Part shown: one piece after another, positions 1 through 64,000 of the stretch
How the letters are laid out: the number at the start of each line of letters is the position of its first letter
Position numbering within the stretch: position 1 is the first letter of the stretch
Assembly (NCBI RefSeq): GCF_907165195.1
Contig: NZ_OU015584.1
Coordinates: 1,984,001 to 2,048,000, forward strand
Direction: 5' to 3'
DNA length: 64,000 nucleotides
From: Parvicella tangerina
Lineage (GTDB): Bacteria; Bacteroidota; Bacteroidia; Flavobacteriales_D; Parvicellaceae
The notes under the pieces: model-generated
What the model was told of the DNA's origin: nothing
The model's input: the letters and a program-made list of their open reading frames with translations, nothing else
Databases searched by the model: none
Translations under genes and position numbers: made by a program

Positions 1-342
1 TTTGCGCATGTGTTTCAAGGCTTCTCGAGCTGACACCCACTCCAGTCCGATGAATTTATGTGGTTCCATATTCTCATACCTAGAGACTTCGCTAGTTAGG
101 TAATAATATACATACATGTATTTATCGTCATTAAGTTCAAGTGTAGAGGTGAGGTACTTCATGTCTTTGAGTTCGCAATTAACATTGCCTTCTTCAACAG
201 CTTCTCGTAAACAAGCTTGTTTCGGTGACTCACGTTTTTCTAGCGTACCACCCAGCAGCACATAGCGAAGCTTCTTGGACTTCTTTCTAAGAAGAAGAAG
301 TTCGTCATTTTTGTAGACTACTAATTTTGCTTTACTCTTCAC
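1..342 (-). CDS. Nudix hydrolase, 3' end beyond window (partial)
   Basis: The reverse strand is open from a GTG at 340-342 to the left edge of the window, so the C-terminus is missing. A stop lies three codons upstream of the GTG and no ATG precedes the Nudix box, so GTG is the only sensible start. The peptide contains GGTLEKRESPKQACLREAVEEG, a Nudix box of the form G-x5-E-x7-RE-U-x-EE, and the usual Gly near the box end is replaced by Asn. Nudix enzymes hydrolyse nucleoside diphosphates linked to another group, using Mg2+ held by the box glutamates. The substrate cannot be read from this fragment. The gene diverges from the HEAT-like gene at 492. Confidence 0.85.
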   Translation of the reverse strand, partial: MKSKAKLVVYKNDELLLLRKKSKKLRYVLLGGTLEKRESPKQACLREAVEEGNVNCELKDMKYLTSTLELNDDKYMYVYYYLTSEVSRYENMEPHKFIGLEWVSAREALKHMRK

Positions 343-438
343 TTTAACAAATTACTAGGCGAATATATTTTAAATTGAGAAAGTAACATGACTCTGATAG
401 GATTAATACGTTAACAATTATTCATAGCTCGAATATTC

Positions 439-468
439 TTGTACTTTGCTGTCAATCCGTTAAATTTG
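439..468 (+). promoter_or_regulatory. Bacteroidota-type promoter for the HEAT-like gene
   Basis: A TTG at 439-441 and TAAATTTG at 461-468 are 19 bases apart, matching the Bacteroidota consensus TTG-N19-21-TAnnTTTG. The start codon at 492 lies 23 bases downstream, leaving a short leader. Confidence 0.6.
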
Positions 469-491
469 CAACCTCTAAAACAAATAGAACA

Positions 492-1025
492 ATGGCTGAA
501 TCAACCACTCAAAAGAAAGTAATAGCAACGATCATTGAAGACCTGGGTTCGAACGATGATAAAAAAATTCTTGCGGCACTCAAGCGAGTAAAAAGCAAAG
601 GTGACGCTTCAGTGATCAAGCCAATGGTAAAAACGTTTGCTGCTTCAACAAGTGAAGACGTACGCGGTGAGATAAGAGCATTATTAGCACAGATCAAAGT
701 AAAAAAAGCATTAGTAGAGATCATTGAAAGCCTAGCCGATGGTGATGATGATGTCAATGAAATGTTATTGTTTGCGATATGGAATGCTAATCTTAATGCT
801 TCTAACTATCTAGCTGAAGTTGCAGAGGCTTCTGTGAAAGGAAATTACATGGTCGCACTTGAAGGCTTGACAGTGATTGAAAATCAAGATGGGCCTTTCT
901 CTGAAGAGGTTCTTAATGATGCTAAACTGGTGCTTAATGAGTATTTTAATCAAGAGGATGAGAAAGCTGATCTAATCAAGTCCATGTATGAAGTGATTAA
1001 TCAATTTGAAGACAGTTTTGAGTAA
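492..1025 (+). CDS. HEAT-repeat-like helical protein
   Basis: This 177-residue soluble protein has no signal peptide or membrane segment. It is built of paired amphipathic helices with the spacing of HEAT repeats: an N-terminal helix with KKILAALKRVK, then helix pairs around KPMVKTFAAS, GEIRALLAQI and NEMLLFAIWNA. It is strongly acidic, ending EDSFE. HEAT-like scaffolds usually mediate protein-protein contacts, and no catalytic motif is seen. Its stop codon shares one base with the start of the GNAT gene (TAATG), so the two are probably co-transcribed from the promoter at 439-468. The partner and exact role are unknown. Confidence 0.75.
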   Translation: MAESTTQKKVIATIIEDLGSNDDKKILAALKRVKSKGDASVIKPMVKTFAASTSEDVRGEIRALLAQIKVKKALVEIIESLADGDDDVNEMLLFAIWNANLNASNYLAEVAEASVKGNYMVALEGLTVIENQDGPFSEEVLNDAKLVLNEYFNQEDEKADLIKSMYEVINQFEDSFE

Positions 1026-1498
1026 TGATTCGCAGAATCAAGCTTGAGGATAATGCAGCTTGTGCCTCAATGATTAGAGGCGTTTTTGAAGAATTGGAAG
1101 CTGCAACAGCTGGGACCGTATATGAAGACCCTACAACTGATTCATTGTTTGAATTATTTGATCGAGATGATGCTGTTTTCTATGTTCTAGAGCTTGATGG
1201 AGTTATTCACGGAAGTTGTGGAGTTTTCCCAACAAAAGGATTGCCAGAGGGAGTTGCAGAACTCGTTAAATATTATGTTTCAGGAACTGTACGGGGTAAG
1301 GGGTACGGTAAGCAACTTATGGAGATTTGCGAGGAGAAGGCTAAAGAAATGGGATATCGGCAGTTGTATATTGAGTCTACCGAAGACTTTAAGGACGCTG
1401 TGCGTATCTATGAAAAAATAGGCTATCGACAGCTGGGTCGAGCATTAGGTGATTCTGGTCATGATGGTTGTCCTATTTGGATGTTGAAAACGCTGTAA
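1025..1498 (+). CDS. GNAT family N-acetyltransferase
   Basis: This 157-residue protein has the GCN5-related acetyltransferase fold. The acetyl-CoA binding motif A is visible as YYVSGTVRGKGYGKQLME (R-G-x-G-x-G/A pattern), followed by the C-terminal segment IYEKIGYRQLGR typical of the family. The N-terminus (MIRRIKLEDNAACASMIRGV) is the usual first strand-helix. GNAT enzymes move an acetyl group from acetyl-CoA to an amine; the substrate here cannot be predicted. Translation is coupled to the preceding HEAT-like gene through a TAATG overlap. The gene converges on the minus-strand gene 1505-1951 with only six bases between stops. Confidence 0.85.
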   Translation: MIRRIKLEDNAACASMIRGVFEELEAATAGTVYEDPTTDSLFELFDRDDAVFYVLELDGVIHGSCGVFPTKGLPEGVAELVKYYVSGTVRGKGYGKQLMEICEEKAKEMGYRQLYIESTEDFKDAVRIYEKIGYRQLGRALGDSGHDGCPIWMLKTL

Positions 1499-1504
1499 CA
1501 GTTT

Positions 1505-1951
1505 CTAATTAAAGTCTGACCGGTTTTCCACTAAAAGCTCTAGGAAATCATTCATCTCGCTATTATCAATGCTGAATGCACCTTGCTTGAACGTGGTGAG
1601 GTAATACTTATCTCCATCGACTTCGATTTCTACCCACTTCATTTTTCTCTTTATAGGAGCGACTTTCAAGTTGGCCTCTTGAATATCTACTTCAATTCCG
1701 GGTTTATCACTTTGCTCAGGCTGATAATTAAGTTTTGTTCCATTTAGTGTTAACACACCATTAGAATCAAAAAACTTCACTCCTTTCTTATTGAATGTCT
1801 CTTCGGAAGCACAATGAAAGAACGCAGCGAAATCGGGTTCGTCCAGTACGTTCTCACCTTTTACCTTTGCCAATGCCTTTTTTTCTCTATTCTTTTTGAT
1901 GATCATTAGCACGATAGCAACGATCACACCTATAATGGCTCCTTCAATCAT
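1505..1951 (-). CDS. Membrane-anchored protein of unknown function
   Basis: This 148-residue protein begins with one hydrophobic helix (about residues 2-19, GAIIGVIVAIVLMIIKK) followed by a basic stretch, so it is probably a single-pass inner-membrane protein with its C-terminus in the cytoplasm. The remaining 120 residues form a mostly beta domain (FFDSNGVLTLNGTKLNY, WVEIEVDGDKYYLTTF). I do not recognise a family. It lies just upstream, on the same strand, of nothing closely spaced: the ABC operon at 2019-5042 is transcribed toward it and ends 67 bases away. Confidence 0.7.
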   Translation of the reverse strand: MIEGAIIGVIVAIVLMIIKKNREKKALAKVKGENVLDEPDFAAFFHCASEETFNKKGVKFFDSNGVLTLNGTKLNYQPEQSDKPGIEVDIQEANLKVAPIKRKMKWVEIEVDGDKYYLTTFKQGAFSIDNSEMNDFLELLVENRSDFN

Positions 1952-2018
1952 GGTTGATTATTTTCTTTTATTCTAAACTACAAAATCAGAATGACTTTAA
2001 AAGATACTTGATGTATAA

Positions 2019-2693
2019 TTATTTGTGCTTAATAATCCTTCCATCCTCCATAAGGATAGTGCGATCTGTCTTTTTTGCAAAATCTTGGTCGTGGGTTACG
2101 ATCAATAATGAAAGGTCTTGTTTTTCATTCAGCTCTTTGAAAATCTCAAATACATTATCAGAGTTTTTACTATCGAGATTTCCGGTAGGCTCATCTCCCA
2201 TGATAATTTTAGGGTCATTGATAAGCGCTCTTGCAATGGAAACTCGTTGTTTTTGTCCGCCAGATAACATGTTTGCTTTTTTATGGGCTTGATTTTCGAT
2301 GCCGAGCAGGGCTAACTTCTCCATTCCATCGGCTTCTATTTGTTTCCTAGACTTGAACCCTAATTTCTCTGCTGGGAGCATTACATTTTCTAAAACGGTG
2401 AATTCAGGCAACAGGTAATGAAACTGAAATACAAAACCAATCATTTCATTGCGTATTCGCGCCAACTCTTCATGGGTTTTGTCGCTAATCAATTCATCAT
2501 TCAAGAAAAGCTCTCCTTCATAATCAGTATCCATGGTGGATAGAATGTAAAGCAAAGTGGATTTTCCACAGCCCGATTTACCCATCACAGAAACAAATTC
2601 ACCTTTGTCTACCCACAGGCTAATGTCTTTCAATACATGAAAATTAACCGGTTTCCTAAAGTGTTTATTGATGTTTTTCGTTTCTAAGATCAT
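2019..2693 (-). CDS. ABC transporter ATPase, LolD/MacB type
   Basis: This 224-residue nucleotide-binding subunit has all ABC motifs: Walker A GKSGCGKST (38-46), Q-loop Gln90, signature LSGGQ (143-147), Walker B IIMGDE (163-168) and H-loop His201. Insertion and length place it in the LolD/MacB/FtsE class that works with FtsX-like permeases rather than importers. It is the last gene of an adaptor-permease-ATPase operon, overlapping the permease stop by 4 bases (ATGA), which suggests translational coupling. The set probably drives export of a peptide, antibiotic or lipid-linked substrate across the envelope. The substrate is not deducible. Confidence 0.9.
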   Translation of the reverse strand: MILETKNINKHFRKPVNFHVLKDISLWVDKGEFVSVMGKSGCGKSTLLYILSTMDTDYEGELFLNDELISDKTHEELARIRNEMIGFVFQFHYLLPEFTVLENVMLPAEKLGFKSRKQIEADGMEKLALLGIENQAHKKANMLSGGQKQRVSIARALINDPKIIMGDEPTGNLDSKNSDNVFEIFKELNEKQDLSLLIVTHDQDFAKKTDRTILMEDGRIIKHK

Positions 2694-3955
2694 TTTCCTC
2701 GTATGATTTCTACTGGGTCAATATTTTTGGCTTTTCTTGAAGGTAAATATCCTGCAAAAAAGGTCGAAATAATAGCAAATACAATTCCTGCAACATAAAA
2801 TGCGGGATTAAAGTTGACAGGATATGTTTTGATATTTGGAATCGCATCTGTTTCGAACGGAACGGTGCTGATGAGATAGGAGACGCCAAAACCGAGTAAT
2901 AGTCCTAAAATCCCTCCGATTAAACCTATGAGCATAGCCTGAAAGATAAAAATACGCTGAACATCTCCGCCAGAGAAACCTGTAGCCTTCAAAATGGCTA
3001 TATCATCCATTTTCTCATAAATAAACATGTTTAGGATGTTGTAAATGCCAAAACCAGCAACAATGAGTAAAGTAATCGACACAGCATAAGAAATTAGATT
3101 TCGGATGCTTGTACCTGTGTCAAATTGCGCATTTGCAGTTTGAATATCGGTTGCGGTAATGTCAAATTGTTGAGCAAGGTATTGAGCCATTGCTGGGGCA
3201 TTATCTTTATCGGTTAACTTGATGTTAAGATCTGTAATGAAATCTTGGGTGACTCCAGCAATTTTCTGTGCTGTAGCGAGATTAGCATAGCTTTGAGAGT
3301 TGTCAATCTCTGCCATTCCACTTTCGTAAAGCCCAATAATCTTTAAGGAAACCTGCTTCCCTCCTCCTGGACTGACCGTAATGTTGTCCCCGAGCTCTAG
3401 GGAAAGCTTCTTAGCAATTCCTTTTCCTAGAATAATCGTATTTGTTCCTGATTTTAATGCATGATAATCACCAGCCGTGATGTAGTCGTCTAAATTGTAA
3501 AACTCCACCTCTTTATCGATGTCTATTCCTCTTACCATACCATTTAATTGGGTGCTACCCCCTAAGTAAAAGACTTTTGCAGCAAACTGAGGAGTAACAG
3601 CTACGACCTGATCATCGTTCTCCAGCATATCCATCATAGGAAGTGCATTTTTAATCTTGATGGGAGCTGAACTTGGCTTGATGCTTGACACAAAGTTTAC
3701 CTTTTCTTCAAAGTCATCATGAATAGAGATCGGTTGATAGTCGCTTGGGGATGCTTCGTTATACAAGTGAACATGTGGGGTTCTGTTAAGGATCAGGTCG
3801 TCCAAGATTTGATTCAAACCTGTCATGAAGCTCATGAGAATAATGTAAGTCCCAATTCCAAATGTTACACCTAGAGCAGCAACAATGGTTTGCTTTAACC
3901 GAGAAGACAAATGGACCCTGGAAATGCGTAATATGAAAAACAGATCAATCTTCAT
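2690..3955 (-). CDS. ABC transporter permease, FtsX/MacB family
   Basis: This 421-residue protein has the type VII ABC exporter layout. There is one N-terminal membrane helix (about 20-45, TIVAALGVTFGIGTYIILMSF), a large periplasmic MacB-PCD-like domain (about 50-285), then three C-terminal helices (about 285-310, 335-360, 385-408) with the FtsX hallmark around YEKMDDIAILKATGFSGGDV. It ends in the typical PSRKAKNIDPVEIIRGK tail. These permeases transmit ATP-driven motion to the periplasm instead of carrying substrate through the membrane. The gene lies between the adaptor (11-base overlap) and the ATPase (4-base overlap). Confidence 0.9.
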   Translation of the reverse strand: MKIDLFFILRISRVHLSSRLKQTIVAALGVTFGIGTYIILMSFMTGLNQILDDLILNRTPHVHLYNEASPSDYQPISIHDDFEEKVNFVSSIKPSSAPIKIKNALPMMDMLENDDQVVAVTPQFAAKVFYLGGSTQLNGMVRGIDIDKEVEFYNLDDYITAGDYHALKSGTNTIILGKGIAKKLSLELGDNITVSPGGGKQVSLKIIGLYESGMAEIDNSQSYANLATAQKIAGVTQDFITDLNIKLTDKDNAPAMAQYLAQQFDITATDIQTANAQFDTGTSIRNLISYAVSITLLIVAGFGIYNILNMFIYEKMDDIAILKATGFSGGDVQRIFIFQAMLIGLIGGILGLLLGFGVSYLISTVPFETDAIPNIKTYPVNFNPAFYVAGIVFAIISTFFAGYLPSRKAKNIDPVEIIRGK

Positions 3956-5042
3956 CTAGTGGATAGATTTTTGTGTCCTGATCAATTCCTTCAAGAATCT
4001 GTACAAACTCAAGATCTTTAAGTCCTGTCTTCACGGTTACCATGCCATCTTTGGTTCTTACTTCATTTTTTGCGTTAAGGTATTTTCTAGGAATGACCAT
4101 CGCTTCTTCTATCTCATTAATGATGATATTGCTTTCCCCTGACATGCCATAGAGTAGGGTGGATGGTTTTTCCAGGAAGATCCCCTCAACAGTAAAGGTT
4201 TGATTAACCTGATCTTTTTGTGGATAGATTTTGCTAACCTCACAACGAAAAGTTTCTTCTGGATACGATTCTAATGACACAATTACTTGTTGACCAATTT
4301 TAACTTGGGTAATGTCTTCTTCGTCTACTAACATTTTCAGCACAAATTGATCTCGACTACCAATGATTGCAAATGGCATTTGAGAAGAGATGAATTCACC
4401 GGTTTCCTTCTCAACACTGTAGACCATTCCATCAATGAAAGAGTAAATATAGCTGTCGTCAAGATTAATATTCGCTACCTTAAGATTGGCCTCCGATAGC
4501 TTTAAGCTGCTTTGCAGTTCATCCTTCATCTGCTCGTATTTCTGATAAGCATTGTCTAGTTGCTTTTGACTCAGGTCGTATTTGAGCTTTAAATTGTCTA
4601 CAGAGGATTCACTCACTACTTCTTCTTGAAGTAATTTCTTGTTTTTAAAATAGTTAGAAGAGTCAAACTTAACTTGAGATTTAAGGATATCTATTTCGCT
4701 TTTAAGACTTTTTAGCGTATTTCCGGAACCGTAAAGTTTGCTCTCGGCTAATTGGTATTGAAGTTTGGCTTTCTCTTGGTTGACTTCCATTCCATTGTTG
4801 ATGATTGACCCGATCTTCTGACCTGCAAAAACAGAATCGCCTTCATTTACAAATACTTCCGAGATAATACCTGTTAGTTGTGGGTATGCTGTATATAAAT
4901 TGGCTGGTTCTACGATTACTGATGCGTAGATAGAATGGGTCAAAGGTTTTATTTCTGGCTTTATTCCCTCTCGTTTTTCACCACAGGCAGACAGAAGAAC
5001 TCCAATGCAAAGGATGATAGAAATTGAAATGTGTTTTTTCAT
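3945..5042 (-). CDS. Efflux periplasmic adaptor lipoprotein (MacA/HlyD-like)
   Basis: This 365-residue protein starts with a lipoprotein signal peptide ending LLSAC (Cys20). It follows the membrane-fusion order: a biotinyl-lipoyl half motif (VNEGDSVFAGQKIG, about 70-85), a long helical hairpin of about 110 residues, the second lipoyl half (DSYIYSFIDGMVYSVEKETGEFI), then a beta-barrel domain and membrane-proximal domain. Such adaptors link an inner-membrane pump to an outer-membrane channel. No TolC gene is in this operon, so it probably borrows one from elsewhere. First gene of the adaptor-permease-ATPase operon. Confidence 0.88.
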   Translation of the reverse strand: MKKHISISIILCIGVLLSACGEKREGIKPEIKPLTHSIYASVIVEPANLYTAYPQLTGIISEVFVNEGDSVFAGQKIGSIINNGMEVNQEKAKLQYQLAESKLYGSGNTLKSLKSEIDILKSQVKFDSSNYFKNKKLLQEEVVSESSVDNLKLKYDLSQKQLDNAYQKYEQMKDELQSSLKLSEANLKVANINLDDSYIYSFIDGMVYSVEKETGEFISSQMPFAIIGSRDQFVLKMLVDEEDITQVKIGQQVIVSLESYPEETFRCEVSKIYPQKDQVNQTFTVEGIFLEKPSTLLYGMSGESNIIINEIEEAMVIPRKYLNAKNEVRTKDGMVTVKTGLKDLEFVQILEGIDQDTKIYPLDED

Positions 5043-5100
5043 GTTACAAAATAAGTGTTCCTAACAAAATAACAAACTGACATTTATCAGCAATATAAAT

Positions 5101-5129
5101 GAGTTCTGCCTATTCAACAAGTAGAACTC
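5101..5129. repeat. Short inverted repeat between divergent genes
   Basis: GAGTTCT at 5101-5107 and AGAACTC at 5123-5129 form a perfect 7-bp inverted repeat with a 15-base gap. It lies in the 236-base divergent intergenic region between the ABC export operon and the small gene at 5279. It could be an operator or a weak hairpin. Nothing else in this intergenic stretch is recognised. Confidence 0.3.
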
Positions 5130-5278
5130 CTTCAGGTTTATGATTTAAGGCTGTTTCGATAAGCTCAGCAAAATCAATATATCTGGATCCTTGTTTTCTA
5201 AAAGTAAAATTATCCGACAGATTTCAATTCATACAAGAAAAATATTATCTTCGGAGTGGAAAATTAAAATCGAGTACT

Positions 5279-5566
5279 ATGACATTTTATGAGGAATTGA
5301 GAGCTTTCTTTAAGAAGTATGATCCTGCTAGAATACGTTTAGCGAAAAAGATTGCAGCGAAATACAGAAAACCTAGAGGACAAAAAGCGGTTATGCGAAG
5401 ATTGAAAGAGGTTTATGCAGCGGGCGGTCCAGATAAATTTGATTTTTCCGCAGGTAAGAAGCCAGCAGTAGAGGCTGCTCCAGTGGCCGAAGCTCCTGTT
5501 GTGGAAGAAGCAACATCAGAAAACACAGAGAATTCTTCAGACGAAAGAACTGAAGTTTCAGAATAA
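5279..5566 (+). CDS. Small basic/acidic two-part protein of unknown function
   Basis: This 95-residue protein has a highly basic helical N-terminal half (FFKKYDPARIRLAKKIAAKYRKPRG, residues 10-34, then MRRLKEVYAAGG) and a low-complexity Ala/Pro/Glu-rich acidic tail (PAVEAAPVAEAPVVEEATSE). There is no signal peptide. The basic half could bind nucleic acid or ribosome and the acidic tail could be an autoinhibitory or flexible extension; both are inference. A strong terminator follows 22 bases after the stop, so it is a single-gene transcript. I do not recognise a named family. Confidence 0.7.
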   Translation: MTFYEELRAFFKKYDPARIRLAKKIAAKYRKPRGQKAVMRRLKEVYAAGGPDKFDFSAGKKPAVEAAPVAEAPVVEEATSENTENSSDERTEVSE

Positions 5567-5588
5567 AAATAGTTCAAACATCTTATAG

Positions 5589-5625
5589 CCATCTGTCCAA
5601 AGATTTATGGACAGATGGTTTTTTT
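5589..5625 (+). terminator. Rho-independent terminator
   Basis: CCATCTGTCC (5589-5598) pairs perfectly with GGACAGATGG (5609-5618) across a 10-base loop, and seven T follow (5619-5625). It ends the transcript of the small gene at 5279. It overlaps the 5' part of the longer open frame of the next gene, which supports a later start (5637) for that gene. Confidence 0.9.
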
Positions 5626-5636
5626 ATGCGGTTACT

Positions 5637-6746
5637 ATGAAGAAAACACAGCTGCTTTTAATTACGATTCTACTTTTTTCTATTGTTGGTTGTTTATCAA
5701 ATGAAGAAACTTCGCCATCAGAACAAGAAACAACCAAAGACAAGAGCATAAATACGAAGGATACAAGTTATGCTCAATATATTCAGCAACATAATATAGC
5801 TGGGATTAAGGCAACTGGGTATGGCTATAAGTTTGGAGAGCCTTCGGAAGGAAATATACTCTATGCAACAAAATACAATAAGTCTGGACAATTATTGGAT
5901 TCATTGATCTATCAACAAAATGGAGTGATTGCCTCTCTTCACAACACCTATAATGACCAGAATAAATTATTAGTTTCAGAAATTCAAGATAGTGCAGGGT
6001 ACGTTAAACAGAAAGTTGTACGAACGTATGATGATAAAGGAAACGTATTGACTTTTCAGTTGAATCAAGAAGAAGCTGTTTTGTATAGTCAAAAGATGAA
6101 GTATGATGAGGAAGATCGAATTGTCAAAATCACAGAGTTCGATAAGGAAGGTGTTCCTCAGGTCATTACCAATTACACCTACAATGAAAGTGGTAAGTTG
6201 ATCATTGATGAGCAGGTGGATGCAATTGGTAATATCCTCGAGAAGAAAGTGTTTGTATATGATGAGAAGGGTAATAATACCGTGCAAACAATCTATGGGA
6301 CAGATGGTCAGGTTGTTGAGAAGAACTTCCTGAAGAAATATGATGAAAATGGTAATGCACAGCTCATTGAGAAATTCGATAAAAACGATTCACTAATTGT
6401 GACCTATCATTACGAGTATGATGACAAAGGCAAAGAAGTGAAAAGCATCATTTATAATGGAATTGGACAGATTGTTCGTCAGAGCATGGCAACATTGGAT
6501 GCACATGGTGATGAGATCATGTATGAAGTTTACGAGGGAGGTAAAGGATTAGTAGGGAAAGATGAGCGTAAGTATAATGAACAGCATCAGGAGATCGAAT
6601 TAATCGTTTACGATAACAAAGAAAAACAGATCAAAAGAAAAGTTAGTCATTACAATGATCATGGTTTGCTAAGTGAAGTGATTTCCTATGACAAGATTGA
6701 TGAACCTTTGTTTCGGATGACTTTTGATTACACCTTTCATAAATAG
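5637..6746 (+). CDS. YD-repeat-like lipoprotein
   Basis: The open frame begins at 5607, but that start lies inside the preceding terminator. The ATG at 5637 gives a clean lipoprotein signal, MKKTQLLLITILLFSIVGC, with Cys19 as the lipidated residue. The 369-residue product is mostly short beta repeats of about 20-25 residues carrying the pattern Y-x-Y-D-x-x-G-N/K (for example YDEKGNNTVQTIYG, YDENGNAQLIEKF, YEYDDKGKEVKS). These resemble the YD/RHS repeats that form beta-sheet shells. Two further secreted proteins in this window (57855 and 59426) share the style. It probably sits on the cell surface or in the periplasm; its role is unknown. Confidence 0.75.
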   Translation: MKKTQLLLITILLFSIVGCLSNEETSPSEQETTKDKSINTKDTSYAQYIQQHNIAGIKATGYGYKFGEPSEGNILYATKYNKSGQLLDSLIYQQNGVIASLHNTYNDQNKLLVSEIQDSAGYVKQKVVRTYDDKGNVLTFQLNQEEAVLYSQKMKYDEEDRIVKITEFDKEGVPQVITNYTYNESGKLIIDEQVDAIGNILEKKVFVYDEKGNNTVQTIYGTDGQVVEKNFLKKYDENGNAQLIEKFDKNDSLIVTYHYEYDDKGKEVKSIIYNGIGQIVRQSMATLDAHGDEIMYEVYEGGKGLVGKDERKYNEQHQEIELIVYDNKEKQIKRKVSHYNDHGLLSEVISYDKIDEPLFRMTFDYTFHK

Positions 6747-6859
6747 CCTATCATAGCCAGTGCTGAGTCTATCTGTTCCTTTTCTCAGGATTTTCATTAC
6801 ACAGATAGTTACTCCTCAATAGGAAGTTCAGTCAGCATGTTTAACTTAAACTACACATT

Positions 6860-8347
6860 ATGAAAAACTATCTAACATTATTTTCTTTAACTATGCTTTT
6901 GTTTGCATCTTGCAATAACACTTCAGAAGAAGAGCAAGACACCGGTCAGATCATTTCTTCAACAGATTCAAAACCTCAGTTAACATCGGGAATAACCCCT
7001 CCTGTTGAAGGACTCAATGTTCCTTTTATGCAAAAGAAGCTAAATGCTGAAGCTGGAGGTGCATTCGTTTATGAGACGGGGTCAATCGTTACTTTTCCTG
7101 AAAATGCCGTGCTGCATAAAGATGGTTCTCCAGTAAAGGGTGAAATAGATGTAGCCTATCGTGAATTTCAAGATCCCGTTGACATGTATTTTTCTGGCAT
7201 TCCTATGCATTATGACTCTATGGAAACTACCTATAATTTCGTTTCTGCTGGAATGTGTGAGCTCAAAGCCTATCAGAATGGAGAAGAACTCATCGTTAAC
7301 CCAGCATCAAAACCTGCTGTAGATATGGTGTCTAAAGATGCTGATCCAGTTCATAATCTATATTATTATGACGAGTCAGCGCAAAAGTGGCTACCTAAAG
7401 GCAAGCCGACTATTGACGAGCTGAAGGAGGCTACGGATCAACCAGAGCTTGCTGAAGCACTTCCAGTCAAACCTCAAAAAGCAGACCCTGAGAAGTATAG
7501 CTTCTACATTAGCATTGAAGATCTTGGAGGTGAATTTCAAGGTTTTGACAATATGCACTTTCAGATAGCGGATGAAGAAAAAAATTATAATCCGGCTGAT
7601 GCAAGTATCAAATGGTACACGGTGAATGTAAAAAAATCTCCCAAGCTTAAAGGAAAATATTTGGTTTCCTTCTCAAATGCTACACAGAGCAGGACATACA
7701 TCACTGACCCTGTATTTAGTGAAGAAGAATATGATAAAGCAATGGCTACTTATAATCAGATCATGAAAGAGAAAGCGGAGGAGATTAAAAAAATGGAAGA
7801 AGAGGTAGCTGCTTGGGAAAAAGAGCAAGCATTGATCTTAAAGCAGAATCGAATCATTGACTCAATCAATCAACAGGCGAAAGCGGAAATGGAAGCTTAT
7901 CAAAATGTGGTTAAAGGCGTTGAATTAAGTGAGTCTGGAGAAAGTACAGACATTAGAGATGTTGCGTTTAGGCAAGGAGAGTATTCGATTACAAGAGGAA
8001 TGGAAGTGGATGGATTCGGTGTTTGGAATTGTGATAACCCTGTGTTTTTGGATGGTTATGTGGATACAGAAGTGAAGTTTGAAGGTATATCCAATGAAGT
8101 AGATGGAGTGGCTATAAACCGAGTTTTTTCAGTGATTTACAAAAAGAAAAACAGCGTATTTGGAAACAATATTGACACGTACCGAAACCTGCCTAACGTA
8201 CCAGAAATCATCTTTTTTGTGGATAACAAAGTTCTCTACTATGGTGCTAACAACGACAATAAAGAACTAGCTGAAATTAAACTCCATCAATTAGATGTTT
8301 CCAGCATAAGTTATAAGGATATCAAGAAAAAATTGATCGGTAGTTAA
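6860..8347 (+). CDS. Surface lipoprotein with internal coiled coil, function unknown
   Basis: This 495-residue protein has a lipoprotein signal, LTMLLFASC (Cys18), and a Glu/Asp/Ser-rich linker. A beta domain (about 55-150) contains GSIVTFPENAVLHKDGSPVKGEIDVAYREF, a pattern common in large Bacteroidota surface proteins. A strongly charged heptad region (about 295-350, KAEEIKKMEEEVAAWEKEQALILKQ) is a probable coiled coil, and a C-terminal beta domain follows. I do not recognise a named family. Its stop codon overlaps the convergent 5-formyl-THF cyclo-ligase gene by 4 bases, so the two transcripts must run into each other. Confidence 0.7.
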   Translation: MKNYLTLFSLTMLLFASCNNTSEEEQDTGQIISSTDSKPQLTSGITPPVEGLNVPFMQKKLNAEAGGAFVYETGSIVTFPENAVLHKDGSPVKGEIDVAYREFQDPVDMYFSGIPMHYDSMETTYNFVSAGMCELKAYQNGEELIVNPASKPAVDMVSKDADPVHNLYYYDESAQKWLPKGKPTIDELKEATDQPELAEALPVKPQKADPEKYSFYISIEDLGGEFQGFDNMHFQIADEEKNYNPADASIKWYTVNVKKSPKLKGKYLVSFSNATQSRTYITDPVFSEEEYDKAMATYNQIMKEKAEEIKKMEEEVAAWEKEQALILKQNRIIDSINQQAKAEMEAYQNVVKGVELSESGESTDIRDVAFRQGEYSITRGMEVDGFGVWNCDNPVFLDGYVDTEVKFEGISNEVDGVAINRVFSVIYKKKNSVFGNNIDTYRNLPNVPEIIFFVDNKVLYYGANNDNKELAEIKLHQLDVSSISYKDIKKKLIGS

Positions 8348-8913
8348 TCGGTAAAATCAGTAAGGCCTACTGGAGATATAACTGCATCTAGCGGAATATC
8401 CCAGGGGTCTTTTTTTATGGTTTCATGAATTGGTTCGAATAGAGATACGCCAATCTTTTTGGTTTCAGTGGGTAGTTGAGCTAGAAAACCATCGTAAAAA
8501 CCTTGGCCATAACCAATTCTATTTCCGCTGTCATCCACACATAACAACGGAACAACAACGATATCTAACACCGATAGATCAACTGGCTTGATGGGGGAGG
8601 GAACAACTGTTCCGTAAACTCCGGGTTTAAAAGTAGTAGTCGAATCAAACCATGAGTGCTCAAGTCGCTTAGGCTTAAAAAAAGTCAATGATGTTGCCGT
8701 TTGAATGTCTTGTTGCCAACAGTACTCTATAAAACTCCAGATGTTAATTTCCTTACTGTTTGGAAGAGGAATAAAGACATGCACGTGCTTCGTTGTATCA
8801 TTCAAATGATTAATTAGCAGTTGATTGATTTTTGCAGAAGCCTCCGCAATTTGGTTTTCAGAGCAGACCCTTCTTCGGTCAAGGTAATATTGTCTTAGTT
8901 CCTGCTTGGTCAT
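8344..8913 (-). CDS. 5-formyltetrahydrofolate cyclo-ligase
   Basis: This 189-residue protein matches the 5-FCL (methenyl-THF synthetase) family in length and motifs. The N-terminus MTKQELRQYYLDRRR carries the basic ATP-contacting segment, and the C-terminal signature GYGQGFYDGFL (about 134-144) forms the nucleotide/folate site. The enzyme uses ATP to convert 5-formyl-THF to 5,10-methenyl-THF, returning the stored one-carbon unit to the active folate pool. Its start overlaps the murF stop by 4 bases (ATGA), so the two are co-transcribed although their pathways are unrelated. Cytoplasmic. Confidence 0.92.
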   Translation of the reverse strand: MTKQELRQYYLDRRRVCSENQIAEASAKINQLLINHLNDTTKHVHVFIPLPNSKEINIWSFIEYCWQQDIQTATSLTFFKPKRLEHSWFDSTTTFKPGVYGTVVPSPIKPVDLSVLDIVVVPLLCVDDSGNRIGYGQGFYDGFLAQLPTETKKIGVSLFEPIHETIKKDPWDIPLDAVISPVGLTDFTD

Positions 8914-10202
8914 TGAAAAATACTACTTTCTATAAGTGCCTCTAGTTTAATGCTTCTTGACCCTTTAAGCAAAACAAGGTGATTCTTGATCTTTTCATAC
9001 GCTCCGGGGTTACTCAGGAAGTCCTCTACTTTTGAAAAGGAAGTATGTCCATCAGAAGCTACTTTTGAGAATTCATCGCCAATCAATACCGTTTTAATAC
9101 CGTGCTGATCTATCCAATCAATGATGGCTTGATGTTCATCTTCCGAAATGCTCCCAAGCTCCTTCATGTCTCCAATGATCGCCAACTTGTTATCTCCTTC
9201 CATATCTTTAAAATTCTCCAGAGCACGTTGCATACTGGTTGGATTAGCATTATAGCAATCAACGATTAGGGTGCATGAATTGACTGTAGAAATCTGTGAA
9301 CGATTATTGTTGGGAACATAAGAACGAAGTGCTTGATTGATTTCTTCGGGTTCTACATCAAAAAAGAGGCCTATACAAATGGCAGCGGTAAAATTCATTT
9401 TGTTATAACTACCAACCAAGTTTGTTTTAATTACTGGGGATTCATAGTCTGATGCTCGCCACTTAAAAGCTAGCAGTGGGTTTAGCGCAGTAACTTCACT
9501 TTTAACCTGCCCTGTTGAGCCATAGGTTATCAGATCGCAAGCTGGAGCATTCTTTAACAAGATCTTGTCATCGGCATTTATAAAGATGGTTCCCTGAATA
9601 CCCTCGATGGCATCATACATCTCCGTTTTTGTTTTGATCACGCCTTCGTAAGAGCCAAAACCTTCAATATGAGCTTTGCCAATATTGGTAATAATGCCAT
9701 GGGTTGGTTCTGCTATTGCACACAATTCATCGATGTCACCAGGTTTGCTAGCCCCCATTTCAATCACTGCAATTTCATGTTGACTGGTCATTCTTAGAAG
9801 GGTAAAAGGGACTCCTAAGTGATTGTTTAAATTGCCCTGTGTTACTAATGTGTTGTACTTCTTTTGTAAGACTGCTGCGATCAATTCTTTAGTGGTAGTT
9901 TTTCCGTTGCTACCCGTAATACCAATTACTGGGATATCAAACTGCTTTCTGTGATGATTTGCAAGGTCCTGCAAAGCGATCAAAACATCTTTAACAAGAA
10001 TCGTGTTATCTGAGTTGTACTTTTCTTCATCAATAACGACATATTTCGCTCCACTCTCTAGTGCTTGTTGAGCAAATTCATTCCCATTAAAATTCTCACC
10101 CTTCAATGCAAAAAATAAACTTCCCTCAACGATATTTCTGGTGTCGGTACAAATCTTCTGTTCGCACGATAAAAAAAGCTGATATATTTCTGCTGTTGTC
10201 AT
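8910..10202 (-). CDS. murF: UDP-N-acetylmuramoyl-tripeptide--D-Ala-D-Ala ligase (MurF)
   Basis: This 430-residue Mur ligase is of normal length. An N-terminal domain (1-85) with SLFFALKGENFNGNEF binds the UDP-precursor, the central ATPase domain has the P-loop GITGSNGKTTTKEL (about 94-107) followed by GNLNNHLGVPF and IEMGASKPGDI, and the C-terminal domain has DCYNANPTSM and GDMKELG. MurF adds D-Ala-D-Ala to UDP-MurNAc-tripeptide, the last cytoplasmic step of the peptidoglycan precursor. TSMQRAL and DMKELG distinguish MurF from MurC/D/E. It heads a two-gene operon with the folate cyclo-ligase, and diverges from the propeller/phosphatase gene at 10377. Confidence 0.95.
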   Translation of the reverse strand: MTTAEIYQLFLSCEQKICTDTRNIVEGSLFFALKGENFNGNEFAQQALESGAKYVVIDEEKYNSDNTILVKDVLIALQDLANHHRKQFDIPVIGITGSNGKTTTKELIAAVLQKKYNTLVTQGNLNNHLGVPFTLLRMTSQHEIAVIEMGASKPGDIDELCAIAEPTHGIITNIGKAHIEGFGSYEGVIKTKTEMYDAIEGIQGTIFINADDKILLKNAPACDLITYGSTGQVKSEVTALNPLLAFKWRASDYESPVIKTNLVGSYNKMNFTAAICIGLFFDVEPEEINQALRSYVPNNNRSQISTVNSCTLIVDCYNANPTSMQRALENFKDMEGDNKLAIIGDMKELGSISEDEHQAIIDWIDQHGIKTVLIGDEFSKVASDGHTSFSKVEDFLSNPGAYEKIKNHLVLLKGSRSIKLEALIESSIFQ

Positions 10203-10376
10203 ACTAATTGGTTTACAGAATACAATTTTACATTTTTTATTCTTACCAAATTTCTAGGGCGTATTTCAGTTATAAATAGCCCATTGTTATTAGTAAGTCC
10301 TAAACGAAGAACTGTAAATAAATTCTTACCTTCGTATTCTTATAAGATTAACTATCTTTCCATAAACCTGAACCAC

Positions 10377-13300
10377 GTGATAAAGAAAATTAAAACACTC
10401 TCGTATTACTTAGTTTTATTGGTATTTATAGCTTTTTTTAGCTTGAGTAAACAAGCACAAATAACAGCTCCACATATTACCAACTACACTACCAAAGATT
10501 ATGGTGCGTTAAAATCTCCTGAGGTTTGGTCTATCGCTCAAGGAGATGACGGACTAATGTATTTCGGATTTGTGAATGAGATTGGGGTTTTTGATGGTGA
10601 AACCTGGAGCTTCATAGCACTTGAGAACACGCTGAACATTACATCGTTGGATTATCACGAGGGGAGATTATACTTTGGTGCTTATGGTAAGTTCGGTTAC
10701 CTGGAAGCTAATGAACATGGAGACTTGTCGACTACCTTACTTTCTAAAGACGCTGGTGTATTCAGCAATGTGTGGCGTATTCATTACTTAAACGGGGTGA
10801 CCTACTTTCAATCTTACGAGGGAATCTTTGCTTATAACGGAGAAAAAGTAGAGTCCATCTTGCCTAAAACCAGTTTTCATCTTTCCTTTACTTGTAATAA
10901 TAAATTATTTGTAAGACAGCGTGATGTGGGGCTCATGCAAGTTAATGGGCTCACCCCAGAATTGATTAATTCGCATCCAATTCTTAAAGAATATGGTTTG
11001 TTTGAGGCTTTTCAGGTCAGTGACAAAGATGCTTTTATTGTAACCATGGAGAAGGGGTTGCAAAAAACTTCTGCAGACCTCTCAGGCTCTTTGTCCTATC
11101 TCTGCCCAGATACTTGTTCTGTATTTACAAACAAAGGGATTATTGGAGGTGTTCAATTATCTAATAATCTTTTCGCATTATATTCTGCTAATCACGGATG
11201 CTACTTTACCAATGCTTTCGGAGATTATCAAGGAAGAATAGGACAGTTTTCTGGACTAGCTTCAGACGAGGTAAAAGATGCGTACGTAGATGATAATGGA
11301 AAACTATGGCTAGCTACTGGAAACGGCATAGCCAAGGTTGAAGTAATGGAGCCTCTGGAGTTCATAGGGGAAGACTTTGGTGTGAATGGAAACGTGCAAT
11401 GTCTGGCTAAGTTCAAAGGACAGAAATTCGTAGGAACATCTTTAGGTCTGGTGAAGGAGGATACTAATAGGACTTTGTTCTTTAAAGAAACAAGTTTAAA
11501 GCAGCAGGTCTGGGATATTCAAGTAGTAGAAGACAAACTATTCATAGCCACATCAGGTGGGCTTTTTGAGACCATGGATGGTGAGAATTATACAATTAAA
11601 TACGGAGGAAACTTTAATCAGATCTACTATGATGAATTAAACAAATTTCTAATTGTTGCAGGGGAGGATCAAACAATGATCTTAGATGGTTTTGCCAATT
11701 GGGGAGTATTCAGTTATACGGCATTCTCTGGGGGTAACAAAACTAATGTGGTTTATGATCAAAAGAACAATTGTTATTGGGTAGGATCAAGCACTGGGGG
11801 AATCTTGAAAATAACATTTGACGGGTTTGAGTTCAATTACAAAATATACGGATTGCAGGAGGGAGAAGGGTTAAGAGTTGGTGAACCAATAATACCTTTC
11901 GATATTGAAGGTTCTGCGCTATTTGGAACACCTCTAGATTTATTGGAGTTTACTAATGAGCAAGAAGCTATGGAAGAGCTGAAGTCTTCTGGAGCATGGA
12001 ATGATACCATGATTAATTATCCAGAGTTTTATCCTGGGTCATTTTTCGAAGCTGAAAAGTATTTCTTAGGATCATCAAAAAACTATCAGTACTACCTTGA
12101 AGCAGGTGTAGGTATTCTCATTGGAGTCGTAGACAACAAAGTGGGGGTGTTCAATGAAGGAGAATTTGATGTTTCAAAGTTCAATACACTTAAATTAGGA
12201 AGGATAAACTTTCTGCAGATCGAAGAAGAAGGCATGTATGTTGGGGGATCTGGAGGTATGGCACTTGTAGACCTGCTCACATTACTAAACGCAGATAGCG
12301 TTGTTAGAAATGTACACGTAAACATCAGAGAAATCACTTACAACGATTCATTATCAGTTGGTACGTATGGAGACTTTAAGCATTTACAAGTTCCCTACAA
12401 TAGAAATAACATCAATTTCAAAATAGCCTCTACAACAATTCATAACAGCACCAAACCACTTTATTCATGGAGGCTTGTGGGTGATAATGATAGTTGGAGC
12501 GAGTGGAGTAGTAATACCGTGCTAAGTTTTAAGAACTTACATGAAGGAAAGTACAAACTAGAGGTCAAAGCAAAAGACGCTTTTGGTAATGTCAGTGAGG
12601 TAAAAAGCTTTTCCTTCGAGGTGGAAACTCCATGGTACCGAACTACCTGGGCTTATCTGTTATATTTATTACTATTTATTGTTGTTGTCTATTTGGCCAT
12701 CGTTCTGGGTAGAGCAAGGTTGAAAGCTCAAAATCAACGACTAGAAGAGACGGTTCAAGAGAGAACAGAAGAGATCAGGCATAAGAACGCTGAGCTGGAG
12801 CACTCTTACATGGAGATAGCTGAACAAAAACAAGAAATTACTGACAGTATCAATTATGCACAGCGAATTCAACAAGCAATTTTACCCTTAGAAGAGAATA
12901 TCGAGCAATATATCTCAGAGTACTTCGTGCTTTTTCAACCTAAGGATATTGTCTCGGGAGACTTTTATTGGTTTGCCAATACCAATGGAAGGAGCATCTT
13001 TGTTTGTGCAGACTGTACCGGACATGGCGTTCCTGGCGCATTCATGAGCATGATCGGTTCGGATAAGCTAAACCAAGCCATTTTAGAAGGACAATTAACC
13101 AATCCAGCAGATATTCTCAGCTTTGTGAACGTAGGTATAAAAAGAGCGTTGCGTCAAAATGAAGAAGCTGAAAATGCTTCCAGAGATGGAATGGATGCCA
13201 CAATTGTTTCCATCGATAAACAAAACATGAACCTTCAGGTATCCGGTGCTCACAACTCACTGGTCTTAATTCGTGATGGTGAACTTACAGAGTTTAAAAC

Positions 13301-13589
13301 AACCAAGGTAGCTGTAGCCGGGTTTACTCCAGAAGATCAAGTGTATGATCTTACGGAATACGACCTTAAAGAAGGGGATTGTCTCTACATGACGACCGAT
13401 GGTTATGTAGATCAGTTCGGTGGACCTAAAGGCAAGAAGCTTAAATCAGCAGTTTATAAACGAATGTTACTTGAGATTTGGCAAAAGCCAATGGATGAGC
13501 AGCGTGAATACCTGAGTAACTATATGAAAGAGTGGATGGGCGATCATGAACAAATTGATGATATTTGTGTGGTGGGGATCAAGGTCTAA
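10377..13589 (+). CDS. Regulator-propeller sensor with SpoIIE-type PP2C phosphatase output
   Basis: The frame is open from 10284, but a GTG at 10377 places a good signal peptide (IKKIKTLSYYLVLLVFIAFFSLSKQAQ) at the N-terminus, so I take it as the start (about 1070 residues). The order is: periplasmic beta-propeller repeats (about 30-690), a Y_Y_Y Ig-like domain (about 700-757, ending PWYRTTWAYLL), one membrane helix (about 758-778), a coiled coil (LEETVQERTEEIRHKNAELE), a short DSINYAQRIQQAILP linker helix, and a cytoplasmic SpoIIE phosphatase (about 854-1068). The metal-site motifs GDFYW, ADCTGHGVPGAFMS, RDGMDATIV, TTDGYVDQFGG and QIDDICVVGI are all present. It resembles hybrid two-component sugar sensors with the kinase replaced by a Ser/Thr phosphatase. 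Its signal and its target are unknown. Confidence 0.88.
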   Translation: MIKKIKTLSYYLVLLVFIAFFSLSKQAQITAPHITNYTTKDYGALKSPEVWSIAQGDDGLMYFGFVNEIGVFDGETWSFIALENTLNITSLDYHEGRLYFGAYGKFGYLEANEHGDLSTTLLSKDAGVFSNVWRIHYLNGVTYFQSYEGIFAYNGEKVESILPKTSFHLSFTCNNKLFVRQRDVGLMQVNGLTPELINSHPILKEYGLFEAFQVSDKDAFIVTMEKGLQKTSADLSGSLSYLCPDTCSVFTNKGIIGGVQLSNNLFALYSANHGCYFTNAFGDYQGRIGQFSGLASDEVKDAYVDDNGKLWLATGNGIAKVEVMEPLEFIGEDFGVNGNVQCLAKFKGQKFVGTSLGLVKEDTNRTLFFKETSLKQQVWDIQVVEDKLFIATSGGLFETMDGENYTIKYGGNFNQIYYDELNKFLIVAGEDQTMILDGFANWGVFSYTAFSGGNKTNVVYDQKNNCYWVGSSTGGILKITFDGFEFNYKIYGLQEGEGLRVGEPIIPFDIEGSALFGTPLDLLEFTNEQEAMEELKSSGAWNDTMINYPEFYPGSFFEAEKYFLGSSKNYQYYLEAGVGILIGVVDNKVGVFNEGEFDVSKFNTLKLGRINFLQIEEEGMYVGGSGGMALVDLLTLLNADSVVRNVHVNIREITYNDSLSVGTYGDFKHLQVPYNRNNINFKIASTTIHNSTKPLYSWRLVGDNDSWSEWSSNTVLSFKNLHEGKYKLEVKAKDAFGNVSEVKSFSFEVETPWYRTTWAYLLYLLLFIVVVYLAIVLGRARLKAQNQRLEETVQERTEEIRHKNAELEHSYMEIAEQKQEITDSINYAQRIQQAILPLEENIEQYISEYFVLFQPKDIVSGDFYWFANTNGRSIFVCADCTGHGVPGAFMSMIGSDKLNQAILEGQLTNPADILSFVNVGIKRALRQNEEAENASRDGMDATIVSIDKQNMNLQVSGAHNSLVLIRDGELTEFKTTKVAVAGFTPEDQVYDLTEYDLKEGDCLYMTTDGYVDQFGGPKGKKLKSAVYKRMLLEIWQKPMDEQREYLSNYMKEWMGDHEQIDDICVVGIKV

Positions 13590-13626
13590 ATCTTGTTCTC
13601 CATGAAATGCTTTTTAACTTGTTTGA

Positions 13627-14094
13627 ATGAAGTATTCAAAAGGTTACATTCGGATAAAAGGTGATAAAATCAAGATCACATTTAATGAAAATAGGTCTGA
13701 TCGATCTGTAAGATTTAGTACTGATGACATTAAAGAGTTTGCCACATTTCGAAAAAGAAATACGGTTGATATCAATAAATGGGTTCTAGGAGGCATATTC
13801 TTAGCAGTATTGATCTTGTGGATTATATTGAGCGAGAATTTAGGATATAAAGAGGAGTTTAAAAAGTATGATGTTATCGTGATGCCTGCAACAATTATAC
13901 TCTTCTTTACAACACTCTTTATTGATATTTTGGGAGATACTTACTTTGTTAGACACTTGATTCGTCTGCTCTTTTTTAGCTGGTATAAAAACTATTTAAT
14001 TATCATGCTGAAGTCTGGAGCGGAGTTAGAAATACCCGTAAGAAACTCGAAAGAAGCTTATCGAATTATGGAGGTTATTGAAAATAGGCCCTGA
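13627..14094 (+). CDS. Small membrane protein of unknown function
   Basis: This 155-residue protein has a short N-terminal beta segment (YIRIKGDKIKITFNENRSDRSVRF), two clear membrane helices (about 55-74 and 88-110), a possible re-entrant hydrophobic stretch near 117-128, and a C-terminal segment LKSGAELEIPVRNSKEAYRIMEVIE. It has no family I can name. Its layout, with a beta segment, helix pair and cytosolic tail, mirrors the 161-residue protein at 15913 on the other side of pyrG. They may be distant paralogues. It follows the SpoIIE gene by 37 bases on the same strand and could be co-transcribed with it. Confidence 0.65.
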   Translation: MKYSKGYIRIKGDKIKITFNENRSDRSVRFSTDDIKEFATFRKRNTVDINKWVLGGIFLAVLILWIILSENLGYKEEFKKYDVIVMPATIILFFTTLFIDILGDTYFVRHLIRLLFFSWYKNYLIIMLKSGAELEIPVRNSKEAYRIMEVIENRP

Positions 14095-14190
14095 ATAGGT
14101 ATTGGGCAACTATTTTCCTCTTTATCAATTGCGTAACAATTCTTCACATGATTATAGTTAAAAACTTTGGTCGAAAAATTAGGCATATCC

Positions 14191-15883
<1,693 letters not shown>

Positions 15884-15912
15884 AAGTTATTTAGGCTACT
15901 TCATTTCAAATC

Positions 15913-16398
15913 ATGGCTAGAACATTTGCACTCAAAAGAGGCTATTGTCATATTGATGACGAAAATCTGATGATATCCATGTCAGATCAACCTTACAAAG
16001 TGAAGAATCCCAAAGTGAACTTTCAACGGGTTTTCTTCGGTGCCATCTTTGTACTGTCTGTCGTGTTCTTGGTTCAAGCTTTGAATGGCGCACAAAAGGC
16101 GATGGTTATTTTTTATGGCTTTGCGGCTGGCATTGTTGGTTTGAACCTATTGCTGAATTGGAACAAAAACAACGATACTTGTATTCCTGTAAAAGATGTA
16201 AGCTGCATTGAGTATAAACCTGCTGGTTCGCTAACAAATGATTTCTTTCTCGTTAAATATGTCTCTAACGGACGAAAAAAACAGCGCATCCTGATGCTCC
16301 ATCGTTCAATTCGGGGAAATAAAAAGGAGTTAGAAAAGATCAAAAAACACTTATCAACTGTATCAGACATAGATTGTAATGACGCTAAAACCAAGTGA
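15913..16398 (+). CDS. Small two-helix membrane protein, function unknown
   Basis: This 161-residue protein has an N-terminal cytosolic segment (ALKRGYCHIDDENLMISMSDQP), two membrane helices (about 39-57 and 63-80), and a basic cytosolic C-terminal part (about 85-161, with a probable beta strand CIEYKPAGSLTNDFFLVKYVSNGRKKQRILML). It may be a distant relative of the protein at 13627. It follows pyrG closely and overlaps the thioesterase start by 20 bases, so these three genes probably form one transcript. Function unknown. Confidence 0.7.
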   Translation: MARTFALKRGYCHIDDENLMISMSDQPYKVKNPKVNFQRVFFGAIFVLSVVFLVQALNGAQKAMVIFYGFAAGIVGLNLLLNWNKNNDTCIPVKDVSCIEYKPAGSLTNDFFLVKYVSNGRKKQRILMLHRSIRGNKKELEKIKKHLSTVSDIDCNDAKTK

Positions 16399-16789
16399 TA
16401 TTGTACAAAGAATGATGGACAGCGATAGCATGAGTCAATGGCTAGGTATAAAAGTGCTTGAGGTGGAGATCGACCATTGTAAACTTCAAATGACTGTTAG
16501 AGAAGATATGGTCAATGGATTTAATATTGCACATGGAGGAATCACTTATTCATTGGCTGACTCTTGTGTGGCTTTTGCTGCCAATACCAACGGAAGCATA
16601 GCTGTTTCTGTAGAGTCCTCAATATCTCATCTGCAAAAAGTGATGATCAACGATGTTTTAACTGCTAGAGCTGAGCTTATTTCTAAAAATGCCAAAATGG
16701 GTACTTATCAGGTAGTGGTAACCAATCAGAATAATGACAAAGTGGCGCACTTCAAAGGGGTGATGTATTTCACAAAAAGAAACCACTAA
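16379..16789 (+). CDS. PaaI-type hotdog-fold thioesterase
   Basis: This 136-residue hotdog-fold protein has the PaaI signature VNGFNIAHGGITYSLADSCVAFAANT (about 45-70), in which the AHGG(I/V) loop and the following helix form the active site. SVESSISHLQKV is also typical of this subfamily. PaaI hydrolyses (hydroxy)phenylacetyl-CoA thioesters in the phenylacetate pathway and protects CoA from stalled adducts. No other paa gene is in this window, so the actual acyl-CoA substrate may differ. The start overlaps the upstream membrane-protein gene by 20 bases. Confidence 0.85.
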   Translation: MTLKPSDIVQRMMDSDSMSQWLGIKVLEVEIDHCKLQMTVREDMVNGFNIAHGGITYSLADSCVAFAANTNGSIAVSVESSISHLQKVMINDVLTARAELISKNAKMGTYQVVVTNQNNDKVAHFKGVMYFTKRNH

Positions 16790-16901
16790 CTCATTGATAT
16801 ACAGTTATTGCTTGTTGACATCCCTGTCTGATTGTTAAAATGTATGCAAAATATGTACAGTTGTTGTTAGTAGATTTGTAGGTATCTAACGCTGAATCTA
16901 T

Positions 16902-18332
16902 ATGAGAGAAAGTTTTGATGATGAAAATGAAGATCTGGGGTTTTCCCCAGTGAACAAATACGAGCAAATGATCGCTGACCAATCTAACGCCTATTTTGAT
17001 GTGGAAGAGATGGAAGAGATCATAGAGTTTTATATTGAAGAAGAAGAACTCGATAAGGCGCTTGGGGCCTGTGAATTTGGACTGTCTCAACACCCTAACG
17101 AAGCTGGTATACTCATCTTGAAAAGTGAAATACATTTAGAAAAGGATCAATCTAAACTAGCACTCGAATCATTACAAAAAGCCATTGCGCACAACCCTTG
17201 TAATCCTGAAACCTACTCGGCTATCGGAGGGGTGTACGCAAGGTTGAAAAGTCCTCGTGAGGCGATTTACTACTACGAGAAATCCTTAGATTTCTATGGC
17301 AAGGAAGAGCGTGAAGAAGTGCTGTTTGATATCGCTTTCGAGTTTCAAAATCTGCGTCAATTTGGAGATGCACTACGGTATTTGAAAGAAATTCTGGATA
17401 ACAACCCTCAGAATGAAACGGCAATGTTCGAAATAGGGCTTTGCTACAGTGAAATGGATCTGGCCGATGAAGCGGTAACCTATTTTTCAAAATATCTAGA
17501 CGAATATCCTTATTCGTATATCGGTTGGTTTAATCTGGCAAACGCCTACATGAAACAAGGAAACTACGACATGGCAATCTTTGCTTTCGATTACAGTGCG
17601 ATTATCAACGAGTTCTTTCCAGCAGCCTACTACGGCAAAGCGAACGGGTTTATCCAAAAAGGAGAGTATGAGAAAGCCATTGTAGTGCTGAATGAAACGT
17701 TTGGTCTTGAGCAACCGCATTCTTTCGTCTACTGTACGATAGGAGAGTGCTACGAAAAAATGAATGAATTGGATAAGGCGCTGTCGTTCTATGAAAAGGC
17801 AATTGAGATCGACTACGGCTATCCGGATGCTTGGATTGGCCTAGCTGTGGTCTACAAGATGAAGAAGGACTACGAAAAAGCACTTAAACACATTAACAAG
17901 GCAACACAGTATAGTGCCAATAATATTGATACCATGAGCATCAAAGCAGAGATCCTGGAAGAAATGGGAAGCTTTGAGGATGCCCTGTTGATCTATAAGG
18001 ATATTCTTGCTGATTACCCAGAAGAGGAAGACACGCATTACAATCTGGGTTCATTGTTGGCTGATATGGGCCACGAAGAAGAAGCCATTGATGCGTTAGA
18101 AATTGGTTATGAAAAAACAAAATCTGCAGAGATTTTCTTTAAAATGACGGCCATAGCTTTCGAAAGTAATAACACTAAACTCGGCATGAGTTTACTTGCA
18201 AAAGGGATTGACAGACATAAACAGGATATTCAAAAATTCTATGATTTTTACCCGAATTTTAGAGATAGTAAAGAAATTGTAGCTTTGCTGACCGAAGAGC
18301 TAGGAGAGAATTTTGATTCGAAAGAAAATTAG
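16902..18332 (+). CDS. Tetratricopeptide-repeat protein
   Basis: This 476-residue cytoplasmic protein consists almost entirely of TPR units of 34 residues from about residue 25 to 440 (roughly 10-12). Examples are SEIHLEKDQSKLALESLQKA, AIGGVYARLKSPREAIYYYE and NLANAYMKQGNYDMAIFAF. The N-terminal 30 residues are acidic (ESFDDENEDLGFSP). TPR solenoids bind other proteins or peptides and no catalytic domain is attached. It is the first gene of a cluster with gaps of only 2 and 5 bases to the next two genes, followed by aroE. Confidence 0.9.
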   Translation: MRESFDDENEDLGFSPVNKYEQMIADQSNAYFDVEEMEEIIEFYIEEEELDKALGACEFGLSQHPNEAGILILKSEIHLEKDQSKLALESLQKAIAHNPCNPETYSAIGGVYARLKSPREAIYYYEKSLDFYGKEEREEVLFDIAFEFQNLRQFGDALRYLKEILDNNPQNETAMFEIGLCYSEMDLADEAVTYFSKYLDEYPYSYIGWFNLANAYMKQGNYDMAIFAFDYSAIINEFFPAAYYGKANGFIQKGEYEKAIVVLNETFGLEQPHSFVYCTIGECYEKMNELDKALSFYEKAIEIDYGYPDAWIGLAVVYKMKKDYEKALKHINKATQYSANNIDTMSIKAEILEEMGSFEDALLIYKDILADYPEEEDTHYNLGSLLADMGHEEEAIDALEIGYEKTKSAEIFFKMTAIAFESNNTKLGMSLLAKGIDRHKQDIQKFYDFYPNFRDSKEIVALLTEELGENFDSKEN

Positions 18333-18334
18333 AC

Positions 18335-19135
18335 ATGAATTTTAAGTTAACATATATCCCTAAAAGGGAAGAGAAACCAAGAGATAAAGGAGTTACCATG
18401 ATGATGGATAAAGGACTCAGCCTAAAAGAGGTAGAGGCCTATCTGGATGGTAAAGCACATCTTACCGATCTAGTCAAATTTGGATTCGGAACATCGTTCA
18501 TTACCCCCAATCTGAAAGAAAAGATCGATCTATACAAATCGGCTGGAATCCAACCGTATTTTGGAGGTACTTTGTTTGAAGCGTTTTATGTAAGAAACAA
18601 AATCAATGACTACCGCAAATTGGTGGATAAGATGGGATTGGATACCCTGGAGGTTTCTGATGGTTCAGTGATTATTCCGAATGACGAAAAATGTGAGATC
18701 ATTCACAAGTTTGCAAAAGACTATCGCGTGCTCAGTGAAGTTGGGTCTAAAGAAGCTGGAATTATTATTAGTCCGGCTAAATGGATTAAGATGATGACGA
18801 ATGAGCTGGAAGCGGGTTCCTGGAAAGTAATTGCTGAAGGTAGAGAAAGTGGTTCTGTTGGAATCTTTAGACCAAATGGTAAACCACACACGATGTTAGT
18901 AAACAAGATTATTTCCAAAGTAAAACCAGAAAACATCCTGTGGGAAGCTCCTGCCAAGAGTCAGCAAGTCTGGTTCATCAACTTATTCGGAGCCAATGTA
19001 AATCTCGGAAACATAGCTCCTACAGATATGATTCCATTAGAGTGCTTGAGACTAGGTTTACGAGGAGATACTTTCTTTAATTATCTGCCTGAAAAGATCG
19101 TTGCATCGAAAAAACAAATGCAAGAGAAAGAATAA
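18335..19135 (+). CDS. Phosphosulfolactate synthase family protein (ComA-like)
   Basis: This 266-residue TIM-barrel protein belongs to the ComA family. In methanogens the family adds sulfite to phosphoenolpyruvate to form 3-phosphosulfolactate, the first step to coenzyme M. Recognisable segments are RDKGVTMMMDKGLSLKEVEAYL, KFGFGTSFITPNLKEKI, QPYFGGTLFEAFYVRNK, LEVSDGSVIIP and SEVGSKE, together with the C-terminal LECLRLGLRGDT. A coenzyme M role is not expected in this organism. A sulfonate such as a sulfolactate or sulfonolipid precursor is a possible product, by inference. It sits 2 bases after the TPR gene and 5 before the PopT gene. Confidence 0.85.
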   Translation: MNFKLTYIPKREEKPRDKGVTMMMDKGLSLKEVEAYLDGKAHLTDLVKFGFGTSFITPNLKEKIDLYKSAGIQPYFGGTLFEAFYVRNKINDYRKLVDKMGLDTLEVSDGSVIIPNDEKCEIIHKFAKDYRVLSEVGSKEAGIIISPAKWIKMMTNELEAGSWKVIAEGRESGSVGIFRPNGKPHTMLVNKIISKVKPENILWEAPAKSQQVWFINLFGANVNLGNIAPTDMIPLECLRLGLRGDTFFNYLPEKIVASKKQMQEKE

Positions 19136-19140
19136 TCGTA

Positions 19141-20136
19141 ATGAGTAAGCGTACGATCAAAGACTATTTGCTCATTTCTGCCAAGGGCTTGGGAATGGGT
19201 GCAGCAGATGTAGTGCCAGGAGTTTCAGGTGGCACAGTAGCCTTTATTACTGGAATATACGAGGAGTTACTAACCTCAATCAGTAACATCAACTTTAAAG
19301 CCATTAAGATCCTCAATGATGAGGGTGTTAAAGCATTCTGGAAGCATGTAAATGGCTGGTTCTTTGTTTCGCTCTTGATGGGGATAGTGGTAAGTTTTGT
19401 GAGCCTAGCGAAAGTGGCTAAATACCTCATGGAGCACGAACCGATAGCATTATGGAGTTTTTTCTTCGGATTGGTTGCTGCTTCCATTTTTTACGTGGGT
19501 AAAGAGGTGAAAAACAAAGATGCAAAGGCTGGAATTGGTTTTATTGCTGGAGCTGCCATTGCCTATTATATCACTATTCTGCCTCCCTTAACAGGCGATT
19601 CTGATTCTTTACTCATGCTGTTCTTTGCTGGAATGATCGCTATATGTGCGATGATTCTGCCCGGGATTTCAGGTAGTTTTATTCTTCTAATCCTTGGAGC
19701 TTATCAAACCTTGATGATTGCCATAGACAGTATGGATCTGGTTGTTTTTGCTGTGTTTGCAGCGGGAGCAGGGGCTGGTCTAATCTCTTTCTCCAGAGCC
19801 TTGAAATGGCTTTTTGAAAAGTACGAATCCATGACCATTGCCGTGTTGAGTGGTTTTCTTCTGGGGTCTTTAAATAAGCTTTGGCCTTGGAAACATGTTT
19901 CTGAGGTTTATGTTAAACATGCTGGAGAACCTAAAGAAGAAATCGTTCATTTAGTAGAGAATAATGTTTTGCCGTCTGACTACCAAACCTTTGAATTGGT
20001 AGGGGATGATTTGGTGTATTCAAGTGCAGATCCTCAAGTAGCTATTGCTGCCGTATGTGCAGTGGTTGGTTTTGCTTTGATCTTCGGAATCGAGTTCGCT
20101 GCAAAGAAACTGGGTGGAAAACCTGAAGAGAAATAA
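19141..20136 (+). CDS. DUF368/PopT family polyprenyl-phosphate transporter
   Basis: This 331-residue polytopic membrane protein has about eight or nine hydrophobic helices. The two DUF368 signatures are present: GLGMGAADVVPGVSGGTVAFITGIYEELL at the N-terminus (about 17-45) and ICAMILPGISGSFILLILGAYQTL in the middle (about 170-195), an internal repeat built on PG(V/I)SG. DUF368 proteins (PopT) have been shown to recycle undecaprenyl phosphate across the cytoplasmic membrane for cell-wall and surface-glycan synthesis. The stop overlaps the aroE start (TAATG), indicating coupling. Confidence 0.88.
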   Translation: MSKRTIKDYLLISAKGLGMGAADVVPGVSGGTVAFITGIYEELLTSISNINFKAIKILNDEGVKAFWKHVNGWFFVSLLMGIVVSFVSLAKVAKYLMEHEPIALWSFFFGLVAASIFYVGKEVKNKDAKAGIGFIAGAAIAYYITILPPLTGDSDSLLMLFFAGMIAICAMILPGISGSFILLILGAYQTLMIAIDSMDLVVFAVFAAGAGAGLISFSRALKWLFEKYESMTIAVLSGFLLGSLNKLWPWKHVSEVYVKHAGEPKEEIVHLVENNVLPSDYQTFELVGDDLVYSSADPQVAIAAVCAVVGFALIFGIEFAAKKLGGKPEEK

Positions 20137-20876
20137 TGAAAACCTTCGGACTCATTGGTAAGAAGCTTACCCATAGCTTCTCTCAAAAATACTTCACAGA
20201 TAAGTTCGAGCGCCTAAAGCTAGCAGAACATCAATACGTCAACTTTGAATTAAGCTCGATTGAAGAGCTTCCTGAACTGATCAAGTCACAAAGACCAACA
20301 GGGTTGAATGTTACCATTCCGTATAAAGAAGAGGTGATTCAGTTTGTAGATCAACTATCTCAAGAAGCAAGTGAGGTAAATGCTGTAAACACACTTAAAA
20401 TCAATTACCTAAGTGATGATATTGAAATTATCGGACATAACACAGATGTATTCGGTTTCCGACAATCCATCAAACCCTTCTTTGAGGGAAGGCATGAAAA
20501 GGCACTTATTCTGGGTACGGGTGGAGCAAGTAAAGCCGTTGAATACGTTCTCAAGAAACTAGGGGTAGAAGTCACCTTAGTATCCCGTCAACCAAAACAG
20601 GGGCAATTAAGCTATGAGGAAATCAATGAGTATGTGATTAAGTTCCATCAAATGATCGTCAATACTACGCCTGTTGGCATGTACCCGCATAGTGACGAGA
20701 AAGTTGACATATCTTATGATGCCTTAACTAACGGTCATCTATTGATTGATCTCATTTACAATCCTGAAGAAACTCAATTTTTGAAAGAAGGAAAGGCTAG
20801 AGGAGCTAAAACACTAAACGGTCTTTCTATGCTTCACCAACAAGCTGAGAAGGCTTGGGAGATCTGGAATGAATAG
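20136..20876 (+). CDS. aroE: Shikimate dehydrogenase
   Basis: This 246-residue protein is the NADP-dependent shikimate dehydrogenase of the aromatic amino acid pathway, somewhat shorter than the 270 residues of E. coli AroE, as is usual in Bacteroidota. Shikimate-binding motifs are KKLTHSFSQKYF (SxS) at about 9-20, NVTIPYKEEV with the catalytic Lys near 65-68, and NTDVFGF with the catalytic Asp. The NADP Rossmann loop is LGTGGASKAV (about 126-135). NTTPVGMYPHS and the C-terminal NGLSMLHQQAEKAWEIW complete the family pattern. Last gene of the TPR-ComA-PopT-aroE cluster. Confidence 0.95.
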   Translation: MKTFGLIGKKLTHSFSQKYFTDKFERLKLAEHQYVNFELSSIEELPELIKSQRPTGLNVTIPYKEEVIQFVDQLSQEASEVNAVNTLKINYLSDDIEIIGHNTDVFGFRQSIKPFFEGRHEKALILGTGGASKAVEYVLKKLGVEVTLVSRQPKQGQLSYEEINEYVIKFHQMIVNTTPVGMYPHSDEKVDISYDALTNGHLLIDLIYNPEETQFLKEGKARGAKTLNGLSMLHQQAEKAWEIWNE

Positions 20877-20883
20877 TATGCTC

Positions 20884-20925
20884 AAAAAAATAACGGAACC
20901 CCACTCTCAAAAGGGCTCCGCTATT
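20884..20925 (-). terminator. Rho-independent terminator of the outer-membrane barrel gene
   Basis: Read on the minus strand, AATAGCGGAGCCCT (20912-20925) pairs with GGGGTTCCGTTATT (20889-20902) across a 9-base loop, using three G-U wobbles. A T-run follows (20884-20890). It lies 64 bases after the stop of the gene at 20989. Confidence 0.75.
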
Positions 20926-20988
20926 CACCAAACTGCAATCTCGGAAAAAAGTAAAACTAGAAACCAAACCAACTATCGTTTTACTAGG

Positions 20989-23415
20989 TTATTGCATATC
21001 TGGAATTGAAATATCATCAGAAGAATCATTATCCTTAGTTGCCCGCTTTTTCTTACCTTGAACTACTTTCCCAAAGGAATAGCTGAAGGAGACATACGCA
21101 CTTCTCGACTCCCATCGCCTGTTTGACGTAAAGGTATAATGAGGTAATGGTGTCGCTTCAAATCCAAACCTTCTGGTCTTAAAAACATCTATAAAACTTA
21201 GTGTTAACCTTCCTTTGTTGTTCAGGATACTCTTGCCGACTGCAAAACCGGCTCCGTAATTCGGAATAATACTTCCTTGCAACACGGTTTGTTTGGGAGT
21301 AATACTAGACCAAAGTTGAGCTGACCATCCTTTCCCAAAGCGTCCCGAAACAGTCAAACTACTCGTAAGTCCCATAAGATTGATCGTTTCACCATTTGAG
21401 AACTCTGGGTCATTTGTAGCGGTATTCCATACGTTTGTGGTAGACATGATCCTAACCCCCTTTACAGGAGTCACGGTTAAGATTAAATCGCCTCCATACA
21501 GTGAACTTTTCCCTAAATTGGTATAAGAAACGGTTGATTGAACACCTGAATAGGATAGGTTTCTCCGAATGAGGTTATTGATGAGACGATAATAACCAGA
21601 AGCGTTAATATTAAACTTTTTCCAGTACTTGGTAAAGTTAAGCTCGTTCACGTGAATGACTTCTGGCTGTAAAAATGGATTTCCTGTCTGTAGTACCAAA
21701 GGGTCAGAGTAATTGGTAAAAGGGTTTAGTTGTTGCTGCTCCGGACGGTTAATGCGCTTTCCGTAGCTTAACTGCATTTCTGTTGTCTCGTTAAACTTAT
21801 AGCTAAGGTAGACCGAAGGAAAAAGCATGAAATAATCATTGGTAAACTTATCGTCTGTCGTAATCAGGTGGGAGAGGGTGTTCGTTTGTTCGGCTCTGAT
21901 CCCCGCCTTGGCACTAAACTTGCCAAACTGCTTACTCAATGTGATATAAGGAGCATATACGTCCTGTGTGTAGCTAAAATCGTTGATTAAAGCAGTGTCT
22001 GGAGAAATACTATCTTCTGCAATTCCTGATTCCGAATAAAAATCAATTTGTCCTTTTCGGTGAGTAAAGTGAAAACCTGCCTCTAACTTTGTTGAGTCAT
22101 TGATTGGATATACATAATCCAACTTGGCAAGGTAGGTGTCAAACCGGTTATCCGATAAGGTATTCTGATAGGTGGTGGCAACAACGTCATCGTTAATGAA
22201 ATAATCTTGTGTCAATCGCTCATCTGCAAGAGAACCGTAAGAACTTAAATTCACATCCAGATCCAGTGTATGACCGGGGTTTTTAAAGGTCTTCTGCCAG
22301 CCAAAATTCAGCGTCTGATTATTGCTTGGGACATCAATGATACCAAGGCGTTCAGAATAGGATAGGGTAGCACCGTTTTCATCAATATTGGTATAATTCA
22401 CTAACCGCTCACCATCATTTTGTCCGTGATTAATGGAGTAACTCGCATACAATGTGTTTTTATCATTTAGAAAATAGTCGATCCCCAGACTTCCAGAAAG
22501 CCCCGTATTACTGCGCTCTCCATAATCTGTTTGTCGCAGTCTGTCCCATAAGGTGTCCCCCAAAAGTACATCACGATCCAGATCGCCACCAAACCAGATT
22601 TTCCGGTTAGATAAGCCCATCGTGCTGCTCACATTCCATTTCTTGTTTCGGTAATTCAGTGCAAGTGAATTATTGGTTTTGTGGAACTTGCTATACCCAA
22701 AGCTTGTGCTGAAAGTTCCATTAAAACCAACCATTTTCTCCTTTTTAAGAATAATGTTTATGATGCCTGAAGTTCCTTCTGGGTCATACTTTGCAGAAGG
22801 ATTGGTAATCAATTCAACTTTGTCTATGGATGATGCTGGAATTTGCTTCAGGAGGTCAGCGATTGGAATAGCAGAAGGTCTACCGTCAATAAAAATCGTA
22901 ACGTTCGCATCACCTCTCAAAGAAATATTGTCGTTTTCATCCACCGTAATCAACGGTACTGTTCGCATTAAGTCAATACCATTTCCTCCTTTACTTACCT
23001 CACTTTGTGAAGCGTTAAAAATCTTTTTGTCGATATGGTTCTCTATTAGCGACTTCTCTCCGGTGACTTCTAATTCTGTTAACTCGCTTCCTGTTTTTAA
23101 CTCAATTGCTGAAGCGTTGAAACTGGGTTGGTCGGCAGATAGGTTGACGTCATTAATAACTGTTGAACGAAACCCAATGAAATCCACAACAAGGTAATAG
23201 CTGCCAAAAGGAATCTTCTCAAGAATAAATTCGCCTTCTGTATTGGTAATTGTACCTGTAATCAATGAGGAGTCTGCCGTTGACCGTAAAGCAACGGTAG
23301 CATATTCCAACGGTTGCTTTTCCAGATCATCCGTCACTTTACCAATTACTGCTCCGTTTTGAGCCAATAACAACTTAGATAGGGTGAGTAATAAGATGAC
23401 AAATACGATTCTCAT
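20989..23415 (-). CDS. TonB-dependent-receptor-like outer membrane beta-barrel protein
   Basis: The frame opens at 23514, but the ATG at 23415 begins a proper signal peptide (MRIVFVILLLTLSKLLLAQ) and a consensus promoter lies inside the extension, so the start is 23415 (808 residues). After the signal comes a carboxypeptidase-regulatory-like beta domain (GAVIGKVTDDLEKQPLEYATVAL to DFIGFRSTVI, about 20-105). A plug domain follows (about 130-225, with GNGIDLMRTVPLITVDEND and VTIFIDGRPSAIP), then a long outer-membrane barrel ending in YVSFSYSFGK with a charged tail. It resembles the OMP_b-brl_3 subfamily. No SusD partner is adjacent, so the ligand is unclear. It diverges from an AraC regulator at 23602. 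Confidence 0.88.
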   Translation of the reverse strand: MRIVFVILLLTLSKLLLAQNGAVIGKVTDDLEKQPLEYATVALRSTADSSLITGTITNTEGEFILEKIPFGSYYLVVDFIGFRSTVINDVNLSADQPSFNASAIELKTGSELTELEVTGEKSLIENHIDKKIFNASQSEVSKGGNGIDLMRTVPLITVDENDNISLRGDANVTIFIDGRPSAIPIADLLKQIPASSIDKVELITNPSAKYDPEGTSGIINIILKKEKMVGFNGTFSTSFGYSKFHKTNNSLALNYRNKKWNVSSTMGLSNRKIWFGGDLDRDVLLGDTLWDRLRQTDYGERSNTGLSGSLGIDYFLNDKNTLYASYSINHGQNDGERLVNYTNIDENGATLSYSERLGIIDVPSNNQTLNFGWQKTFKNPGHTLDLDVNLSSYGSLADERLTQDYFINDDVVATTYQNTLSDNRFDTYLAKLDYVYPINDSTKLEAGFHFTHRKGQIDFYSESGIAEDSISPDTALINDFSYTQDVYAPYITLSKQFGKFSAKAGIRAEQTNTLSHLITTDDKFTNDYFMLFPSVYLSYKFNETTEMQLSYGKRINRPEQQQLNPFTNYSDPLVLQTGNPFLQPEVIHVNELNFTKYWKKFNINASGYYRLINNLIRRNLSYSGVQSTVSYTNLGKSSLYGGDLILTVTPVKGVRIMSTTNVWNTATNDPEFSNGETINLMGLTSSLTVSGRFGKGWSAQLWSSITPKQTVLQGSIIPNYGAGFAVGKSILNNKGRLTLSFIDVFKTRRFGFEATPLPHYTFTSNRRWESRSAYVSFSYSFGKVVQGKKKRATKDNDSSDDISIPDMQ

Positions 23416-23431
23416 AGTCTTGATTTTGGTC

Positions 23432-23460
23432 CAAAGATAGATGGCTAACTTCCCAGTGAA
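23432..23460 (-). promoter_or_regulatory. Bacteroidota-type promoter for the outer-membrane barrel gene
   Basis: On the minus strand TATCTTTG (23439-23432) is a full match to TAnnTTTG, with TTC at the -33 position (23460-23458). It lies 17 bases upstream of the ATG at 23415 and decides that start. Confidence 0.6.
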
Positions 23461-23601
23461 TTGTAAAAATGTAAACCCGAATACTAGGATTCTGTTAAAA
23501 ATTGCCAATTCCACATTTCTTCAAACCGACTATCTTATTTTAGATACCAGTTGTAAATTTTTAACCTAAATTGAAAAAAAATCAACGTTCATTTGAAATG
23601 T

Positions 23602-24414
23602 ATGGCAACATTTGAAACAAAGGCTAAAGGAGAACTCTCCATCTTTACTGAAGGAATTTGGAGACATCATCACCAGGAACAAAACCTGATGCTGATCCCA
23701 GATGGCACGTTCAATGTGGTGGTGATTAATCATGAGGCGTTGATTGATAATGAACCTGTAGGAAGAGGGGTGTACTTCATTCCCGTACTTACAAGAGCTG
23801 TTATGATTTCAAGCGATCAACCAATTTATGGTCTCCGACTGAAGATTTTTTCCCTACATAACCTCATTCAATGTAACAACATTGATGTAAGGCAAACCAG
23901 AGATGTTTTTAAAATCTCGATCGCACAACAGTTGTCAGATTACGTGTTCAACGGAACTAAAGATGCCGAACACCTGTCTGAATGTGATCGGGTGTTGGAA
24001 AATTTGAACTACGAATTGCTGCATAAAAATTATCAGGTGAATCCGTCTTTACGAGATCGCGTGAATTACATCTTAGATAGAAAAGGAAATATTCAAATAC
24101 AAGAGATGTGTAGGGAGTTTGAAATTTCCAGACAAGGACTTCATAAATCATTTAAAAATTCACTAGGTGTTGGACCAAAGGAACTGAGCTCAATTTGGCG
24201 ACTTAATCACTACTTGTGGCGTCTGCAACATGAAGATAACTTCACGTCTTGTGCTTTTGATGCTGGTTTTTATGATCAGGTGCATTGTATCAAAGAGTTT
24301 CAGTCTAAATTGGGTCTTAGCCCAAGGAAATTCACTTATTTGAACATTACCTCTGTGCCTTATATTCATAGTACCATTGAAAAACGGTTTACGAACTTTT
24401 ACGATCCTGACTAA
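23602..24414 (+). CDS. AraC family transcriptional regulator
   Basis: This is a protein of about 270 residues (starting at the ATG 23602; an upstream in-frame TTG at 23593 would add three residues). The N-terminal half (1-150) is a cupin-like sensor region (WRHHHQEQNLMLIPDGTFNVVVI). The C-terminal half holds two helix-turn-helix motifs: IQEMCREFEISRQGLHKSFKNSLGVGPKEL (about 175-205) and TSCAFDAGFYDQVHCIKEFQSKLGLSPRKF (about 220-250). The pattern GFYDQVHCIKEF is the AraC second-helix signature. It is transcribed away from the outer-membrane barrel gene and may control it. Confidence 0.85.
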   Translation: MATFETKAKGELSIFTEGIWRHHHQEQNLMLIPDGTFNVVVINHEALIDNEPVGRGVYFIPVLTRAVMISSDQPIYGLRLKIFSLHNLIQCNNIDVRQTRDVFKISIAQQLSDYVFNGTKDAEHLSECDRVLENLNYELLHKNYQVNPSLRDRVNYILDRKGNIQIQEMCREFEISRQGLHKSFKNSLGVGPKELSSIWRLNHYLWRLQHEDNFTSCAFDAGFYDQVHCIKEFQSKLGLSPRKFTYLNITSVPYIHSTIEKRFTNFYDPD

Positions 24415-24483
24415 ACTCCAAGAGAATGGTTTTTCGACAAATAAACAGTGATTCTGAAGATTATGATTCGATCCTCTATGACT

Positions 24484-24975
24484 TCATGAACGAAATAGAC
24501 GTTCAAATAGTCGCTTTAAATAAGGTTTCTTCTTCTTAAAAGCATTAGAAGTAACAAGTGTGTCGGTCTGATCATTCTCTTCTTCCTCTAACTGATCAAT
24601 GAAATCCTCCAGTGATTCAGCAACTAGTTGATAAACTGCTGTTTCATCAATACTGTATATCTTTTGATGCTTCTCGCTGTCAAGTCCAATGCAATAAGAG
24701 ATATCCCCATCTCCATCACAAAAAGGGTACAATCCCATTGCCAGGTAATCAATTCCAGACGCTTCAAAAAGCTGGTACATATTGAAGTCTTCATGTTTGA
24801 TGGGAGTAAAATATATAGAAGTCTCACCAAAGCACGGTTTTTCAGGAAACCCACCGTTGCTCGTCAACATGATTTGCCTATATAAATCAGGCAAGTCCAG
24901 CTTAAAGTGCTGGATAAATTCATCGTATTCAGAAGCCGTTATTGGAGAGTTATGCGGTTCGGAAAAGGTAATCAT
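24484..24975 (-). CDS. SMI1/KNR4 (SUKH) family protein
   Basis: The open frame starts at 25062, overlapping the WbqC gene by 74 bases. The ATG at 24975 (MITFSEPHNSPITASEYDEF) avoids this and gives 163 residues. Motifs of the SUKH superfamily are present: LPDLYRQIMLTSNGGFPE (about 23-40), then a strand with GDGDISYCIGLDSEKHQKIYSID and the C-terminal helix LVAESLEDFIDQLEEEEND. SUKH proteins often act as immunity proteins against toxins of polymorphic toxin systems, but also occur alone. No toxin is adjacent. It follows the WbqC gene by 13 bases, so they are probably one transcript. Confidence 0.7.
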   Translation of the reverse strand: MITFSEPHNSPITASEYDEFIQHFKLDLPDLYRQIMLTSNGGFPEKPCFGETSIYFTPIKHEDFNMYQLFEASGIDYLAMGLYPFCDGDGDISYCIGLDSEKHQKIYSIDETAVYQLVAESLEDFIDQLEEEENDQTDTLVTSNAFKKKKPYLKRLFERLFRS

Positions 24976-24988
24976 GAATAATAATTGT

Positions 24989-25591
24989 TTACAGCAATGC
25001 AACACACCTCGGACCTTCATTAAACATAAGATCCAACATACTGAGATTCGGAATATAACCATATTTCATGTCAAAGACCTGCATGTATTCAAAATTAATT
25101 CGATTCTTTGGGTGATCTACTTTCGGATGAATCACTTCTCTCAAATCTTCAAAACCTTCATATTCCTTTTCGTACGATGTGGTGTAGTTTACCGGTGTGT
25201 CGATCTCTAATAGTGATGTGATCTTTTCAAAGAGCGCTTTATTTAGTGCTACCAGGCTCTCAAACGGTTCCTGATAGAAAGGAGAAAAGTGACTTTCGTA
25301 ATACTCAAAATAGGGAGAAGATCGATAGGCAGATTCCAATGAGCGCCAGTGAAGCTTTTGCCATTGCTGAGAGTTGTCTATGCGTACTTCGTGCATAGGT
25401 GTTCTGGTTCCGCTTCGCTCCAGGGGTAGGATTAATTTCAGCTTACCATTGGCTCCATATATCTCACAACGGTTTCGATAAGATTGTTTTACGTAATGGT
25501 CGTGTACTTCAATCAATGCCTCATCCGCATTTTTCAAAGCTTTATAGTAAGCAATATTTCCTGTATAGTGTGATCCTAATAGTACCTTCAT
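24989..25591 (-). CDS. WbqC family protein
   Basis: This 200-residue protein belongs to the WbqC-like family, named for an O-antigen locus gene and implicated in surface-glycan or glycolipid biosynthesis. Family landmarks are LLGSHYTGNIAYYKAL at the N-terminus (normally P-Y-F-P/NIAYF), RNRCEIYGANGKLKLILPLERSGTRTPMHEVRID (about 38-72), WRSLESAYRSSPYFEYYE (about 82-98) and the C-terminal YMQVFDMKYGYIPNLSMLDLMFNEGP. It is the first gene of a pair with a SUKH protein. The exact reaction is not established for the family. Confidence 0.85.
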   Translation of the reverse strand: MKVLLGSHYTGNIAYYKALKNADEALIEVHDHYVKQSYRNRCEIYGANGKLKLILPLERSGTRTPMHEVRIDNSQQWQKLHWRSLESAYRSSPYFEYYESHFSPFYQEPFESLVALNKALFEKITSLLEIDTPVNYTTSYEKEYEGFEDLREVIHPKVDHPKNRINFEYMQVFDMKYGYIPNLSMLDLMFNEGPRCVALL

Positions 25592-25817
25592 AAACGAATG
25601 ATTTCTACAAAGAAACGCATTTTAATGGCAAATCTAAGGTAGATCGATTACTTAGCTGATGATGATATTCAAGGTGTAGATTGTTGTTTAGTATGCGGTA
25701 TAATTTTTGCAACTAACGCTAGAAATTATTCTTTGATCAAAATAAATGAACAGTTAATCCGTTTTTGATTAAAAGCAACCAAAAAACGATTACCTTAATA
25801 GCACTAAATTCCTGAAT

Positions 25818-27092
25818 ATGAAAACAAAGCATCTCTTATTCGCAGTTGTTGGAGCAGGTCTCCTGGCAACTTCCTCGTGTACAAAAACAAAAGGTGAAAT
25901 CACCATGACCTATAGTAAGGCTTCTGCAGTGTATGCTGATCTGGACGAGATTAGAAATATGCCCCTAGTAGCCTCTGCTAGATCGATTAATGATCCCGGG
26001 AAAATCTATATTGGGGATAAGTTTTTACTCATCGGTGAGAAAGAAGAGGGAATCCATGTTTTTGATAATACGAACCCTAATAACCCTGTAGCGATCAGTT
26101 TCTTGCAGTTGCCAATGACCCGTGAGTTTTATGTGGATGGGAACTTCATTTACGCAGAGGGGCACTACGATTTTATGAAGATCAACATGGCTGACATGTA
26201 TAATCCCACGCTGGTAAGTAGGGTAGAGTATGCTTTTGGCGAGAGTAGACAAAACGATCAGGGACAAGATATCATTGGGTTTAACTATGAAACCGTGACC
26301 GAAACTTTTGAACTGGGAAGCCCTGAAGCTGAGGCTTTAGAGAACGATACACGTCTTTATTACGACTATCAGGAAAATCTGATTCCTGTCGCTACGGTTC
26401 CTTCTTCGTTTGTAGGTGCTGGGGGTGATGTAAAGGGTACGTTGAACAAGATCACAACACTAAACAATTACGCTTATGTGGTAGGTGACAATGAAGTCTA
26501 TGTTTTTTCTGATAATGGTAATTCCATGGCTTATGTAAATCGCATTTACACGAATGCTTCGGATGTGGAAACGATCTATCCTTACGACAATTATCTCTAC
26601 CTGGGAACGCAAAGTTCTATGGAACTGTATAGCACAACAGATCCTTCCTCACCATCGCATGTTTCAGAGTATTGGCATCCAACATCTTGTGACCCGGTGT
26701 TGCCAACAGGTGATGTTGCTTACCTAACGTTGAGATCTGCGGATAACTCAGGTTGTGCAGGGGATGAAAATACGTTAGATGTATTAGACATGACAGACGT
26801 GTTTGAACCGCAGCCGCTTAATACGGTGGTAATGGATAGTCCTTATGGAATTGGTCTTGATGGTGACTACTTGTGGATAGGAGAGGGGAATAACGGACTT
26901 ACACTGCTAAATAATGCCGATCCAACAAACCCAACCATCATAAAGACGTTTACAGGGGTGCAGGCGTATGACGTGATCCCAAATCCTTATCAGGCTAATG
27001 CCATTTACGTTACTGGAGATAACGGTATGGAACTCTACGAAGTGGACTATAATACCTTGACTATAACACCTGTTACAGCGATTAATTACTGA
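25818..27092 (+). CDS. LVIVD-repeat beta-propeller lipoprotein
   Basis: This 424-residue lipoprotein has signal AVVGAGLLATSSC (Cys21). Several LVIVD-type blades follow, each with a phrase such as GEKEEGIHVFDNTNPNNPVAISFLQLP, ADMYNPTLVSRVEYAF, YLYLGTQSSMELYSTTDPSSPSHVSEYW and GEGNNGLTLLNNADPTNPTIIKTF, predicted to fold as a beta-propeller on the cell surface or in the periplasm. The family has no known enzymatic role. It is followed after 5 bases by a secreted barrel-like protein, so they probably act together. Confidence 0.82.
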   Translation: MKTKHLLFAVVGAGLLATSSCTKTKGEITMTYSKASAVYADLDEIRNMPLVASARSINDPGKIYIGDKFLLIGEKEEGIHVFDNTNPNNPVAISFLQLPMTREFYVDGNFIYAEGHYDFMKINMADMYNPTLVSRVEYAFGESRQNDQGQDIIGFNYETVTETFELGSPEAEALENDTRLYYDYQENLIPVATVPSSFVGAGGDVKGTLNKITTLNNYAYVVGDNEVYVFSDNGNSMAYVNRIYTNASDVETIYPYDNYLYLGTQSSMELYSTTDPSSPSHVSEYWHPTSCDPVLPTGDVAYLTLRSADNSGCAGDENTLDVLDMTDVFEPQPLNTVVMDSPYGIGLDGDYLWIGEGNNGLTLLNNADPTNPTIIKTFTGVQAYDVIPNPYQANAIYVTGDNGMELYEVDYNTLTITPVTAINY

Positions 27093-27097
27093 TTCAC

Positions 27098-27880
27098 ATG
27101 AACGGATTGACGAAAAGGAGCGTTGCAATTTTAATCTTTTCAACGTTCCTTTTTACATACGGATGGTCTCAGCAAAAGAATAGGCCCGTAGAAGGTGCTT
27201 ACTTCTTTAAAAACTGGTGGGCGCCCAATTTTGTCGGAGTTCCAGTTGATTTGGATAATTCTGATTATGAATACAGTGCGGTATCACCAACGGGAGACAC
27301 GATCGTGATGAAGAACGTTAACATCCGAAAAATGTATACCGATGAAGATATTCTTATCTTCCCTGATCGAAAATTTCATTACAAAAACGCTGGGTTGTTT
27401 GAGCATACCTACACATTTGGAGCAGAGCATTTCAGCTGGGATTTTAAATACATTAGATCTTTTGAGTTTCCCTTGGAGGTTGGGATTGGAGCTGGTGTGC
27501 AGACCAACACGCTATCCTTTCCAACAGGTTCTGGGTATTTCTGGGCAAATGTATTGTCGTTACCCACGTATATTCAGGCGTCCTACAAGTTCCTTGGCAA
27601 TCGCAATAAGGTGTATCTAAAAGGAGCAGTAGGACTAGCAAATAATGTATCTACCTGGCAAATTCCAGAGGTGTCTAATCATCTTTTTGCCAGAGCTGGA
27701 TTAGGCGTGCTCTTTTCAAGTAGAAACAGATTTAAACACTTCTTTGAAATCGGACAAAGTTATTCGGGAGCATCAGGTGAAGCACAATCTTGGGATGACA
27801 ATGTAACTGGTAACGTAAGGTTCTCGAACGTTCAGTTCTACCGATTCACGTTTACATATGGGTTCCAGTTCGGGAAGTAG
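27098..27880 (+). CDS. Secreted, probably outer-membrane barrel protein, function unknown
   Basis: This 260-residue protein has an N-terminal signal peptide (VAILIFSTFLFTYGWSQ). The rest is alternating aromatic beta strands (HYKNAGLFEHTYTFGAEHFSWDFKYI, FPLEVGIGAGVQTNTLSF, YRFTFTYGFQFGK at the C-terminus), as in small outer-membrane barrels. I do not recognise a named family. It is co-transcribed with the LVIVD propeller lipoprotein (5-base gap). Its 3' end overlaps the convergent gene at 27852 by 29 bases. Confidence 0.65.
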   Translation: MNGLTKRSVAILIFSTFLFTYGWSQQKNRPVEGAYFFKNWWAPNFVGVPVDLDNSDYEYSAVSPTGDTIVMKNVNIRKMYTDEDILIFPDRKFHYKNAGLFEHTYTFGAEHFSWDFKYIRSFEFPLEVGIGAGVQTNTLSFPTGSGYFWANVLSLPTYIQASYKFLGNRNKVYLKGAVGLANNVSTWQIPEVSNHLFARAGLGVLFSSRNRFKHFFEIGQSYSGASGEAQSWDDNVTGNVRFSNVQFYRFTFTYGFQFGK

Positions 27881-28316
27881 AGAGGTCTTTAATACCATTT
27901 TTTGATCGAAGCCATTCAAACGCTTTCTCTAAGTTTGAAAACGCTTTTGCAGGAACTTTAGGACGAGCAATATTCAAGTAAAAGTTGATCCACAAACGGT
28001 TGGGTAGGGAAGTAGTGACCAATGCTTCGGCAATTTTGGTGGCATTCATGTCATCATCCTTCGCTATTTGCTTTAGTGCTGTGGTAGATACCTTTACATA
28101 AACATCCCGCGTATCCGTTACTAAACGCAGCGGATGACCTTCGGACAATTCCATCATGAAAGCATGTAAACGCTTGAGTTCTTCAAACTCGAATGTATGA
28201 TCTTCAACAAGTTCAGCGTTTGCAGAACTGAGTACAAAAATATGATCCGGATATACATGTATCTTGATGATATCTTCCCAAATAACAGTTTTAATCACAG
28301 CCTCTGAACCCATCAT
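27852..28316 (-). CDS. STAS/SEC14-like small protein
   Basis: This 154-residue cytoplasmic protein has alternating beta strands and helices: WEDIIKIHVYPDHIFVL, GHPLRLVTDTRDVYVKVS, and FSNLEKAFEWLRSKNG near the C-terminus. The last phrase is typical of Bacteroidota STAS/SEC14-fold proteins (DUF7793-like), which are annotated by analogy with anti-sigma-factor antagonists. A regulatory role with the SpoIIE-type phosphatases of this genome is possible but the genes are not adjacent. It converges on, and overlaps, the gene at 27098. Start may be the first or second Met. Confidence 0.55.
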   Translation of the reverse strand: MMGSEAVIKTVIWEDIIKIHVYPDHIFVLSSANAELVEDHTFEFEELKRLHAFMMELSEGHPLRLVTDTRDVYVKVSTTALKQIAKDDDMNATKIAEALVTTSLPNRLWINFYLNIARPKVPAKAFSNLEKAFEWLRSKNGIKDLSTSRTGTHM

Positions 28317-28448
28317 GTTGGTAGTTAGTAGTTTTTAAATGTAGTAATTTTATTTTATTCACAAGCACGTATTCCTTATTTATATGTTATAAAACGGTGT
28401 TAATCGAAAATCATGCGTATAAATTTTCTACTTTAGCATTTGTCAAAA

Positions 28449-29057
28449 ATGATCATGAATACCATAAAAAGCCTGTTTTTCTCAGTAATTATCCTGATTG
28501 TCCTTGGAGGATGTAAGAACAAACCAGACGATTACTACCTAAGAGATCTTCAAGAAGCTGGGGTTAAGCTAACGGTGACCAAGAATAAGTTAGGAGATTT
28601 CCAACTCGGACAAATCATCTACGAGTACGAACTGGAGAATCAGTTACATATTGTAAAGTATCCAAATTCTTATGGTAGCTCCAAGGCATATTCGGTAAAA
28701 TTCAAGGGGGATGAATTGATGGTGTTGAGCTGCGAATATGATTTTACCTACGGTTATGCTGCCGATGAATTGGATATGATCTGGACGAAAAGCAAATATT
28801 TCACCACAGACAAAGGATTAGGAGTAGGTTCAACTATAGAAGAAATTCTAGCCGCATATCCAGATGCAAAAATTTCTCCTTGTCTGAAATTTAACGGAAT
28901 CAGCGTTGCCGTGTTAAGCGGACAAGTTCATTTTTTATTCGAAAGTGCGGCCTACAGAGGTTCTGTTAAAATGGATAAGGATTTCGTCATCACCACAGAT
29001 CGTTTGCATTTAGAATCTAAATGTGAAATACTCGCTGTAGGGTATAATATATACTAA
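28449..29057 (+). CDS. Lipoprotein of unknown function
   Basis: A TTG opens the frame at 28440, but ATG at 28449 (or 28455) is more likely and gives a lipoprotein signal, SLFFSVIILIVLGGC. The roughly 200-residue product is a mixed beta protein with FKGDELMVLSCEYDFTYGYAADELDMIW and LGVGSTIEEILAAYPDAKISPC. The latter resembles the helix-strand element of small periplasmic BamE-like domains (GxSxxEILxxYP). No family is confidently recognised. The 88-bp palindromic repeat lies 69 bases downstream of its stop, at the left boundary of the repeat-rich region. Confidence 0.65.
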   Translation: MIMNTIKSLFFSVIILIVLGGCKNKPDDYYLRDLQEAGVKLTVTKNKLGDFQLGQIIYEYELENQLHIVKYPNSYGSSKAYSVKFKGDELMVLSCEYDFTYGYAADELDMIWTKSKYFTTDKGLGVGSTIEEILAAYPDAKISPCLKFNGISVAVLSGQVHFLFESAAYRGSVKMDKDFVITTDRLHLESKCEILAVGYNIY

Positions 29058-29125
29058 GAGATATCAGAATTAATAGGGTTCGTATTTCTTCTATTTAACA
29101 TAATGTATATTATAGTCAAAAAGTA

Positions 29126-29213
29126 GTAATTTCCGCAATACGCCAGTATTTAACATAAAATCAGTTCTCGGGCGCATGCACGATAACGTCAGATTTTATG
29201 TTAAGGAAATTAC
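29126..29213. repeat. 88-bp interrupted palindrome, copy 1
   Basis: The outer arms GTAATTTCC and GGAAATTAC and the inner arms TTAACATAAAATC and GATTTTATGTTAA are perfectly complementary. The left side carries a 15-base insert between outer and inner arms (GCAATACGCCAGTAT) with no counterpart on the right. The loop contains GGGCGCATGC. A second copy, with two differences, is at 34497-34584 in the same orientation. Similarity extends about 20 bases further upstream (TATATTATAG). The pair encloses 5.3 kb. Confidence 0.85.
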
Positions 29214-29261
29214 GGCACTTTTAATTAGTCCTACAATATATAGCGCCTATAGCGAAAATAT

Positions 29262-29672
29262 TTACAACCCAATTGAATCATCCCAGCTTTGACTGTCCTC
29301 CTTGATAACTTCTCCAGCATCATTCAAATAAATCCATTTCCTGCACCATTGAATTCCGCCATCAGGATGCTCCGAATAATTTATTTGTTTAACTGCACCA
29401 TTCTCGTAGAATTTAAAATTTACAGAGATGATCTGTGCACTGTGCGAAATTGGCGATCCATAGATCAAATCTCCCTGGTTATTATAAATCTTAGCAAATC
29501 CCTGAGCACCATAACTCGGATCTTTTGTTCTGAAGATTTCCGTAGACACTTGACCATTCTCATGATAAGTTAAGGTTGTCCAGCCTTCTTTGTTTTCCTT
29601 TATTTCTTGATTTAATTGGCTGTAACCCATTAATCCAATGCAACACCCAATTATGATCAGTATTATTCTCAT
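29262..29672 (-). CDS. Secreted MORN-like repeat protein
   Basis: The frame opens at 29720, but ATG at 29672 starts a signal peptide (MRIILIIIGCCIGLMGYSQ), so the product is 136 residues. The body has the short repeat (YH/FY)ENG-x-V seen in MORN_2/YwqK-type proteins: LTYHENGQVSTEIFR, KIYNNQGDLIYGSP, FYENGAVKQINYSEH and YLNDAGEVIKED. Such repeats form beta sheets and appear in surface or antitoxin-like proteins. The biological role here is unknown. It lies between the first palindromic repeat and the AAA/TOPRIM gene. Confidence 0.6.
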   Translation of the reverse strand: MRIILIIIGCCIGLMGYSQLNQEIKENKEGWTTLTYHENGQVSTEIFRTKDPSYGAQGFAKIYNNQGDLIYGSPISHSAQIISVNFKFYENGAVKQINYSEHPDGGIQWCRKWIYLNDAGEVIKEDSQSWDDSIGL

Positions 29673-29809
29673 AACTGGATTTAGACAAGCTTTGTGCCAG
29701 GTTATTTTGCTATTTAACATAATATTAAAAGCATGTTACATCTCATACCCTGGAACCTTGTACAATCCATGAGTTTGTTTTGAAATTCTTAATAAATAAG
29801 CCAATAGGT

Positions 29810-29860
29810 CACTTCGAGTGTCATGACCGAACGAAATGAGCGTCATGATGTATCGAGAAG
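29810..29860. repeat. REP-like palindrome (CACTTCGAGTG...ATCGAGAAG type)
   Basis: The segment begins CACTTCGAGTG and ends ATCGAGAAG, with an internal inverted pair GTCATGA/GTCATGA-like arms around CGAAATGAGC. This form is familiar as a dispersed palindrome in many flavobacterial genomes. Copy number must be checked against the whole genome. Confidence 0.5.
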
Positions 29861-29895
29861 AGGCCGTGCCCCTCATTTCCATTCCCCTTAAAAAC

Positions 29896-29926
29896 TGTCA
29901 TCCCGAACGCAGTGGAGGGATCTGCA
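29896..29926. repeat. REP-like element (GTCATCCCGAACGCAGTGG...GGATCTGC type)
   Basis: The 31-base phrase beginning TGTCATCCCGAACG and ending GGGATCTGCA is a common dispersed intergenic repeat form seen across several phyla. It lies 36 bases from another REP-like element. Confidence 0.5.
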
Positions 29927-30160
29927 ACTGTTTAGCACTCCTCCTCTCTCCCACTCGGGCTTGCCAACCGAAGCCCGCGAAGGTGGGTCGGGTCATCCGC
30001 TATATCTTCTGCTCCGCATAAGGATGCCGCTACTACCCCTCACGGAGGAATCTGCTACGCGTCAACCGAAACCTTGGTGGAGGTTGATCCCTCACGGATT
30101 TGTTTCAAACTTTGACAAAATCAGGTATTTATACGTATAGGAAATACAATGTAGGATGGG

Positions 30161-30168
30161 TATCTTTG
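30161..30168 (+). promoter_or_regulatory. Candidate -7 box of the AAA/TOPRIM gene
   Basis: TATCTTTG is a full match to TAnnTTTG, 22 bases before the ATG at 30191. No convincing -33 TTG is seen at the right distance, so this is a partial promoter call. Confidence 0.4.
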
Positions 30169-30190
30169 AGAAGAACAAGATTATTTTAAA

Positions 30191-32089
30191 ATGAAAATAT
30201 CAGAATTCAGAATTGAAAATTTCAAAAACATCAAATTAGCCGAAGGAAAGAATCTTCCTGACTTTGTTGTTATATGTGGAGGTAATGGAAGTGGGAAAAG
30301 CTCTATTTTGGAAGCACTTCTAACGTTACGAAATTTTCTTGCAGGTCAAGTAGACAAGCATCAGAGGTTTCAGTTTGATGTAAATATGATTTCATCCAAC
30401 TCCGATATGTGTACCATAGAAGCAACATTTGAATTCACGGATGAAGAAATTGGTTTTATCAATAATAAATTTGATGGTAAGTTTACTCTACCTAAATCTC
30501 ATTCAGTTTGCATTGCTTTAAAAAAACCAGACGATCCTGATTTAATAATAAACCCTGATGACATAATTGACGAGCTTACTCATAAAAACAGTGAGTTCTT
30601 AGTAGGAATTGAAGGTCAAAACCTAGCCGTTTCTCACATTTTATATGACCATAAATTAGGAGTTAGTGTATTTGACTATTTCAGTGCAATCAGAGAAGTT
30701 AACAAACAGAATATAAATAACTGGCAATCCAGCTATTTACACAGAAACCAGCAGCGTCAAGTATTAATTCAAGAAAGAAACAAATTCCAAAATATAAAAC
30801 AATATTTACTTGGAATCAAAATCGATGATCTCAGACGAATTCAATTAGCTCAAAAGAAAGGAGAAGATTATTCAATAGATTCATTAGAGCCTACAAGAGA
30901 GTTTTTTAAAAGGTTTTTTGCTCCAATGGAATTTATCGACATTGACATGACCAGAACCCCATTTCAATTCGTAATTTCAACACCACAAGGAAATATTGAT
31001 ATAGATAATCTTAGCTCTGGTGAAAAAGAAGTGCTCTTCACATATGTTCATTTTCAAAAATTCAAAACCCGTGATTCTATAATACTTTTTGATGAACCAG
31101 ATGCTCATCTACACCCTGAATTAGAGCGAAACTATTTAATAGCTCTGAAGGAATTGAGTACAGGAAATCAATTCTTTTTGACAACTCATTCGCCAAATAT
31201 GATGGCTCAAACTGGAAGTGATTCATTATTTACTATTATTAAACACCCAGAAGATGGAGTAAACCAATTTCAAAAAGTAACAGATAGTGAAGAAAAACAC
31301 GAGTTGTTATCAGAAATTATGGGTTCTAAAGGCTTTGTTAGTCTCAATCGAAAAATAGTATTTATTGAAGGAGAGACATCTTCTATTGATATAGAAATTT
31401 TTGAAAAATTCTATCCTCCCAATGAATTTGAAATTAGTTTTATTCCTGCTGGAGATTCTTCCACTGTTCGAAATGTTGCTGACAAAGTAAATAAACTCCT
31501 AACGACAAGTATTGGATACGAAAGTTTCTACAGTATTATTGACGGAGATTACAGCAGACTTTCGGATGACCCCACAAATGGAGAAAGACTGTTTCAACTT
31601 TCAGCCTATCATATCGAAAATGTTTTACTCGATATCGTAATTATTAATCAGGTTTTAAAAGATCTTAAAGGATCAGCATATTTGCTTAGTTCACCTCATG
31701 AGTTAGAAGAAAAACTTAAAGAACTTGTATTGTGTGAAAGCCATATTAATACTTACGCAAAAGCTGCTTTGGATTTTGAAATAGCTAGATTAAACAAAGA
31801 GTTTCAGGATAAAATATTTTCTTCTCAATCTGGCGTTCAAATTGATTATTCCGTTATCAAGCCAAGTTTTGATACAATTAAAGAAAAAGTGACAGAAGAA
31901 CTTAAAGTTTCATTGATGAATGATACTTGGAAGCGCAAATGTAAAGGTAGAGATTTGTTAAAGGCATTATCAAATGATCAAAAAATAAGATATCAAGACC
32001 TCAAAAATCTAATACTGGCAAAAATGAATAAAAGCAATCCACCTGCAGAGCTTAAATTAATTATGGATAAAATAATAGAATCCAATTAG
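30191..32089 (+). CDS. AAA/ABC ATPase fused to DUF4435/TOPRIM-like nuclease (merged PARIS-like)
   Basis: This 632-residue protein has an ABC/SMC-type ATPase domain followed by a TOPRIM-like domain. The ATPase shows Walker A GGNGSGKSS (30-38), signature LSSGEKEVL (about 274-282), Walker B IILFDEPDAHLHPELE (about 296-311) and switch FFLTTHSPNMM (about 325-336). The C-terminal part starts RKIVFIEGETSSIDIEIFEKF (about 384-404), and continues with SIIDGDYSRL (DxD, about 447-456), YHIENVLLD (about 472-480) and CKGRDLLKAL (about 583-592). These are the acidic, ENxL and GKxLL-like landmarks of DUF4435. This is the domain pair of the AriA and AriB subunits of the PARIS antiphage system, here in one chain; an OLD-type nuclease is the main alternative. 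Composition is AT-richer than core neighbours. It sits alone between repeats. Confidence 0.7.
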   Translation: MKISEFRIENFKNIKLAEGKNLPDFVVICGGNGSGKSSILEALLTLRNFLAGQVDKHQRFQFDVNMISSNSDMCTIEATFEFTDEEIGFINNKFDGKFTLPKSHSVCIALKKPDDPDLIINPDDIIDELTHKNSEFLVGIEGQNLAVSHILYDHKLGVSVFDYFSAIREVNKQNINNWQSSYLHRNQQRQVLIQERNKFQNIKQYLLGIKIDDLRRIQLAQKKGEDYSIDSLEPTREFFKRFFAPMEFIDIDMTRTPFQFVISTPQGNIDIDNLSSGEKEVLFTYVHFQKFKTRDSIILFDEPDAHLHPELERNYLIALKELSTGNQFFLTTHSPNMMAQTGSDSLFTIIKHPEDGVNQFQKVTDSEEKHELLSEIMGSKGFVSLNRKIVFIEGETSSIDIEIFEKFYPPNEFEISFIPAGDSSTVRNVADKVNKLLTTSIGYESFYSIIDGDYSRLSDDPTNGERLFQLSAYHIENVLLDIVIINQVLKDLKGSAYLLSSPHELEEKLKELVLCESHINTYAKAALDFEIARLNKEFQDKIFSSQSGVQIDYSVIKPSFDTIKEKVTEELKVSLMNDTWKRKCKGRDLLKALSNDQKIRYQDLKNLILAKMNKSNPPAELKLIMDKIIESN

Positions 32090-32113
32090 TCTCAAAAAAA
32101 ACAACCCCTCCGT

Positions 32114-32138
32114 TACCGCGCGATTGCATCGCGTGGTA
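32114..32138. repeat. Palindrome downstream of the AAA/TOPRIM gene
   Basis: TACCGCGCGAT and ATCGCGTGGTA pair (one G-T wobble) around a TGC loop, 25 bases after the AAA/TOPRIM stop. Related hairpins with a changed core (CGCGAA-TCC-TTCGCG; ATCCGAA-AC-TTCGGAT) occupy the matching positions near 36347-36367 and 37700-37720. Confidence 0.55.
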
Positions 32139-32146
32139 TTCACAAC

Positions 32147-32183
32147 AAAAAAACAACCCCACTGATCGTCATCAGTAAGATTG
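32147..32183 (-). terminator. Terminator of the deleted repeat-family copy
   Basis: On the minus strand CAATCTTACTGAT (32183-32171) pairs with ATCAGTGGGGTTG (32166-32154) through 13 pairs, three of them G-U, around a GACG loop, and seven T follow. The same terminator with an altered but still paired hexamer follows the copy at 35951. Confidence 0.8.
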
Positions 32184-32231
32184 TCTCGTTACACAAGCTC
32201 TTCTAGAGAGCCCTTCTAAGTTTATTAGGCG

Positions 32232-32709
32232 TTACCCTATTGCTTCAATACGCATCGCGTTATTGGTAGCTAGTTCATACAATTGTCCGTTGATCTCCTG
32301 AAAGAAAACGATACCAACTGCACTGATCACTGCCACAGTAGGTGGCAATACCGAAGTAAAACCCTTCCAGTATGCTCGAATTAGTCAAGATCTCGAAAGA
32401 TCGTTTACCCCTCTGTCCACTACCAAACGAGTTGATCTTTTTCATCAAGCCTGTGATCTTCCCAACAATGCCGGGTCCTCCCATGCTCTTGATGATGTTT
32501 GCAAACCCTGTTCTCAGAGCTTTTCCAACTTTCGCAGATCCTCCAAACTCAGCATTGTTTTCTCGAGTACGCTTAAACGCAGGGTCTTTCGCGATTCTCT
32601 CTTTGTCAATACCACCAGTAGTTCTTACGATGTTTTTTCCGTTTTTCTCATAAAAGGTCAGTCCTCCCAACGAACCTTTTAGCTTAATAAAGCCTTTTTG
32701 CTTAGCCAT
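32232..32709 (-). pseudogene. Internally deleted copy of the MAKQKGFIKLKG family gene
   Basis: The first 118 or so codons match the intact copy at 37894-38694 with few changes (for example N-AEFGG for M-AEFGG). The sequence then jumps from the phrase SILEGF straight to the region encoding the last 35-40 residues. The junction at 32358-32362 is AAACC, a 5-mer that in the intact copy occurs at both deletion ends (38021-38025 and 38344-38348). 323 bp are lost, which shifts the frame: translation continues through 33 foreign residues and stops at 32275, while the original stop remains at 32232-32234. The upstream leader and downstream terminator are preserved. Confidence 0.9.
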
Positions 32710-32809
32710 AATTTCTAAGTTTTTTTATCCACCGAAGCCCTCTTTGATCACCGTAACCTTGGTGAAGGTGATAGGCGTAGGTGGAGTGTGATAGCATCAA
32801 ATACCATCA

Positions 32810-33044
32810 CTGATTAATAATTAATGAATTGTAAGTCTATTTAAACAGCATCAAACAGCTAGGATTAGGTATCTAGAATCCAAAGTCTAGCGTCAAGCGT
32901 CTAAATCTTAGAAAGGTCTCGGGAAGATTGTGTGTAACTACTTTGTTATATGCCAAACCAATGCCAAGGTTCAGCCCAAAACAGTACTAAATGAGGTAAC
33001 GGTCGGATTTTTACGTAAGTGGTTGTCGCTTAACATTTATTAAC
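32810..33044 (-). repeat. 235-bp conserved leader block of the repeat family, copy C
   Basis: This block is nearly identical, with equal length, to 38783-39017 upstream of the intact copy. It contains a sigma-54-like motif on the minus strand at 32967-32951 and ends in GTTAATAAATGTTAAG at its distal edge. Between this block and the ATG (32710-32809) the sequence differs from the other copy and instead holds a hairpin ATCACC...GGTGAT. Part of a 340-base gene-free stretch. Confidence 0.85.
32951..32967 (-). promoter_or_regulatory. Sigma-54-like promoter motif, copy C
   Basis: On the minus strand TTGGCATTGGTTTGGCA has the GG-N10-GC spacing of sigma-54 promoters, with a good -24 (TTGGCAT) and a -12 of TTGGCA in place of TTGCA. 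The identical motif sits at the same distance upstream of the intact copy. No RpoN or activator gene is in the window. Confidence 0.35.
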
Positions 33045-33049
33045 GGAAA

Positions 33050-33919
33050 TCACTTCCAAATGACTACCTTTTGAGTATTTAGGCAATATTCATTTTTAGA
33101 AAAAAGAATAGTATAAGTGCCATTCTCCAAATGACTAAGATCTAATTGGTTTCTGTCATTAAGTCTTGTATGATAAACTGTTCTACCGGTCAAATCAAAT
33201 ACGCTGACCAAAAATTCATTCGTTTCAATCTCTTTAAAATCTAAATTGATAACCCCCGGACTTGGATTAGGGAATACTTGAACATTAGCCAATGATTTTC
33301 TTTCGTTGATTGAACTTGAAATTTCGGAAGGGTTAGCGAAGGAAAGCCATAACACAGAAAGATTTACACTCCCATTATTATACGTATTCAAACTTTGATT
33401 CCATTGCGAAGGATCTATAATTAGACTGTCAGCATTGTCGGTAAATGTTTGGTATCTATTAGATAGGTAGATGGAAGGAGAATCAAAAACATCCATTTGT
33501 ATATAATCAACCCCACTTAGTATAGATGCCAATCTACAGGAGTCATTTACAAAAAGAGTAGTATCCCATTTAATAACTACAGGATAATTTACCGCTACCA
33601 TATTGATAAAAATGTCAAAATCAAATAAGCATGTTTTATCAATGATTTGCTTTTTTGATTCGTAAGCAGAATTAACATTTGTCCAGTTTGATTTTGCTTC
33701 TCCAGCCCTCACTTCAAATACACTCCCCCAACTTTGCCCTACAATATCAACCTCTCCAAACGCAACATCAATGGAATCCGTTGCATTCTGATCATACCCC
33801 AACAATAAAGTGTCTTTATTTCCCAATCCATCTTCGAAATAAAGCTCAAAAGAAAACTCTTCCTGTGCTTGGATCATCATTGGTAGAATGAAAGTTATAA
33901 TAAGAAGAGATCTTATCAT
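33050..33919 (-). CDS. T9SS-secreted protein of unknown function
   Basis: This 289-residue protein has a signal peptide (MIRSLLIITFILPMMIQAQ), an unrecognised beta-rich middle (about 20-205), and a type IX secretion C-terminal sorting domain (about 210-289). The domain shows the usual marks: VQVFPNPSPGVINLDF, VSVFDLTGRTVYHTRL, LDLSHLENGTYTILF and a basic last strand TQKVVIWK. It would be exported across the outer membrane and attached to or released from the surface. The middle region has no known catalytic motif. Its stop lies 5 bases from the edge of the 235-bp leader repeat. Confidence 0.8.
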   Translation of the reverse strand: MIRSLLIITFILPMMIQAQEEFSFELYFEDGLGNKDTLLLGYDQNATDSIDVAFGEVDIVGQSWGSVFEVRAGEAKSNWTNVNSAYESKKQIIDKTCLFDFDIFINMVAVNYPVVIKWDTTLFVNDSCRLASILSGVDYIQMDVFDSPSIYLSNRYQTFTDNADSLIIDPSQWNQSLNTYNNGSVNLSVLWLSFANPSEISSSINERKSLANVQVFPNPSPGVINLDFKEIETNEFLVSVFDLTGRTVYHTRLNDRNQLDLSHLENGTYTILFSKNEYCLNTQKVVIWK

Positions 33920-34496
33920 TGAATTATAAATTTAGTGGACTGATTGACTTCCGTAAGTTGGAACAAGTCAAAAGTAAATTAATAGTTAAAATTAAGAAAT
34001 TAATCTATTTAAGTCAACCCGTACAAACACCTGTTTTATCGCACGTATATTAAGCTATCTACTCCACCTTTCCTCCATAGATACTCCATAGATACTCCAT
34101 ATCAAAGCCATAGATAGTTCACCTTTAGCCACTAAAAGCCACCTCATTTTTCATTTTGGTGGACTCCTAATGTCTTTTTGCCATCTTTTTGAAGAGTTTA
34201 TTAAGGCTAAGTCAAAGATGTAGGGCGTGCCCCTTCGGGTCAGGCTATCCGCACTACATGGTAGTTTGCTACTATCCCTCACGTTGCTTTAAATAAGAAA
34301 AGCCCTTGCAGGCTTTACCTATTTTTCGCATCACTTATTTGGTGTGTAAGCGTTATTTCATTTCGCCTCCATCGGCTTTCATTCATAACCCTTACAAGTT
34401 GTTTTAATAAAATTTTCCCTCCTCTCCCTTATGGAATAATTAATTGATAAACCTAAGCTAAGTAACATAACGCAGGTATATTATAGCCCAATAGTA
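33920..34496. other. Gene-free stretch before the second palindrome
   Basis: No credible gene in about 580 bases. It contains the 109-bp repeat at 34061-34169. Next comes hairpin-prone sequence with GGGCGTGCCCCTTCGGGTC (about 34223-34241) and CTACTATCCCTCAC, of a kind common between genes in Bacteroidota. A small hairpin AAAGCC/GGCTTT lies near 34300-34317. Confidence 0.5.
34061..34169. repeat. 109-bp direct repeat, copy 1 (with tandem ATAGATACTCC)
   Basis: Starts ACTCCACCTTTCC, contains CATAGATACTC twice in tandem, and ends GGTGGACTCCTA. The same 109 bases with about three differences occur at 49322-49430 in the same orientation, 15.26 kb away. No coding frame is apparent in it on either strand. 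The pair encloses the right half of the repeat region and the whole copper operon. Confidence 0.85.
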
Positions 34497-34584
34497 GTAA
34501 TTTCCGCAATACGCCAGTATTTAACATAGAATCAGTTGTCGGGCGCATGCACGATAACGTCAGATTTTATGTTAAGGAAATTAC
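34497..34584. repeat. 88-bp interrupted palindrome, copy 2
   Basis: Same length, orientation and arms as the copy at 29126-29213, with two substitutions: TTAACATAGAATC for TTAACATAAAATC in the inner left arm, and GTTGTCGG for GTTCTCGG in the loop. The 15-base one-sided insert is identical. Sequence beyond the right outer arm is unrelated to that beyond copy 1. Confidence 0.85.
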
Positions 34585-35266
34585 ACCCTATAATATAACA
34601 CTATGTCTGCGCTACGCTTGTCCTGACCAATCCGTCAGGATAAATAGATCACACCATCCTGCGCTTTTATTCTCGTTTCTTTTGAATATTCACGTAGAAT
34701 TATTCAGTTTAGAAATTCTAACGAATTCTCAGATGGCAAATCGTTTATGTCCTATAATTTGCCGTTATGTATAAATAGCCTCACATCTCTCGCTATTTGC
34801 TTAAAAATTCCCTGCATATTCCTTCGGGAAATTTTTTGCAGGAAATTTTAGGCGCAAATGCTTTAGCATTCACGAATACATATAAATAATCAATTCATTC
34901 ATGAGTAAATCCAGCCTCATCTGCCAACGCCTTTATTAATTAATTATCTCATGCCCGCGCACAAAAATTTTATATGGATGGTTCGCTTTGCAGCAAAATA
35001 ATGCGCTTAGCCTTAATAACTTTTGCGGCTTTCTTTCGCATTTTTTGCCGCGTATCGCTCACTGAGTTATTTATTTATGTTCATTTTTTCTTGATAAAAA
35101 ACGAACCAAAAAATCAAGAAGAAAATAAGCTTCAGCCCGCTCTGTGTGTCTTATATGTAGCACAGCTACAAAGCGCTGTCGCGCTTGGCTCAAAGCCAAG
35201 GACGATTGCTCTTTGAGCCAGTCACACATTCACGCCATCGCTGGCCCGCAGTTTCTTCTGGCTCTC
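34585..35266. other. Long gene-free AT-rich tract
   Basis: About 680 bases with no protein-like open frame on either strand; the frames at 34547 and 34974 lack normal composition and start signals. The tract has several short inverted repeats (TTCCTTCGGGAA near 34829, GGCTCAAAGCC near 35188, TTGATAAAAAACGAACC... followed by a complementary AAATCAAG near 35090-35120). It may be decayed coding sequence or a set of small structured elements. Confidence 0.4.
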
Positions 35267-35296
35267 GCACTTTTTTATTTAACATAATAAAAGTGC
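35267..35296. repeat. Palindrome immediately upstream of the HEPN-like gene
   Basis: GCACTTTT (35267-35274) and AAAAGTGC (35289-35296) flank TTATTTAACATAAT. The centre TTTAACATAA is the same core as in the inner arms of the 88-bp palindromes. It ends 12 bases before the ATG at 35309, so it could be an operator for that gene or a boundary element. Confidence 0.5.
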
Positions 35297-35308
35297 TATA
35301 TTCATGAC

Positions 35309-35812
35309 ATGAGAAGAAATGACATTTATCCTATAATTGGAGAATACATTAGTAAATGTAATGGTATTGAAGATATTTTCACAACAGTAATGGTTTATCA
35401 TTTATCTGGGGAATTAACAGGTGAAAAGGCTGATTTAGTTGTAGAACACTTAATATCAAAACCAAGTACAACTTTTCAAACCAAAACAACTTCATTTATA
35501 AAATTATTGAGCGAATTTCATAGTGAGTTTCAAAATGAAAATTCGGAGTTATTAAGTAAAAAGAAGTTGAATAACATGGTTAGTTTTCGAAATAAACTAG
35601 CTCATGGTTATTGTGTTAGTACTACCCCATCAAAGAAAGATAAATTAGAATTCAGATGGATCAATAGCGATTTAAAAAAAGATAATTACAAATTTCAGCT
35701 GACTTCGATCGAAATACAAACTAATCTAAAGTATGTAACTGAATTAACTGATATTCTTGTGGGCTTCTTGCGTTCTATTTACAAGTTAGAAGGTTACGAT
35801 CATAAACTCTAG
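35309..35812 (+). CDS. HEPN-like protein with R-x4-H motif
   Basis: This 167-residue, wholly helical cytoplasmic protein carries MVSFRNKLAHGYC near residues 91-103. The RNKLAH hexamer is the R-x4-H signature of HEPN domains, whose Arg and His form a metal-independent RNase site. The preceding long helices (IIGEYISKCNGIEDIFTTVMVYHL, KTTSFIKLLSEFHSEF) fit the four-helix bundle. HEPN proteins are common toxins or antiphage RNases, often paired with a nucleotidyltransferase antitoxin, but no such partner is adjacent. It is AT-rich and lies among repeats with a defence-like gene nearby. The family assignment rests mainly on the motif. Confidence 0.55.
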   Translation: MRRNDIYPIIGEYISKCNGIEDIFTTVMVYHLSGELTGEKADLVVEHLISKPSTTFQTKTTSFIKLLSEFHSEFQNENSELLSKKKLNNMVSFRNKLAHGYCVSTTPSKKDKLEFRWINSDLKKDNYKFQLTSIEIQTNLKYVTELTDILVGFLRSIYKLEGYDHKL

Positions 35813-35821
35813 ATTAACAAC

Positions 35822-35857
35822 AAAAAACAACCCCATCACTCGTCAGTGATAAGATTG
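35822..35857 (-). terminator. Terminator of the truncated repeat-family copy
   Basis: On the minus strand CAATCTTATCACT (35857-35845) pairs with AGTGATGGGGTTG (35840-35828) around the same GACG loop as in the copy at 32147, and six T follow. The inner hexamer differs from that copy on both arms, keeping the pairing intact. Confidence 0.8.
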
Positions 35858-35950
35858 TCTCGTTACACTGGTCTTCACGCTTGCCCACCGCAATTCAAAG
35901 AATGTAGGCGGGTTAGAAGACCTCTTCTAAGTAAATACTAGAGTAGTACA

Positions 35951-36337
35951 CTACCCTATTGCCTCAATACGCATTGCGTTATTGGTAGCCAGTTCATACA
36001 ATTGTCCGTTGATCTCCTGAAAGAAAACGATACCAACTGCACTGATCACTGCTACAGTAGGTGGTAATACCGAAGTAAAACCTAAGTCTACCGTGAGCGT
36101 GGTGTCACTTCCCACCGTACCTCCCAATGCAATAGGAGTACTAAAAGCGATCCCATTCGTTTCGTTTTCATTTGGATTCACCGGCTCAAAGCTCTTGCTT
36201 GAGTTATCGTATGCGTAGTCGCTCAACACCGTTGTGGCCAAAACCAACTGAAAGTGTGTTGCTCCTTCGGGCGCATTCATAAAGCTATCCATGTTAAAAT
36301 CTGGAACTGTCCACGTAGCAATACTCCTGTTTGCATC
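35951..36337 (-). pseudogene. 5'-truncated copy of the MAKQKGFIKLKG family gene
   Basis: This 387-bp segment is about 99% identical to the 3' part of the intact gene (37894-38280), encoding residues 139-266 and the same stop. The last 113 residues are identical in protein sequence. Similarity stops sharply at 36337 after TTTGCATC, and the first 414 bp of the gene, the leader and the start are replaced by a GC-rich hairpin (CGCGAA-TCC-TTCGCG) and the promoter of the next gene. The downstream flank, including its hairpins, also matches the intact copy. A translatable ATG at 36292 exists but no promoter is evident. Confidence 0.9.
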
Positions 36338-36404
36338 CCTCCGCTCCCGCGCGAATCCTTCGCGTGGCCCGCAGACTTCGGTCTTCCATGATGCACAACC
36401 GATG

Positions 36405-36433
36405 TTTGATCTCCAAAATTTTCCCTAATTTTG
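36405..36433 (+). promoter_or_regulatory. Candidate promoter of the LRR T9SS protein
   Basis: TTTG at 36405-36408 and TAATTTTG at 36426-36433 (spacer 17) fit the Bacteroidota form, and the ATG at 36478 lies 44 bases downstream. Confidence 0.45.
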
Positions 36434-36477
36434 AACCTAATTAGTGAACATTGTTTGAAGACTCATATAATAGAGCT

Positions 36478-37674
36478 ATGGAGAAACTTATTTTGACAAC
36501 ATTGATTCTATTGGGGTGGTCTGTTAGGATTAATGCTCAGGTTACATACATTCCTGATCCGAATTTTGAACAAGCATTAATTAATTATGGATTAGATAAT
36601 GGTACGATAGATGGACAAGTAGCTACAGTAAGTATTGATACTGTTACGATACTGAATGTGAACAACTATGGTATTGCTGATATGACAGGTGTTGAAGACT
36701 TTGTTTCACTAAGAAAGCTTTGGAGTGTGAACAATAGCTTCACAGGCATCGATGTCTCAAATTTAGTAAACTTAGAATGGCTAAGTTTGGGCAATGGTAA
36801 TTTGTCGAGTTTGGATGTGTCAAATAATCCCAATTTAGAAGTACTAGAATGTGCCATTAGTAACCTTTCCGCTCTTGATTTATCAGCTAACACATCGCTT
36901 AAAATACTACAGTGTTTCTCCAATAACATTTCTTATTTAGACCTAAGTAATTGTCCTGACATCCAGCAGATTAAATGCAATTTGAATGATCTGGATAGTA
37001 TAAGTTTTAACCAAAACATCATGTTATCAGAACTTTATTGTGGGGACAATAATTTGACACAAATTAATCTAAGTCAAACTCCTAACTTAATGATTCTTGA
37101 TTTAAGTGGAAATTTACTTTCAACAATAGATGTGTCTTATTGTCAAAATTTAGAAACATTTTCAATAACAGGTACCAATTTAACAGAACTGGATCTTAGT
37201 CAAAATCCGAACTTAGTAATGGTAAACTGTAGTTACTCTGACCTCGTTTGTCTTAATGTAAAGAATGGGAATAACTCATCCATCACATCATTTTCTGCAG
37301 AAAACAATTCTAACCTTGCCTGCATAGAAGTAAATGACGTAAACTGGGCAACGAATAATTGGACAATAGATGCTACGGCATCATTTAATACTTACTGTAA
37401 TAATTCTTGTTCTTTAGGAGTTCATTCTGTTAAGATGTTTAATGTGGATGTTTTTCCTAATCCAACTCAAAATTATCTCAATCTACAATTGGATAGGCTT
37501 GCTGAGAGAGTTGAAATTTCCATTCTAAATTATTTAGGTCAAACATTGGAAAGTAGTGTTTACTCTAATACCTCGGAATTGACTCTAAGTATGCCTTTAA
37601 ATGCTGGAGTGTATTTTTTAAAAATAGCATTGAATGAAGATGAAATGCAACTTATTAGGGTTTTGAAAGAGTAG
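36478..37674 (+). CDS. Secreted leucine-rich-repeat protein with T9SS sorting domain
   Basis: The frame opens at 36451, but the ATG at 36478 starts a signal peptide (MEKLILTTLILLGWSVRINAQ), giving 398 residues. An N-terminal segment VTYIPDPNFEQALINYGLDNGTIDGQV is the usual start of Bacteroidota LRR surface proteins. From about 70 to 290 there are around ten short LRRs of about 21-22 residues with the pattern L-x-x-L-D-(L/V)-S-x-N (LSSLDVSNNPNLEVLECA, LSALDLSANTSLKILQC). A T9SS C-terminal sorting domain closes the protein (VDVFPNPTQNYLNLQL ... MPLNAGVYFLKIALN ... LIRVLKE). It is a probable surface binding or adhesion protein. Confidence 0.85.
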   Translation: MEKLILTTLILLGWSVRINAQVTYIPDPNFEQALINYGLDNGTIDGQVATVSIDTVTILNVNNYGIADMTGVEDFVSLRKLWSVNNSFTGIDVSNLVNLEWLSLGNGNLSSLDVSNNPNLEVLECAISNLSALDLSANTSLKILQCFSNNISYLDLSNCPDIQQIKCNLNDLDSISFNQNIMLSELYCGDNNLTQINLSQTPNLMILDLSGNLLSTIDVSYCQNLETFSITGTNLTELDLSQNPNLVMVNCSYSDLVCLNVKNGNNSSITSFSAENNSNLACIEVNDVNWATNNWTIDATASFNTYCNNSCSLGVHSVKMFNVDVFPNPTQNYLNLQLDRLAERVEISILNYLGQTLESSVYSNTSELTLSMPLNAGVYFLKIALNEDEMQLIRVLKE

Positions 37675-37742
37675 GGTGTAGCCCCCCGAGCTCCCGCACA
37701 TCCGAAACTTCGGATGCATCGCGTGATATTCACACAACAAAA

Positions 37743-37800
37743 CAACCCCACTGACCTGTCCCGAATTGTACAACTTCGGGGTCGGATATCAGTAAGATTG
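37743..37800 (-). terminator. Terminator of the intact repeat-family copy, loop enlarged by a REP hairpin
   Basis: The 12-bp outer stem (37743-37754 with 37789-37800) is the same as at the other two copies. The 4-base loop is replaced by a 34-base insert that itself folds (CCCGAA with TTCGGG). Only four A precede the stem on the plus strand, so the T-run is weaker than in the other copies. Confidence 0.65.
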
Positions 37801-37893
37801 TCTCGTTACACTGGTCTTCACGCTTGCCCACCGCAATTCAAAGAATGTAGGCGGGTTAGAAGACCTCTTCTAAGAAAATTCTAGAGTAGTACA

Positions 37894-38694
37894 CTACCCT
37901 ATTGCTTCAATACGCATTGCGTTATTGGTAGCCAGTTCATACAGTTGTCCGTTGATCTCCTGAAAGAAAACGATACCAACTGCACTGATCACTGCTACAG
38001 TAGGTGGTAATACCGAAGTAAAACCTAAGTCTACCGTGAGCGTGGTGTCACTTCCCACCGTACCTCCCAATGCAATAGGAGTACTAAAAGCGATCCCATT
38101 CGTTTCGTTTTCATTTGGATTCACCGGCTCAAAGCTCTTGCTTGAGTTATCGTATGCGTAGTCGCTCAACACCGTTGTGGCCAAAACCAACTGAAAGTGT
38201 GTTGCTCCTTCGGGCGCATTCATAAAGCTATCCATGTTAAAATCTGGAACTGTCCACGTTGCAATACTCCTGTTCGCATCAAGTACGGGTGCATTGTACG
38301 GTGCGTAAAAGATCGCTCCCAAAGGAGATAGCTTGTTAAACTCAAACCCTTCCAGTATGCTCGAGTAAGTCAAGATCTCGAAAGATCGTTTACCCCTCTG
38401 TCCACTACCAAACGAGTTGATCTTTTTCATCAAGCCAGTGATCCTTCCCACTATTCCACTTCCACCCATACTCTTGATGATGTTGGCAAACCCCGTTCTC
38501 AGAGCCTTTCCAACTTTCGCAGAACCTCCAAATTCAGCCATGTTTTCTCGCGTACGCTTAAATGCAGGGTCTTTCGCGATTCGCTCTTTGTCAACACCAC
38601 CGGTAGTTCTTACGATGTTTTGTCCATTCTTTTCATAAAAGGTCAGTCCTCCCAACGAACCTTTTAGCTTAATAAAGCCTTTTTGCTTAGCCAT
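37894..38694 (-). CDS. Intact member of the multi-copy MAKQKGFIKLKG family, function unknown
   Basis: This 266-residue protein has no signal peptide or membrane helix. The N-terminal 115 residues are basic and helical, with short glycine-rich strands at the start (KGFIKLKGSLGGLTFYEKNGQNIVRTTGG) followed by RIAKDPAFKRTRENMAEFGGSAKVGKALRTGF. The C-terminal 130 residues are beta-rich (ATWTVPDFNMDSF, HFQLVLATTVLSDYAYD, DTTLTVDLGF). Proteins with this N-terminus occur in many copies in Bacteroidota genomes, and I know of no function. It is preceded by a 235-bp conserved leader and followed by a conserved terminator. Two broken copies lie within 6.5 kb. Confidence 0.8.
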   Translation of the reverse strand: MAKQKGFIKLKGSLGGLTFYEKNGQNIVRTTGGVDKERIAKDPAFKRTRENMAEFGGSAKVGKALRTGFANIIKSMGGSGIVGRITGLMKKINSFGSGQRGKRSFEILTYSSILEGFEFNKLSPLGAIFYAPYNAPVLDANRSIATWTVPDFNMDSFMNAPEGATHFQLVLATTVLSDYAYDNSSKSFEPVNPNENETNGIAFSTPIALGGTVGSDTTLTVDLGFTSVLPPTVAVISAVGIVFFQEINGQLYELATNNAMRIEAIG

Positions 38695-38747
38695 AATTTC
38701 TAAGTTTTTTGAGGAATCTTGATTACCACCTCTACGCTAACGTCAAA

Positions 38748-38774
38748 CGTCATTGCGAGGAACGAAGCAATCTC
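38748..38774. repeat. REP-like element (CGTCATTGCGAGG...GAAGCAATCTC type)
   Basis: This 27-base phrase is a widespread dispersed intergenic repeat form. Here it occupies the variable slot between the ATG of the intact repeat-family gene and its conserved leader block; the corresponding slot at the deleted copy holds a different hairpin. Confidence 0.6.
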
Positions 38775-38782
38775 ATACTCCT

Positions 38783-39017
38783 CTGATTAATAATTAATTT
38801 ACTTGTAGTCTATTTAAACAGCATCAAACAGCCAGGATTAGGTATCTAGAATCCAAAGTCTAGCGTCAAGCGTCTAAATCTTAGAAAGGTCTCGGGAAGA
38901 TTGTGTGTAACTACTTTGTTATATGCCAAACCAATGCCAAGGTTCAGCCCAAAACAGCCCTAAATGAGGTAACGGTCAGTTTCTTACGTAAGTGGTTGAG
39001 GCTTAACATTTATTAAC
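38783..39017 (-). repeat. 235-bp conserved leader block of the repeat family, copy A
   Basis: Equal in length and nearly identical to 32810-33044, with most changes near its distal edge. On the minus strand it runs from GTTAATAAATGTTAAG through the sigma-54-like motif and a GACGCTTGACGCTAGAC segment with a direct GACGCT repeat to ATTAATCAG. It is longer and better conserved than a promoter would need, so it could also encode a structured leader RNA. Confidence 0.85.
38924..38940 (-). promoter_or_regulatory. Sigma-54-like promoter motif, intact copy
   Basis: TTGGCATTGGTTTGGCA on the minus strand, with GG-N10-GC spacing, identical to that of the deleted copy. It would place the transcript start near 38912, giving a leader of roughly 215 bases before the ATG at 38694. 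Confidence 0.35.
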
Positions 39018-39019
39018 TA

Positions 39020-39056
39020 AAAACCTCCTGTGTCGAATAATCGAAAAGGAGGTTTT
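39020..39056 (-). terminator. Terminator of the copper operon
   Basis: On the minus strand AAAACCTCCT (39056-39047) pairs perfectly with AGGAGGTTTT (39029-39020), and five T end the structure. It lies 22 bases after the stop of the CusB-like gene. Confidence 0.8.
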
Positions 39057-39077
39057 ACAATAAGTTATTTAAAGTTA

Positions 39078-40616
39078 TTAAGGTCGATCATACTTGCAAC
39101 AACCCGGCAAAGCATTGTAAACAGCATCATCTGCTTTATGTGTTTCGGTATCATATCCCACAGATGCAATCTTGTCTTTCATTTGGTCCTCGTTGATAAT
39201 ATCCGAATCAAAATTGATCGTGATCATTTTGGATTCTTTGTTCCAATTCACTGAACCAATGCCGTCTTGTCCGATCAAAGAACCTTCAATAGTTTCTTTA
39301 CACATGCCACAATTACCATAGACTTTGAATGTAGTGTTATCTTTAAGAGGCTCAATGCTTACTTCTGCGGTAGTGTTTCCTCCTTCTACCAGATGTTGAT
39401 TCATCATGCTGGCTTGATTATTCAATTGGGCGGATGCATCGATGACAAACGCTCCGTTGGTTACAACTTCATCACCAGTCTTCAACCCCGAAATAACAAG
39501 ATATGAATCGCCCACTGTCTCCCCTATCTCAATAGCTCTATATTCAAATGAAGGAGTACTTTGGTCTTTCAGTTTCAGGTAGACAACCGACCTTTTACCA
39601 GTCCATAATACAGCTGATTTAGGGACTAACAGCTGACTATTAGAGTTAGTAATTCCTTCTACATACCCGTTAATAAACATCTCAGGTTTCAGTTTGGCAT
39701 TCCCATTAGACACATTGGCTCTCACCGCTATAGTTCTGGTCGCTGGATCGATTACAGGATCAATGAAACTGATCTTTGCAACAAATTTCTCGTTAGGATA
39801 GCTAGTTGTCGTAAAGCTAATTTCATCACCGATATTTACATGCGCTAGATCTGTTTCATAAATATCAAATACCGCCCAAACCTTTGTAAGACTCTGTACA
39901 TCAAACAAGACTTCTCCTTCCTTGATGTAATCGCCTACTGATACTTTCTTAGTCTTTACAACTCCAGAAAATTCAGCGTAGATATCAAAGGTTTCAATTG
40001 CACTGGACGATGTAAGAATTGTTTCTATTTGAGCATTACTTAACTTCCAGTATTTTAACTTATTATAAGCTGCCTCATAAAGCTTTGGATTAGATTGTTT
40101 CGTTTGATTGGCTTCTAGTAATTCTTGTTGTGCTGCAATCAATTTCGGTGAATATATAGAAGCTATCTTCTGTCCTTTAGATACATTCTCACCTGTATAG
40201 GAGATATATAATTTCTCTATTCTTCCCGGGAGATTACTTACTAAGCTCGAAGATACAGTTTCATCTGCTTTGATCTTTCCCGAGATGGCTAATCCCTTTT
40301 CTGAAGTGTTTGAAGCACCTATCTTGGTGGTCTGTATGTTAGAGATCTTAACGGCCTCCTCAGACATCGTAAAGACCAACGGATCTTCATTTGCATTTTC
40401 TTCTAATGGAATTAGATCCATCCCACAAATAGGACAATCACCAGGTTCTGGCTGTCTGATCTGTGGATGCATGGAGCACGTCCAGATCTGTTCGCTATGT
40501 TCAGAATGGTCGTGAGTTTTTTCTTCTTCTTGTGAAGTACCTTTAGTTCCAAATAAAAAGTAGCCAGCAGCTAGTCCTACCACAAGCAAACTTGCATATA
40601 TAATGTAATTCTTCAT
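39078..40616 (-). CDS. CusB-like RND efflux adaptor with metal-binding N- and C-terminal domains
   Basis: This 512-residue periplasmic adaptor has an N-terminal membrane helix (YIIYASLLVVGLAAGYFLFG) and a His-rich stretch (HDHSEHSEQ). A heavy-metal-binding domain WTCSMHPQIRQPEPGDCPICGMDLIPL follows (about 46-72). Next come the membrane-fusion domains: lipoyl halves, helical hairpin around 150-210, beta-barrel and membrane-proximal parts to about 410. A C-terminal HMA-like domain has GNCGMC (about 437-442), and the chain ends LPGCCKYDRP, another possible metal site. It links the CusA pump to the CusC channel and may feed it Cu(I)/Ag(I). It is the last gene of the operon, 3 bases after copA. 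Confidence 0.9.
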   Translation of the reverse strand: MKNYIIYASLLVVGLAAGYFLFGTKGTSQEEEKTHDHSEHSEQIWTCSMHPQIRQPEPGDCPICGMDLIPLEENANEDPLVFTMSEEAVKISNIQTTKIGASNTSEKGLAISGKIKADETVSSSLVSNLPGRIEKLYISYTGENVSKGQKIASIYSPKLIAAQQELLEANQTKQSNPKLYEAAYNKLKYWKLSNAQIETILTSSSAIETFDIYAEFSGVVKTKKVSVGDYIKEGEVLFDVQSLTKVWAVFDIYETDLAHVNIGDEISFTTTSYPNEKFVAKISFIDPVIDPATRTIAVRANVSNGNAKLKPEMFINGYVEGITNSNSQLLVPKSAVLWTGKRSVVYLKLKDQSTPSFEYRAIEIGETVGDSYLVISGLKTGDEVVTNGAFVIDASAQLNNQASMMNQHLVEGGNTTAEVSIEPLKDNTTFKVYGNCGMCKETIEGSLIGQDGIGSVNWNKESKMITINFDSDIINEDQMKDKIASVGYDTETHKADDAVYNALPGCCKYDRP

Positions 40617-40619
40617 GAT

Positions 40620-43100
40620 TTAATGATTTACGTTTTGTGTTCTTAATCTGAGTGCATTGGCAATGACAGATACCGAGCTAAAGCTCATCGCCAGTGCCGC
40701 TATCATTGGCGAAAGCAGCATATCGAATACCGGATATAATAATCCTGCTGCAACTGGAATTCCGATCGTATTGTAACCCAAGGCAAAGAATAGATTCTGC
40801 TTAATATTTCTCATTACTTTATGACTTAATATCCTGGCCTTGACGATTCCATGTAAATCTCCCTTTACCAAGGTGATTTCCGAACTTTCTATGGCTACAT
40901 CAGTACCTGTTCCCATAGATATTCCTACATCAGCAAGAGCTAGCGCTGGAGCATCATTGATACCGTCTCCTGCCATAGCAACGATCTTTCCTTGAGCTTG
41001 CAATTCTTTTACTTTGTTCAGCTTATCTTCAGGCAAACAATCCGCAACATAAGTCGTCAAGCTAATTTCATCTGCCACAGCTTTAGCCGTATGTTCATTA
41101 TCTCCCGTCATCATAATGACTTCCACTCCCCTTTCTTGAAGCTCTTTAATAGCTTGTTTGCTGGTTTCTTTGATCGCATCGGATATCACTACTAGTCCTA
41201 CAAGCACGCCATCGATAGCTATATAGGGAACCGTCTTTCCTTTTGATTTTACTTCATTCGCTTTCTCCTCAATAGCCGTTGTGATTTCAACTGAATGGCT
41301 GTTCATTAACTTTTCGTTACCGACTAAAATTAATTGACCATCTATTTTAGCTGCTACGCCTTTACCAGTAACGGCATTAAAATCTGTAACGTCCTTCAAT
41401 TCGATCTTTTTATGCTTCGCAAATTGAACAGTTGCAGCTGCCAACGGGTGTTCACTTTGGCTGTTGGCAGAAGCCACCCATTGAGCTAATTGATTTTCAT
41501 TGTAATCGGAGACTGAAATAACTGCCTCTACAGAGGGTTTTCCTTCTGTCACCGTTCCTGTTTTATCGATGATCAACACATCTACCTTATTCATTTTTTC
41601 TAATGATTCAGCATTCTTGATGAGCACGCCCTCCTGCGCTCCTTTTCCTACGCCTACCATTATAGACATGGGTGTAGCTAAACCAAGGGCACACGGACAT
41701 GCAATAATTAAAACGGCTATCGCATTGACAAAAGCAAATACTAATTGAGGTGTTGGACCAAAAATGTACCACAGAATAAATGTAACAACGGAAACTACAA
41801 TTACCAACGGAACAAAATAACTCGAGATCTTATCGGCCAATTTCTGAATTGGAGCTCTACTCCTACTGGCATCATTGACCATATGTATGATCTGAGACAA
41901 CAAAGTGTCTGCTCCAACTTTCTCCGCTTTCATCACAAATGACTGGTTGCCGTTGATTGTTCCTGAGGTTACGTTATCCCCTACTGCTTTGTCCACAGGA
42001 ATTGGCTCTCCAGTGATCATCGATTCATCTATTGCACTTTCGCCTTCCGTGATCTTTCCATCTACAGGGATCTTATCGCCCGGCTTAACACGTAAAAGGT
42101 CTCCAACTACAATCTGGTCTATGGATATCTTTTCTTCTTGTCCATCTTTGATTCGAATAGCTTCGTTAGGTGCTAGCTTTAGGAGCTCTTTAACGGCATT
42201 ATTCGTTTTACTATGTGCTTTGGCTTCTAACAGCTGTCCTAGAAGTACCAAAGTCAAAATCACAGTAGCAGCCTCAAAGTATACATGAACGTTGCCAGAG
42301 GCTGTTTTAAAATCATCTGGAAACACAGAAGGGAACAATAATGCCCCGATACTGAATAACCAAGCTGCTCCAGATCCAATTCCGATCAACGTGAACATAT
42401 TCAAATTCCACATCCTGATTGAATTATAGGCTCTTTTGAAAAACATCCATGTAGCATAAAACACTACAGGTAGGGATAATCCCAATTGTATCCAATTCCA
42501 GTAGATTTGATCCATCAACTTGTAAAGCGGATTTCCATGAATCATCTCAGACATCGCAATTAAGAAAATAGGCAGCGTAAATGCGGATGCCAGCCAAAAC
42601 TTCTTCAATAAGACCTTATATTGTTTCTCTTCCTCACTCTCATTAGCTGCTAAGGGCACCAGATCCATTCCGCACTTTGGACAAGATCCCATTTCATCTT
42701 TGACCACCTCGGGATGCATCGGACAAGTAAATTTACCTCCGGTAGAATTGATCTTTACCTCTGGCACTAACGCCATTCCACATACAGGACAATCCCCTGG
42801 TTTATCATAGGTTTTGTCTCCTTCGCATTGCATCGGGCAGTAATATTTTGCGCCCTCTTTTGCAATTGGCTTTTCCTTTGGTTTTACTTCTTCATGACTG
42901 GCATGAATCATATAATTAGACCCTTCAAACAACTGCTTAAGTTCTTCTATCGGCACATGTTTGCCAAAGGTGATCTCTGCTATTCCGCTACTTAGATCAA
43001 TGTTTGCCTCCTGAATGTCTTTATGATGTTCAAGCGTTTCTTTCACATGGCTCTTACATCCATTACAGGTCATTCCTGATATTTTATAATTATGTTTCAT
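40620..43100 (-). CDS. copA: Copper-exporting P1B-type ATPase (CopA), operon copy
   Basis: This 826-residue ATPase has an N-terminal HMA domain (GMTCNGC, 9-15) and two heavy-metal-binding motifs: [24 protein letters not shown] (about 87-110) and [22 protein letters not shown] (about 124-145). The P-type core has MITGEP in the actuator domain, CPC in [13 protein letters not shown] (about 468), the phosphorylated Asp in DKTGTVTEG (about 511), the SEHPLA motif, and [11 protein letters not shown]. It exports Cu(I) from the cytoplasm. A second CopA at 50193 has the same length and domain order. The start is supported by its position directly before the HMA domain. Confidence 0.95.
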
Positions 43101-43157
43101 TTTAATCTTTTTGACAAATTTCAGATTTACCCTACTCTTATTTGTGTATCATTTTGA

Positions 43158-43715
43158 CTAAATATTATCCAATTTTGTTCGAATACCATTTTTCTTAAAT
43201 TCAGAAGTGGTCATACCCGTAATTTGTTTGAACTGCTTCGCTAAATGCTGAGGAGAACTATACCCCAACTCATAGGATATCTCACTGATATTAAGCTTGT
43301 CGTATTTGATCAATTCCTTCACTTTTTCTACTTTCAGTGTTATAAAGTACCGCTCAATAGTTTTGCCTTCAACAGAAGAAAAAAGCTTGCTTAATGATTG
43401 ATAATTTATTGAAGTTTCCTTTTGAAGGAAATCACTCAAGTTCAGGTCCATGGTATTTGACAAATCATTTACCTTTTTTATTAAACTGGTCTTTACCCTT
43501 TCAATGATAGCATCTTCTTTAGCTGTTAAGAGTTCAAATCCTACTTTTTTGAGCTCTTTACCCAGGTTTTCCAAATCTTCTGAACTAGGCACTTCTTCAA
43601 AAATCACCTTACCTAATTCTGTTGAATAATTTGGGAACTGAAGTGATGTTAGTATTTGATCCAGGACCAATACACATCGATGGCAAACCATATTTTTTAT
43701 ATAAACTATCTTCAT
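43158..43715 (-). CDS. AraC regulator with N-terminal HMA-like metal-binding domain
   Basis: This 185-residue protein starts with a short HMA-like domain (about 1-65; MKIVYIKNMVCHRCVLVLDQIL has M-x-C-x-x-C) fused to an AraC-type DNA-binding domain (about 95-180). The HTH marks are LSKLFSSVEGKTIERYFITLKVEKVKELI and ISEISYELGYSSPQHLAKQFKQITGMTTSEFKK. The usual sugar-sensing cupin is absent. The likely logic, by inference, is that copper binding to the N-terminal cysteines changes DNA binding and turns on this operon, in which it lies between cusC and copA. Confidence 0.85.
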   Translation of the reverse strand: MKIVYIKNMVCHRCVLVLDQILTSLQFPNYSTELGKVIFEEVPSSEDLENLGKELKKVGFELLTAKEDAIIERVKTSLIKKVNDLSNTMDLNLSDFLQKETSINYQSLSKLFSSVEGKTIERYFITLKVEKVKELIKYDKLNISEISYELGYSSPQHLAKQFKQITGMTTSEFKKNGIRTKLDNI

Positions 43716-43716
43716 A

Positions 43717-44958
43717 CTAATAATTTGTTAATCGTTCAATTTTAGCAACAGCCAACCCCATAATCAATTCGCTCTGATAAGCTTTTAATTTCAACAGGAT
43801 CAGTTCATTCTGAATGGTTAGCAACTCCTCTATCTTTTTACCATCAGCGCTATAGCTGGCTACCAAAACCTCATAGGCGCTTTCCAACTTCTGTTCTTGT
43901 TTTTTTATCAATTCTAAGGTCAGTGCTGCATTATCGTAGTCTGATTTGTAGGAAATGATCTTGCTTAGCATGTCATCAGTCAAACTTTCTTTTTTGAATG
44001 TTAAGGCAGTTTGTGTCAATTCTTCCTCTTGGTTAACTGCATGATATCCCTTTCGATACAGAGGTATGCTGACCATTAATTTCGGAGTTAGAATATCACG
44101 TCCGTTATTCATCGGATCAGCATCGGTTCTTAGATTTATCATTCCGTAATCTAATCCAACCCCAATGGTGGGTTGATTCATTTTCTGATTGACATTTACT
44201 TTGTTCTTAGACACTTCAATTTGATGATCTAACTTGGCGATCAAAGGATGATGATTACTGATCTTTGACTTAAAAGCATCTAGATCATAGTTGTCTAAAC
44301 TAATGCCAATCGTCTCTCTGGTAACAATTTCCTGATCCAGCGGTCGATGCGTTACCTGATTGATCTGAGCGGCAAAAGAAAGCTTGTCGTTTTCCAATTG
44401 CTGAATCAAACTTTGATACTCATCTATTTTTGCTTGAATTCTGAGTACATCGGCAATTGACGCTTCTCCTGCCTCTACCTTAGCCAAAGCAGTAGATTCC
44501 ATAAGTGTGTAATTTTCAAGACTCCGTTCGTACAACGCTCTTTTCTGATCTAAGAATACGAGTTGATAATAAGCGCTTTTGATCTGGTAAAAGAGATCTA
44601 ACTTGACGGCTGAGATTTCCTCGTATTTCGCTTTAGACATTTCAAGTATCACCGCTTTTTTGGAATCAAACGTTCCAAACCAAGGAAACATTTGCGATGC
44701 GCTGATCATCATGACTTGTGGTCCTAATCTAGTTTCAGGTCGAAGTACCGGCACACCTACTCCAATTTGAGGATTAGGCAATTGACTTACCTGATCTTCT
44801 TTTGTAAGAATAGCTTCATATTCTGATGCGATGGCCTTGAGTGTTGTATTATGCTCTACGGCCATTTGATACAGTGAATCTAAAGATTGAGCTTTAGATG
44901 CTGAATGGCAAGTCACTATCAGCACTACAATTAGTAATATTTGCTTTGTTATTTTCAT
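43717..44958 (-). CDS. TolC-family outer membrane factor (CusC-like)
   Basis: This 413-residue protein has a signal peptide (ILLIVVLIVTCHSASKAQ). The two-fold repeated long helices of the outer-membrane efflux family include LYQMAVEHNTTLKAIASEYEAI, LPNPQIGVGVPV, YYQLVFLDQKRALYERSLENYTLMESTALAKVEAGEASIADVLRIQAK and the second half LTQTALTFKKESL. It would form the outer-membrane channel of the CusCBA complex. Its start overlaps the cusA stop by 4 bases and its stop lies one base from the AraC gene. Confidence 0.88.
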   Translation of the reverse strand: MKITKQILLIVVLIVTCHSASKAQSLDSLYQMAVEHNTTLKAIASEYEAILTKEDQVSQLPNPQIGVGVPVLRPETRLGPQVMMISASQMFPWFGTFDSKKAVILEMSKAKYEEISAVKLDLFYQIKSAYYQLVFLDQKRALYERSLENYTLMESTALAKVEAGEASIADVLRIQAKIDEYQSLIQQLENDKLSFAAQINQVTHRPLDQEIVTRETIGISLDNYDLDAFKSKISNHHPLIAKLDHQIEVSKNKVNVNQKMNQPTIGVGLDYGMINLRTDADPMNNGRDILTPKLMVSIPLYRKGYHAVNQEEELTQTALTFKKESLTDDMLSKIISYKSDYDNAALTLELIKKQEQKLESAYEVLVASYSADGKKIEELLTIQNELILLKLKAYQSELIMGLAVAKIERLTNY

Positions 44959-47900
44959 GATCTTGTAGAGGATGATTTATTAATTCTATTATTCCAATGA
45001 AATGCCCCGGCTTTCCAGGTGTAATACAAAACAGGAACGGTAAACATGGTGACGACATTTAAGACCATACCCCCGAATGAAGGAATAGCCATTGGCAGCA
45101 TGATATCAGATCCTTTCCCGGTTGAAGTTAGTACCGGGAGCAAAGCCAGAATGGTTGTTGCTGTTGTCATCATGGCTGGTTTTACTCTTCTAAGCCCACC
45201 TTCAACTACCGCATCTTCAATTGCTTTCAGATTATCCGGATTGTTCTTCTGGAAACTATCCTTTAAAAAAGTGGCTACCAATACCCCGTCATCTGTAGCT
45301 ATTCCAAACAAGGCTAAGAATCCGACCCAAACAGCTACGCTAAGGGTAATGGTGTTCATTTGAAATAGATCCCGCATGTTTGCTCCAAATAGCTCAAAAT
45401 TCATAAACCATTCTTGCCCATAGAGCCATATCATGATAAACCCGCCTGCAAAAGCTACAAATACACCAGAGAAGACAAATAGTGATGTGATCACAGATTT
45501 GAACTGAAAATAGAGTATCAGAAAGATCAACACTAAAGCGATTGGAATAACAATCCCTAATCGCTTGTTGGCTCTAAGCTGCTGCTCGTAATTTCCAGCA
45601 AACTGATATGTAATTCCATTAGGGATTTCTAGGACGCCTGATGCCGTTTTCTCATCCAAATAGGCTTGTGCTGATTGTACAAGTTCTACTTCTGAGTAAC
45701 CTTCTTCTTTATCAAATAACACATAACCTACTAAAAACCCATCTTCACTTTTAATGGATTGTGGACCTTGTTCATAGTTGATGTCTACCAAATCTCCGAG
45801 TGGCACTTGTGTTCCATTAGAAGTGCTTAAGTAAATGTCTTTGATTTTATCAGGATCATTTCTTAGTTCCATTGGGTATCTTACTCTTATGCCATATCGT
45901 TCACGACCTTCTACAGTGCTGGTCATGACCATCCCTCCTATCGCTGCTTGAATTTGACTTTGCACTTGCACAATACTCAAACCATGTTTACTGATCTCGT
46001 CTCGCTTGATATCGATCATCAGATAGGGCTTTCCAACGATTCTTTCTGCAAAAACAGCAGAGGTCTTAACCCCTTCAACTTCTTTCAGGAACATTTCCAG
46101 TTTTAACCCAAACTCTTCGATCGTCTTCAAGTCACTTCCTTTTACCTTAATTCCCATTGGAGCGCGCATTCCTGTTTGAAGCATCACTAGTCTGGTTTCG
46201 ATAGGTTGTAATTTCGGTGCCGAAGTAATTCCAGGAAGTTTAGTGGCTTTCACGATCTCCTCCCATATATCATCTGGCGATTGTATATGATCACGCCATT
46301 GTCTAAAATATTGCCCATTTTTATCTGGTATCAACTCATTGTTCTTATCCCTTAAAAAATCACCATCTCCATCCACTTTAAATCGGATTTTATGACCATT
46401 CTCATCCAGTTTATATTCAGATTTATATGAAATGATATTTTCATACATCGACATAGGTGCAGGATCCAAAGAACTCTCTACTCTACCCGCTTTTCCAACT
46501 ACCATATCAACCTCAGGAATCGAATTCACTGACATGTCTAAGAGTCTGAGATTGGCTTCATTCATTTCCATTCCTGCATGAGGCATGGAGGTGGGCATTA
46601 ACAGAAATGAGCCTTCGTTAAGTGAGGGCATAAACTCTTGTCCTGTCTTGCTAAAAATAGAATAACCAGCATAGAGTAATATGATCAACCCCATTATAAA
46701 AAGCAGTCTGATTTTAATGAAGAACCGGAGTATGTGTTCATAGAAGTAAATTACCACATAAAAAGCACCGATCAAAACACCGATTACTAAAGACACAAAT
46801 ACAAAGTTGAGTAATTCGCTTTTAGCCACTCCTAATGGCATCCAAGTCTTGGCAAGTAACCAAGCTACCATTGCAGCATAAATAATGTTTTTAGCATATT
46901 CAAATCGCGTATTCCATAATTCAGATTTCTCAGATTTGGCATAGGTGGTAACGATACCGCCAATTCCAATGATAATTCCAAACGTCCCAATAAAAGAATA
47001 GTCTGTAAATAAGAGGACTACCGATAATGCTATAAGACCTCCATTAGTAAAGTACTTGGATAAATTTCCTTGACTTTTGAAACTAAAGAGCTTGGTGGCC
47101 AATGCGGGCAATACGGTTATCGCCAAAATGATAGAAGCAATCAAAGCATAAGTCTTGGTAAAGGCTAACGGTCTAAACAGCTTCCCTTCAGCCGCTTCCA
47201 TCGTAAAGACTGGAAGAAAACTCACAATAGTGGTGGCTACTGCTGTAATTACTGCAGAGGCTACATCAATGGTAGCTAAATAGATTGTTTTTTGAATCGG
47301 CTGATCTGGTGGGGCTAGCTTCATTTGTGAGATCATACTCTCAGTTAGCACGATACCCATATCTACCATAGTCCCCACGGCAATAGCGATCCCAGATAGC
47401 GCAACAATGTTCGCATCAATTCCTGTGTATCGCATGGCAATAAAACACATCAACACAGCTACGGGCAATGAGGCCGAAATCAATAATGAAGATTTCAAAT
47501 TGAGTAGCATGAGAATGACCACAATAATGGTGATCAGAACCTCTAGAGATAATGCTTCCTCCAGCGTTCCTATTGTTTCGTGAATTAACTGGGTTCTATC
47601 ATAGAAAGGAACAATAGTTACTCTCGATTTTGTACCATCAGCTAAGATTTTTGACGGTAAACCATTTTCTATTTCTGCAATTTTAGATTTTACGTTATTA
47701 ATTACCTCTAACGGGTTGGCACCGTATCTTGCTACTACTACTCCTCCTACCGCTGGAGCTCCCGCCTTATCTAAAATCCCACGTCTCGTTTTAGGCCCCA
47801 GATGTACCACAGCCACATCTTTTATGCGTATAGGAACATTATTTGACACCTTAACAACCGCTTCTTCAATGTCACTAATCTCTTTCACATAACCCAATCC

Positions 47901-48650
47901 TCTCACAAAGTATTCAGCCATGTTAATCTCCAAGGTCTGCGCTCCAATATCCAGATTGCTTTCTTTAGCAGCTTTCATCACTTGTGCGAGGCTTACATTG
48001 TAGGATTTCATCTTCTCAGGATCAACATCTATTTGATATTCCTGAACAAAACCTCCTATAGATGCAACTTCAGCTACACCTCCAGAGGATTGCAAAGCAT
48101 TCTTGACGTAAAAATCTTGAATACTTCTCAACTCATGAAGATCCCATCCTCCAGTCGCTTTACCATTTTCATCTCTTCCTTCCAGTGTATACCAATAGAT
48201 TTGTCCCAAGGCTGTAGCATCAGGACCAAGAGATGGTTGAACACCTTCCGGAAGTAAATTAGCTGGGAGCGAGTTGAGTTTCTCCAATATTCTGCTTCTA
48301 CTCCAATAGAACTCAATATCTTCTTCAAAAATCAGATAGATACTAGAGAACCCAAACATTGAATTACTCCTAACACTCTTCACTCCTGGAATACCTAATA
48401 GCGCTGAGGTCAGCGGATAAGTGATCTGATCCTCGACATCTTGAGGTGATCTACCCATCCATTCTGTAAACACAATTTGCTGATTTTCTCCAATATCAGG
48501 TATAGCATCTACAGAAACGGGGTCTCTAGGAATCCAGTCTGATTCAAAATTAAAAGGAGCGGTAACTAATCCCCATAGTACAAATACCCCGAGGAGAATC
48601 CATGCTACGAGTTTATTATCTAGAAAAAATTGAATGATCTTATTTAACAT
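44955..48650 (-). CDS. CusA/CzcA-family heavy-metal RND efflux pump
   Basis: This 1231-residue inner-membrane pump has twelve core helices. N-terminal HME-RND landmarks are IPDIGENQQIVFTEWMGRSPQDVEDQITYPLTSALLGIPGVKSVRS. TM4 is GIDANIVALSGIAIAVGTMVDMGIVLTES, containing the proton-relay Asp. The second half has RANKRLGIVIPIALVLIFLILYFQF and a C-terminal GGLRRVKPAMMTTATTILALLPVL. It is about 190 residues longer than E. coli CusA. Extra length lies in an inserted hydrophobic region between TM6 and TM7 (about 530-640, several added helices) and in a charged loop in the periplasmic domain (about 745-790). It drives Cu(I)/Ag(I) or similar metals out with the proton gradient. Confidence 0.92.
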   Translation of the reverse strand: MLNKIIQFFLDNKLVAWILLGVFVLWGLVTAPFNFESDWIPRDPVSVDAIPDIGENQQIVFTEWMGRSPQDVEDQITYPLTSALLGIPGVKSVRSNSMFGFSSIYLIFEEDIEFYWSRSRILEKLNSLPANLLPEGVQPSLGPDATALGQIYWYTLEGRDENGKATGGWDLHELRSIQDFYVKNALQSSGGVAEVASIGGFVQEYQIDVDPEKMKSYNVSLAQVMKAAKESNLDIGAQTLEINMAEYFVRGLGYVKEISDIEEAVVKVSNNVPIRIKDVAVVHLGPKTRRGILDKAGAPAVGGVVVARYGANPLEVINNVKSKIAEIENGLPSKILADGTKSRVTIVPFYDRTQLIHETIGTLEEALSLEVLITIIVVILMLLNLKSSLLISASLPVAVLMCFIAMRYTGIDANIVALSGIAIAVGTMVDMGIVLTESMISQMKLAPPDQPIQKTIYLATIDVASAVITAVATTIVSFLPVFTMEAAEGKLFRPLAFTKTYALIASIILAITVLPALATKLFSFKSQGNLSKYFTNGGLIALSVVLLFTDYSFIGTFGIIIGIGGIVTTYAKSEKSELWNTRFEYAKNIIYAAMVAWLLAKTWMPLGVAKSELLNFVFVSLVIGVLIGAFYVVIYFYEHILRFFIKIRLLFIMGLIILLYAGYSIFSKTGQEFMPSLNEGSFLLMPTSMPHAGMEMNEANLRLLDMSVNSIPEVDMVVGKAGRVESSLDPAPMSMYENIISYKSEYKLDENGHKIRFKVDGDGDFLRDKNNELIPDKNGQYFRQWRDHIQSPDDIWEEIVKATKLPGITSAPKLQPIETRLVMLQTGMRAPMGIKVKGSDLKTIEEFGLKLEMFLKEVEGVKTSAVFAERIVGKPYLMIDIKRDEISKHGLSIVQVQSQIQAAIGGMVMTSTVEGRERYGIRVRYPMELRNDPDKIKDIYLSTSNGTQVPLGDLVDINYEQGPQSIKSEDGFLVGYVLFDKEEGYSEVELVQSAQAYLDEKTASGVLEIPNGITYQFAGNYEQQLRANKRLGIVIPIALVLIFLILYFQFKSVITSLFVFSGVFVAFAGGFIMIWLYGQEWFMNFELFGANMRDLFQMNTITLSVAVWVGFLALFGIATDDGVLVATFLKDSFQKNNPDNLKAIEDAVVEGGLRRVKPAMMTTATTILALLPVLTSTGKGSDIMLPMAIPSFGGMVLNVVTMFTVPVLYYTWKAGAFHWNNRINKSSSTRS

Positions 48651-48729
48651 GACTTATTATTTTTTTGACAAATACAAAAAGCCCATACACCAATTACAAA
48701 TGGTGTTGAGCAACATCAAAAAAATGAAA

Positions 48730-49218
48730 TCATATGATAAATACCTGATGTAGAGCTTGAATATCCCTACTTATAGGAGGTGGGTGGTAGTAATGAAAAT
48801 AATTTAATTCACTTTTAAAACTGTTGAAAGCAAGTTCTACTGTATAGATTTGAGGTATCTCTACAATCAGATTAGTAAAATCAAGAGTGAATTGTTCTAC
48901 TTCATAAGCATCTGAAGTATCAATACTAAAGCTTTCATTGTGACAACAGTTTCCTTTAATTTCCGAAGTATGCGAACAGGTTTCAACTTCTACTTTCTCA
49001 GCCTTTTTCGCATGACAACAGGAATGTGTTTCTTCTTTAACTGGTGTTTTTTCTTCTTGCTTCAAAGCCATTTCGCAAGGCTCTGCTTCACCAAAAAAGC
49101 TAAAGTTGATAAACTCGCCACGACAAAAATGCACATCCATGGACAATCCAGATGATGTTATCAACATCAGTATTGCCATCAAAGCTGCAGTAATTCTATG
49201 TTTTAAGCTTATTTTCAT
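48730..49218 (-). CDS. HYC_CC_PP family secreted protein
   Basis: This 162-residue secreted protein has an N-terminal signal helix (AALMAILMLITSSGLSMDV). The three family marks are HFCRGE (family HYC), a Cys/His-rich centre with SCCHAKK and NCCHNES (the CC pairs), and the C-terminal YHPPPISRDI (the PP). The Cys-Cys-His clusters suggest metal binding in the periplasm. Proteins of this type commonly lie beside Cus/Cop genes in Bacteroidota. It is the first gene of the copper operon, 79 bases before cusA, with a promoter at 49232-49262. Confidence 0.75.
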   Translation of the reverse strand: MKISLKHRITAALMAILMLITSSGLSMDVHFCRGEFINFSFFGEAEPCEMALKQEEKTPVKEETHSCCHAKKAEKVEVETCSHTSEIKGNCCHNESFSIDTSDAYEVEQFTLDFTNLIVEIPQIYTVELAFNSFKSELNYFHYYHPPPISRDIQALHQVFII

Positions 49219-49231
49219 GATTCGCTATGAG

Positions 49232-49262
49232 TAAATGTAGCATTTAATACCTAAATGACCAA
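49232..49262 (-). promoter_or_regulatory. Promoter of the copper operon
   Basis: On the minus strand TTG (49262-49260) and TACATTTA (49239-49232) are 20 bases apart, close to the Bacteroidota consensus (last base A for G). The first start codon (49218) lies 13 bases downstream. Confidence 0.5.
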
Positions 49263-49321
49263 TAATTTAACCTCGTTTTAACATGATTATCAGCTTATTA
49301 GTAAAATTCTACTCAATTATA

Positions 49322-49430
49322 ACTCCACCTTTCCTTCATAGATACTCCATAGATACTCCATATCAAAGCCATAGATAGTTCACCTTTAGCCACTAAAAGC
49401 CACCTCATTTTGCACTTTGGTGGACTCCTA
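49322..49430. repeat. 109-bp direct repeat, copy 2
   Basis: Matches 34061-34169 over 109 bases with about three differences, same orientation. It lies just upstream of the copper operon promoter, in a 385-base gene-free stretch (49263-49654) that otherwise holds nothing I recognise. A direct repeat at both sides could support recombination that removes or duplicates the segment between. Confidence 0.85.
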
Positions 49431-49654
49431 GTCTCTTTACATTCAAAGCGCCCACACAAATTCTTTTTTGTGGATTACAGCCTTTTAATTACGCTTTAAT
49501 CAAACCTGCATCGGCAAGCAAGCCTCGAAGTCTATAAAGCGATCTATCCTACTTAACTCCAAATAAATCGTCCTTGAATCAAAATATCCCTAAAACTACG
49601 TAGATGACTTACCTGAAGAGTAACTATTTTTGTGAAAATTCAAATGAACATCAA

Positions 49655-50176
49655 ATGATACAGAAAGTATTTAGTTGGTTGGCAATCTCAACCCTTTCAT
49701 TGACAGGCTTGGCGCAGTCGAATTCAAGTGTAAACGAATATGCAATAGGTTTCTGCGGTAATGAAGATCCTTATGCAGTGAAAAGCTTTAAGGAGTTCTT
49801 TTCTGGCCAAAATGAAATGCCTAATCCGGATAAGGAGGTTAAGTACAAAGGTGGAGCCAAGAAGATTGAAAAGTATTTAAATGAAAGATTAGACCTGGGA
49901 GATTCAAAGAAAATGCAGATCATTCCGGTATATGTCGTTTTTGATGTGAATTGCGAAGGTGAAACAGGTAATTATGAATTTCAATTTTGTGAAGAATGTG
50001 AAAACAAAGAATTTTTCGAAAAGCAGTTGATTCAATTATTCAATGAGCTACCTCAAAATTGGACCGCAGCCAAACATGACGGTCATTCCGTTGATTGTCG
50101 ACAGGTCATGTCGTTCTCTATTAATCTAAATTTCAGTGACGAAAAGAAAAATGGCGTTGCCAACCTCAATATCTAA
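49655..50176 (+). CDS. Secreted protein with TonB-C-like domain
   Basis: The frame opens at 49604, but the ATG at 49655 starts a signal peptide (MIQKVFSWLAISTLSLTGLAQ), giving 173 residues. After GFCGNEDPYAVKSFKEFFSG, the region about 65-170 resembles the TonB C-terminal fold: GGAKKIEKYLNERLDLGDSKKMQIIPVYVVFDVNCEGETGNYEF, then NELPQNWTAAKHDGHSVDCRQVMSFSINL, where PxxWxPxxxxGxxV is usual. It lacks a TonB membrane anchor and proline spacer, so it is not a standard energy transducer. It converges on the second copA (16 bases between stops). Confidence 0.55.
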   Translation: MIQKVFSWLAISTLSLTGLAQSNSSVNEYAIGFCGNEDPYAVKSFKEFFSGQNEMPNPDKEVKYKGGAKKIEKYLNERLDLGDSKKMQIIPVYVVFDVNCEGETGNYEFQFCEECENKEFFEKQLIQLFNELPQNWTAAKHDGHSVDCRQVMSFSINLNFSDEKKNGVANLNI

Positions 50177-50192
50177 TTCAGGAGGTCAATTT

Positions 50193-52673
50193 TTACTTAC
50201 TGATATCCTGTGTTCTTAATCGTAGTGCATTTGCAATGACAGAAACGGAACTGAAACTCATGGCCAACGCTGCAATCATAGGTGAGAGCAAGAGATCAAA
50301 CACGGGATACAACAAACCTGCAGCTATTGGGATCCCGATGGTATTATAACCTAAGGCAAAGAATAAATTTTGCTTGATGTTTTGCATCACTTTGTGGCTC
50401 AACACTCTCGCCTTCACAATGCCGTGAAGATCTCCTTTAACCAACGTGATTTCTGAGCTCTCTATCGCTACATCTGTACCTGTACCCATGGATATCCCAA
50501 CATTAGCCAAAGCTAAAGCGGGTGCATCATTGATTCCATCACCAGCCATCGCTACTATTTTGCCGGCTTCCTGCAATGCTTTCACCTTGTTCAACTTATC
50601 TTCTGGCAAACAATCTGCTTCAAATTGATCCAGATCGATTGCCTCTGCTACGGCCTTAGCGGTATGTTCGTTATCACCTGTCATCATTATGACTTCCACT
50701 CCCCTATCCCTAAGTTCTTGAATCGCTTTCTTACTGGTCGTTTTAATGGCGTCTGAGATCACTATAAGGCCTACTATTGAACCATCAATGGCAATATAAG
50801 GCACGGTCTTCCCTTGTGACTTTACTTTATTGGCTCTTTCAGTAACTTCAGCAGAAACTTCAACAGACTTGCTCTTCATCAGCTTCTCATTTCCGACTAA
50901 AATAACTTTGTTATCAATTTTAGCAGCTACTCCTTTCCCGGTAATGGCGTTAAAGTCAGTTACATCCTTGAGTTTAACATCCTGTCTATCGGCAAACTCT
51001 ACAGTTGCTGAGGCCAACGGATGCTCACTCTGACTGTTGGCAGAAGCTGCCCATTGTGCTAGCGTCTCTTCATTGTAATCAGACACCGCAATGATTTCCT
51101 CTACTGAGGGCTTCCCTTCCGTTACGGTTCCTGTTTTGTCAATGATCAACACATCCACTTTATTCATTTTCTCTAGAGATTCTGCATTCTTAATGAGCAC
51201 CCCTTCCTGAGCGCCTTTTCCTACCCCCACCATGATTGACATCGGAGTGGCTAAACCTAGAGCGCATGGACAAGCAATGATCAATACGGCAATGGCATTG
51301 ACAAAGGCAAACACTAATTGCGGTGTTGGTCCGAAAAGATACCAGATGATAAAGGTAATTACAGACACCAGAATGACGATAGGAACAAAGTAACTCGAGA
51401 TCTTATCGGCTAACTTTTGAATAGGAGCTCTACTTCTACTGGCATCATTAACCATGTGAATGATTTGAGAAAGTAACGTATCAGAACCCACCTTTTCTGC
51501 TTTCATCACAAACGATTGATTACCATTGATCGTCCCTGAAGTCACTTCATCACCTTCACTTTTATCCACAGGAATAGGCTCTCCTGTGATCATGGATTCA
51601 TCAATTGAACTTTCTCCTTCCTGAATTTTTCCATCTACAGGAATCTTATCTCCCGGTTTCACACGGAGCAAATCACCTACTTGTATATCGTCAATGGCAA
51701 TTTTTTCTTCTTGACCATCTTTGATCCGAATAGCTTCGTTAGGTGCCAATTTTAATAGTTCCTTCACGGCATTATTTGTCTTACTATGCGCTTTGGCTTC
51801 AAGCAGTTGACCTAAGAGTACCAAGGTTAAAATAACGGTGGCCGCTTCAAAATACACATGCACATTCCCTGATGCAGTTTTGAAGTCTTCTGGAAATACC
51901 GAGGGAAACAATAAAGCGCCTACACTAAACAACCAGGCTGCTCCAGAACCGATACCGATCAACGTGAACATATTAAGATTCCACATTCTGATCGAATTGT
52001 AAGCTCGTTTAAAGAACATCCAGGTGGCATAGAAAACGACAGGGATCGACAGTCCAAACTGAACCCAATTCCAATAGATCTGGTCCATTACTGTATAAAG
52101 CGGATTACTTTTCAGCATATCAGACATCGCAATGAGAAAGATGGGCAGTGTAAATCCTAATGCCCACCAGAACTTATTCAGCAATGCTTTATATTGCTTT
52201 TCTTCAGCGCTTTCATTCGTTTCAAGCGGTACGAGATCCATTCCACATTTCGGACAAGACCCCATTTTATCTTTAACCACTTCAGGGTGCATCGGACAAG
52301 TAAATTTACCACCCGTTGAAGTAGTTTTCGCCTCAGGTACCAACGCCATTCCACAGACTGGACAATCACCGGGTTCATCATACATTTTATCTCCTTCACA
52401 CTGCATGGGACAATAGTATTTTGCTCCCTCTTCAGCTATCGGCTTTTCCTTTGCTTCAACTTCTTCGTCCTCAGCGTGAATCATATAGTTAGACCCTTTA
52501 AACAATTGTTTGAGTTCTTCAATGGGCACATGTTTCTTAAAGGTCACCTCAGCTTTTCCGCTATCAAGGTCAATAGCAACTTCTTGAATATCTTGATGCT
52601 CCTCAAACTTTTCCTGCACGTGGCTTTTACAGCCATTACAAGTCATTCCTGATATTTTATAGGTATGTTTCAT
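50193..52673 (-). CDS. copA: Copper-exporting P1B-type ATPase (CopA), stand-alone copy
   Basis: The frame is open to 52835, but the ATG at 52673 aligns exactly with the start of the operon copy and gives the same 826-residue length; the 54-residue extension is not CopA-like. Domain order is identical: HMA (GMTCNGC), two YYCPMQC/FTCPMHP metal motifs, TGEP, CPC (about 469), DKTGT and [11 protein letters not shown]. Differences from the operon copy are spread through the protein (for example [14 protein letters not shown] for [14 protein letters not shown]), while the core is nearly identical. It likely has its own regulation because no other metal gene is on its transcript. It may be a duplicate of, or ancestor to, the operon copy. 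Confidence 0.93.
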
Positions 52674-52883
52674 TTTTTCTGGTACAAATCCTTTGGTTTT
52701 AAGCCGTCTCAATTTCAGGCTCATTATCAATGATATCAATTTTATAGAACATTTGATGCGTATGACCGTATCTTTTTTGGGTTCAAAAATCATAAGATTC
52801 ATTTTTTCATTTTCAACTTTTGAATATTTATCCAAAAAACTACCAAGGGAATCAACCTGAAATACTAAATTTGCAATCCTATT

Positions 52884-52958
52884 CGGGATGTAGCTTAGTC
52901 CGGTTAAAGTGCGCGTCTGGGGGGCGCGAGATCGGAGGTTCGAATCCTCTCATCCCGA
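52884..52958 (+). tRNA. tRNA-Pro(GGG)
   Basis: A complete cloverleaf: acceptor CGGGATG with CATCCCG, a short D stem within GCTTAGTCCGGTTAAAGTGC, and an anticodon stem CGCGT with GCGCG (one T-G pair). The seven-base loop CTGGGGG gives anticodon GGG, and the T arm is GGAGG-TTCGAAT-CCTCT. Discriminator base A; CCA is not encoded. It is flanked by a terminator at 52968-52997. GGG reads the proline codons CCC/CCU. Confidence 0.95.
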
Positions 52959-52967
52959 CTAAGAAAT

Positions 52968-52997
52968 AAAAGCTAGAGATTTATCTCTGGCTTTTTT
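52968..52997 (+). terminator. Terminator of tRNA-Pro
   Basis: AAAAGCTAGAGAT (52968-52980) pairs with ATCTCTGGCTTTT (52983-52995) with one G-T pair; a T-run ends at 52997. It starts 10 bases after the tRNA. Confidence 0.85.
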
Positions 52998-53093
52998 GTT
53001 TCCAGCACGGTGTAATGCTTTACTATTCAAGCATTCAGCTTATTACGAATAATTACGTAGTGACAATTCACTTAATTTTAATAAATTGCACAA

Positions 53094-56000
53094 GTGAACT
53101 CCTCTACCCTACACATATTGCTTGTCTTGTTTATTGCGCTGTTGTTTTCTCCTTTAAAAAAATACAGTCAAAAGTGGGATGAGCAATTCATTCCTACGGC
53201 CATCGAAGAAGGAATGGCAGATCTTACCATCACTTCTATCCTTCAAGATCAATACGGTTACATGTGGTTTGGCACGAAAAACGGACTGCATAAATATGAC
53301 GGTTATTCCTTTCAAATATACAATAGCGACCCATCAGATCCGAATACGCTTTCGGATAACGCCATCATGTGTCTAGCTGAAACTTCAGATGGAAAAATAT
53401 GGGTGGGAACCGAATCACATGGGTTGAATTTATTGGATCCAATAACAGGAAAAGTGAAAAGGTTCTATGCAACACCAGATGCCGCTAGTGGATTGTCTAG
53501 CAATCAAATCTATGCATTGACGATCGATAGTAAAGAGCGGTTGTGGATCGGCACCTATGATAAAGGGTTTTGTGTTTATCAAAATGGCGCTTTCGAACAA
53601 TTTCTTCCTGACATCAATGATCCAGCAAAAATTGGTGCGGGTACCATCTGGAACTTTCTGGAAGCTACGAATGGAGACATGTGGATCTCCACCTGGGGAA
53701 GCGGGGTCAGTAAATATAATTACGACACGAAAGATTTTGAACACTTTAGGCATGATCCAAATGATCCAAAAAGTATTAGCGACAATCTTGCCGGACCAAC
53801 CATACAGGACCATAATGGAAATCTTTGGATTACCACCTGGAGAAATGGACTTGAACACTTTGATATGAAGACAAAGGAGTTCACGCATTACACAAAAGAT
53901 GGTCCAGTTGGTCGAAGAGTATCTTTCAACGTACTCTGGCCAGTAATTGAAGATAAAGAAGGTAATATCTGGGTGGGAACCTATGAAGCAGGACTAGATC
54001 GGTTAAACCCTGAAACTGGAGAGCTTGAAAACTTTCAATATGACCCAGCTTTTCCAAGGAAGTTTCTTCACAATAATATTTGGAGTCTTTACATCGACAG
54101 AAATGATGTCTTGTGGATTGGAACAGAAGGCGGTGGTGTTATGAGGTACGGTGGGATTAAGAAAAAATTCACAACGATCCGACCAATTATTGACGAAAGT
54201 ATACCTGCTACAAATGAACTTGTGAAGTCGATTACTACCTCTGATCACTACGTGTGGATAGGTACTTGGTACCATGGATTACTAAGGTACGATTTAACTA
54301 ACGATTCCATTAAAAGTTACTATCGCTACGATCGTGAGGAATTGGGTGAAACTGGTGCTAATCAGATCCGGTCGCTATTAAAAGCTCACGATGGTAATAT
54401 ATGGGTTGGTTCCAACAGACAAGGAGTCTTTATACTCAACCCAACCACTGGTGAAGTTGTGGACTTCAAACATCTTTTTGATGATAAGTTTACATTGTCT
54501 CACAATAATGTTAGAGCATTGGCTCAAGACCTCAACGGAGACATCTGGGTGGGAACTACTCACGGTTTGAATCGATTCAATAAAAAAGACAGCACGTTCA
54601 CAAGGTTTCTTGAGGTAAACAGTGGTCTCACCAATGAACAAGTGAATGCATTATCAAGTTCATTGAATAATGTTTTATGGATTGGCACCAACAACGGACT
54701 TCAGTATTATGACCTACAAACCGATGAATTAATTCAAGTTTCAGCACCCGGTGATCTTACCAGCAATGCTGTAAATGACCTTGTTGAATCCTCAAATGGT
54801 TTGGTCTGGATCGGAACCAAAAGTGGACTAAATAAATACGATCCTGAAACGGGTAAATTCTCACAATACGCTATCAAAAATCAAAAAGCGCTCAACAATA
54901 TTAATTCGATAGAAGAAGATCCCAATGGCAATCTTTGGTTGAGTAGTAATTTTGGTTTACTAAAATTCGATCCCACAAACGAGAGCTTTTCCCTTTTTGA
55001 TCAGAACGAAGGAGTACAAGTGCTTAACTATGCCCCCGGGGCGTCTTGCGTTACAACAACGGGAGTTCTTTTTTTTGGAGGAATTGGTGGGGTTACAGGC
55101 TTGAACCCCCAGCATATTGAAGTCAATAAAAATCCTCCAGAAATGCTGATTACGGGTATTGTGGTAAACGGTGTTGACATTACAGAAGATAAACACCCTT
55201 CAGAGATTAATACTCTAGTGGTGCCCTACACTGATAACAGCATTAAAATACACTTCACTGGATTTAGTTATGTAGACCCTGACAAAACGCGCTATGCATA
55301 TATTATGGAAGGTGCTGATAGCGATTGGAACTATGTAGGGTCCAATAGGACCGCTTTTTATTCAAACCTTCCTCCTGGAAAATATGTATTTAAAGTGAAG
55401 GCAGTAAATGAGGATGGCCTTTGGAGTGATGAAGTCACTTTGTCCATCACAATTCCAACTCCCTATTGGCAAAAATGGTGGTTCTATTTAATTTGCTTTT
55501 TGGTATTTGCAGGTTTGATTTGGGTAATCGTAAAATGGCGACTTAGAAAACTTGAGAAAGAAAAAGAGAGATTGGAGTTAATCGTTGATGAAAGAACAAA
55601 AGAAGTGGTAGAACAAAAAGAAATCATTGAAGAGAAAAATAAAGAAATGATGGACAGCATCAACTATGCAAAAGGAATTCAAGATGCTTTACTCCCGAAA
55701 AAGGAATATATCACAAAAAATATCCCGAACTCATTTGTACTCTTTAAGCCAAAAGATATCGTATCCGGTGATTTTTACTGGATGGAGAAACATGAAGACA
55801 CCATTTTCTGTGCCGTAGCAGATTGTACCGGACATGGAGTTCCAGGGGCATTTGTCAGCATGGTGGGAGCAAACGGACTGCATCGTACCGTACGTGAGTA
55901 CGGACTCCGAATGCCGAACAAAATACTCGATAAACTAGCTGTTTTAGTTGAGCGAACCTTCAAAGAACGTAAAGATGGGATGGATCTTGCGCTGTGTGCT

Positions 56001-56441
56001 ATCAACTTAAAGAATAGCGAGGTTTACTATTCAGGGGCAAACAACCCACTTTACATACTCAGAGAAGGAACTGCGGCATTATTAGCAAATGGAGAACCAG
56101 TCGAACCTAATAAAGAACAAGGCGACACCAAGTTGTATGAGATCAAGGCAACCAGACAACCGGTTGGAAAATTTGATCACCGAAAACCTTTTGAGCTGAC
56201 CCGATGTGAACTCTTACCGGGAGATAAACTTTATATGTTTACGGATGGTTATGCAGATCAATTCGGTGGACCAAAAGGAAAAAAGTTTAAGTACAGCACT
56301 TTCAAAAAGATGTTGATGCAGATTTTTGACGAAAATATGGCGCAGCAACAAACGATTATAAGTCAACGTTTCGAAGACTGGAAAGGTGACGTAGAACAAA
56401 TTGATGACGTTTGTGTGATCGGTCTTGCGGTTAAAGAGTAG
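53094..56441 (+). CDS. Regulator-propeller sensor with SpoIIE-type PP2C phosphatase output
   Basis: This 1115-residue protein starts at a GTG followed by a signal peptide (LHILLVLFIALLFSPLKKYSQ). About fourteen reg_prop blades follow (about 30-700), each with the pattern G-x-(I/L/M)-W-(F/V/I)-G-T/S, such as GYMWFGTKNGLHKYDG and GKIWVGTESHGLNLLD. A Y_Y_Y domain (about 720-795), one membrane helix (about 798-820), a coiled coil (KEKERLELIVDERTKEVVEQKEIIEE), the DSINYAKGIQDALLP linker and a SpoIIE phosphatase (about 883-1112) complete it, with GDFYWM, ADCTGHGVPGAFVSM, KDGMDLALC, FTDGYADQFGG and QIDDVCVIG. This is the sensor half of a hybrid two-component protein joined to a phosphatase. It is followed by a lipoprotein whose paralogue lies next to another SpoIIE gene at 60352. 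Confidence 0.9.
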   Translation: MNSSTLHILLVLFIALLFSPLKKYSQKWDEQFIPTAIEEGMADLTITSILQDQYGYMWFGTKNGLHKYDGYSFQIYNSDPSDPNTLSDNAIMCLAETSDGKIWVGTESHGLNLLDPITGKVKRFYATPDAASGLSSNQIYALTIDSKERLWIGTYDKGFCVYQNGAFEQFLPDINDPAKIGAGTIWNFLEATNGDMWISTWGSGVSKYNYDTKDFEHFRHDPNDPKSISDNLAGPTIQDHNGNLWITTWRNGLEHFDMKTKEFTHYTKDGPVGRRVSFNVLWPVIEDKEGNIWVGTYEAGLDRLNPETGELENFQYDPAFPRKFLHNNIWSLYIDRNDVLWIGTEGGGVMRYGGIKKKFTTIRPIIDESIPATNELVKSITTSDHYVWIGTWYHGLLRYDLTNDSIKSYYRYDREELGETGANQIRSLLKAHDGNIWVGSNRQGVFILNPTTGEVVDFKHLFDDKFTLSHNNVRALAQDLNGDIWVGTTHGLNRFNKKDSTFTRFLEVNSGLTNEQVNALSSSLNNVLWIGTNNGLQYYDLQTDELIQVSAPGDLTSNAVNDLVESSNGLVWIGTKSGLNKYDPETGKFSQYAIKNQKALNNINSIEEDPNGNLWLSSNFGLLKFDPTNESFSLFDQNEGVQVLNYAPGASCVTTTGVLFFGGIGGVTGLNPQHIEVNKNPPEMLITGIVVNGVDITEDKHPSEINTLVVPYTDNSIKIHFTGFSYVDPDKTRYAYIMEGADSDWNYVGSNRTAFYSNLPPGKYVFKVKAVNEDGLWSDEVTLSITIPTPYWQKWWFYLICFLVFAGLIWVIVKWRLRKLEKEKERLELIVDERTKEVVEQKEIIEEKNKEMMDSINYAKGIQDALLPKKEYITKNIPNSFVLFKPKDIVSGDFYWMEKHEDTIFCAVADCTGHGVPGAFVSMVGANGLHRTVREYGLRMPNKILDKLAVLVERTFKERKDGMDLALCAINLKNSEVYYSGANNPLYILREGTAALLANGEPVEPNKEQGDTKLYEIKATRQPVGKFDHRKPFELTRCELLPGDKLYMFTDGYADQFGGPKGKKFKYSTFKKMLMQIFDENMAQQQTIISQRFEDWKGDVEQIDDVCVIGLAVKE

Positions 56442-56510
56442 CTCAACAATATCCCATTTAATTTGTTAATTACTTTAAAGATGGGCTTAATCAAATTTAT
56501 TGATAATCAC

Positions 56511-56518
56511 TACCTTTG
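56511..56518 (+). promoter_or_regulatory. Candidate -7 box before the 56532 lipoprotein gene
   Basis: TACCTTTG matches TAnnTTTG 13 bases before the ATG at 56532; no clear -33 element at the usual distance. It suggests that this gene can be expressed apart from the SpoIIE gene 90 bases upstream. Confidence 0.4.
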
Positions 56519-56531
56519 AGAAGTTGAAGCT

Positions 56532-57239
56532 ATGAAACCAATAAACCTTCTATTCATATTTATTCTAGGGTTCGGATTGTTTTCTTGCCAAGAGAACTCC
56601 ACCTTTAAGGATTATTATTTCCAAATGGAAGACTTTGAGAAGACAAAGGTCTATAAATTTGAATGTCCGGAAATTGGTTTAGTGGAATATTGGGAGATGA
56701 CCTTCTTCCCTGAAGAGAATATCTTCTTTACAAAAATGTATAACGAAGAGTTAGAAGAAACGTATTTCATCAAAGAAAAAATAACCGATCAGGGGGCAGA
56801 GGCTAGTGCTTTTGGTCGTTCTAACCTTTTTGCGCAGGACCAAGGAAAACTCACCCTGGATAAAGTACTCAAAACCCAGGTCTTCCTTTGGGATCAGGAA
56901 GGTCCGTACAGTTATCAGGTTGAATTCAAATCCAACGGGGAGGACCATCAACTATTAGAAAGAAAACGAACCTTTGTCGATTTTGTAACCGTTGAGTTTG
57001 AAGGAGAAAAGTACAAAGCAATAAAATTCAAGGACGACTTTACGCTTGATAACGTTACCAACGAAGAATCATATTCTTATACGAATTACAGCTATTATGC
57101 ACTCGGATTAGGTTGTGTAAAGATGGAAATGCAAGGCCCTAATGGCGTTTATAGAGATTCAAAACTCACCGAGATCTTGACTGGTAAGGAGTGGGCTAAC
57201 CTGTTAAGTTCTAAAGTGAGTCTACCGAGTAATGTATAG
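56532..57239 (+). CDS. Lipoprotein next to SpoIIE sensor, function unknown
   Basis: This 235-residue lipoprotein has signal INLLFIFILGFGLFSC (Cys19). The rest is beta-rich (KVYKFECPEIGLVEYWEMTFFP, YSYQVEFKSNGEDHQL, VTVEFEGEKYKAIKFKDDF), with a C-terminal motif YYALGLGCVKMEMQGPNGVYRDSKLTEILTGKEW. The partial protein at 63704 shares this C-terminal pattern (YYAEGMGLVGIELEE...RLSDILSMKEW), so the two are paralogues. Each lies beside a propeller/SpoIIE sensor gene, which hints at a common role, possibly as a ligand-presenting or accessory lipoprotein. Its 3' end overlaps the convergent gene at 57222 by 18 bases. Confidence 0.7.
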   Translation: MKPINLLFIFILGFGLFSCQENSTFKDYYFQMEDFEKTKVYKFECPEIGLVEYWEMTFFPEENIFFTKMYNEELEETYFIKEKITDQGAEASAFGRSNLFAQDQGKLTLDKVLKTQVFLWDQEGPYSYQVEFKSNGEDHQLLERKRTFVDFVTVEFEGEKYKAIKFKDDFTLDNVTNEESYSYTNYSYYALGLGCVKMEMQGPNGVYRDSKLTEILTGKEWANLLSSKVSLPSNV

Positions 57240-57677
57240 CATTACGGCTGGTATCGTCACCGTAATGATCGTAGTAATTGAAGCGATCAAGCCATTCACA
57301 TTTACCTTTTCTCGTTTGTACTCACTTGGTTGTTCTTCATACGCCCCCTTAATGTCCACGAGCATTTCTTCTTGATCAAAAGTTAATTGGAGGTCACGAA
57401 AACCTCCTTCTGTCGGAATGCCTTTGTTCTTTCGCATTAGGATAGGAATTCTTTTGACATCCTCTACACGGTACTTGTAGATATAGGTTGCGTAACCCAA
57501 TGTATCCTTGCTAACAATATCATTGGGAGGCATTGTCATTGTAGCATTTACTTCAGCGTAAGACATCCCTAGTTCAATGGTCTGCACCGTTTCAAAAGTA
57601 ACATACCTGGGGTGCTGCACATAACAACCTGTAAGCATCAAAAGAGATATAAACATCAGAAAAAATGTAGTTTTCAT
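57222..57677 (-). CDS. BamE/SmpA-like small lipoprotein
   Basis: This 151-residue lipoprotein has signal FLMFISLLMLTGC (Cys18). The motif VQTIELGMSYAEVNATMTMPPNDIVSKDTLGYATYIYKYR (about 30-70) follows the BamE/OmlA pattern (xGMsxxEVxxxxGxP...W.Y). A hydrophobic C-terminal helix (IASITTIITVTIPAVMLYI) is unusual for BamE and would be a second membrane anchor. Overlaps the upstream gene's stop by 18 bases. The role is probably in the envelope; no partner is adjacent. Confidence 0.6.
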   Translation of the reverse strand: MKTTFFLMFISLLMLTGCYVQHPRYVTFETVQTIELGMSYAEVNATMTMPPNDIVSKDTLGYATYIYKYRVEDVKRIPILMRKNKGIPTEGGFRDLQLTFDQEEMLVDIKGAYEEQPSEYKREKVNVNGLIASITTIITVTIPAVMLYITR

Positions 57678-57854
57678 AAGGTTAGTATTTTAAACGAATA
57701 TAGGAAAATCAGTTTTACTGGTAGAAAGCACACAAGAGCATCCCTTTGCATTGGTTAAAAGATTATCTTCGACAACTTAAACTATAAGATCGGTTCGGCA
57801 CTATATTTGTCAACCCCAGAAACAAATTAATAATCATCCACTAAACGAACAATC

Positions 57855-58838
57855 ATGAAAGTAACATTATCAATTACATTATCCCTATTCGTTACCACAC
57901 TTTTGGCTCAGGCTTATAGTGACCGCTATGAAGCTGTGGGGGAAGATCCTCACACATTGAGTGATTTTAACCTGCACGGTGCGGTAAAAAGCGTTTCAAC
58001 AAAACAATACAAATCTGATGAAAACGGTGAACTAGTTCTAGATGAATACGCAGCTACAACTGTTCAGGAGTTTAGCAAAACAGGCAAACTGCTGTCTACC
58101 CTGATTCTTAAAAATAATGGAGACACACTGAGTTATGTGTCTTATGCTTATGACAAAGCCGATAACCTGAACCAAAAAACAGGAGAATATGGGTGGAAGA
58201 CGAACTATACCTATGGAGACTCAGGTATTACAAGTGCCATAAAGAAAGTGAAAGAAACCGTTTATGAACGTCACTATAAATACGATGAACAAGGCAGATT
58301 AATCTCCGATAAGTATTCTTATATGGGTTCTCCTGAGTTTGAGGATATTTATACCTACGAAGGAAAAACAGACCAGATCAAAAAATGTGAATTAAAAAGA
58401 TTTGACACTGAACCGTTTGACTTTTCTGCCGTTGCCAAATATGAATATCACCCGAACGGTGCAGTTAAATCATTTCAGAAGATCATGAACGTAGATGAGT
58501 ACGCATTTAGAGGATATACTCAATTTTTTGATGAGCACGGAAATATGACGGAAGCTATTGGAGGTGACTCGATAAACAAAAAGAGTTTTGACCATATTCA
58601 TCAAACATTTGATGAACTCAATAATATAGTGTCTAAAAAAGCCTATCACATCTACACTGGAGAAGGTGATGCTAAAGAACATACCACCCATACGTACACC
58701 TATGACAAGAAAGATAACTGGACGGAGAAAATAAGTAATATAGCCTACCAGTATAGCATAGAAGGTCATGTGCTTACGGAACCTGAGGAGGTTGTTGAAA
58801 AGAAAGAAAAACAAACTCGGGTGATCACCTACTATTAA
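57855..58838 (+). CDS. Secreted YD-repeat-like protein
   Basis: This 327-residue protein has a signal peptide (MKVTLSITLSLFVTTLLAQ). Beta repeats of the Y-x-Y-D-x-x-G/D-N type occur through the chain: YVSYAYDKADNLNQKTGEYGW, ERHYKYDEQGRLISDKYSY, YTQFFDEHGNMTEAIGG and YTYDKKDNWTEKI. It resembles the products at 5637 and 59426 in repeat style and length. Probably a periplasmic or surface beta-sheet protein of unknown function. A strong terminator follows at 58861. Confidence 0.72.
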   Translation: MKVTLSITLSLFVTTLLAQAYSDRYEAVGEDPHTLSDFNLHGAVKSVSTKQYKSDENGELVLDEYAATTVQEFSKTGKLLSTLILKNNGDTLSYVSYAYDKADNLNQKTGEYGWKTNYTYGDSGITSAIKKVKETVYERHYKYDEQGRLISDKYSYMGSPEFEDIYTYEGKTDQIKKCELKRFDTEPFDFSAVAKYEYHPNGAVKSFQKIMNVDEYAFRGYTQFFDEHGNMTEAIGGDSINKKSFDHIHQTFDELNNIVSKKAYHIYTGEGDAKEHTTHTYTYDKKDNWTEKISNIAYQYSIEGHVLTEPEEVVEKKEKQTRVITYY

Positions 58839-58860
58839 ACTTCATCATTCATAATATAAA

Positions 58861-58893
58861 GCGGTTGGTAAACATTACTAACCGCTTTTTTTT
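58861..58893 (+). terminator. Rho-independent terminator
   Basis: GCGGTTGGTA (58861-58870) pairs with TACTAACCGC (58876-58885) with one G-T pair around a 5-base loop; eight T follow. It ends the transcript of the gene at 57855. Confidence 0.9.
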
Positions 58894-58927
58894 GTTAGGA
58901 TGTCATTGAGAAAAGTGACCGATATCA

Positions 58928-58958
58928 TTGATGTCGGCTCTCTCCTAACCTACCTTTG
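58928..58958 (+). promoter_or_regulatory. Promoter of the CBS-domain gene
   Basis: TTG at 58928-58930 and TACCTTTG at 58951-58958, spacer 20, a good fit to the Bacteroidota consensus. ATG at 58975 gives a short leader. Confidence 0.6.
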
Positions 58959-58974
58959 AAAAAAACGATTAATT

Positions 58975-59331
58975 ATGCAGGCAAAAGAAATCATGTCAAC
59001 CCCAGTAGTGATCACAAAAGGAAATGTGAAGTTAGATCGCGTGAAAGATTTATTTCATCGTCACCAGATTAATTCAGCTCCAGTACTCACAGAAGAAGGA
59101 GAGATTGAAGGGATCATAACTTCTTCAGACTTAACCGCTATCCATAACCAAAACCTTTTGGTTAGAGACGTTATGTCTAGAAAAGTGAGTGTATGCGCAC
59201 TTACAGCAAGAGTTCAGGATCTAGGTAAAACAATGGTTAATGATGGTATTCATCACATTGTGGTAATGGACGATGGAAAAGTTCAAGGCATGGTAAGTTC
59301 GCTGGATGTCATTAAAGGAATGTTGAATTAA
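58975..59331 (+). CDS. Tandem CBS-domain protein
   Basis: This 118-residue cytoplasmic protein consists of two CBS domains and nothing else: MQAKEIMSTPVVITKGNVKLDRVKDLFHRHQINSAPVLTEEGEIEGIITSSDL (about 1-53) and VRDVMSRKVSVCALTARVQDLGKTMVNDGIHHIVVMDDGKVQGMVSSLDVIKGM (about 62-116). CBS pairs bind adenine nucleotides such as AMP or ATP and act as energy or redox sensors when joined to or contacting other proteins. A stand-alone pair must work by contact with a partner, which cannot be named here. It has its own promoter at 58928-58958. Confidence 0.88.
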   Translation: MQAKEIMSTPVVITKGNVKLDRVKDLFHRHQINSAPVLTEEGEIEGIITSSDLTAIHNQNLLVRDVMSRKVSVCALTARVQDLGKTMVNDGIHHIVVMDDGKVQGMVSSLDVIKGMLN

Positions 59332-59425
59332 CTCGGCATTTTTGAATCCACTCACATTTTAAGTAATATTACGAAGATTACAATTTTGATCTTTGGGTAA
59401 ATTCGTGACCATAAAATCAACAACG

Positions 59426-60307
59426 ATGAAGAAACAGTTAATCTTATTTTCTTTTTTATGGCTTGGATATGGGTTTCAAGCTCAATATATCCCTATTAAT
59501 GATGTCAAAGCAATGGACATTGCTTCAGACGCGATCAGTGTAAAAGAGATTGCTGATTACTCTACTATTTATGGAACTGTACTTTATGAGTTTAATAAGG
59601 ATCAGCGAATCATTAAAAAGACGGAATTTAATACTAAAACTGGAGAACCTGGGGTTCAGTATATCTATGAATATCAAGATAATGGACTCAAAGCAAAAAA
59701 GACAAAATATGTTCTTGAACCTGGCAAAGAGGATACCGTGGTATTTGAATACAATAAATACGGTATAAAGATCTGCAGCTGCACAGGACAAGGTGAAGAA
59801 GGAGCCAAATATGACGACAGGGGCAACGTGATTGAAACCTACAAAAAGAATGGGGATCCCTACATTACGACTTCTTATACCTACGAAGGTGATCAGATCA
59901 AAGAGAAAGTTCACACCGATCGGTATGACAATGGAACAAAGATCATCACAGAAAATGAACGAGGTCAAATTACTCGAATGGAAATGATTGGTTTTGCTTT
60001 TGATGATAGAAATGAGTTAGCTATTGTAGAAAGTAAATACAATGCTGACCATAAGTTAGCTAAAGAAGAGTCTATTAGATATAAAACCGACAAGGACGGA
60101 TCAAGAACTGACAAGATCAAAGATATTACTTATTATATCTATGAATATGGTGACCATGGAAATTTAATCTTGGAGCAACGTCAAAATAAAAAAGGAAAAG
60201 TGAAGTACGAAAAAAAGTACGCTTACACCTATGACGAGAAAGGAAGTTGGATAGAAATGTACATAGACGGAGAGCTATATAAAACAAGAGAAATTCAATA
60301 CAAATAA
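59426..60307 (+). CDS. Secreted YD-repeat-like protein
   Basis: The frame opens at a TTG at 59393, but the ATG at 59426 starts a signal peptide (MKKQLILFSFLWLGYGFQAQ), giving 293 residues. The rest repeats the phrases YEYQDNGLKAKKTKYV, KYDDRGNVIETYKKNG, SYTYEGDQIKEKVH, YEYGDHGNLILEQRQ and YTYDEKGSWIEMYI, that is, Y-x-Y-x-x-x-G-N/S. Closest in style to the gene at 57855, from which it is separated by the CBS gene. It converges on the SpoIIE gene at 60352 (44-base gap). Confidence 0.7.
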   Translation: MKKQLILFSFLWLGYGFQAQYIPINDVKAMDIASDAISVKEIADYSTIYGTVLYEFNKDQRIIKKTEFNTKTGEPGVQYIYEYQDNGLKAKKTKYVLEPGKEDTVVFEYNKYGIKICSCTGQGEEGAKYDDRGNVIETYKKNGDPYITTSYTYEGDQIKEKVHTDRYDNGTKIITENERGQITRMEMIGFAFDDRNELAIVESKYNADHKLAKEESIRYKTDKDGSRTDKIKDITYYIYEYGDHGNLILEQRQNKKGKVKYEKKYAYTYDEKGSWIEMYIDGELYKTREIQYK

Positions 60308-60351
60308 GCATTCTTACCCTGAAGTAAGTCCAGCTACTCGGTGGCGAGCGA

Positions 60352-63300
60352 TTACAATTCTATTCCAATGATCGTAACATCATCAAGTTGTTCTTCTTGG
60401 CCCTTCCATTGCTCGAACGCTTTGAAGATAGCAATACGCTGATCGGTCATGCTCAACTCTCTGGTTTCAAAGAGTAAGCGAATCAGGTTCTTTCGCTTAA
60501 ATTTCTTGAGTTTTCCGAATGATTCACCTCCGAATTGATCGATGATACCATCGGTAAACATATACAGTCTGTCTCCTGCTTTTAAACGAATAACCTGTCT
60601 GGTAAATGGTTTTTCTAAGTTACCCGATCCAATGGGTTGTCTATCTGCCTTTAACTCATAAATGCTAAATGCATCATCAGCACCTACACGCCTAGCATCA
60701 TTCCCATAATCGTGACTAGAAAGCACCCACAAAGAGTTATGAGCACCAGCAAAAACCACCTCTCTTGTTACCGTATTAATATGAGATAGCGCGATATCCA
60801 TCCCATCTCTTACCTTCATATCATCGGTCTGTTCATCAGCAGAGCTGAACCGTTTTCTCACCAGGTCATTCACCGTATTCAGGATAAGGTCTGGCTGGTC
60901 TAACTTAAACTCATTTGCTGCTTGATTTAAAGCATCATTACAAACCACAGATACCAGAGCTCCTGGAACACCATGTCCGGTACAATCAGCAGCTGCAATA
61001 AACGCATTATCAGATACCGTTTGCAGCCAGTAAAAATCACCCGCTACGATATCTTTGGGTAAATAAAGAACAAAGTTTTTTGGGAAGATCTTATCAATTG
61101 AATCCTTAGAGGGTAGAATCGCATTTTGGAGTCGTTGCGCATAGTTGATCGAATCAATGATGTCTTTGTTTCGTTCTTCTAGCTGATCACGTTGAACGGA
61201 GATCTCTTTCAGGTTCAATGAAATCTCTTCTGTTTTCTCATCCACTAGCCGCTGGAGGTTATCATTGGCCTTTCGGAGCCTCAGGGAGTTTAACTTCACA
61301 ATGACTACAACGATTAAAGCCAGCGAGAACAGGAAAAAACCGTAGGCATACCAAGTTCTATACCAAGGTGGAAGTATCGTAAAGGAATACGCAAAAACCT
61401 CGCTTTCCGTTCCTTCAGCATTTTTTGCCTTGACTAAAAAGGTATAGTCCCCTTCTGGTAAATTGGTGTAAATAGCTTTTCGATCAGTGGCCCAGGGTGA
61501 GAAACCTTTATCGTTCCCCTCGAGTTGATAACTATACAGCAAAGGCTCCTCATCGGTATGGAAAGCACTAACAAAATCAAAGGAGATATTGTTGAAGGCG
61601 TAATCAAATATTGGCTGCTTACTCAACAGGTCATCGTCCTCATTCAAAAGGCCTTCAAACAAGATAGAGTCACCATTCACCGTTATCCGCTTTAACAAGA
61701 CCTGAGTATTTACGTTTACCGATTGTTCCTGATGCGGATTAAACCGCACAATGTTCTCCTCTCCTACCAACCAGGTCTCGCCTGTTTCTGAACAAAAGAT
61801 ATCATTTATAAAACCTACGTTAAGATGGGCTAAAGATGTAGTGTCTACCTCGTAACCATCGTCTGTTTTTCGGCAGAAGTAAACGGGTCCAGAAGCTTCA
61901 TAAAACAAGTTGCCGTAGATATCTTCTTTGATTAGCCAACTACTAAATTCCTGTTTTAAAAGGTCAGCCGTAAAGTCGTCCTCAACAAACTGATCCGTTT
62001 CTTTATCATACCTCCAAATCTGTTCAGCTTTAGGGGCAAAAATCATTCGGTCCTGAATGGAGAATGGCAACACATAACCAGCTTGTCCTGTCAGTTCTTG
62101 ATCATAATGCTTGTAAACAATGGTGTTTTGCGTAGTGTCTATTTTGATCCTTGCTATTCCAGCTGAATAAAAACCACCCCAAAACACATTTGAACTGGTA
62201 GGATCTTTTTCTAAATGAAGAAATTCGTCTGGAAAATCCTGACTTTTTTTGAGTTGCCAGAGGCCATTTACCTTTTTCCATAAGAACAACTCTTTTCGTC
62301 CACCGACCAGCAGATAATTAGGCCCTACTTCAACAAGCGCTCGAGCATATTTAGGAGATAGTTGATCAAAGTCTTTTCCGTTATAGCGATGAAGTCCACT
62401 AGTGGTTGCACAGAACAACTCTCCATCAACCTCCAAAAGGTCAAAGGATTGTTCATTGAACCCTGGAATCGAGGAAGTAGTTAAAAAACCTTCTTTATTC
62501 TTTATGAAGAAGACATGCTCATTCGTTGCTATTACTAATTGATCATGGTATTCGACTATGGCATTAGAAACACCAGAAACCTGCTCAAATTGTTCAGAAA
62601 GCAAGGTGTAGTTTTTATTGAACAAGATTTTGTATATGCCAACATCTGATGTCAACCACAGTAACCCTTCTCGATCATAATACATGTTTCTCACTGCATT
62701 TGAGCTGAGCCCGTTCTCTTCATTATATGCAGAGACAATATTTCCGTACTTATTCAAAATGAATATACCGTGCGTGGTAGTACTCACGCCAATACGCTGA
62801 TCGGGAAAGATTTCAAGATCATTCAGATAGAAACCAGGTTCAACAATATCATCCAACTGCGAGTCAAAATGTTCTACAGTATTTGTGTTTTCGTCATAGA
62901 TCACCAACTTAATTCCTTGTCCGGTCATCATGATCTTATCTTCTTCATACTGTGCTAATCCTTGAACAGAAACTCCGTTTAATTGATTACTTAACGACTC
63001 AACAATGTAGTCTTCTGAAAAGTATTTCAAGGAGTCGTGATGAATTTTATATATACTGCTGTACTTATCCTGCACCCAAATGTATTCACCTATTTGATAA
63101 CTACTTTTAATCGCATGTTCCTCCACTGGAAAAACTTCGGTTTCCCCATTCTCGTAAACTAACCATAAATGCTCTGAGCGAAATACGACCTTATCATCAA
63201 AAAGATGTACCCCCCAATAAAATTCTGTTGAAAGGGTTGTTGCATACTCCTCATTGGTGATTTGCACCGGGGTCAATTCTCCTCTTTCGTTCTTTTCAAA

Positions 63301-63615
63301 ATACCCCACTTCGCCAATCGCCCCATAGTAAATTCTTTCATCCTGATCTATTGCGATGGAGAGCATATTGGTCTCTTTGGCCGTGTTCACCAAATCCCAC
63401 TCTACCCCATCGAAGAATAACAAGCCATTACCGTTGGCAAAATACATGACACCATTTTCCGTTTGAGCCGCTTGCCAGGTCTGATTATGTCCTTTATAGG
63501 TTTTCGCAGCATAATAGATCACCTTATGGTTAGACACCAACTGACCAAAAGTCTCGTGAAGGGACGAAAATTCAATAATTAGGAGTAATATGACAAGGGT
63601 TAGCGATCGAATCAC
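60352..63615 (-). CDS. Regulator-propeller sensor with SpoIIE-type PP2C phosphatase output
   Basis: This 1087-residue protein has a signal peptide (SLTLVILLLIIEFSSLHETFGQ). A periplasmic propeller region follows (about 30-650), including GLLWLTSDVGIYKILF. Next come a Y_Y_Y domain (about 665-745, ending PPWYRTWYAYGF), one membrane helix (about 750-772), a coiled coil (NLQRLVDEKTEEISLNLKEISVQRDQLEERN), the linker DSINYAQRLQNAILP, and a SpoIIE phosphatase (about 847-1085). The phosphatase motifs are GDFYWL, ADCTGHGVPGALVSVV, RDGMDIALS, FTDGIIDQFGG and QLDDVTIIGI. Its propeller is less regular than in the gene at 53094 and closer to the gene at 10377 (both start with a ...YYAAK/YTTKDYG-like segment followed by QTENGVMYFANGNGLLFFDG). 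Confidence 0.9.
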   Translation of the reverse strand: MIRSLTLVILLLIIEFSSLHETFGQLVSNHKVIYYAAKTYKGHNQTWQAAQTENGVMYFANGNGLLFFDGVEWDLVNTAKETNMLSIAIDQDERIYYGAIGEVGYFEKNERGELTPVQITNEEYATTLSTEFYWGVHLFDDKVVFRSEHLWLVYENGETEVFPVEEHAIKSSYQIGEYIWVQDKYSSIYKIHHDSLKYFSEDYIVESLSNQLNGVSVQGLAQYEEDKIMMTGQGIKLVIYDENTNTVEHFDSQLDDIVEPGFYLNDLEIFPDQRIGVSTTTHGIFILNKYGNIVSAYNEENGLSSNAVRNMYYDREGLLWLTSDVGIYKILFNKNYTLLSEQFEQVSGVSNAIVEYHDQLVIATNEHVFFIKNKEGFLTTSSIPGFNEQSFDLLEVDGELFCATTSGLHRYNGKDFDQLSPKYARALVEVGPNYLLVGGRKELFLWKKVNGLWQLKKSQDFPDEFLHLEKDPTSSNVFWGGFYSAGIARIKIDTTQNTIVYKHYDQELTGQAGYVLPFSIQDRMIFAPKAEQIWRYDKETDQFVEDDFTADLLKQEFSSWLIKEDIYGNLFYEASGPVYFCRKTDDGYEVDTTSLAHLNVGFINDIFCSETGETWLVGEENIVRFNPHQEQSVNVNTQVLLKRITVNGDSILFEGLLNEDDDLLSKQPIFDYAFNNISFDFVSAFHTDEEPLLYSYQLEGNDKGFSPWATDRKAIYTNLPEGDYTFLVKAKNAEGTESEVFAYSFTILPPWYRTWYAYGFFLFSLALIVVVIVKLNSLRLRKANDNLQRLVDEKTEEISLNLKEISVQRDQLEERNKDIIDSINYAQRLQNAILPSKDSIDKIFPKNFVLYLPKDIVAGDFYWLQTVSDNAFIAAADCTGHGVPGALVSVVCNDALNQAANEFKLDQPDLILNTVNDLVRKRFSSADEQTDDMKVRDGMDIALSHINTVTREVVFAGAHNSLWVLSSHDYGNDARRVGADDAFSIYELKADRQPIGSGNLEKPFTRQVIRLKAGDRLYMFTDGIIDQFGGESFGKLKKFKRKNLIRLLFETRELSMTDQRIAIFKAFEQWKGQEEQLDDVTIIGIEL

Positions 63616-63703
63616 AAACGTAAAACTAAAGAATCCATTCGATATACCTACAATTGCACGATGATTTAAGACTTTTCTGCCAAGTTAGAAACAGTTAAAG
63701 ACC

Positions 63704-64000
63704 CTAAAAACGGTCTTTCCATTCTTTCATGGATAAGATGTCTGATAAGCGTAAGTGATATACTTGATCTCCTTCTTCCAATTCAATACCTACGAGTCCC
63801 ATTCCCTCTGCATAGTATTTCCTTTCTGTAAAAGAGATGGAAGAAGTCGTGTAGCTGATCACATCTTTAAAGCCCAACACCTCATACTTCTCTCCCATAA
63901 TGTCCATGTGTGCACGGGTAAAGTAATTTCTCGTATTGGTCATTTGCATTCCATCTGCAGACGTTACCGAATAGGAAAATGGTTCGTCTGTAACCGCCCA
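63704..64000 (-). CDS. Paralogue of the 56532 lipoprotein, 5' end beyond window (partial)
   Basis: The minus-strand frame is open from 64000 (WAVTDEPFSYSVTS) to the stop at 63704, so the visible 98 residues are the C-terminal part of a longer protein. The end YYAEGMGLVGIELEEGDQVYHLRLSDILSMKEWKDRF matches the C-terminal region of the 56532 product, as does EPFSYSVTSADG (PYSYQVEFKSNG). It is upstream of the SpoIIE gene at 60352 on the same strand, with 88 bases between. The Met codons at 63949 and 63943 are internal, not the start. Confidence 0.75.
   Translation of the reverse strand, partial: WAVTDEPFSYSVTSADGMQMTNTRNYFTRAHMDIMGEKYEVLGFKDVISYTTSSISFTERKYYAEGMGLVGIELEEGDQVYHLRLSDILSMKEWKDRF

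Follow-up and report, generated by a model that had tools for sequence, protein, structure and literature searches.

A probable small defence-type island beside a metal-efflux gene run in Parvicella tangerina, built around an accessory family of integrative elements

The described systems closest to the locus considered here are integrative elements (ICE/IME) that insert at tRNA genes and carry regulators of the CTnDOT type; RteC and excisionase-like HTH_17 (Xis) proteins serve CTnDOT. REP elements with their TnpA-REP (RAYT) transposases offer another comparison, in particular RAYT subclass 2.6 of Bacteroidetes, for which the accessible part of the source gives the motifs NH[LIV]H and YIH[QN]NP and atypical structures with copies elsewhere (PMC6006769). 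A further one is the fused AriAB defence protein of PARIS. Under the names tried, the accessible portions of the literature hold no description of the gene module reported below, and those terms do not occur in the accessible part of PMC2817692; within the same partial coverage, DUF5675 appears in Vibrio phage papers, and neither DUF6266 nor DUF6943 is mentioned.

The window, by which we mean the whole stretch of 64,000 nucleotides analysed (contig NZ_OU015584.1, positions 1,984,001 to 2,048,000), contains within 10 kb three copies of one family, for which we coin the label FAM, all on the same strand and with unrelated cargo between them; repeats and open reading frames agree in this with the preliminary description, including the states it gave for the copies, one intact and two broken. 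Copy A (37894-38694, minus strand) is an open frame of 266 aa. Copy B, whose homology to copy A, leader included, spans 32233-33044 (minus strand), is a pseudogene (32233-32709, minus strand) that carries an internal, frameshifting deletion of 323 nt; its 5' part (32359-33044) is 87.8% identical to copy A and its 3' part (32233-32363) 96.2% identical, and the 5 nt common to both parts are a microhomology, GGTTT on the coding strand (32359-32363). Copy C (35813-36337, minus strand) retains only the 3' half and the terminator, with 98.8% identity over 488 bp to the 3' half of copy A (35850-36337), and lacks the 5' half beyond a break at or near GATGC, which coincides with a REP-like palindrome. 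Since the break in copy B is a 5-nt microhomology and that in copy C a REP-like palindrome, illegitimate recombination is indicated. The divergence of copies A and B is mainly synonymous (19 synonymous and 6 non-synonymous differences in 117 codons); copies A and C differ by 4 synonymous and no non-synonymous changes in 128 codons. Unrelated genes lie 0-40 bp from the ends of the copies: the homology of copy B stops at 33044, 5 bp off the stop codon of a T9SS gene, and that of copy C begins at once (0 bp) after the stop codon of a HEPN-like gene.

The leaders of copy A (38695-39017, minus strand) and copy B (32710-33044, minus strand) are identical across 124 nt (38834-38957 and 32861-32984, respectively), and the former bears CTGACCGTTACCTC(A/G)TTTAG, which is common to a paralogue in the same genome, L053. 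Leader and terminator had been thought to be conserved while the bodies decay. This holds for the leaders when their 13 differences in 218 aligned nt are set against those at third codon positions (21/117; Fisher p = 0.001), but the difference from all coding positions (29/351) is not significant (p = 0.33), and the terminator hairpins, which fold for all three copies, differ in their tips. The hairpin of copy A (about 37765-37811) lies in its 3' region (37715-37893, minus strand), and the terminator of copy B is at 32148-32194 (minus strand). Viewed by eye, about 4 of 11 FAM leader regions show sigma-54-like promoters.

Three further kinds of repeat had not been mentioned before. REP-like palindromes lie between the AriAB-like gene (stop at 32089) and copy B (32116-32136, minus strand) and at the truncation of copy C (36347-36367, minus strand), and the hairpin at 37699-37716, 3' of copy A, is a variant of them. 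The exact pattern has three matches in the 3.98 Mb genome, two at the breaks in the window and the third 1.3 kb from a Y1_Tnp gene (L223:4905-5456; PF01797, E 9e-9), and the palindrome head, searched in 12 stretches, matches three times in L223 and twice in the window. With its motifs NHVH and YIHNNP, the Y1_Tnp protein, encoded outside the window, is a probable REP transposase. A 109-bp palindromic repeat (29105-29213 and 34476-34584; folding z -6.6) has these two matches in the genome, 5.4 kb apart, and its left arm matches nothing in the viral contigs. A 117-bp repeat with an 11-bp phased CCATAGATAC array stands at 34061-34177 and, upstream of the metal-efflux run, at 49322-49438 (both plus strand); it resembles arrays upstream of some FAM modules, and the placement of the array pattern (5/5) is post hoc because the pattern was drawn up once the repeat in the window and some of the FAM leaders had been seen. 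A similar array at the relative L166 is missed by that pattern. Rfam at gathering scores returned nothing besides tRNA across 26-54 kb of the window.

The cargo comprises a MORN-like protein (29262-29720, minus strand), an AAA/TOPRIM-type protein (30191-32089, plus strand; PADLOC and Pfam), a T9SS sorting domain protein (33050-33919, minus strand; Pfam), a HepT/HEPN-like protein (35309-35812, plus strand) and, between copies C and A, a leucine-rich-repeat protein with a T9SS sorting domain (36478-37674, plus strand). The two T9SS labels given earlier stand, but the MORN (E 0.009) and HEPN (E 0.007) assignments fall under the Pfam cut-offs, and the top PADLOC score of the AAA/TOPRIM protein is to AriAB of PARIS (273 bits), with only ATPase-type domains in Pfam. 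This AriAB-like protein has no match at E <= 1e-40 across 119 other genomes, and six cargo genes tested are unmatched in the stretches (not whole genomes) taken from other genomes; several of the same stretches do preserve the synteny of two genes of the left flank. To judge from these comparisons the cargo looks lineage-specific, which accords with the hypervariability first proposed. The flank is a metal-efflux run (39078-52802, minus strand) that encodes a CusB-type fusion protein, two heavy-metal P-type ATPases, an outer-membrane efflux protein and an RND pump, and within which one ORF (49604-50176) is on the plus strand.

As described earlier, no integrase is visible: the best window match to the integrase model built in this analysis has E 0.64. 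The window contains none of the module partners introduced below, nor their remnants, and no attachment core is present near its FAM copies. A tRNA-Pro gene at 52884-52959 was considered as an island anchor and rejected, its 3' end having no second copy even when 4 of 18 positions may mismatch; it is also the sole match of a T-arm motif search. The FAM of the window is a solitary lineage.

The family is multi-copy in this genome, with 13 matched places: ten open members (copy A included), copy B in two pieces and copy C; three open members other than copy A give a match that is weak or that is strong for only a part of the profile. Its distribution is patchy, as FAM occurs in 13 of 119 relatives (14/120 with the own genome) and in 35 of 391 other genomes of the phylum draw (36/392 with the own genome), every match being in the same class. 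In a tree that excludes rows of 200 aa or less, the nearest relative of the window FAM is L166 of another family (66% identity; support 100/99); a type I restriction system is found 3 kb away from it, the HsdM and Methylase_S genes being on its downstream side. No Pfam model matches FAM, PHROG and NCBIfam matches are negligible, and a comparison of its sequence with solved structures gave nothing convincing. A first structure model was poor (pLDDT 50); a second, of the relative L076, reached pLDDT 72.5 with a confident C-terminal beta-sandwich, for which comparison with solved folds gave weak C2/Ig-like matches (best Z 6.1) and Foldseek no match at E <= 0.001. A phage protein was considered and set aside: there is no match in 50,697 phage records, and the viral contigs hold one locus, beside what by eye resembles a Mu-like prophage. 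Among 72,556 plasmid records there is one match.

For the gene context of FAM, 80 loci outside the window were compared (6 of the own genome, 26 of the relatives set, 40 regions taken from the phylum draw, 7 genome contigs and 1 viral contig), from which FAM matches under 100 bits (L133_8, L093_8, L098_3) were left out; loci that share a genome cannot count as independent, and partner counts are descriptive because the models of the partners derive from these 80 loci themselves. At least one of four main partners, an HTH regulator (43 loci), the small membrane protein TM83 (48), DUF5675 (26) and DUF6943 (26), is present at 61 of the 80; TM61 is found at 20, a non-coding block within 10 kb of FAM at 34, a tyrosine integrase within 6 kb at 14 and a xis-like (excisionase) gene nearby at 7. 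The 19 loci with none of the four are scattered at several positions of the tree, so solitary FAM may have a role of its own.

An attachment core resembling a tRNA 3' end lies 631-806 bp upstream of FAM, on the opposite strand, at 14 loci, 5 of which come from G173 and G118, the two genomes from which the two cores were read before being searched; 63 of the 80 loci have neither core. One core corresponds, at L161, to the 3' end of a tRNA-Ser (ARAGORN call). In G173 and G118, and in these two only, the core stands at both ends of an integrase-bearing element, as a 19-bp direct repeat 34.6 kb apart in the former (longest in 200 shuffles, 13) and a 17-bp direct repeat 25.8 kb apart in the latter (longest, 12). 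The elements in relatives carry integrase, RteC, an HTH_17 protein, efflux, methylase and AAA cargo; the FAM-side block and the non-coding block are conserved and the sequence in between is non-matching, being occupied at L061 by an ArsR regulator and an SBF transporter. No conjugation or mobilisation gene is among the 10 element proteins scanned with Pfam; the others were judged by eye. By gene content and ends, FAM in relatives is accessory equipment of integrative mobile elements, which supports the alternative raised in the preliminary description, that the family is itself part of a mobile element.

Because FAM in some relatives stands just inside one end of tRNA-inserting elements that carry defence or efflux genes, the patch in the window looks like a defence island that has decayed and been reshuffled, and not like a new machine. 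On balance we favour a reading in which a small, variable island of defence type borders the metal-efflux run and is built around FAM as an accessory family of integrative elements, with its copies and cargo rearranged by illegitimate recombination. The FAM lineage of the window would have arrived by horizontal transfer; copies and cargo would then have been rearranged at short homologies and palindromes, and genes like the AriAB-like one may have settled here because the site tolerates insertions. An unlikely but still serious competitor is plain decay: an intergenic hot spot beside the metal-efflux run would gather insertions, duplications and deletions, and FAM would have no causal part in this. 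In its favour, no mobility genes were found in the window, the breaks lie at short homologies and palindromes, and solitary FAM copies elsewhere adjoin many kinds of genes. Against it, the neighbourhoods of FAM members in the own genome contain Cas9/Cas1, Cas2, a restriction-modification pair, HipA and integrases, a proximity that comes without a random-gene control. Rather improbable, in our judgement, is the original idea that the copies are landing pads, at which homologous recombination between copies or with incoming FAM-bearing DNA inserts and removes cargo. The same-strand copies with cargo between them and up to 98.8% identity over 488 bp speak for it, as do the HEPN-like and T9SS genes, whose stops are 0 and 5 bp away from the homology of the copies, FAM copies 12-35 kb apart in G096, G118 and G173, and the inverted FAM pair that flanks the CRISPR-Cas9 locus of the own genome, which is compatible with recombination between copies and does not test it. 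Against it, both readable breaks in the copies are of the other kind, a deletion at 5 nt of microhomology and a palindrome of the REP-like type, and the copy spacing in G118 and G173 goes with the repeated attachment cores.

That the leader-FAM-terminator unit is self-mobile or cross-mobilised seems very unlikely. Copies A and B do share one unit that is sharp at its upstream end, and L075 and L078 are units of about 3.8 kb at two sites of one MAG, with no integrase in the stretch taken; but no target duplication or common terminal repeat is seen by eye, FAM is unmatched by any known recombinase or nuclease family, and one end of the L075 unit is an attachment core, so that the unit reads as the end of a larger element and the idea of a free transposon was rejected. 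Least probable of all, to a degree that makes it hardly credible, is an array of integron-like cassettes in which the 109-bp palindromes would serve as attC-type sites: the palindrome is strong and the genes are small and unrelated, but it has two copies in the genome and the window has no match to the integrase model.

Returning to the island reading, we regard FAM as a handle on integrative, cargo-carrying elements that are unnamed in the family libraries tried; lying about 0.7 kb from the attachment core where a core is found, it helps to locate element ends, and the neighbours of its solitary relatives in the own genome include CRISPR, restriction and PARIS-like genes. We speculate, with considerable doubt, that an undescribed module (FAM, DUF5675, two holin-like membrane mini-proteins, DUF6943 and HTH), with FAM as its main protein, structural or envelope-acting, allows integrative elements to get out of cells or into them, and that solitary copies outlast the decay of the element and seed variable defence islands like that in the window.

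In comparison with known systems, the similar size and N-terminal pattern of DUF6266 (PF19781), which in L182 and L183 is beside ORFs that are DUF6943-like by sequence and which at 4 of 20 listed places is no more than 3 kb from FAM, might suggest a homologue of FAM, a relation that hhalign does not support (probability 0.2%, 93 columns). The likeness of the window protein 30191-32089 to PARIS is a predicted one to the AriAB model, and its Pfam matches are to domains of the ATPase type only. With subclass 2.6 RAYTs, as characterised in the accessible part of PMC6006769, the own genome shares the Y1 motifs and nearby palindromes, but unlike REP elements its palindromes vary in the tip and the exact pattern is rare. 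The window differs from tRNA-integrating ICE/IME in having neither integrase nor attachment core, whereas its relatives share with them a tyrosine integrase with an arm-binding domain, RteC (G118), an HTH_17 excisionase-like protein, variable cargo and, in G118 and G173, attachment cores at both ends.

We consider it somewhat likely that the gene family labelled FAM is mobile-element equipment in many of the sampled relatives, and that the window holds a descendant of it that stands alone next to a metal-efflux run, decayed and reshuffled. The alternative raised in the preliminary description, that the family is itself part of a mobile element, is supported in many sampled relatives by a module of partner genes, integrases and attachment cores. 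Among 80 FAM loci outside the window, from which the partner models themselves were built, an 83-aa membrane protein (TM83) was found at 48, a divergent HTH gene at 43, DUF5675 and DUF6943 (both Pfam assignments) at 26 each, a 60-aa membrane protein at 20 and a 73-aa protein at 14; a tyrosine integrase lay within 6 kb at 14, a xis-like gene occurred at 7, a rep-like gene (our label; no Pfam match) at 6, and a non-coding block within 10 kb at 34. At least one of HTH, TM83, DUF5675 and DUF6943 accompanied FAM at 61 of the 80 loci, and none of the four at 19. The long stretches from three genomes (G118, G173 and G096) follow, with variations, the order integrase, cargo, xis-like, rep-like, cargo, non-coding block, DUF6943, membrane proteins, FAM and HTH, with another integrase after the HTH gene in places. 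G118 encodes RteC and HTH_17, and G173 encodes an arm-type integrase, an efflux pump, HTH_17, a methylase, and HerA-type and AAA proteins. In L061, L062, L081 and L089, non-matching sequence lies between the conserved blocks; in L061 it includes an ArsR regulator together with an SBF transporter.

In G173, the tRNA-3'-end-like core CAAATCCCTCTTTCTCCGC (19 bp) stands at both ends of a FAM-bearing unit, 34.6 kb apart, and in G118 a 17-bp core is repeated 25.8 kb apart; the longest matches in 200 shuffles were 13 and 12, respectively. We take this second core to resemble a tRNA end, and no tRNA gene was called at it in the stretches. When the two cores were searched for in the 80 loci, allowing up to 2 and 1 mismatches, 17 matches were obtained in 17 loci, and neither core was found in the other 63. 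Fourteen of the 17 lie on the opposite strand, 631-806 bp upstream of FAM, five of these 14 loci belonging to G173 and G118, the source genomes of the cores; one, at -1165 in locus L161, corresponds to the 3' end of a tRNA-Ser gene (ARAGORN), and two lie farther off. Within the window, a tRNA-Pro(GGG) gene (52884-52959) lies at the right-hand margin of the metal-efflux genes, and no duplicate of its 3' end was found there.

FAM gave no Pfam model at E <= 1, a single negligible PHROG match (E 0.0065) and only spurious NCBIfam matches far under the cut-off. Counted across the genome of Parvicella tangerina, as the preliminary description had proposed, the family is multi-copy, with matches at 13 places: ten open members (copy A among them), copy B as two pieces, and copy C. 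Among 119 other relatives, 13 have it. A draw across the phylum, in which at most six candidates were scored for each genome, gave 35 of 391 other genomes, and these all belong to the same class. Within the genus, G002 has a member at 32% identity, and none was found in G001 or G003; the closest protein (L166, 66% identity, tree support 100/99) comes from a genome of another family and has HsdM and type I specificity genes ~3 kb downstream. A kinship between FAM and DUF6266 was unsupported by profile comparison; the two have a similar N-terminal pattern, and in four places (G310 C19, G310 C30, G192 C1 and G200 C1) a DUF6266 gene is found no more than 3 kb from FAM. By eye, FAM lies near an apparent histidine biosynthesis operon in L053 and L166 (two different families), stands alone or with only an HTH gene amid polysaccharide/glycosyltransferase-looking genes in L134, L138, L096 and L149, and is followed in L054, L055 and L068 by possible conserved E/S-rich mini-frames of 13-14 codons.

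The neighbours of the other members in P. tangerina were listed without a random-gene control. An inverted FAM pair (L055:6142-6915 and L227:4572-5231, at 1.606 and 1.618 Mb, ~11 kb apart) flanks a CRISPR-Cas9 locus with Cas9/Cas1 and Cas2 genes; neighbours of further members include a cytosine methylase together with an MvaI/BcnI-type nuclease, HipA and an Eco57I-type methylase, an integrase pair, and a single integrase.

The three copies described earlier for the window do share one orientation, all being on the minus strand, within 29.1-39.0 kb. Copy A (37894-38694, minus strand) is an open frame of 266 aa; copy B has lost its frame and 323 nt, GGTTT being common to both sides of the junction; copy C retains only the 3' half and terminator, with 98.8% identity to A across 488 bp. 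The divergence between A and B is mostly silent, since their 117 compared codons show 19 synonymous and 6 non-synonymous differences; A and C differ by 4 synonymous and 0 non-synonymous changes in 128 codons. Conservation of the leader, also claimed previously, depends on the yardstick: the leaders of A and B, which share a 124-nt identical stretch, differ at 13 of 218 positions and are more conserved than third codon positions (21/117; p = 0.001), but not significantly more than all coding positions (29/351; p = 0.33). The terminators of A, B and C all fold, with differing tips.

Cargo genes end close to the copy homology, the stops of the HEPN-like gene, one T9SS gene, the AAA/TOPRIM gene and an LRR gene lying 0, 5, 35 and 40 bp away, respectively. 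The MORN-like and HEPN-like assignments made at first are both weak. The AAA/TOPRIM protein matches best AriAB of PARIS (273 bits), and no hit to it reached E <= 1e-40 in 119 other genomes. Between the MORN-like and AriAB genes, 29800-30100 is presumably interspersed-repeat-like sequence of type TGTCATCCCGAACGCAGTGGAGGGATCT. A 109-bp near-palindrome occurs at 29105-29213 and 34476-34584 (95% identical), with two matches in the P. tangerina genome.

A 117-bp repeat at 34061 and 49322 contains CCATA units phased at 11 bp, both arrays lying on the strand opposite to the window copies. In 82 FAM loci (1.36 Mb) the array pattern has five matches, each of them upstream of FAM at a distance of at most 1.5 kb (6e-6 under random placing, for a pattern drawn up post hoc with some of its matches already known). 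REP-like palindromes lie at 32116-32136, between AriAB and copy B, and at 36347-36367, at the break of copy C, and a hairpin behind copy A is a variant of them. Of the three exact occurrences of the pattern in the 3.98-Mb genome, two are in the window and the third has a Y1_Tnp gene (PF01797) ~1.3 kb away. The motifs NHVH and YIHNNP of the encoded protein agree with TnpA-REP subclass 2.6, as characterized in PMC6006769.
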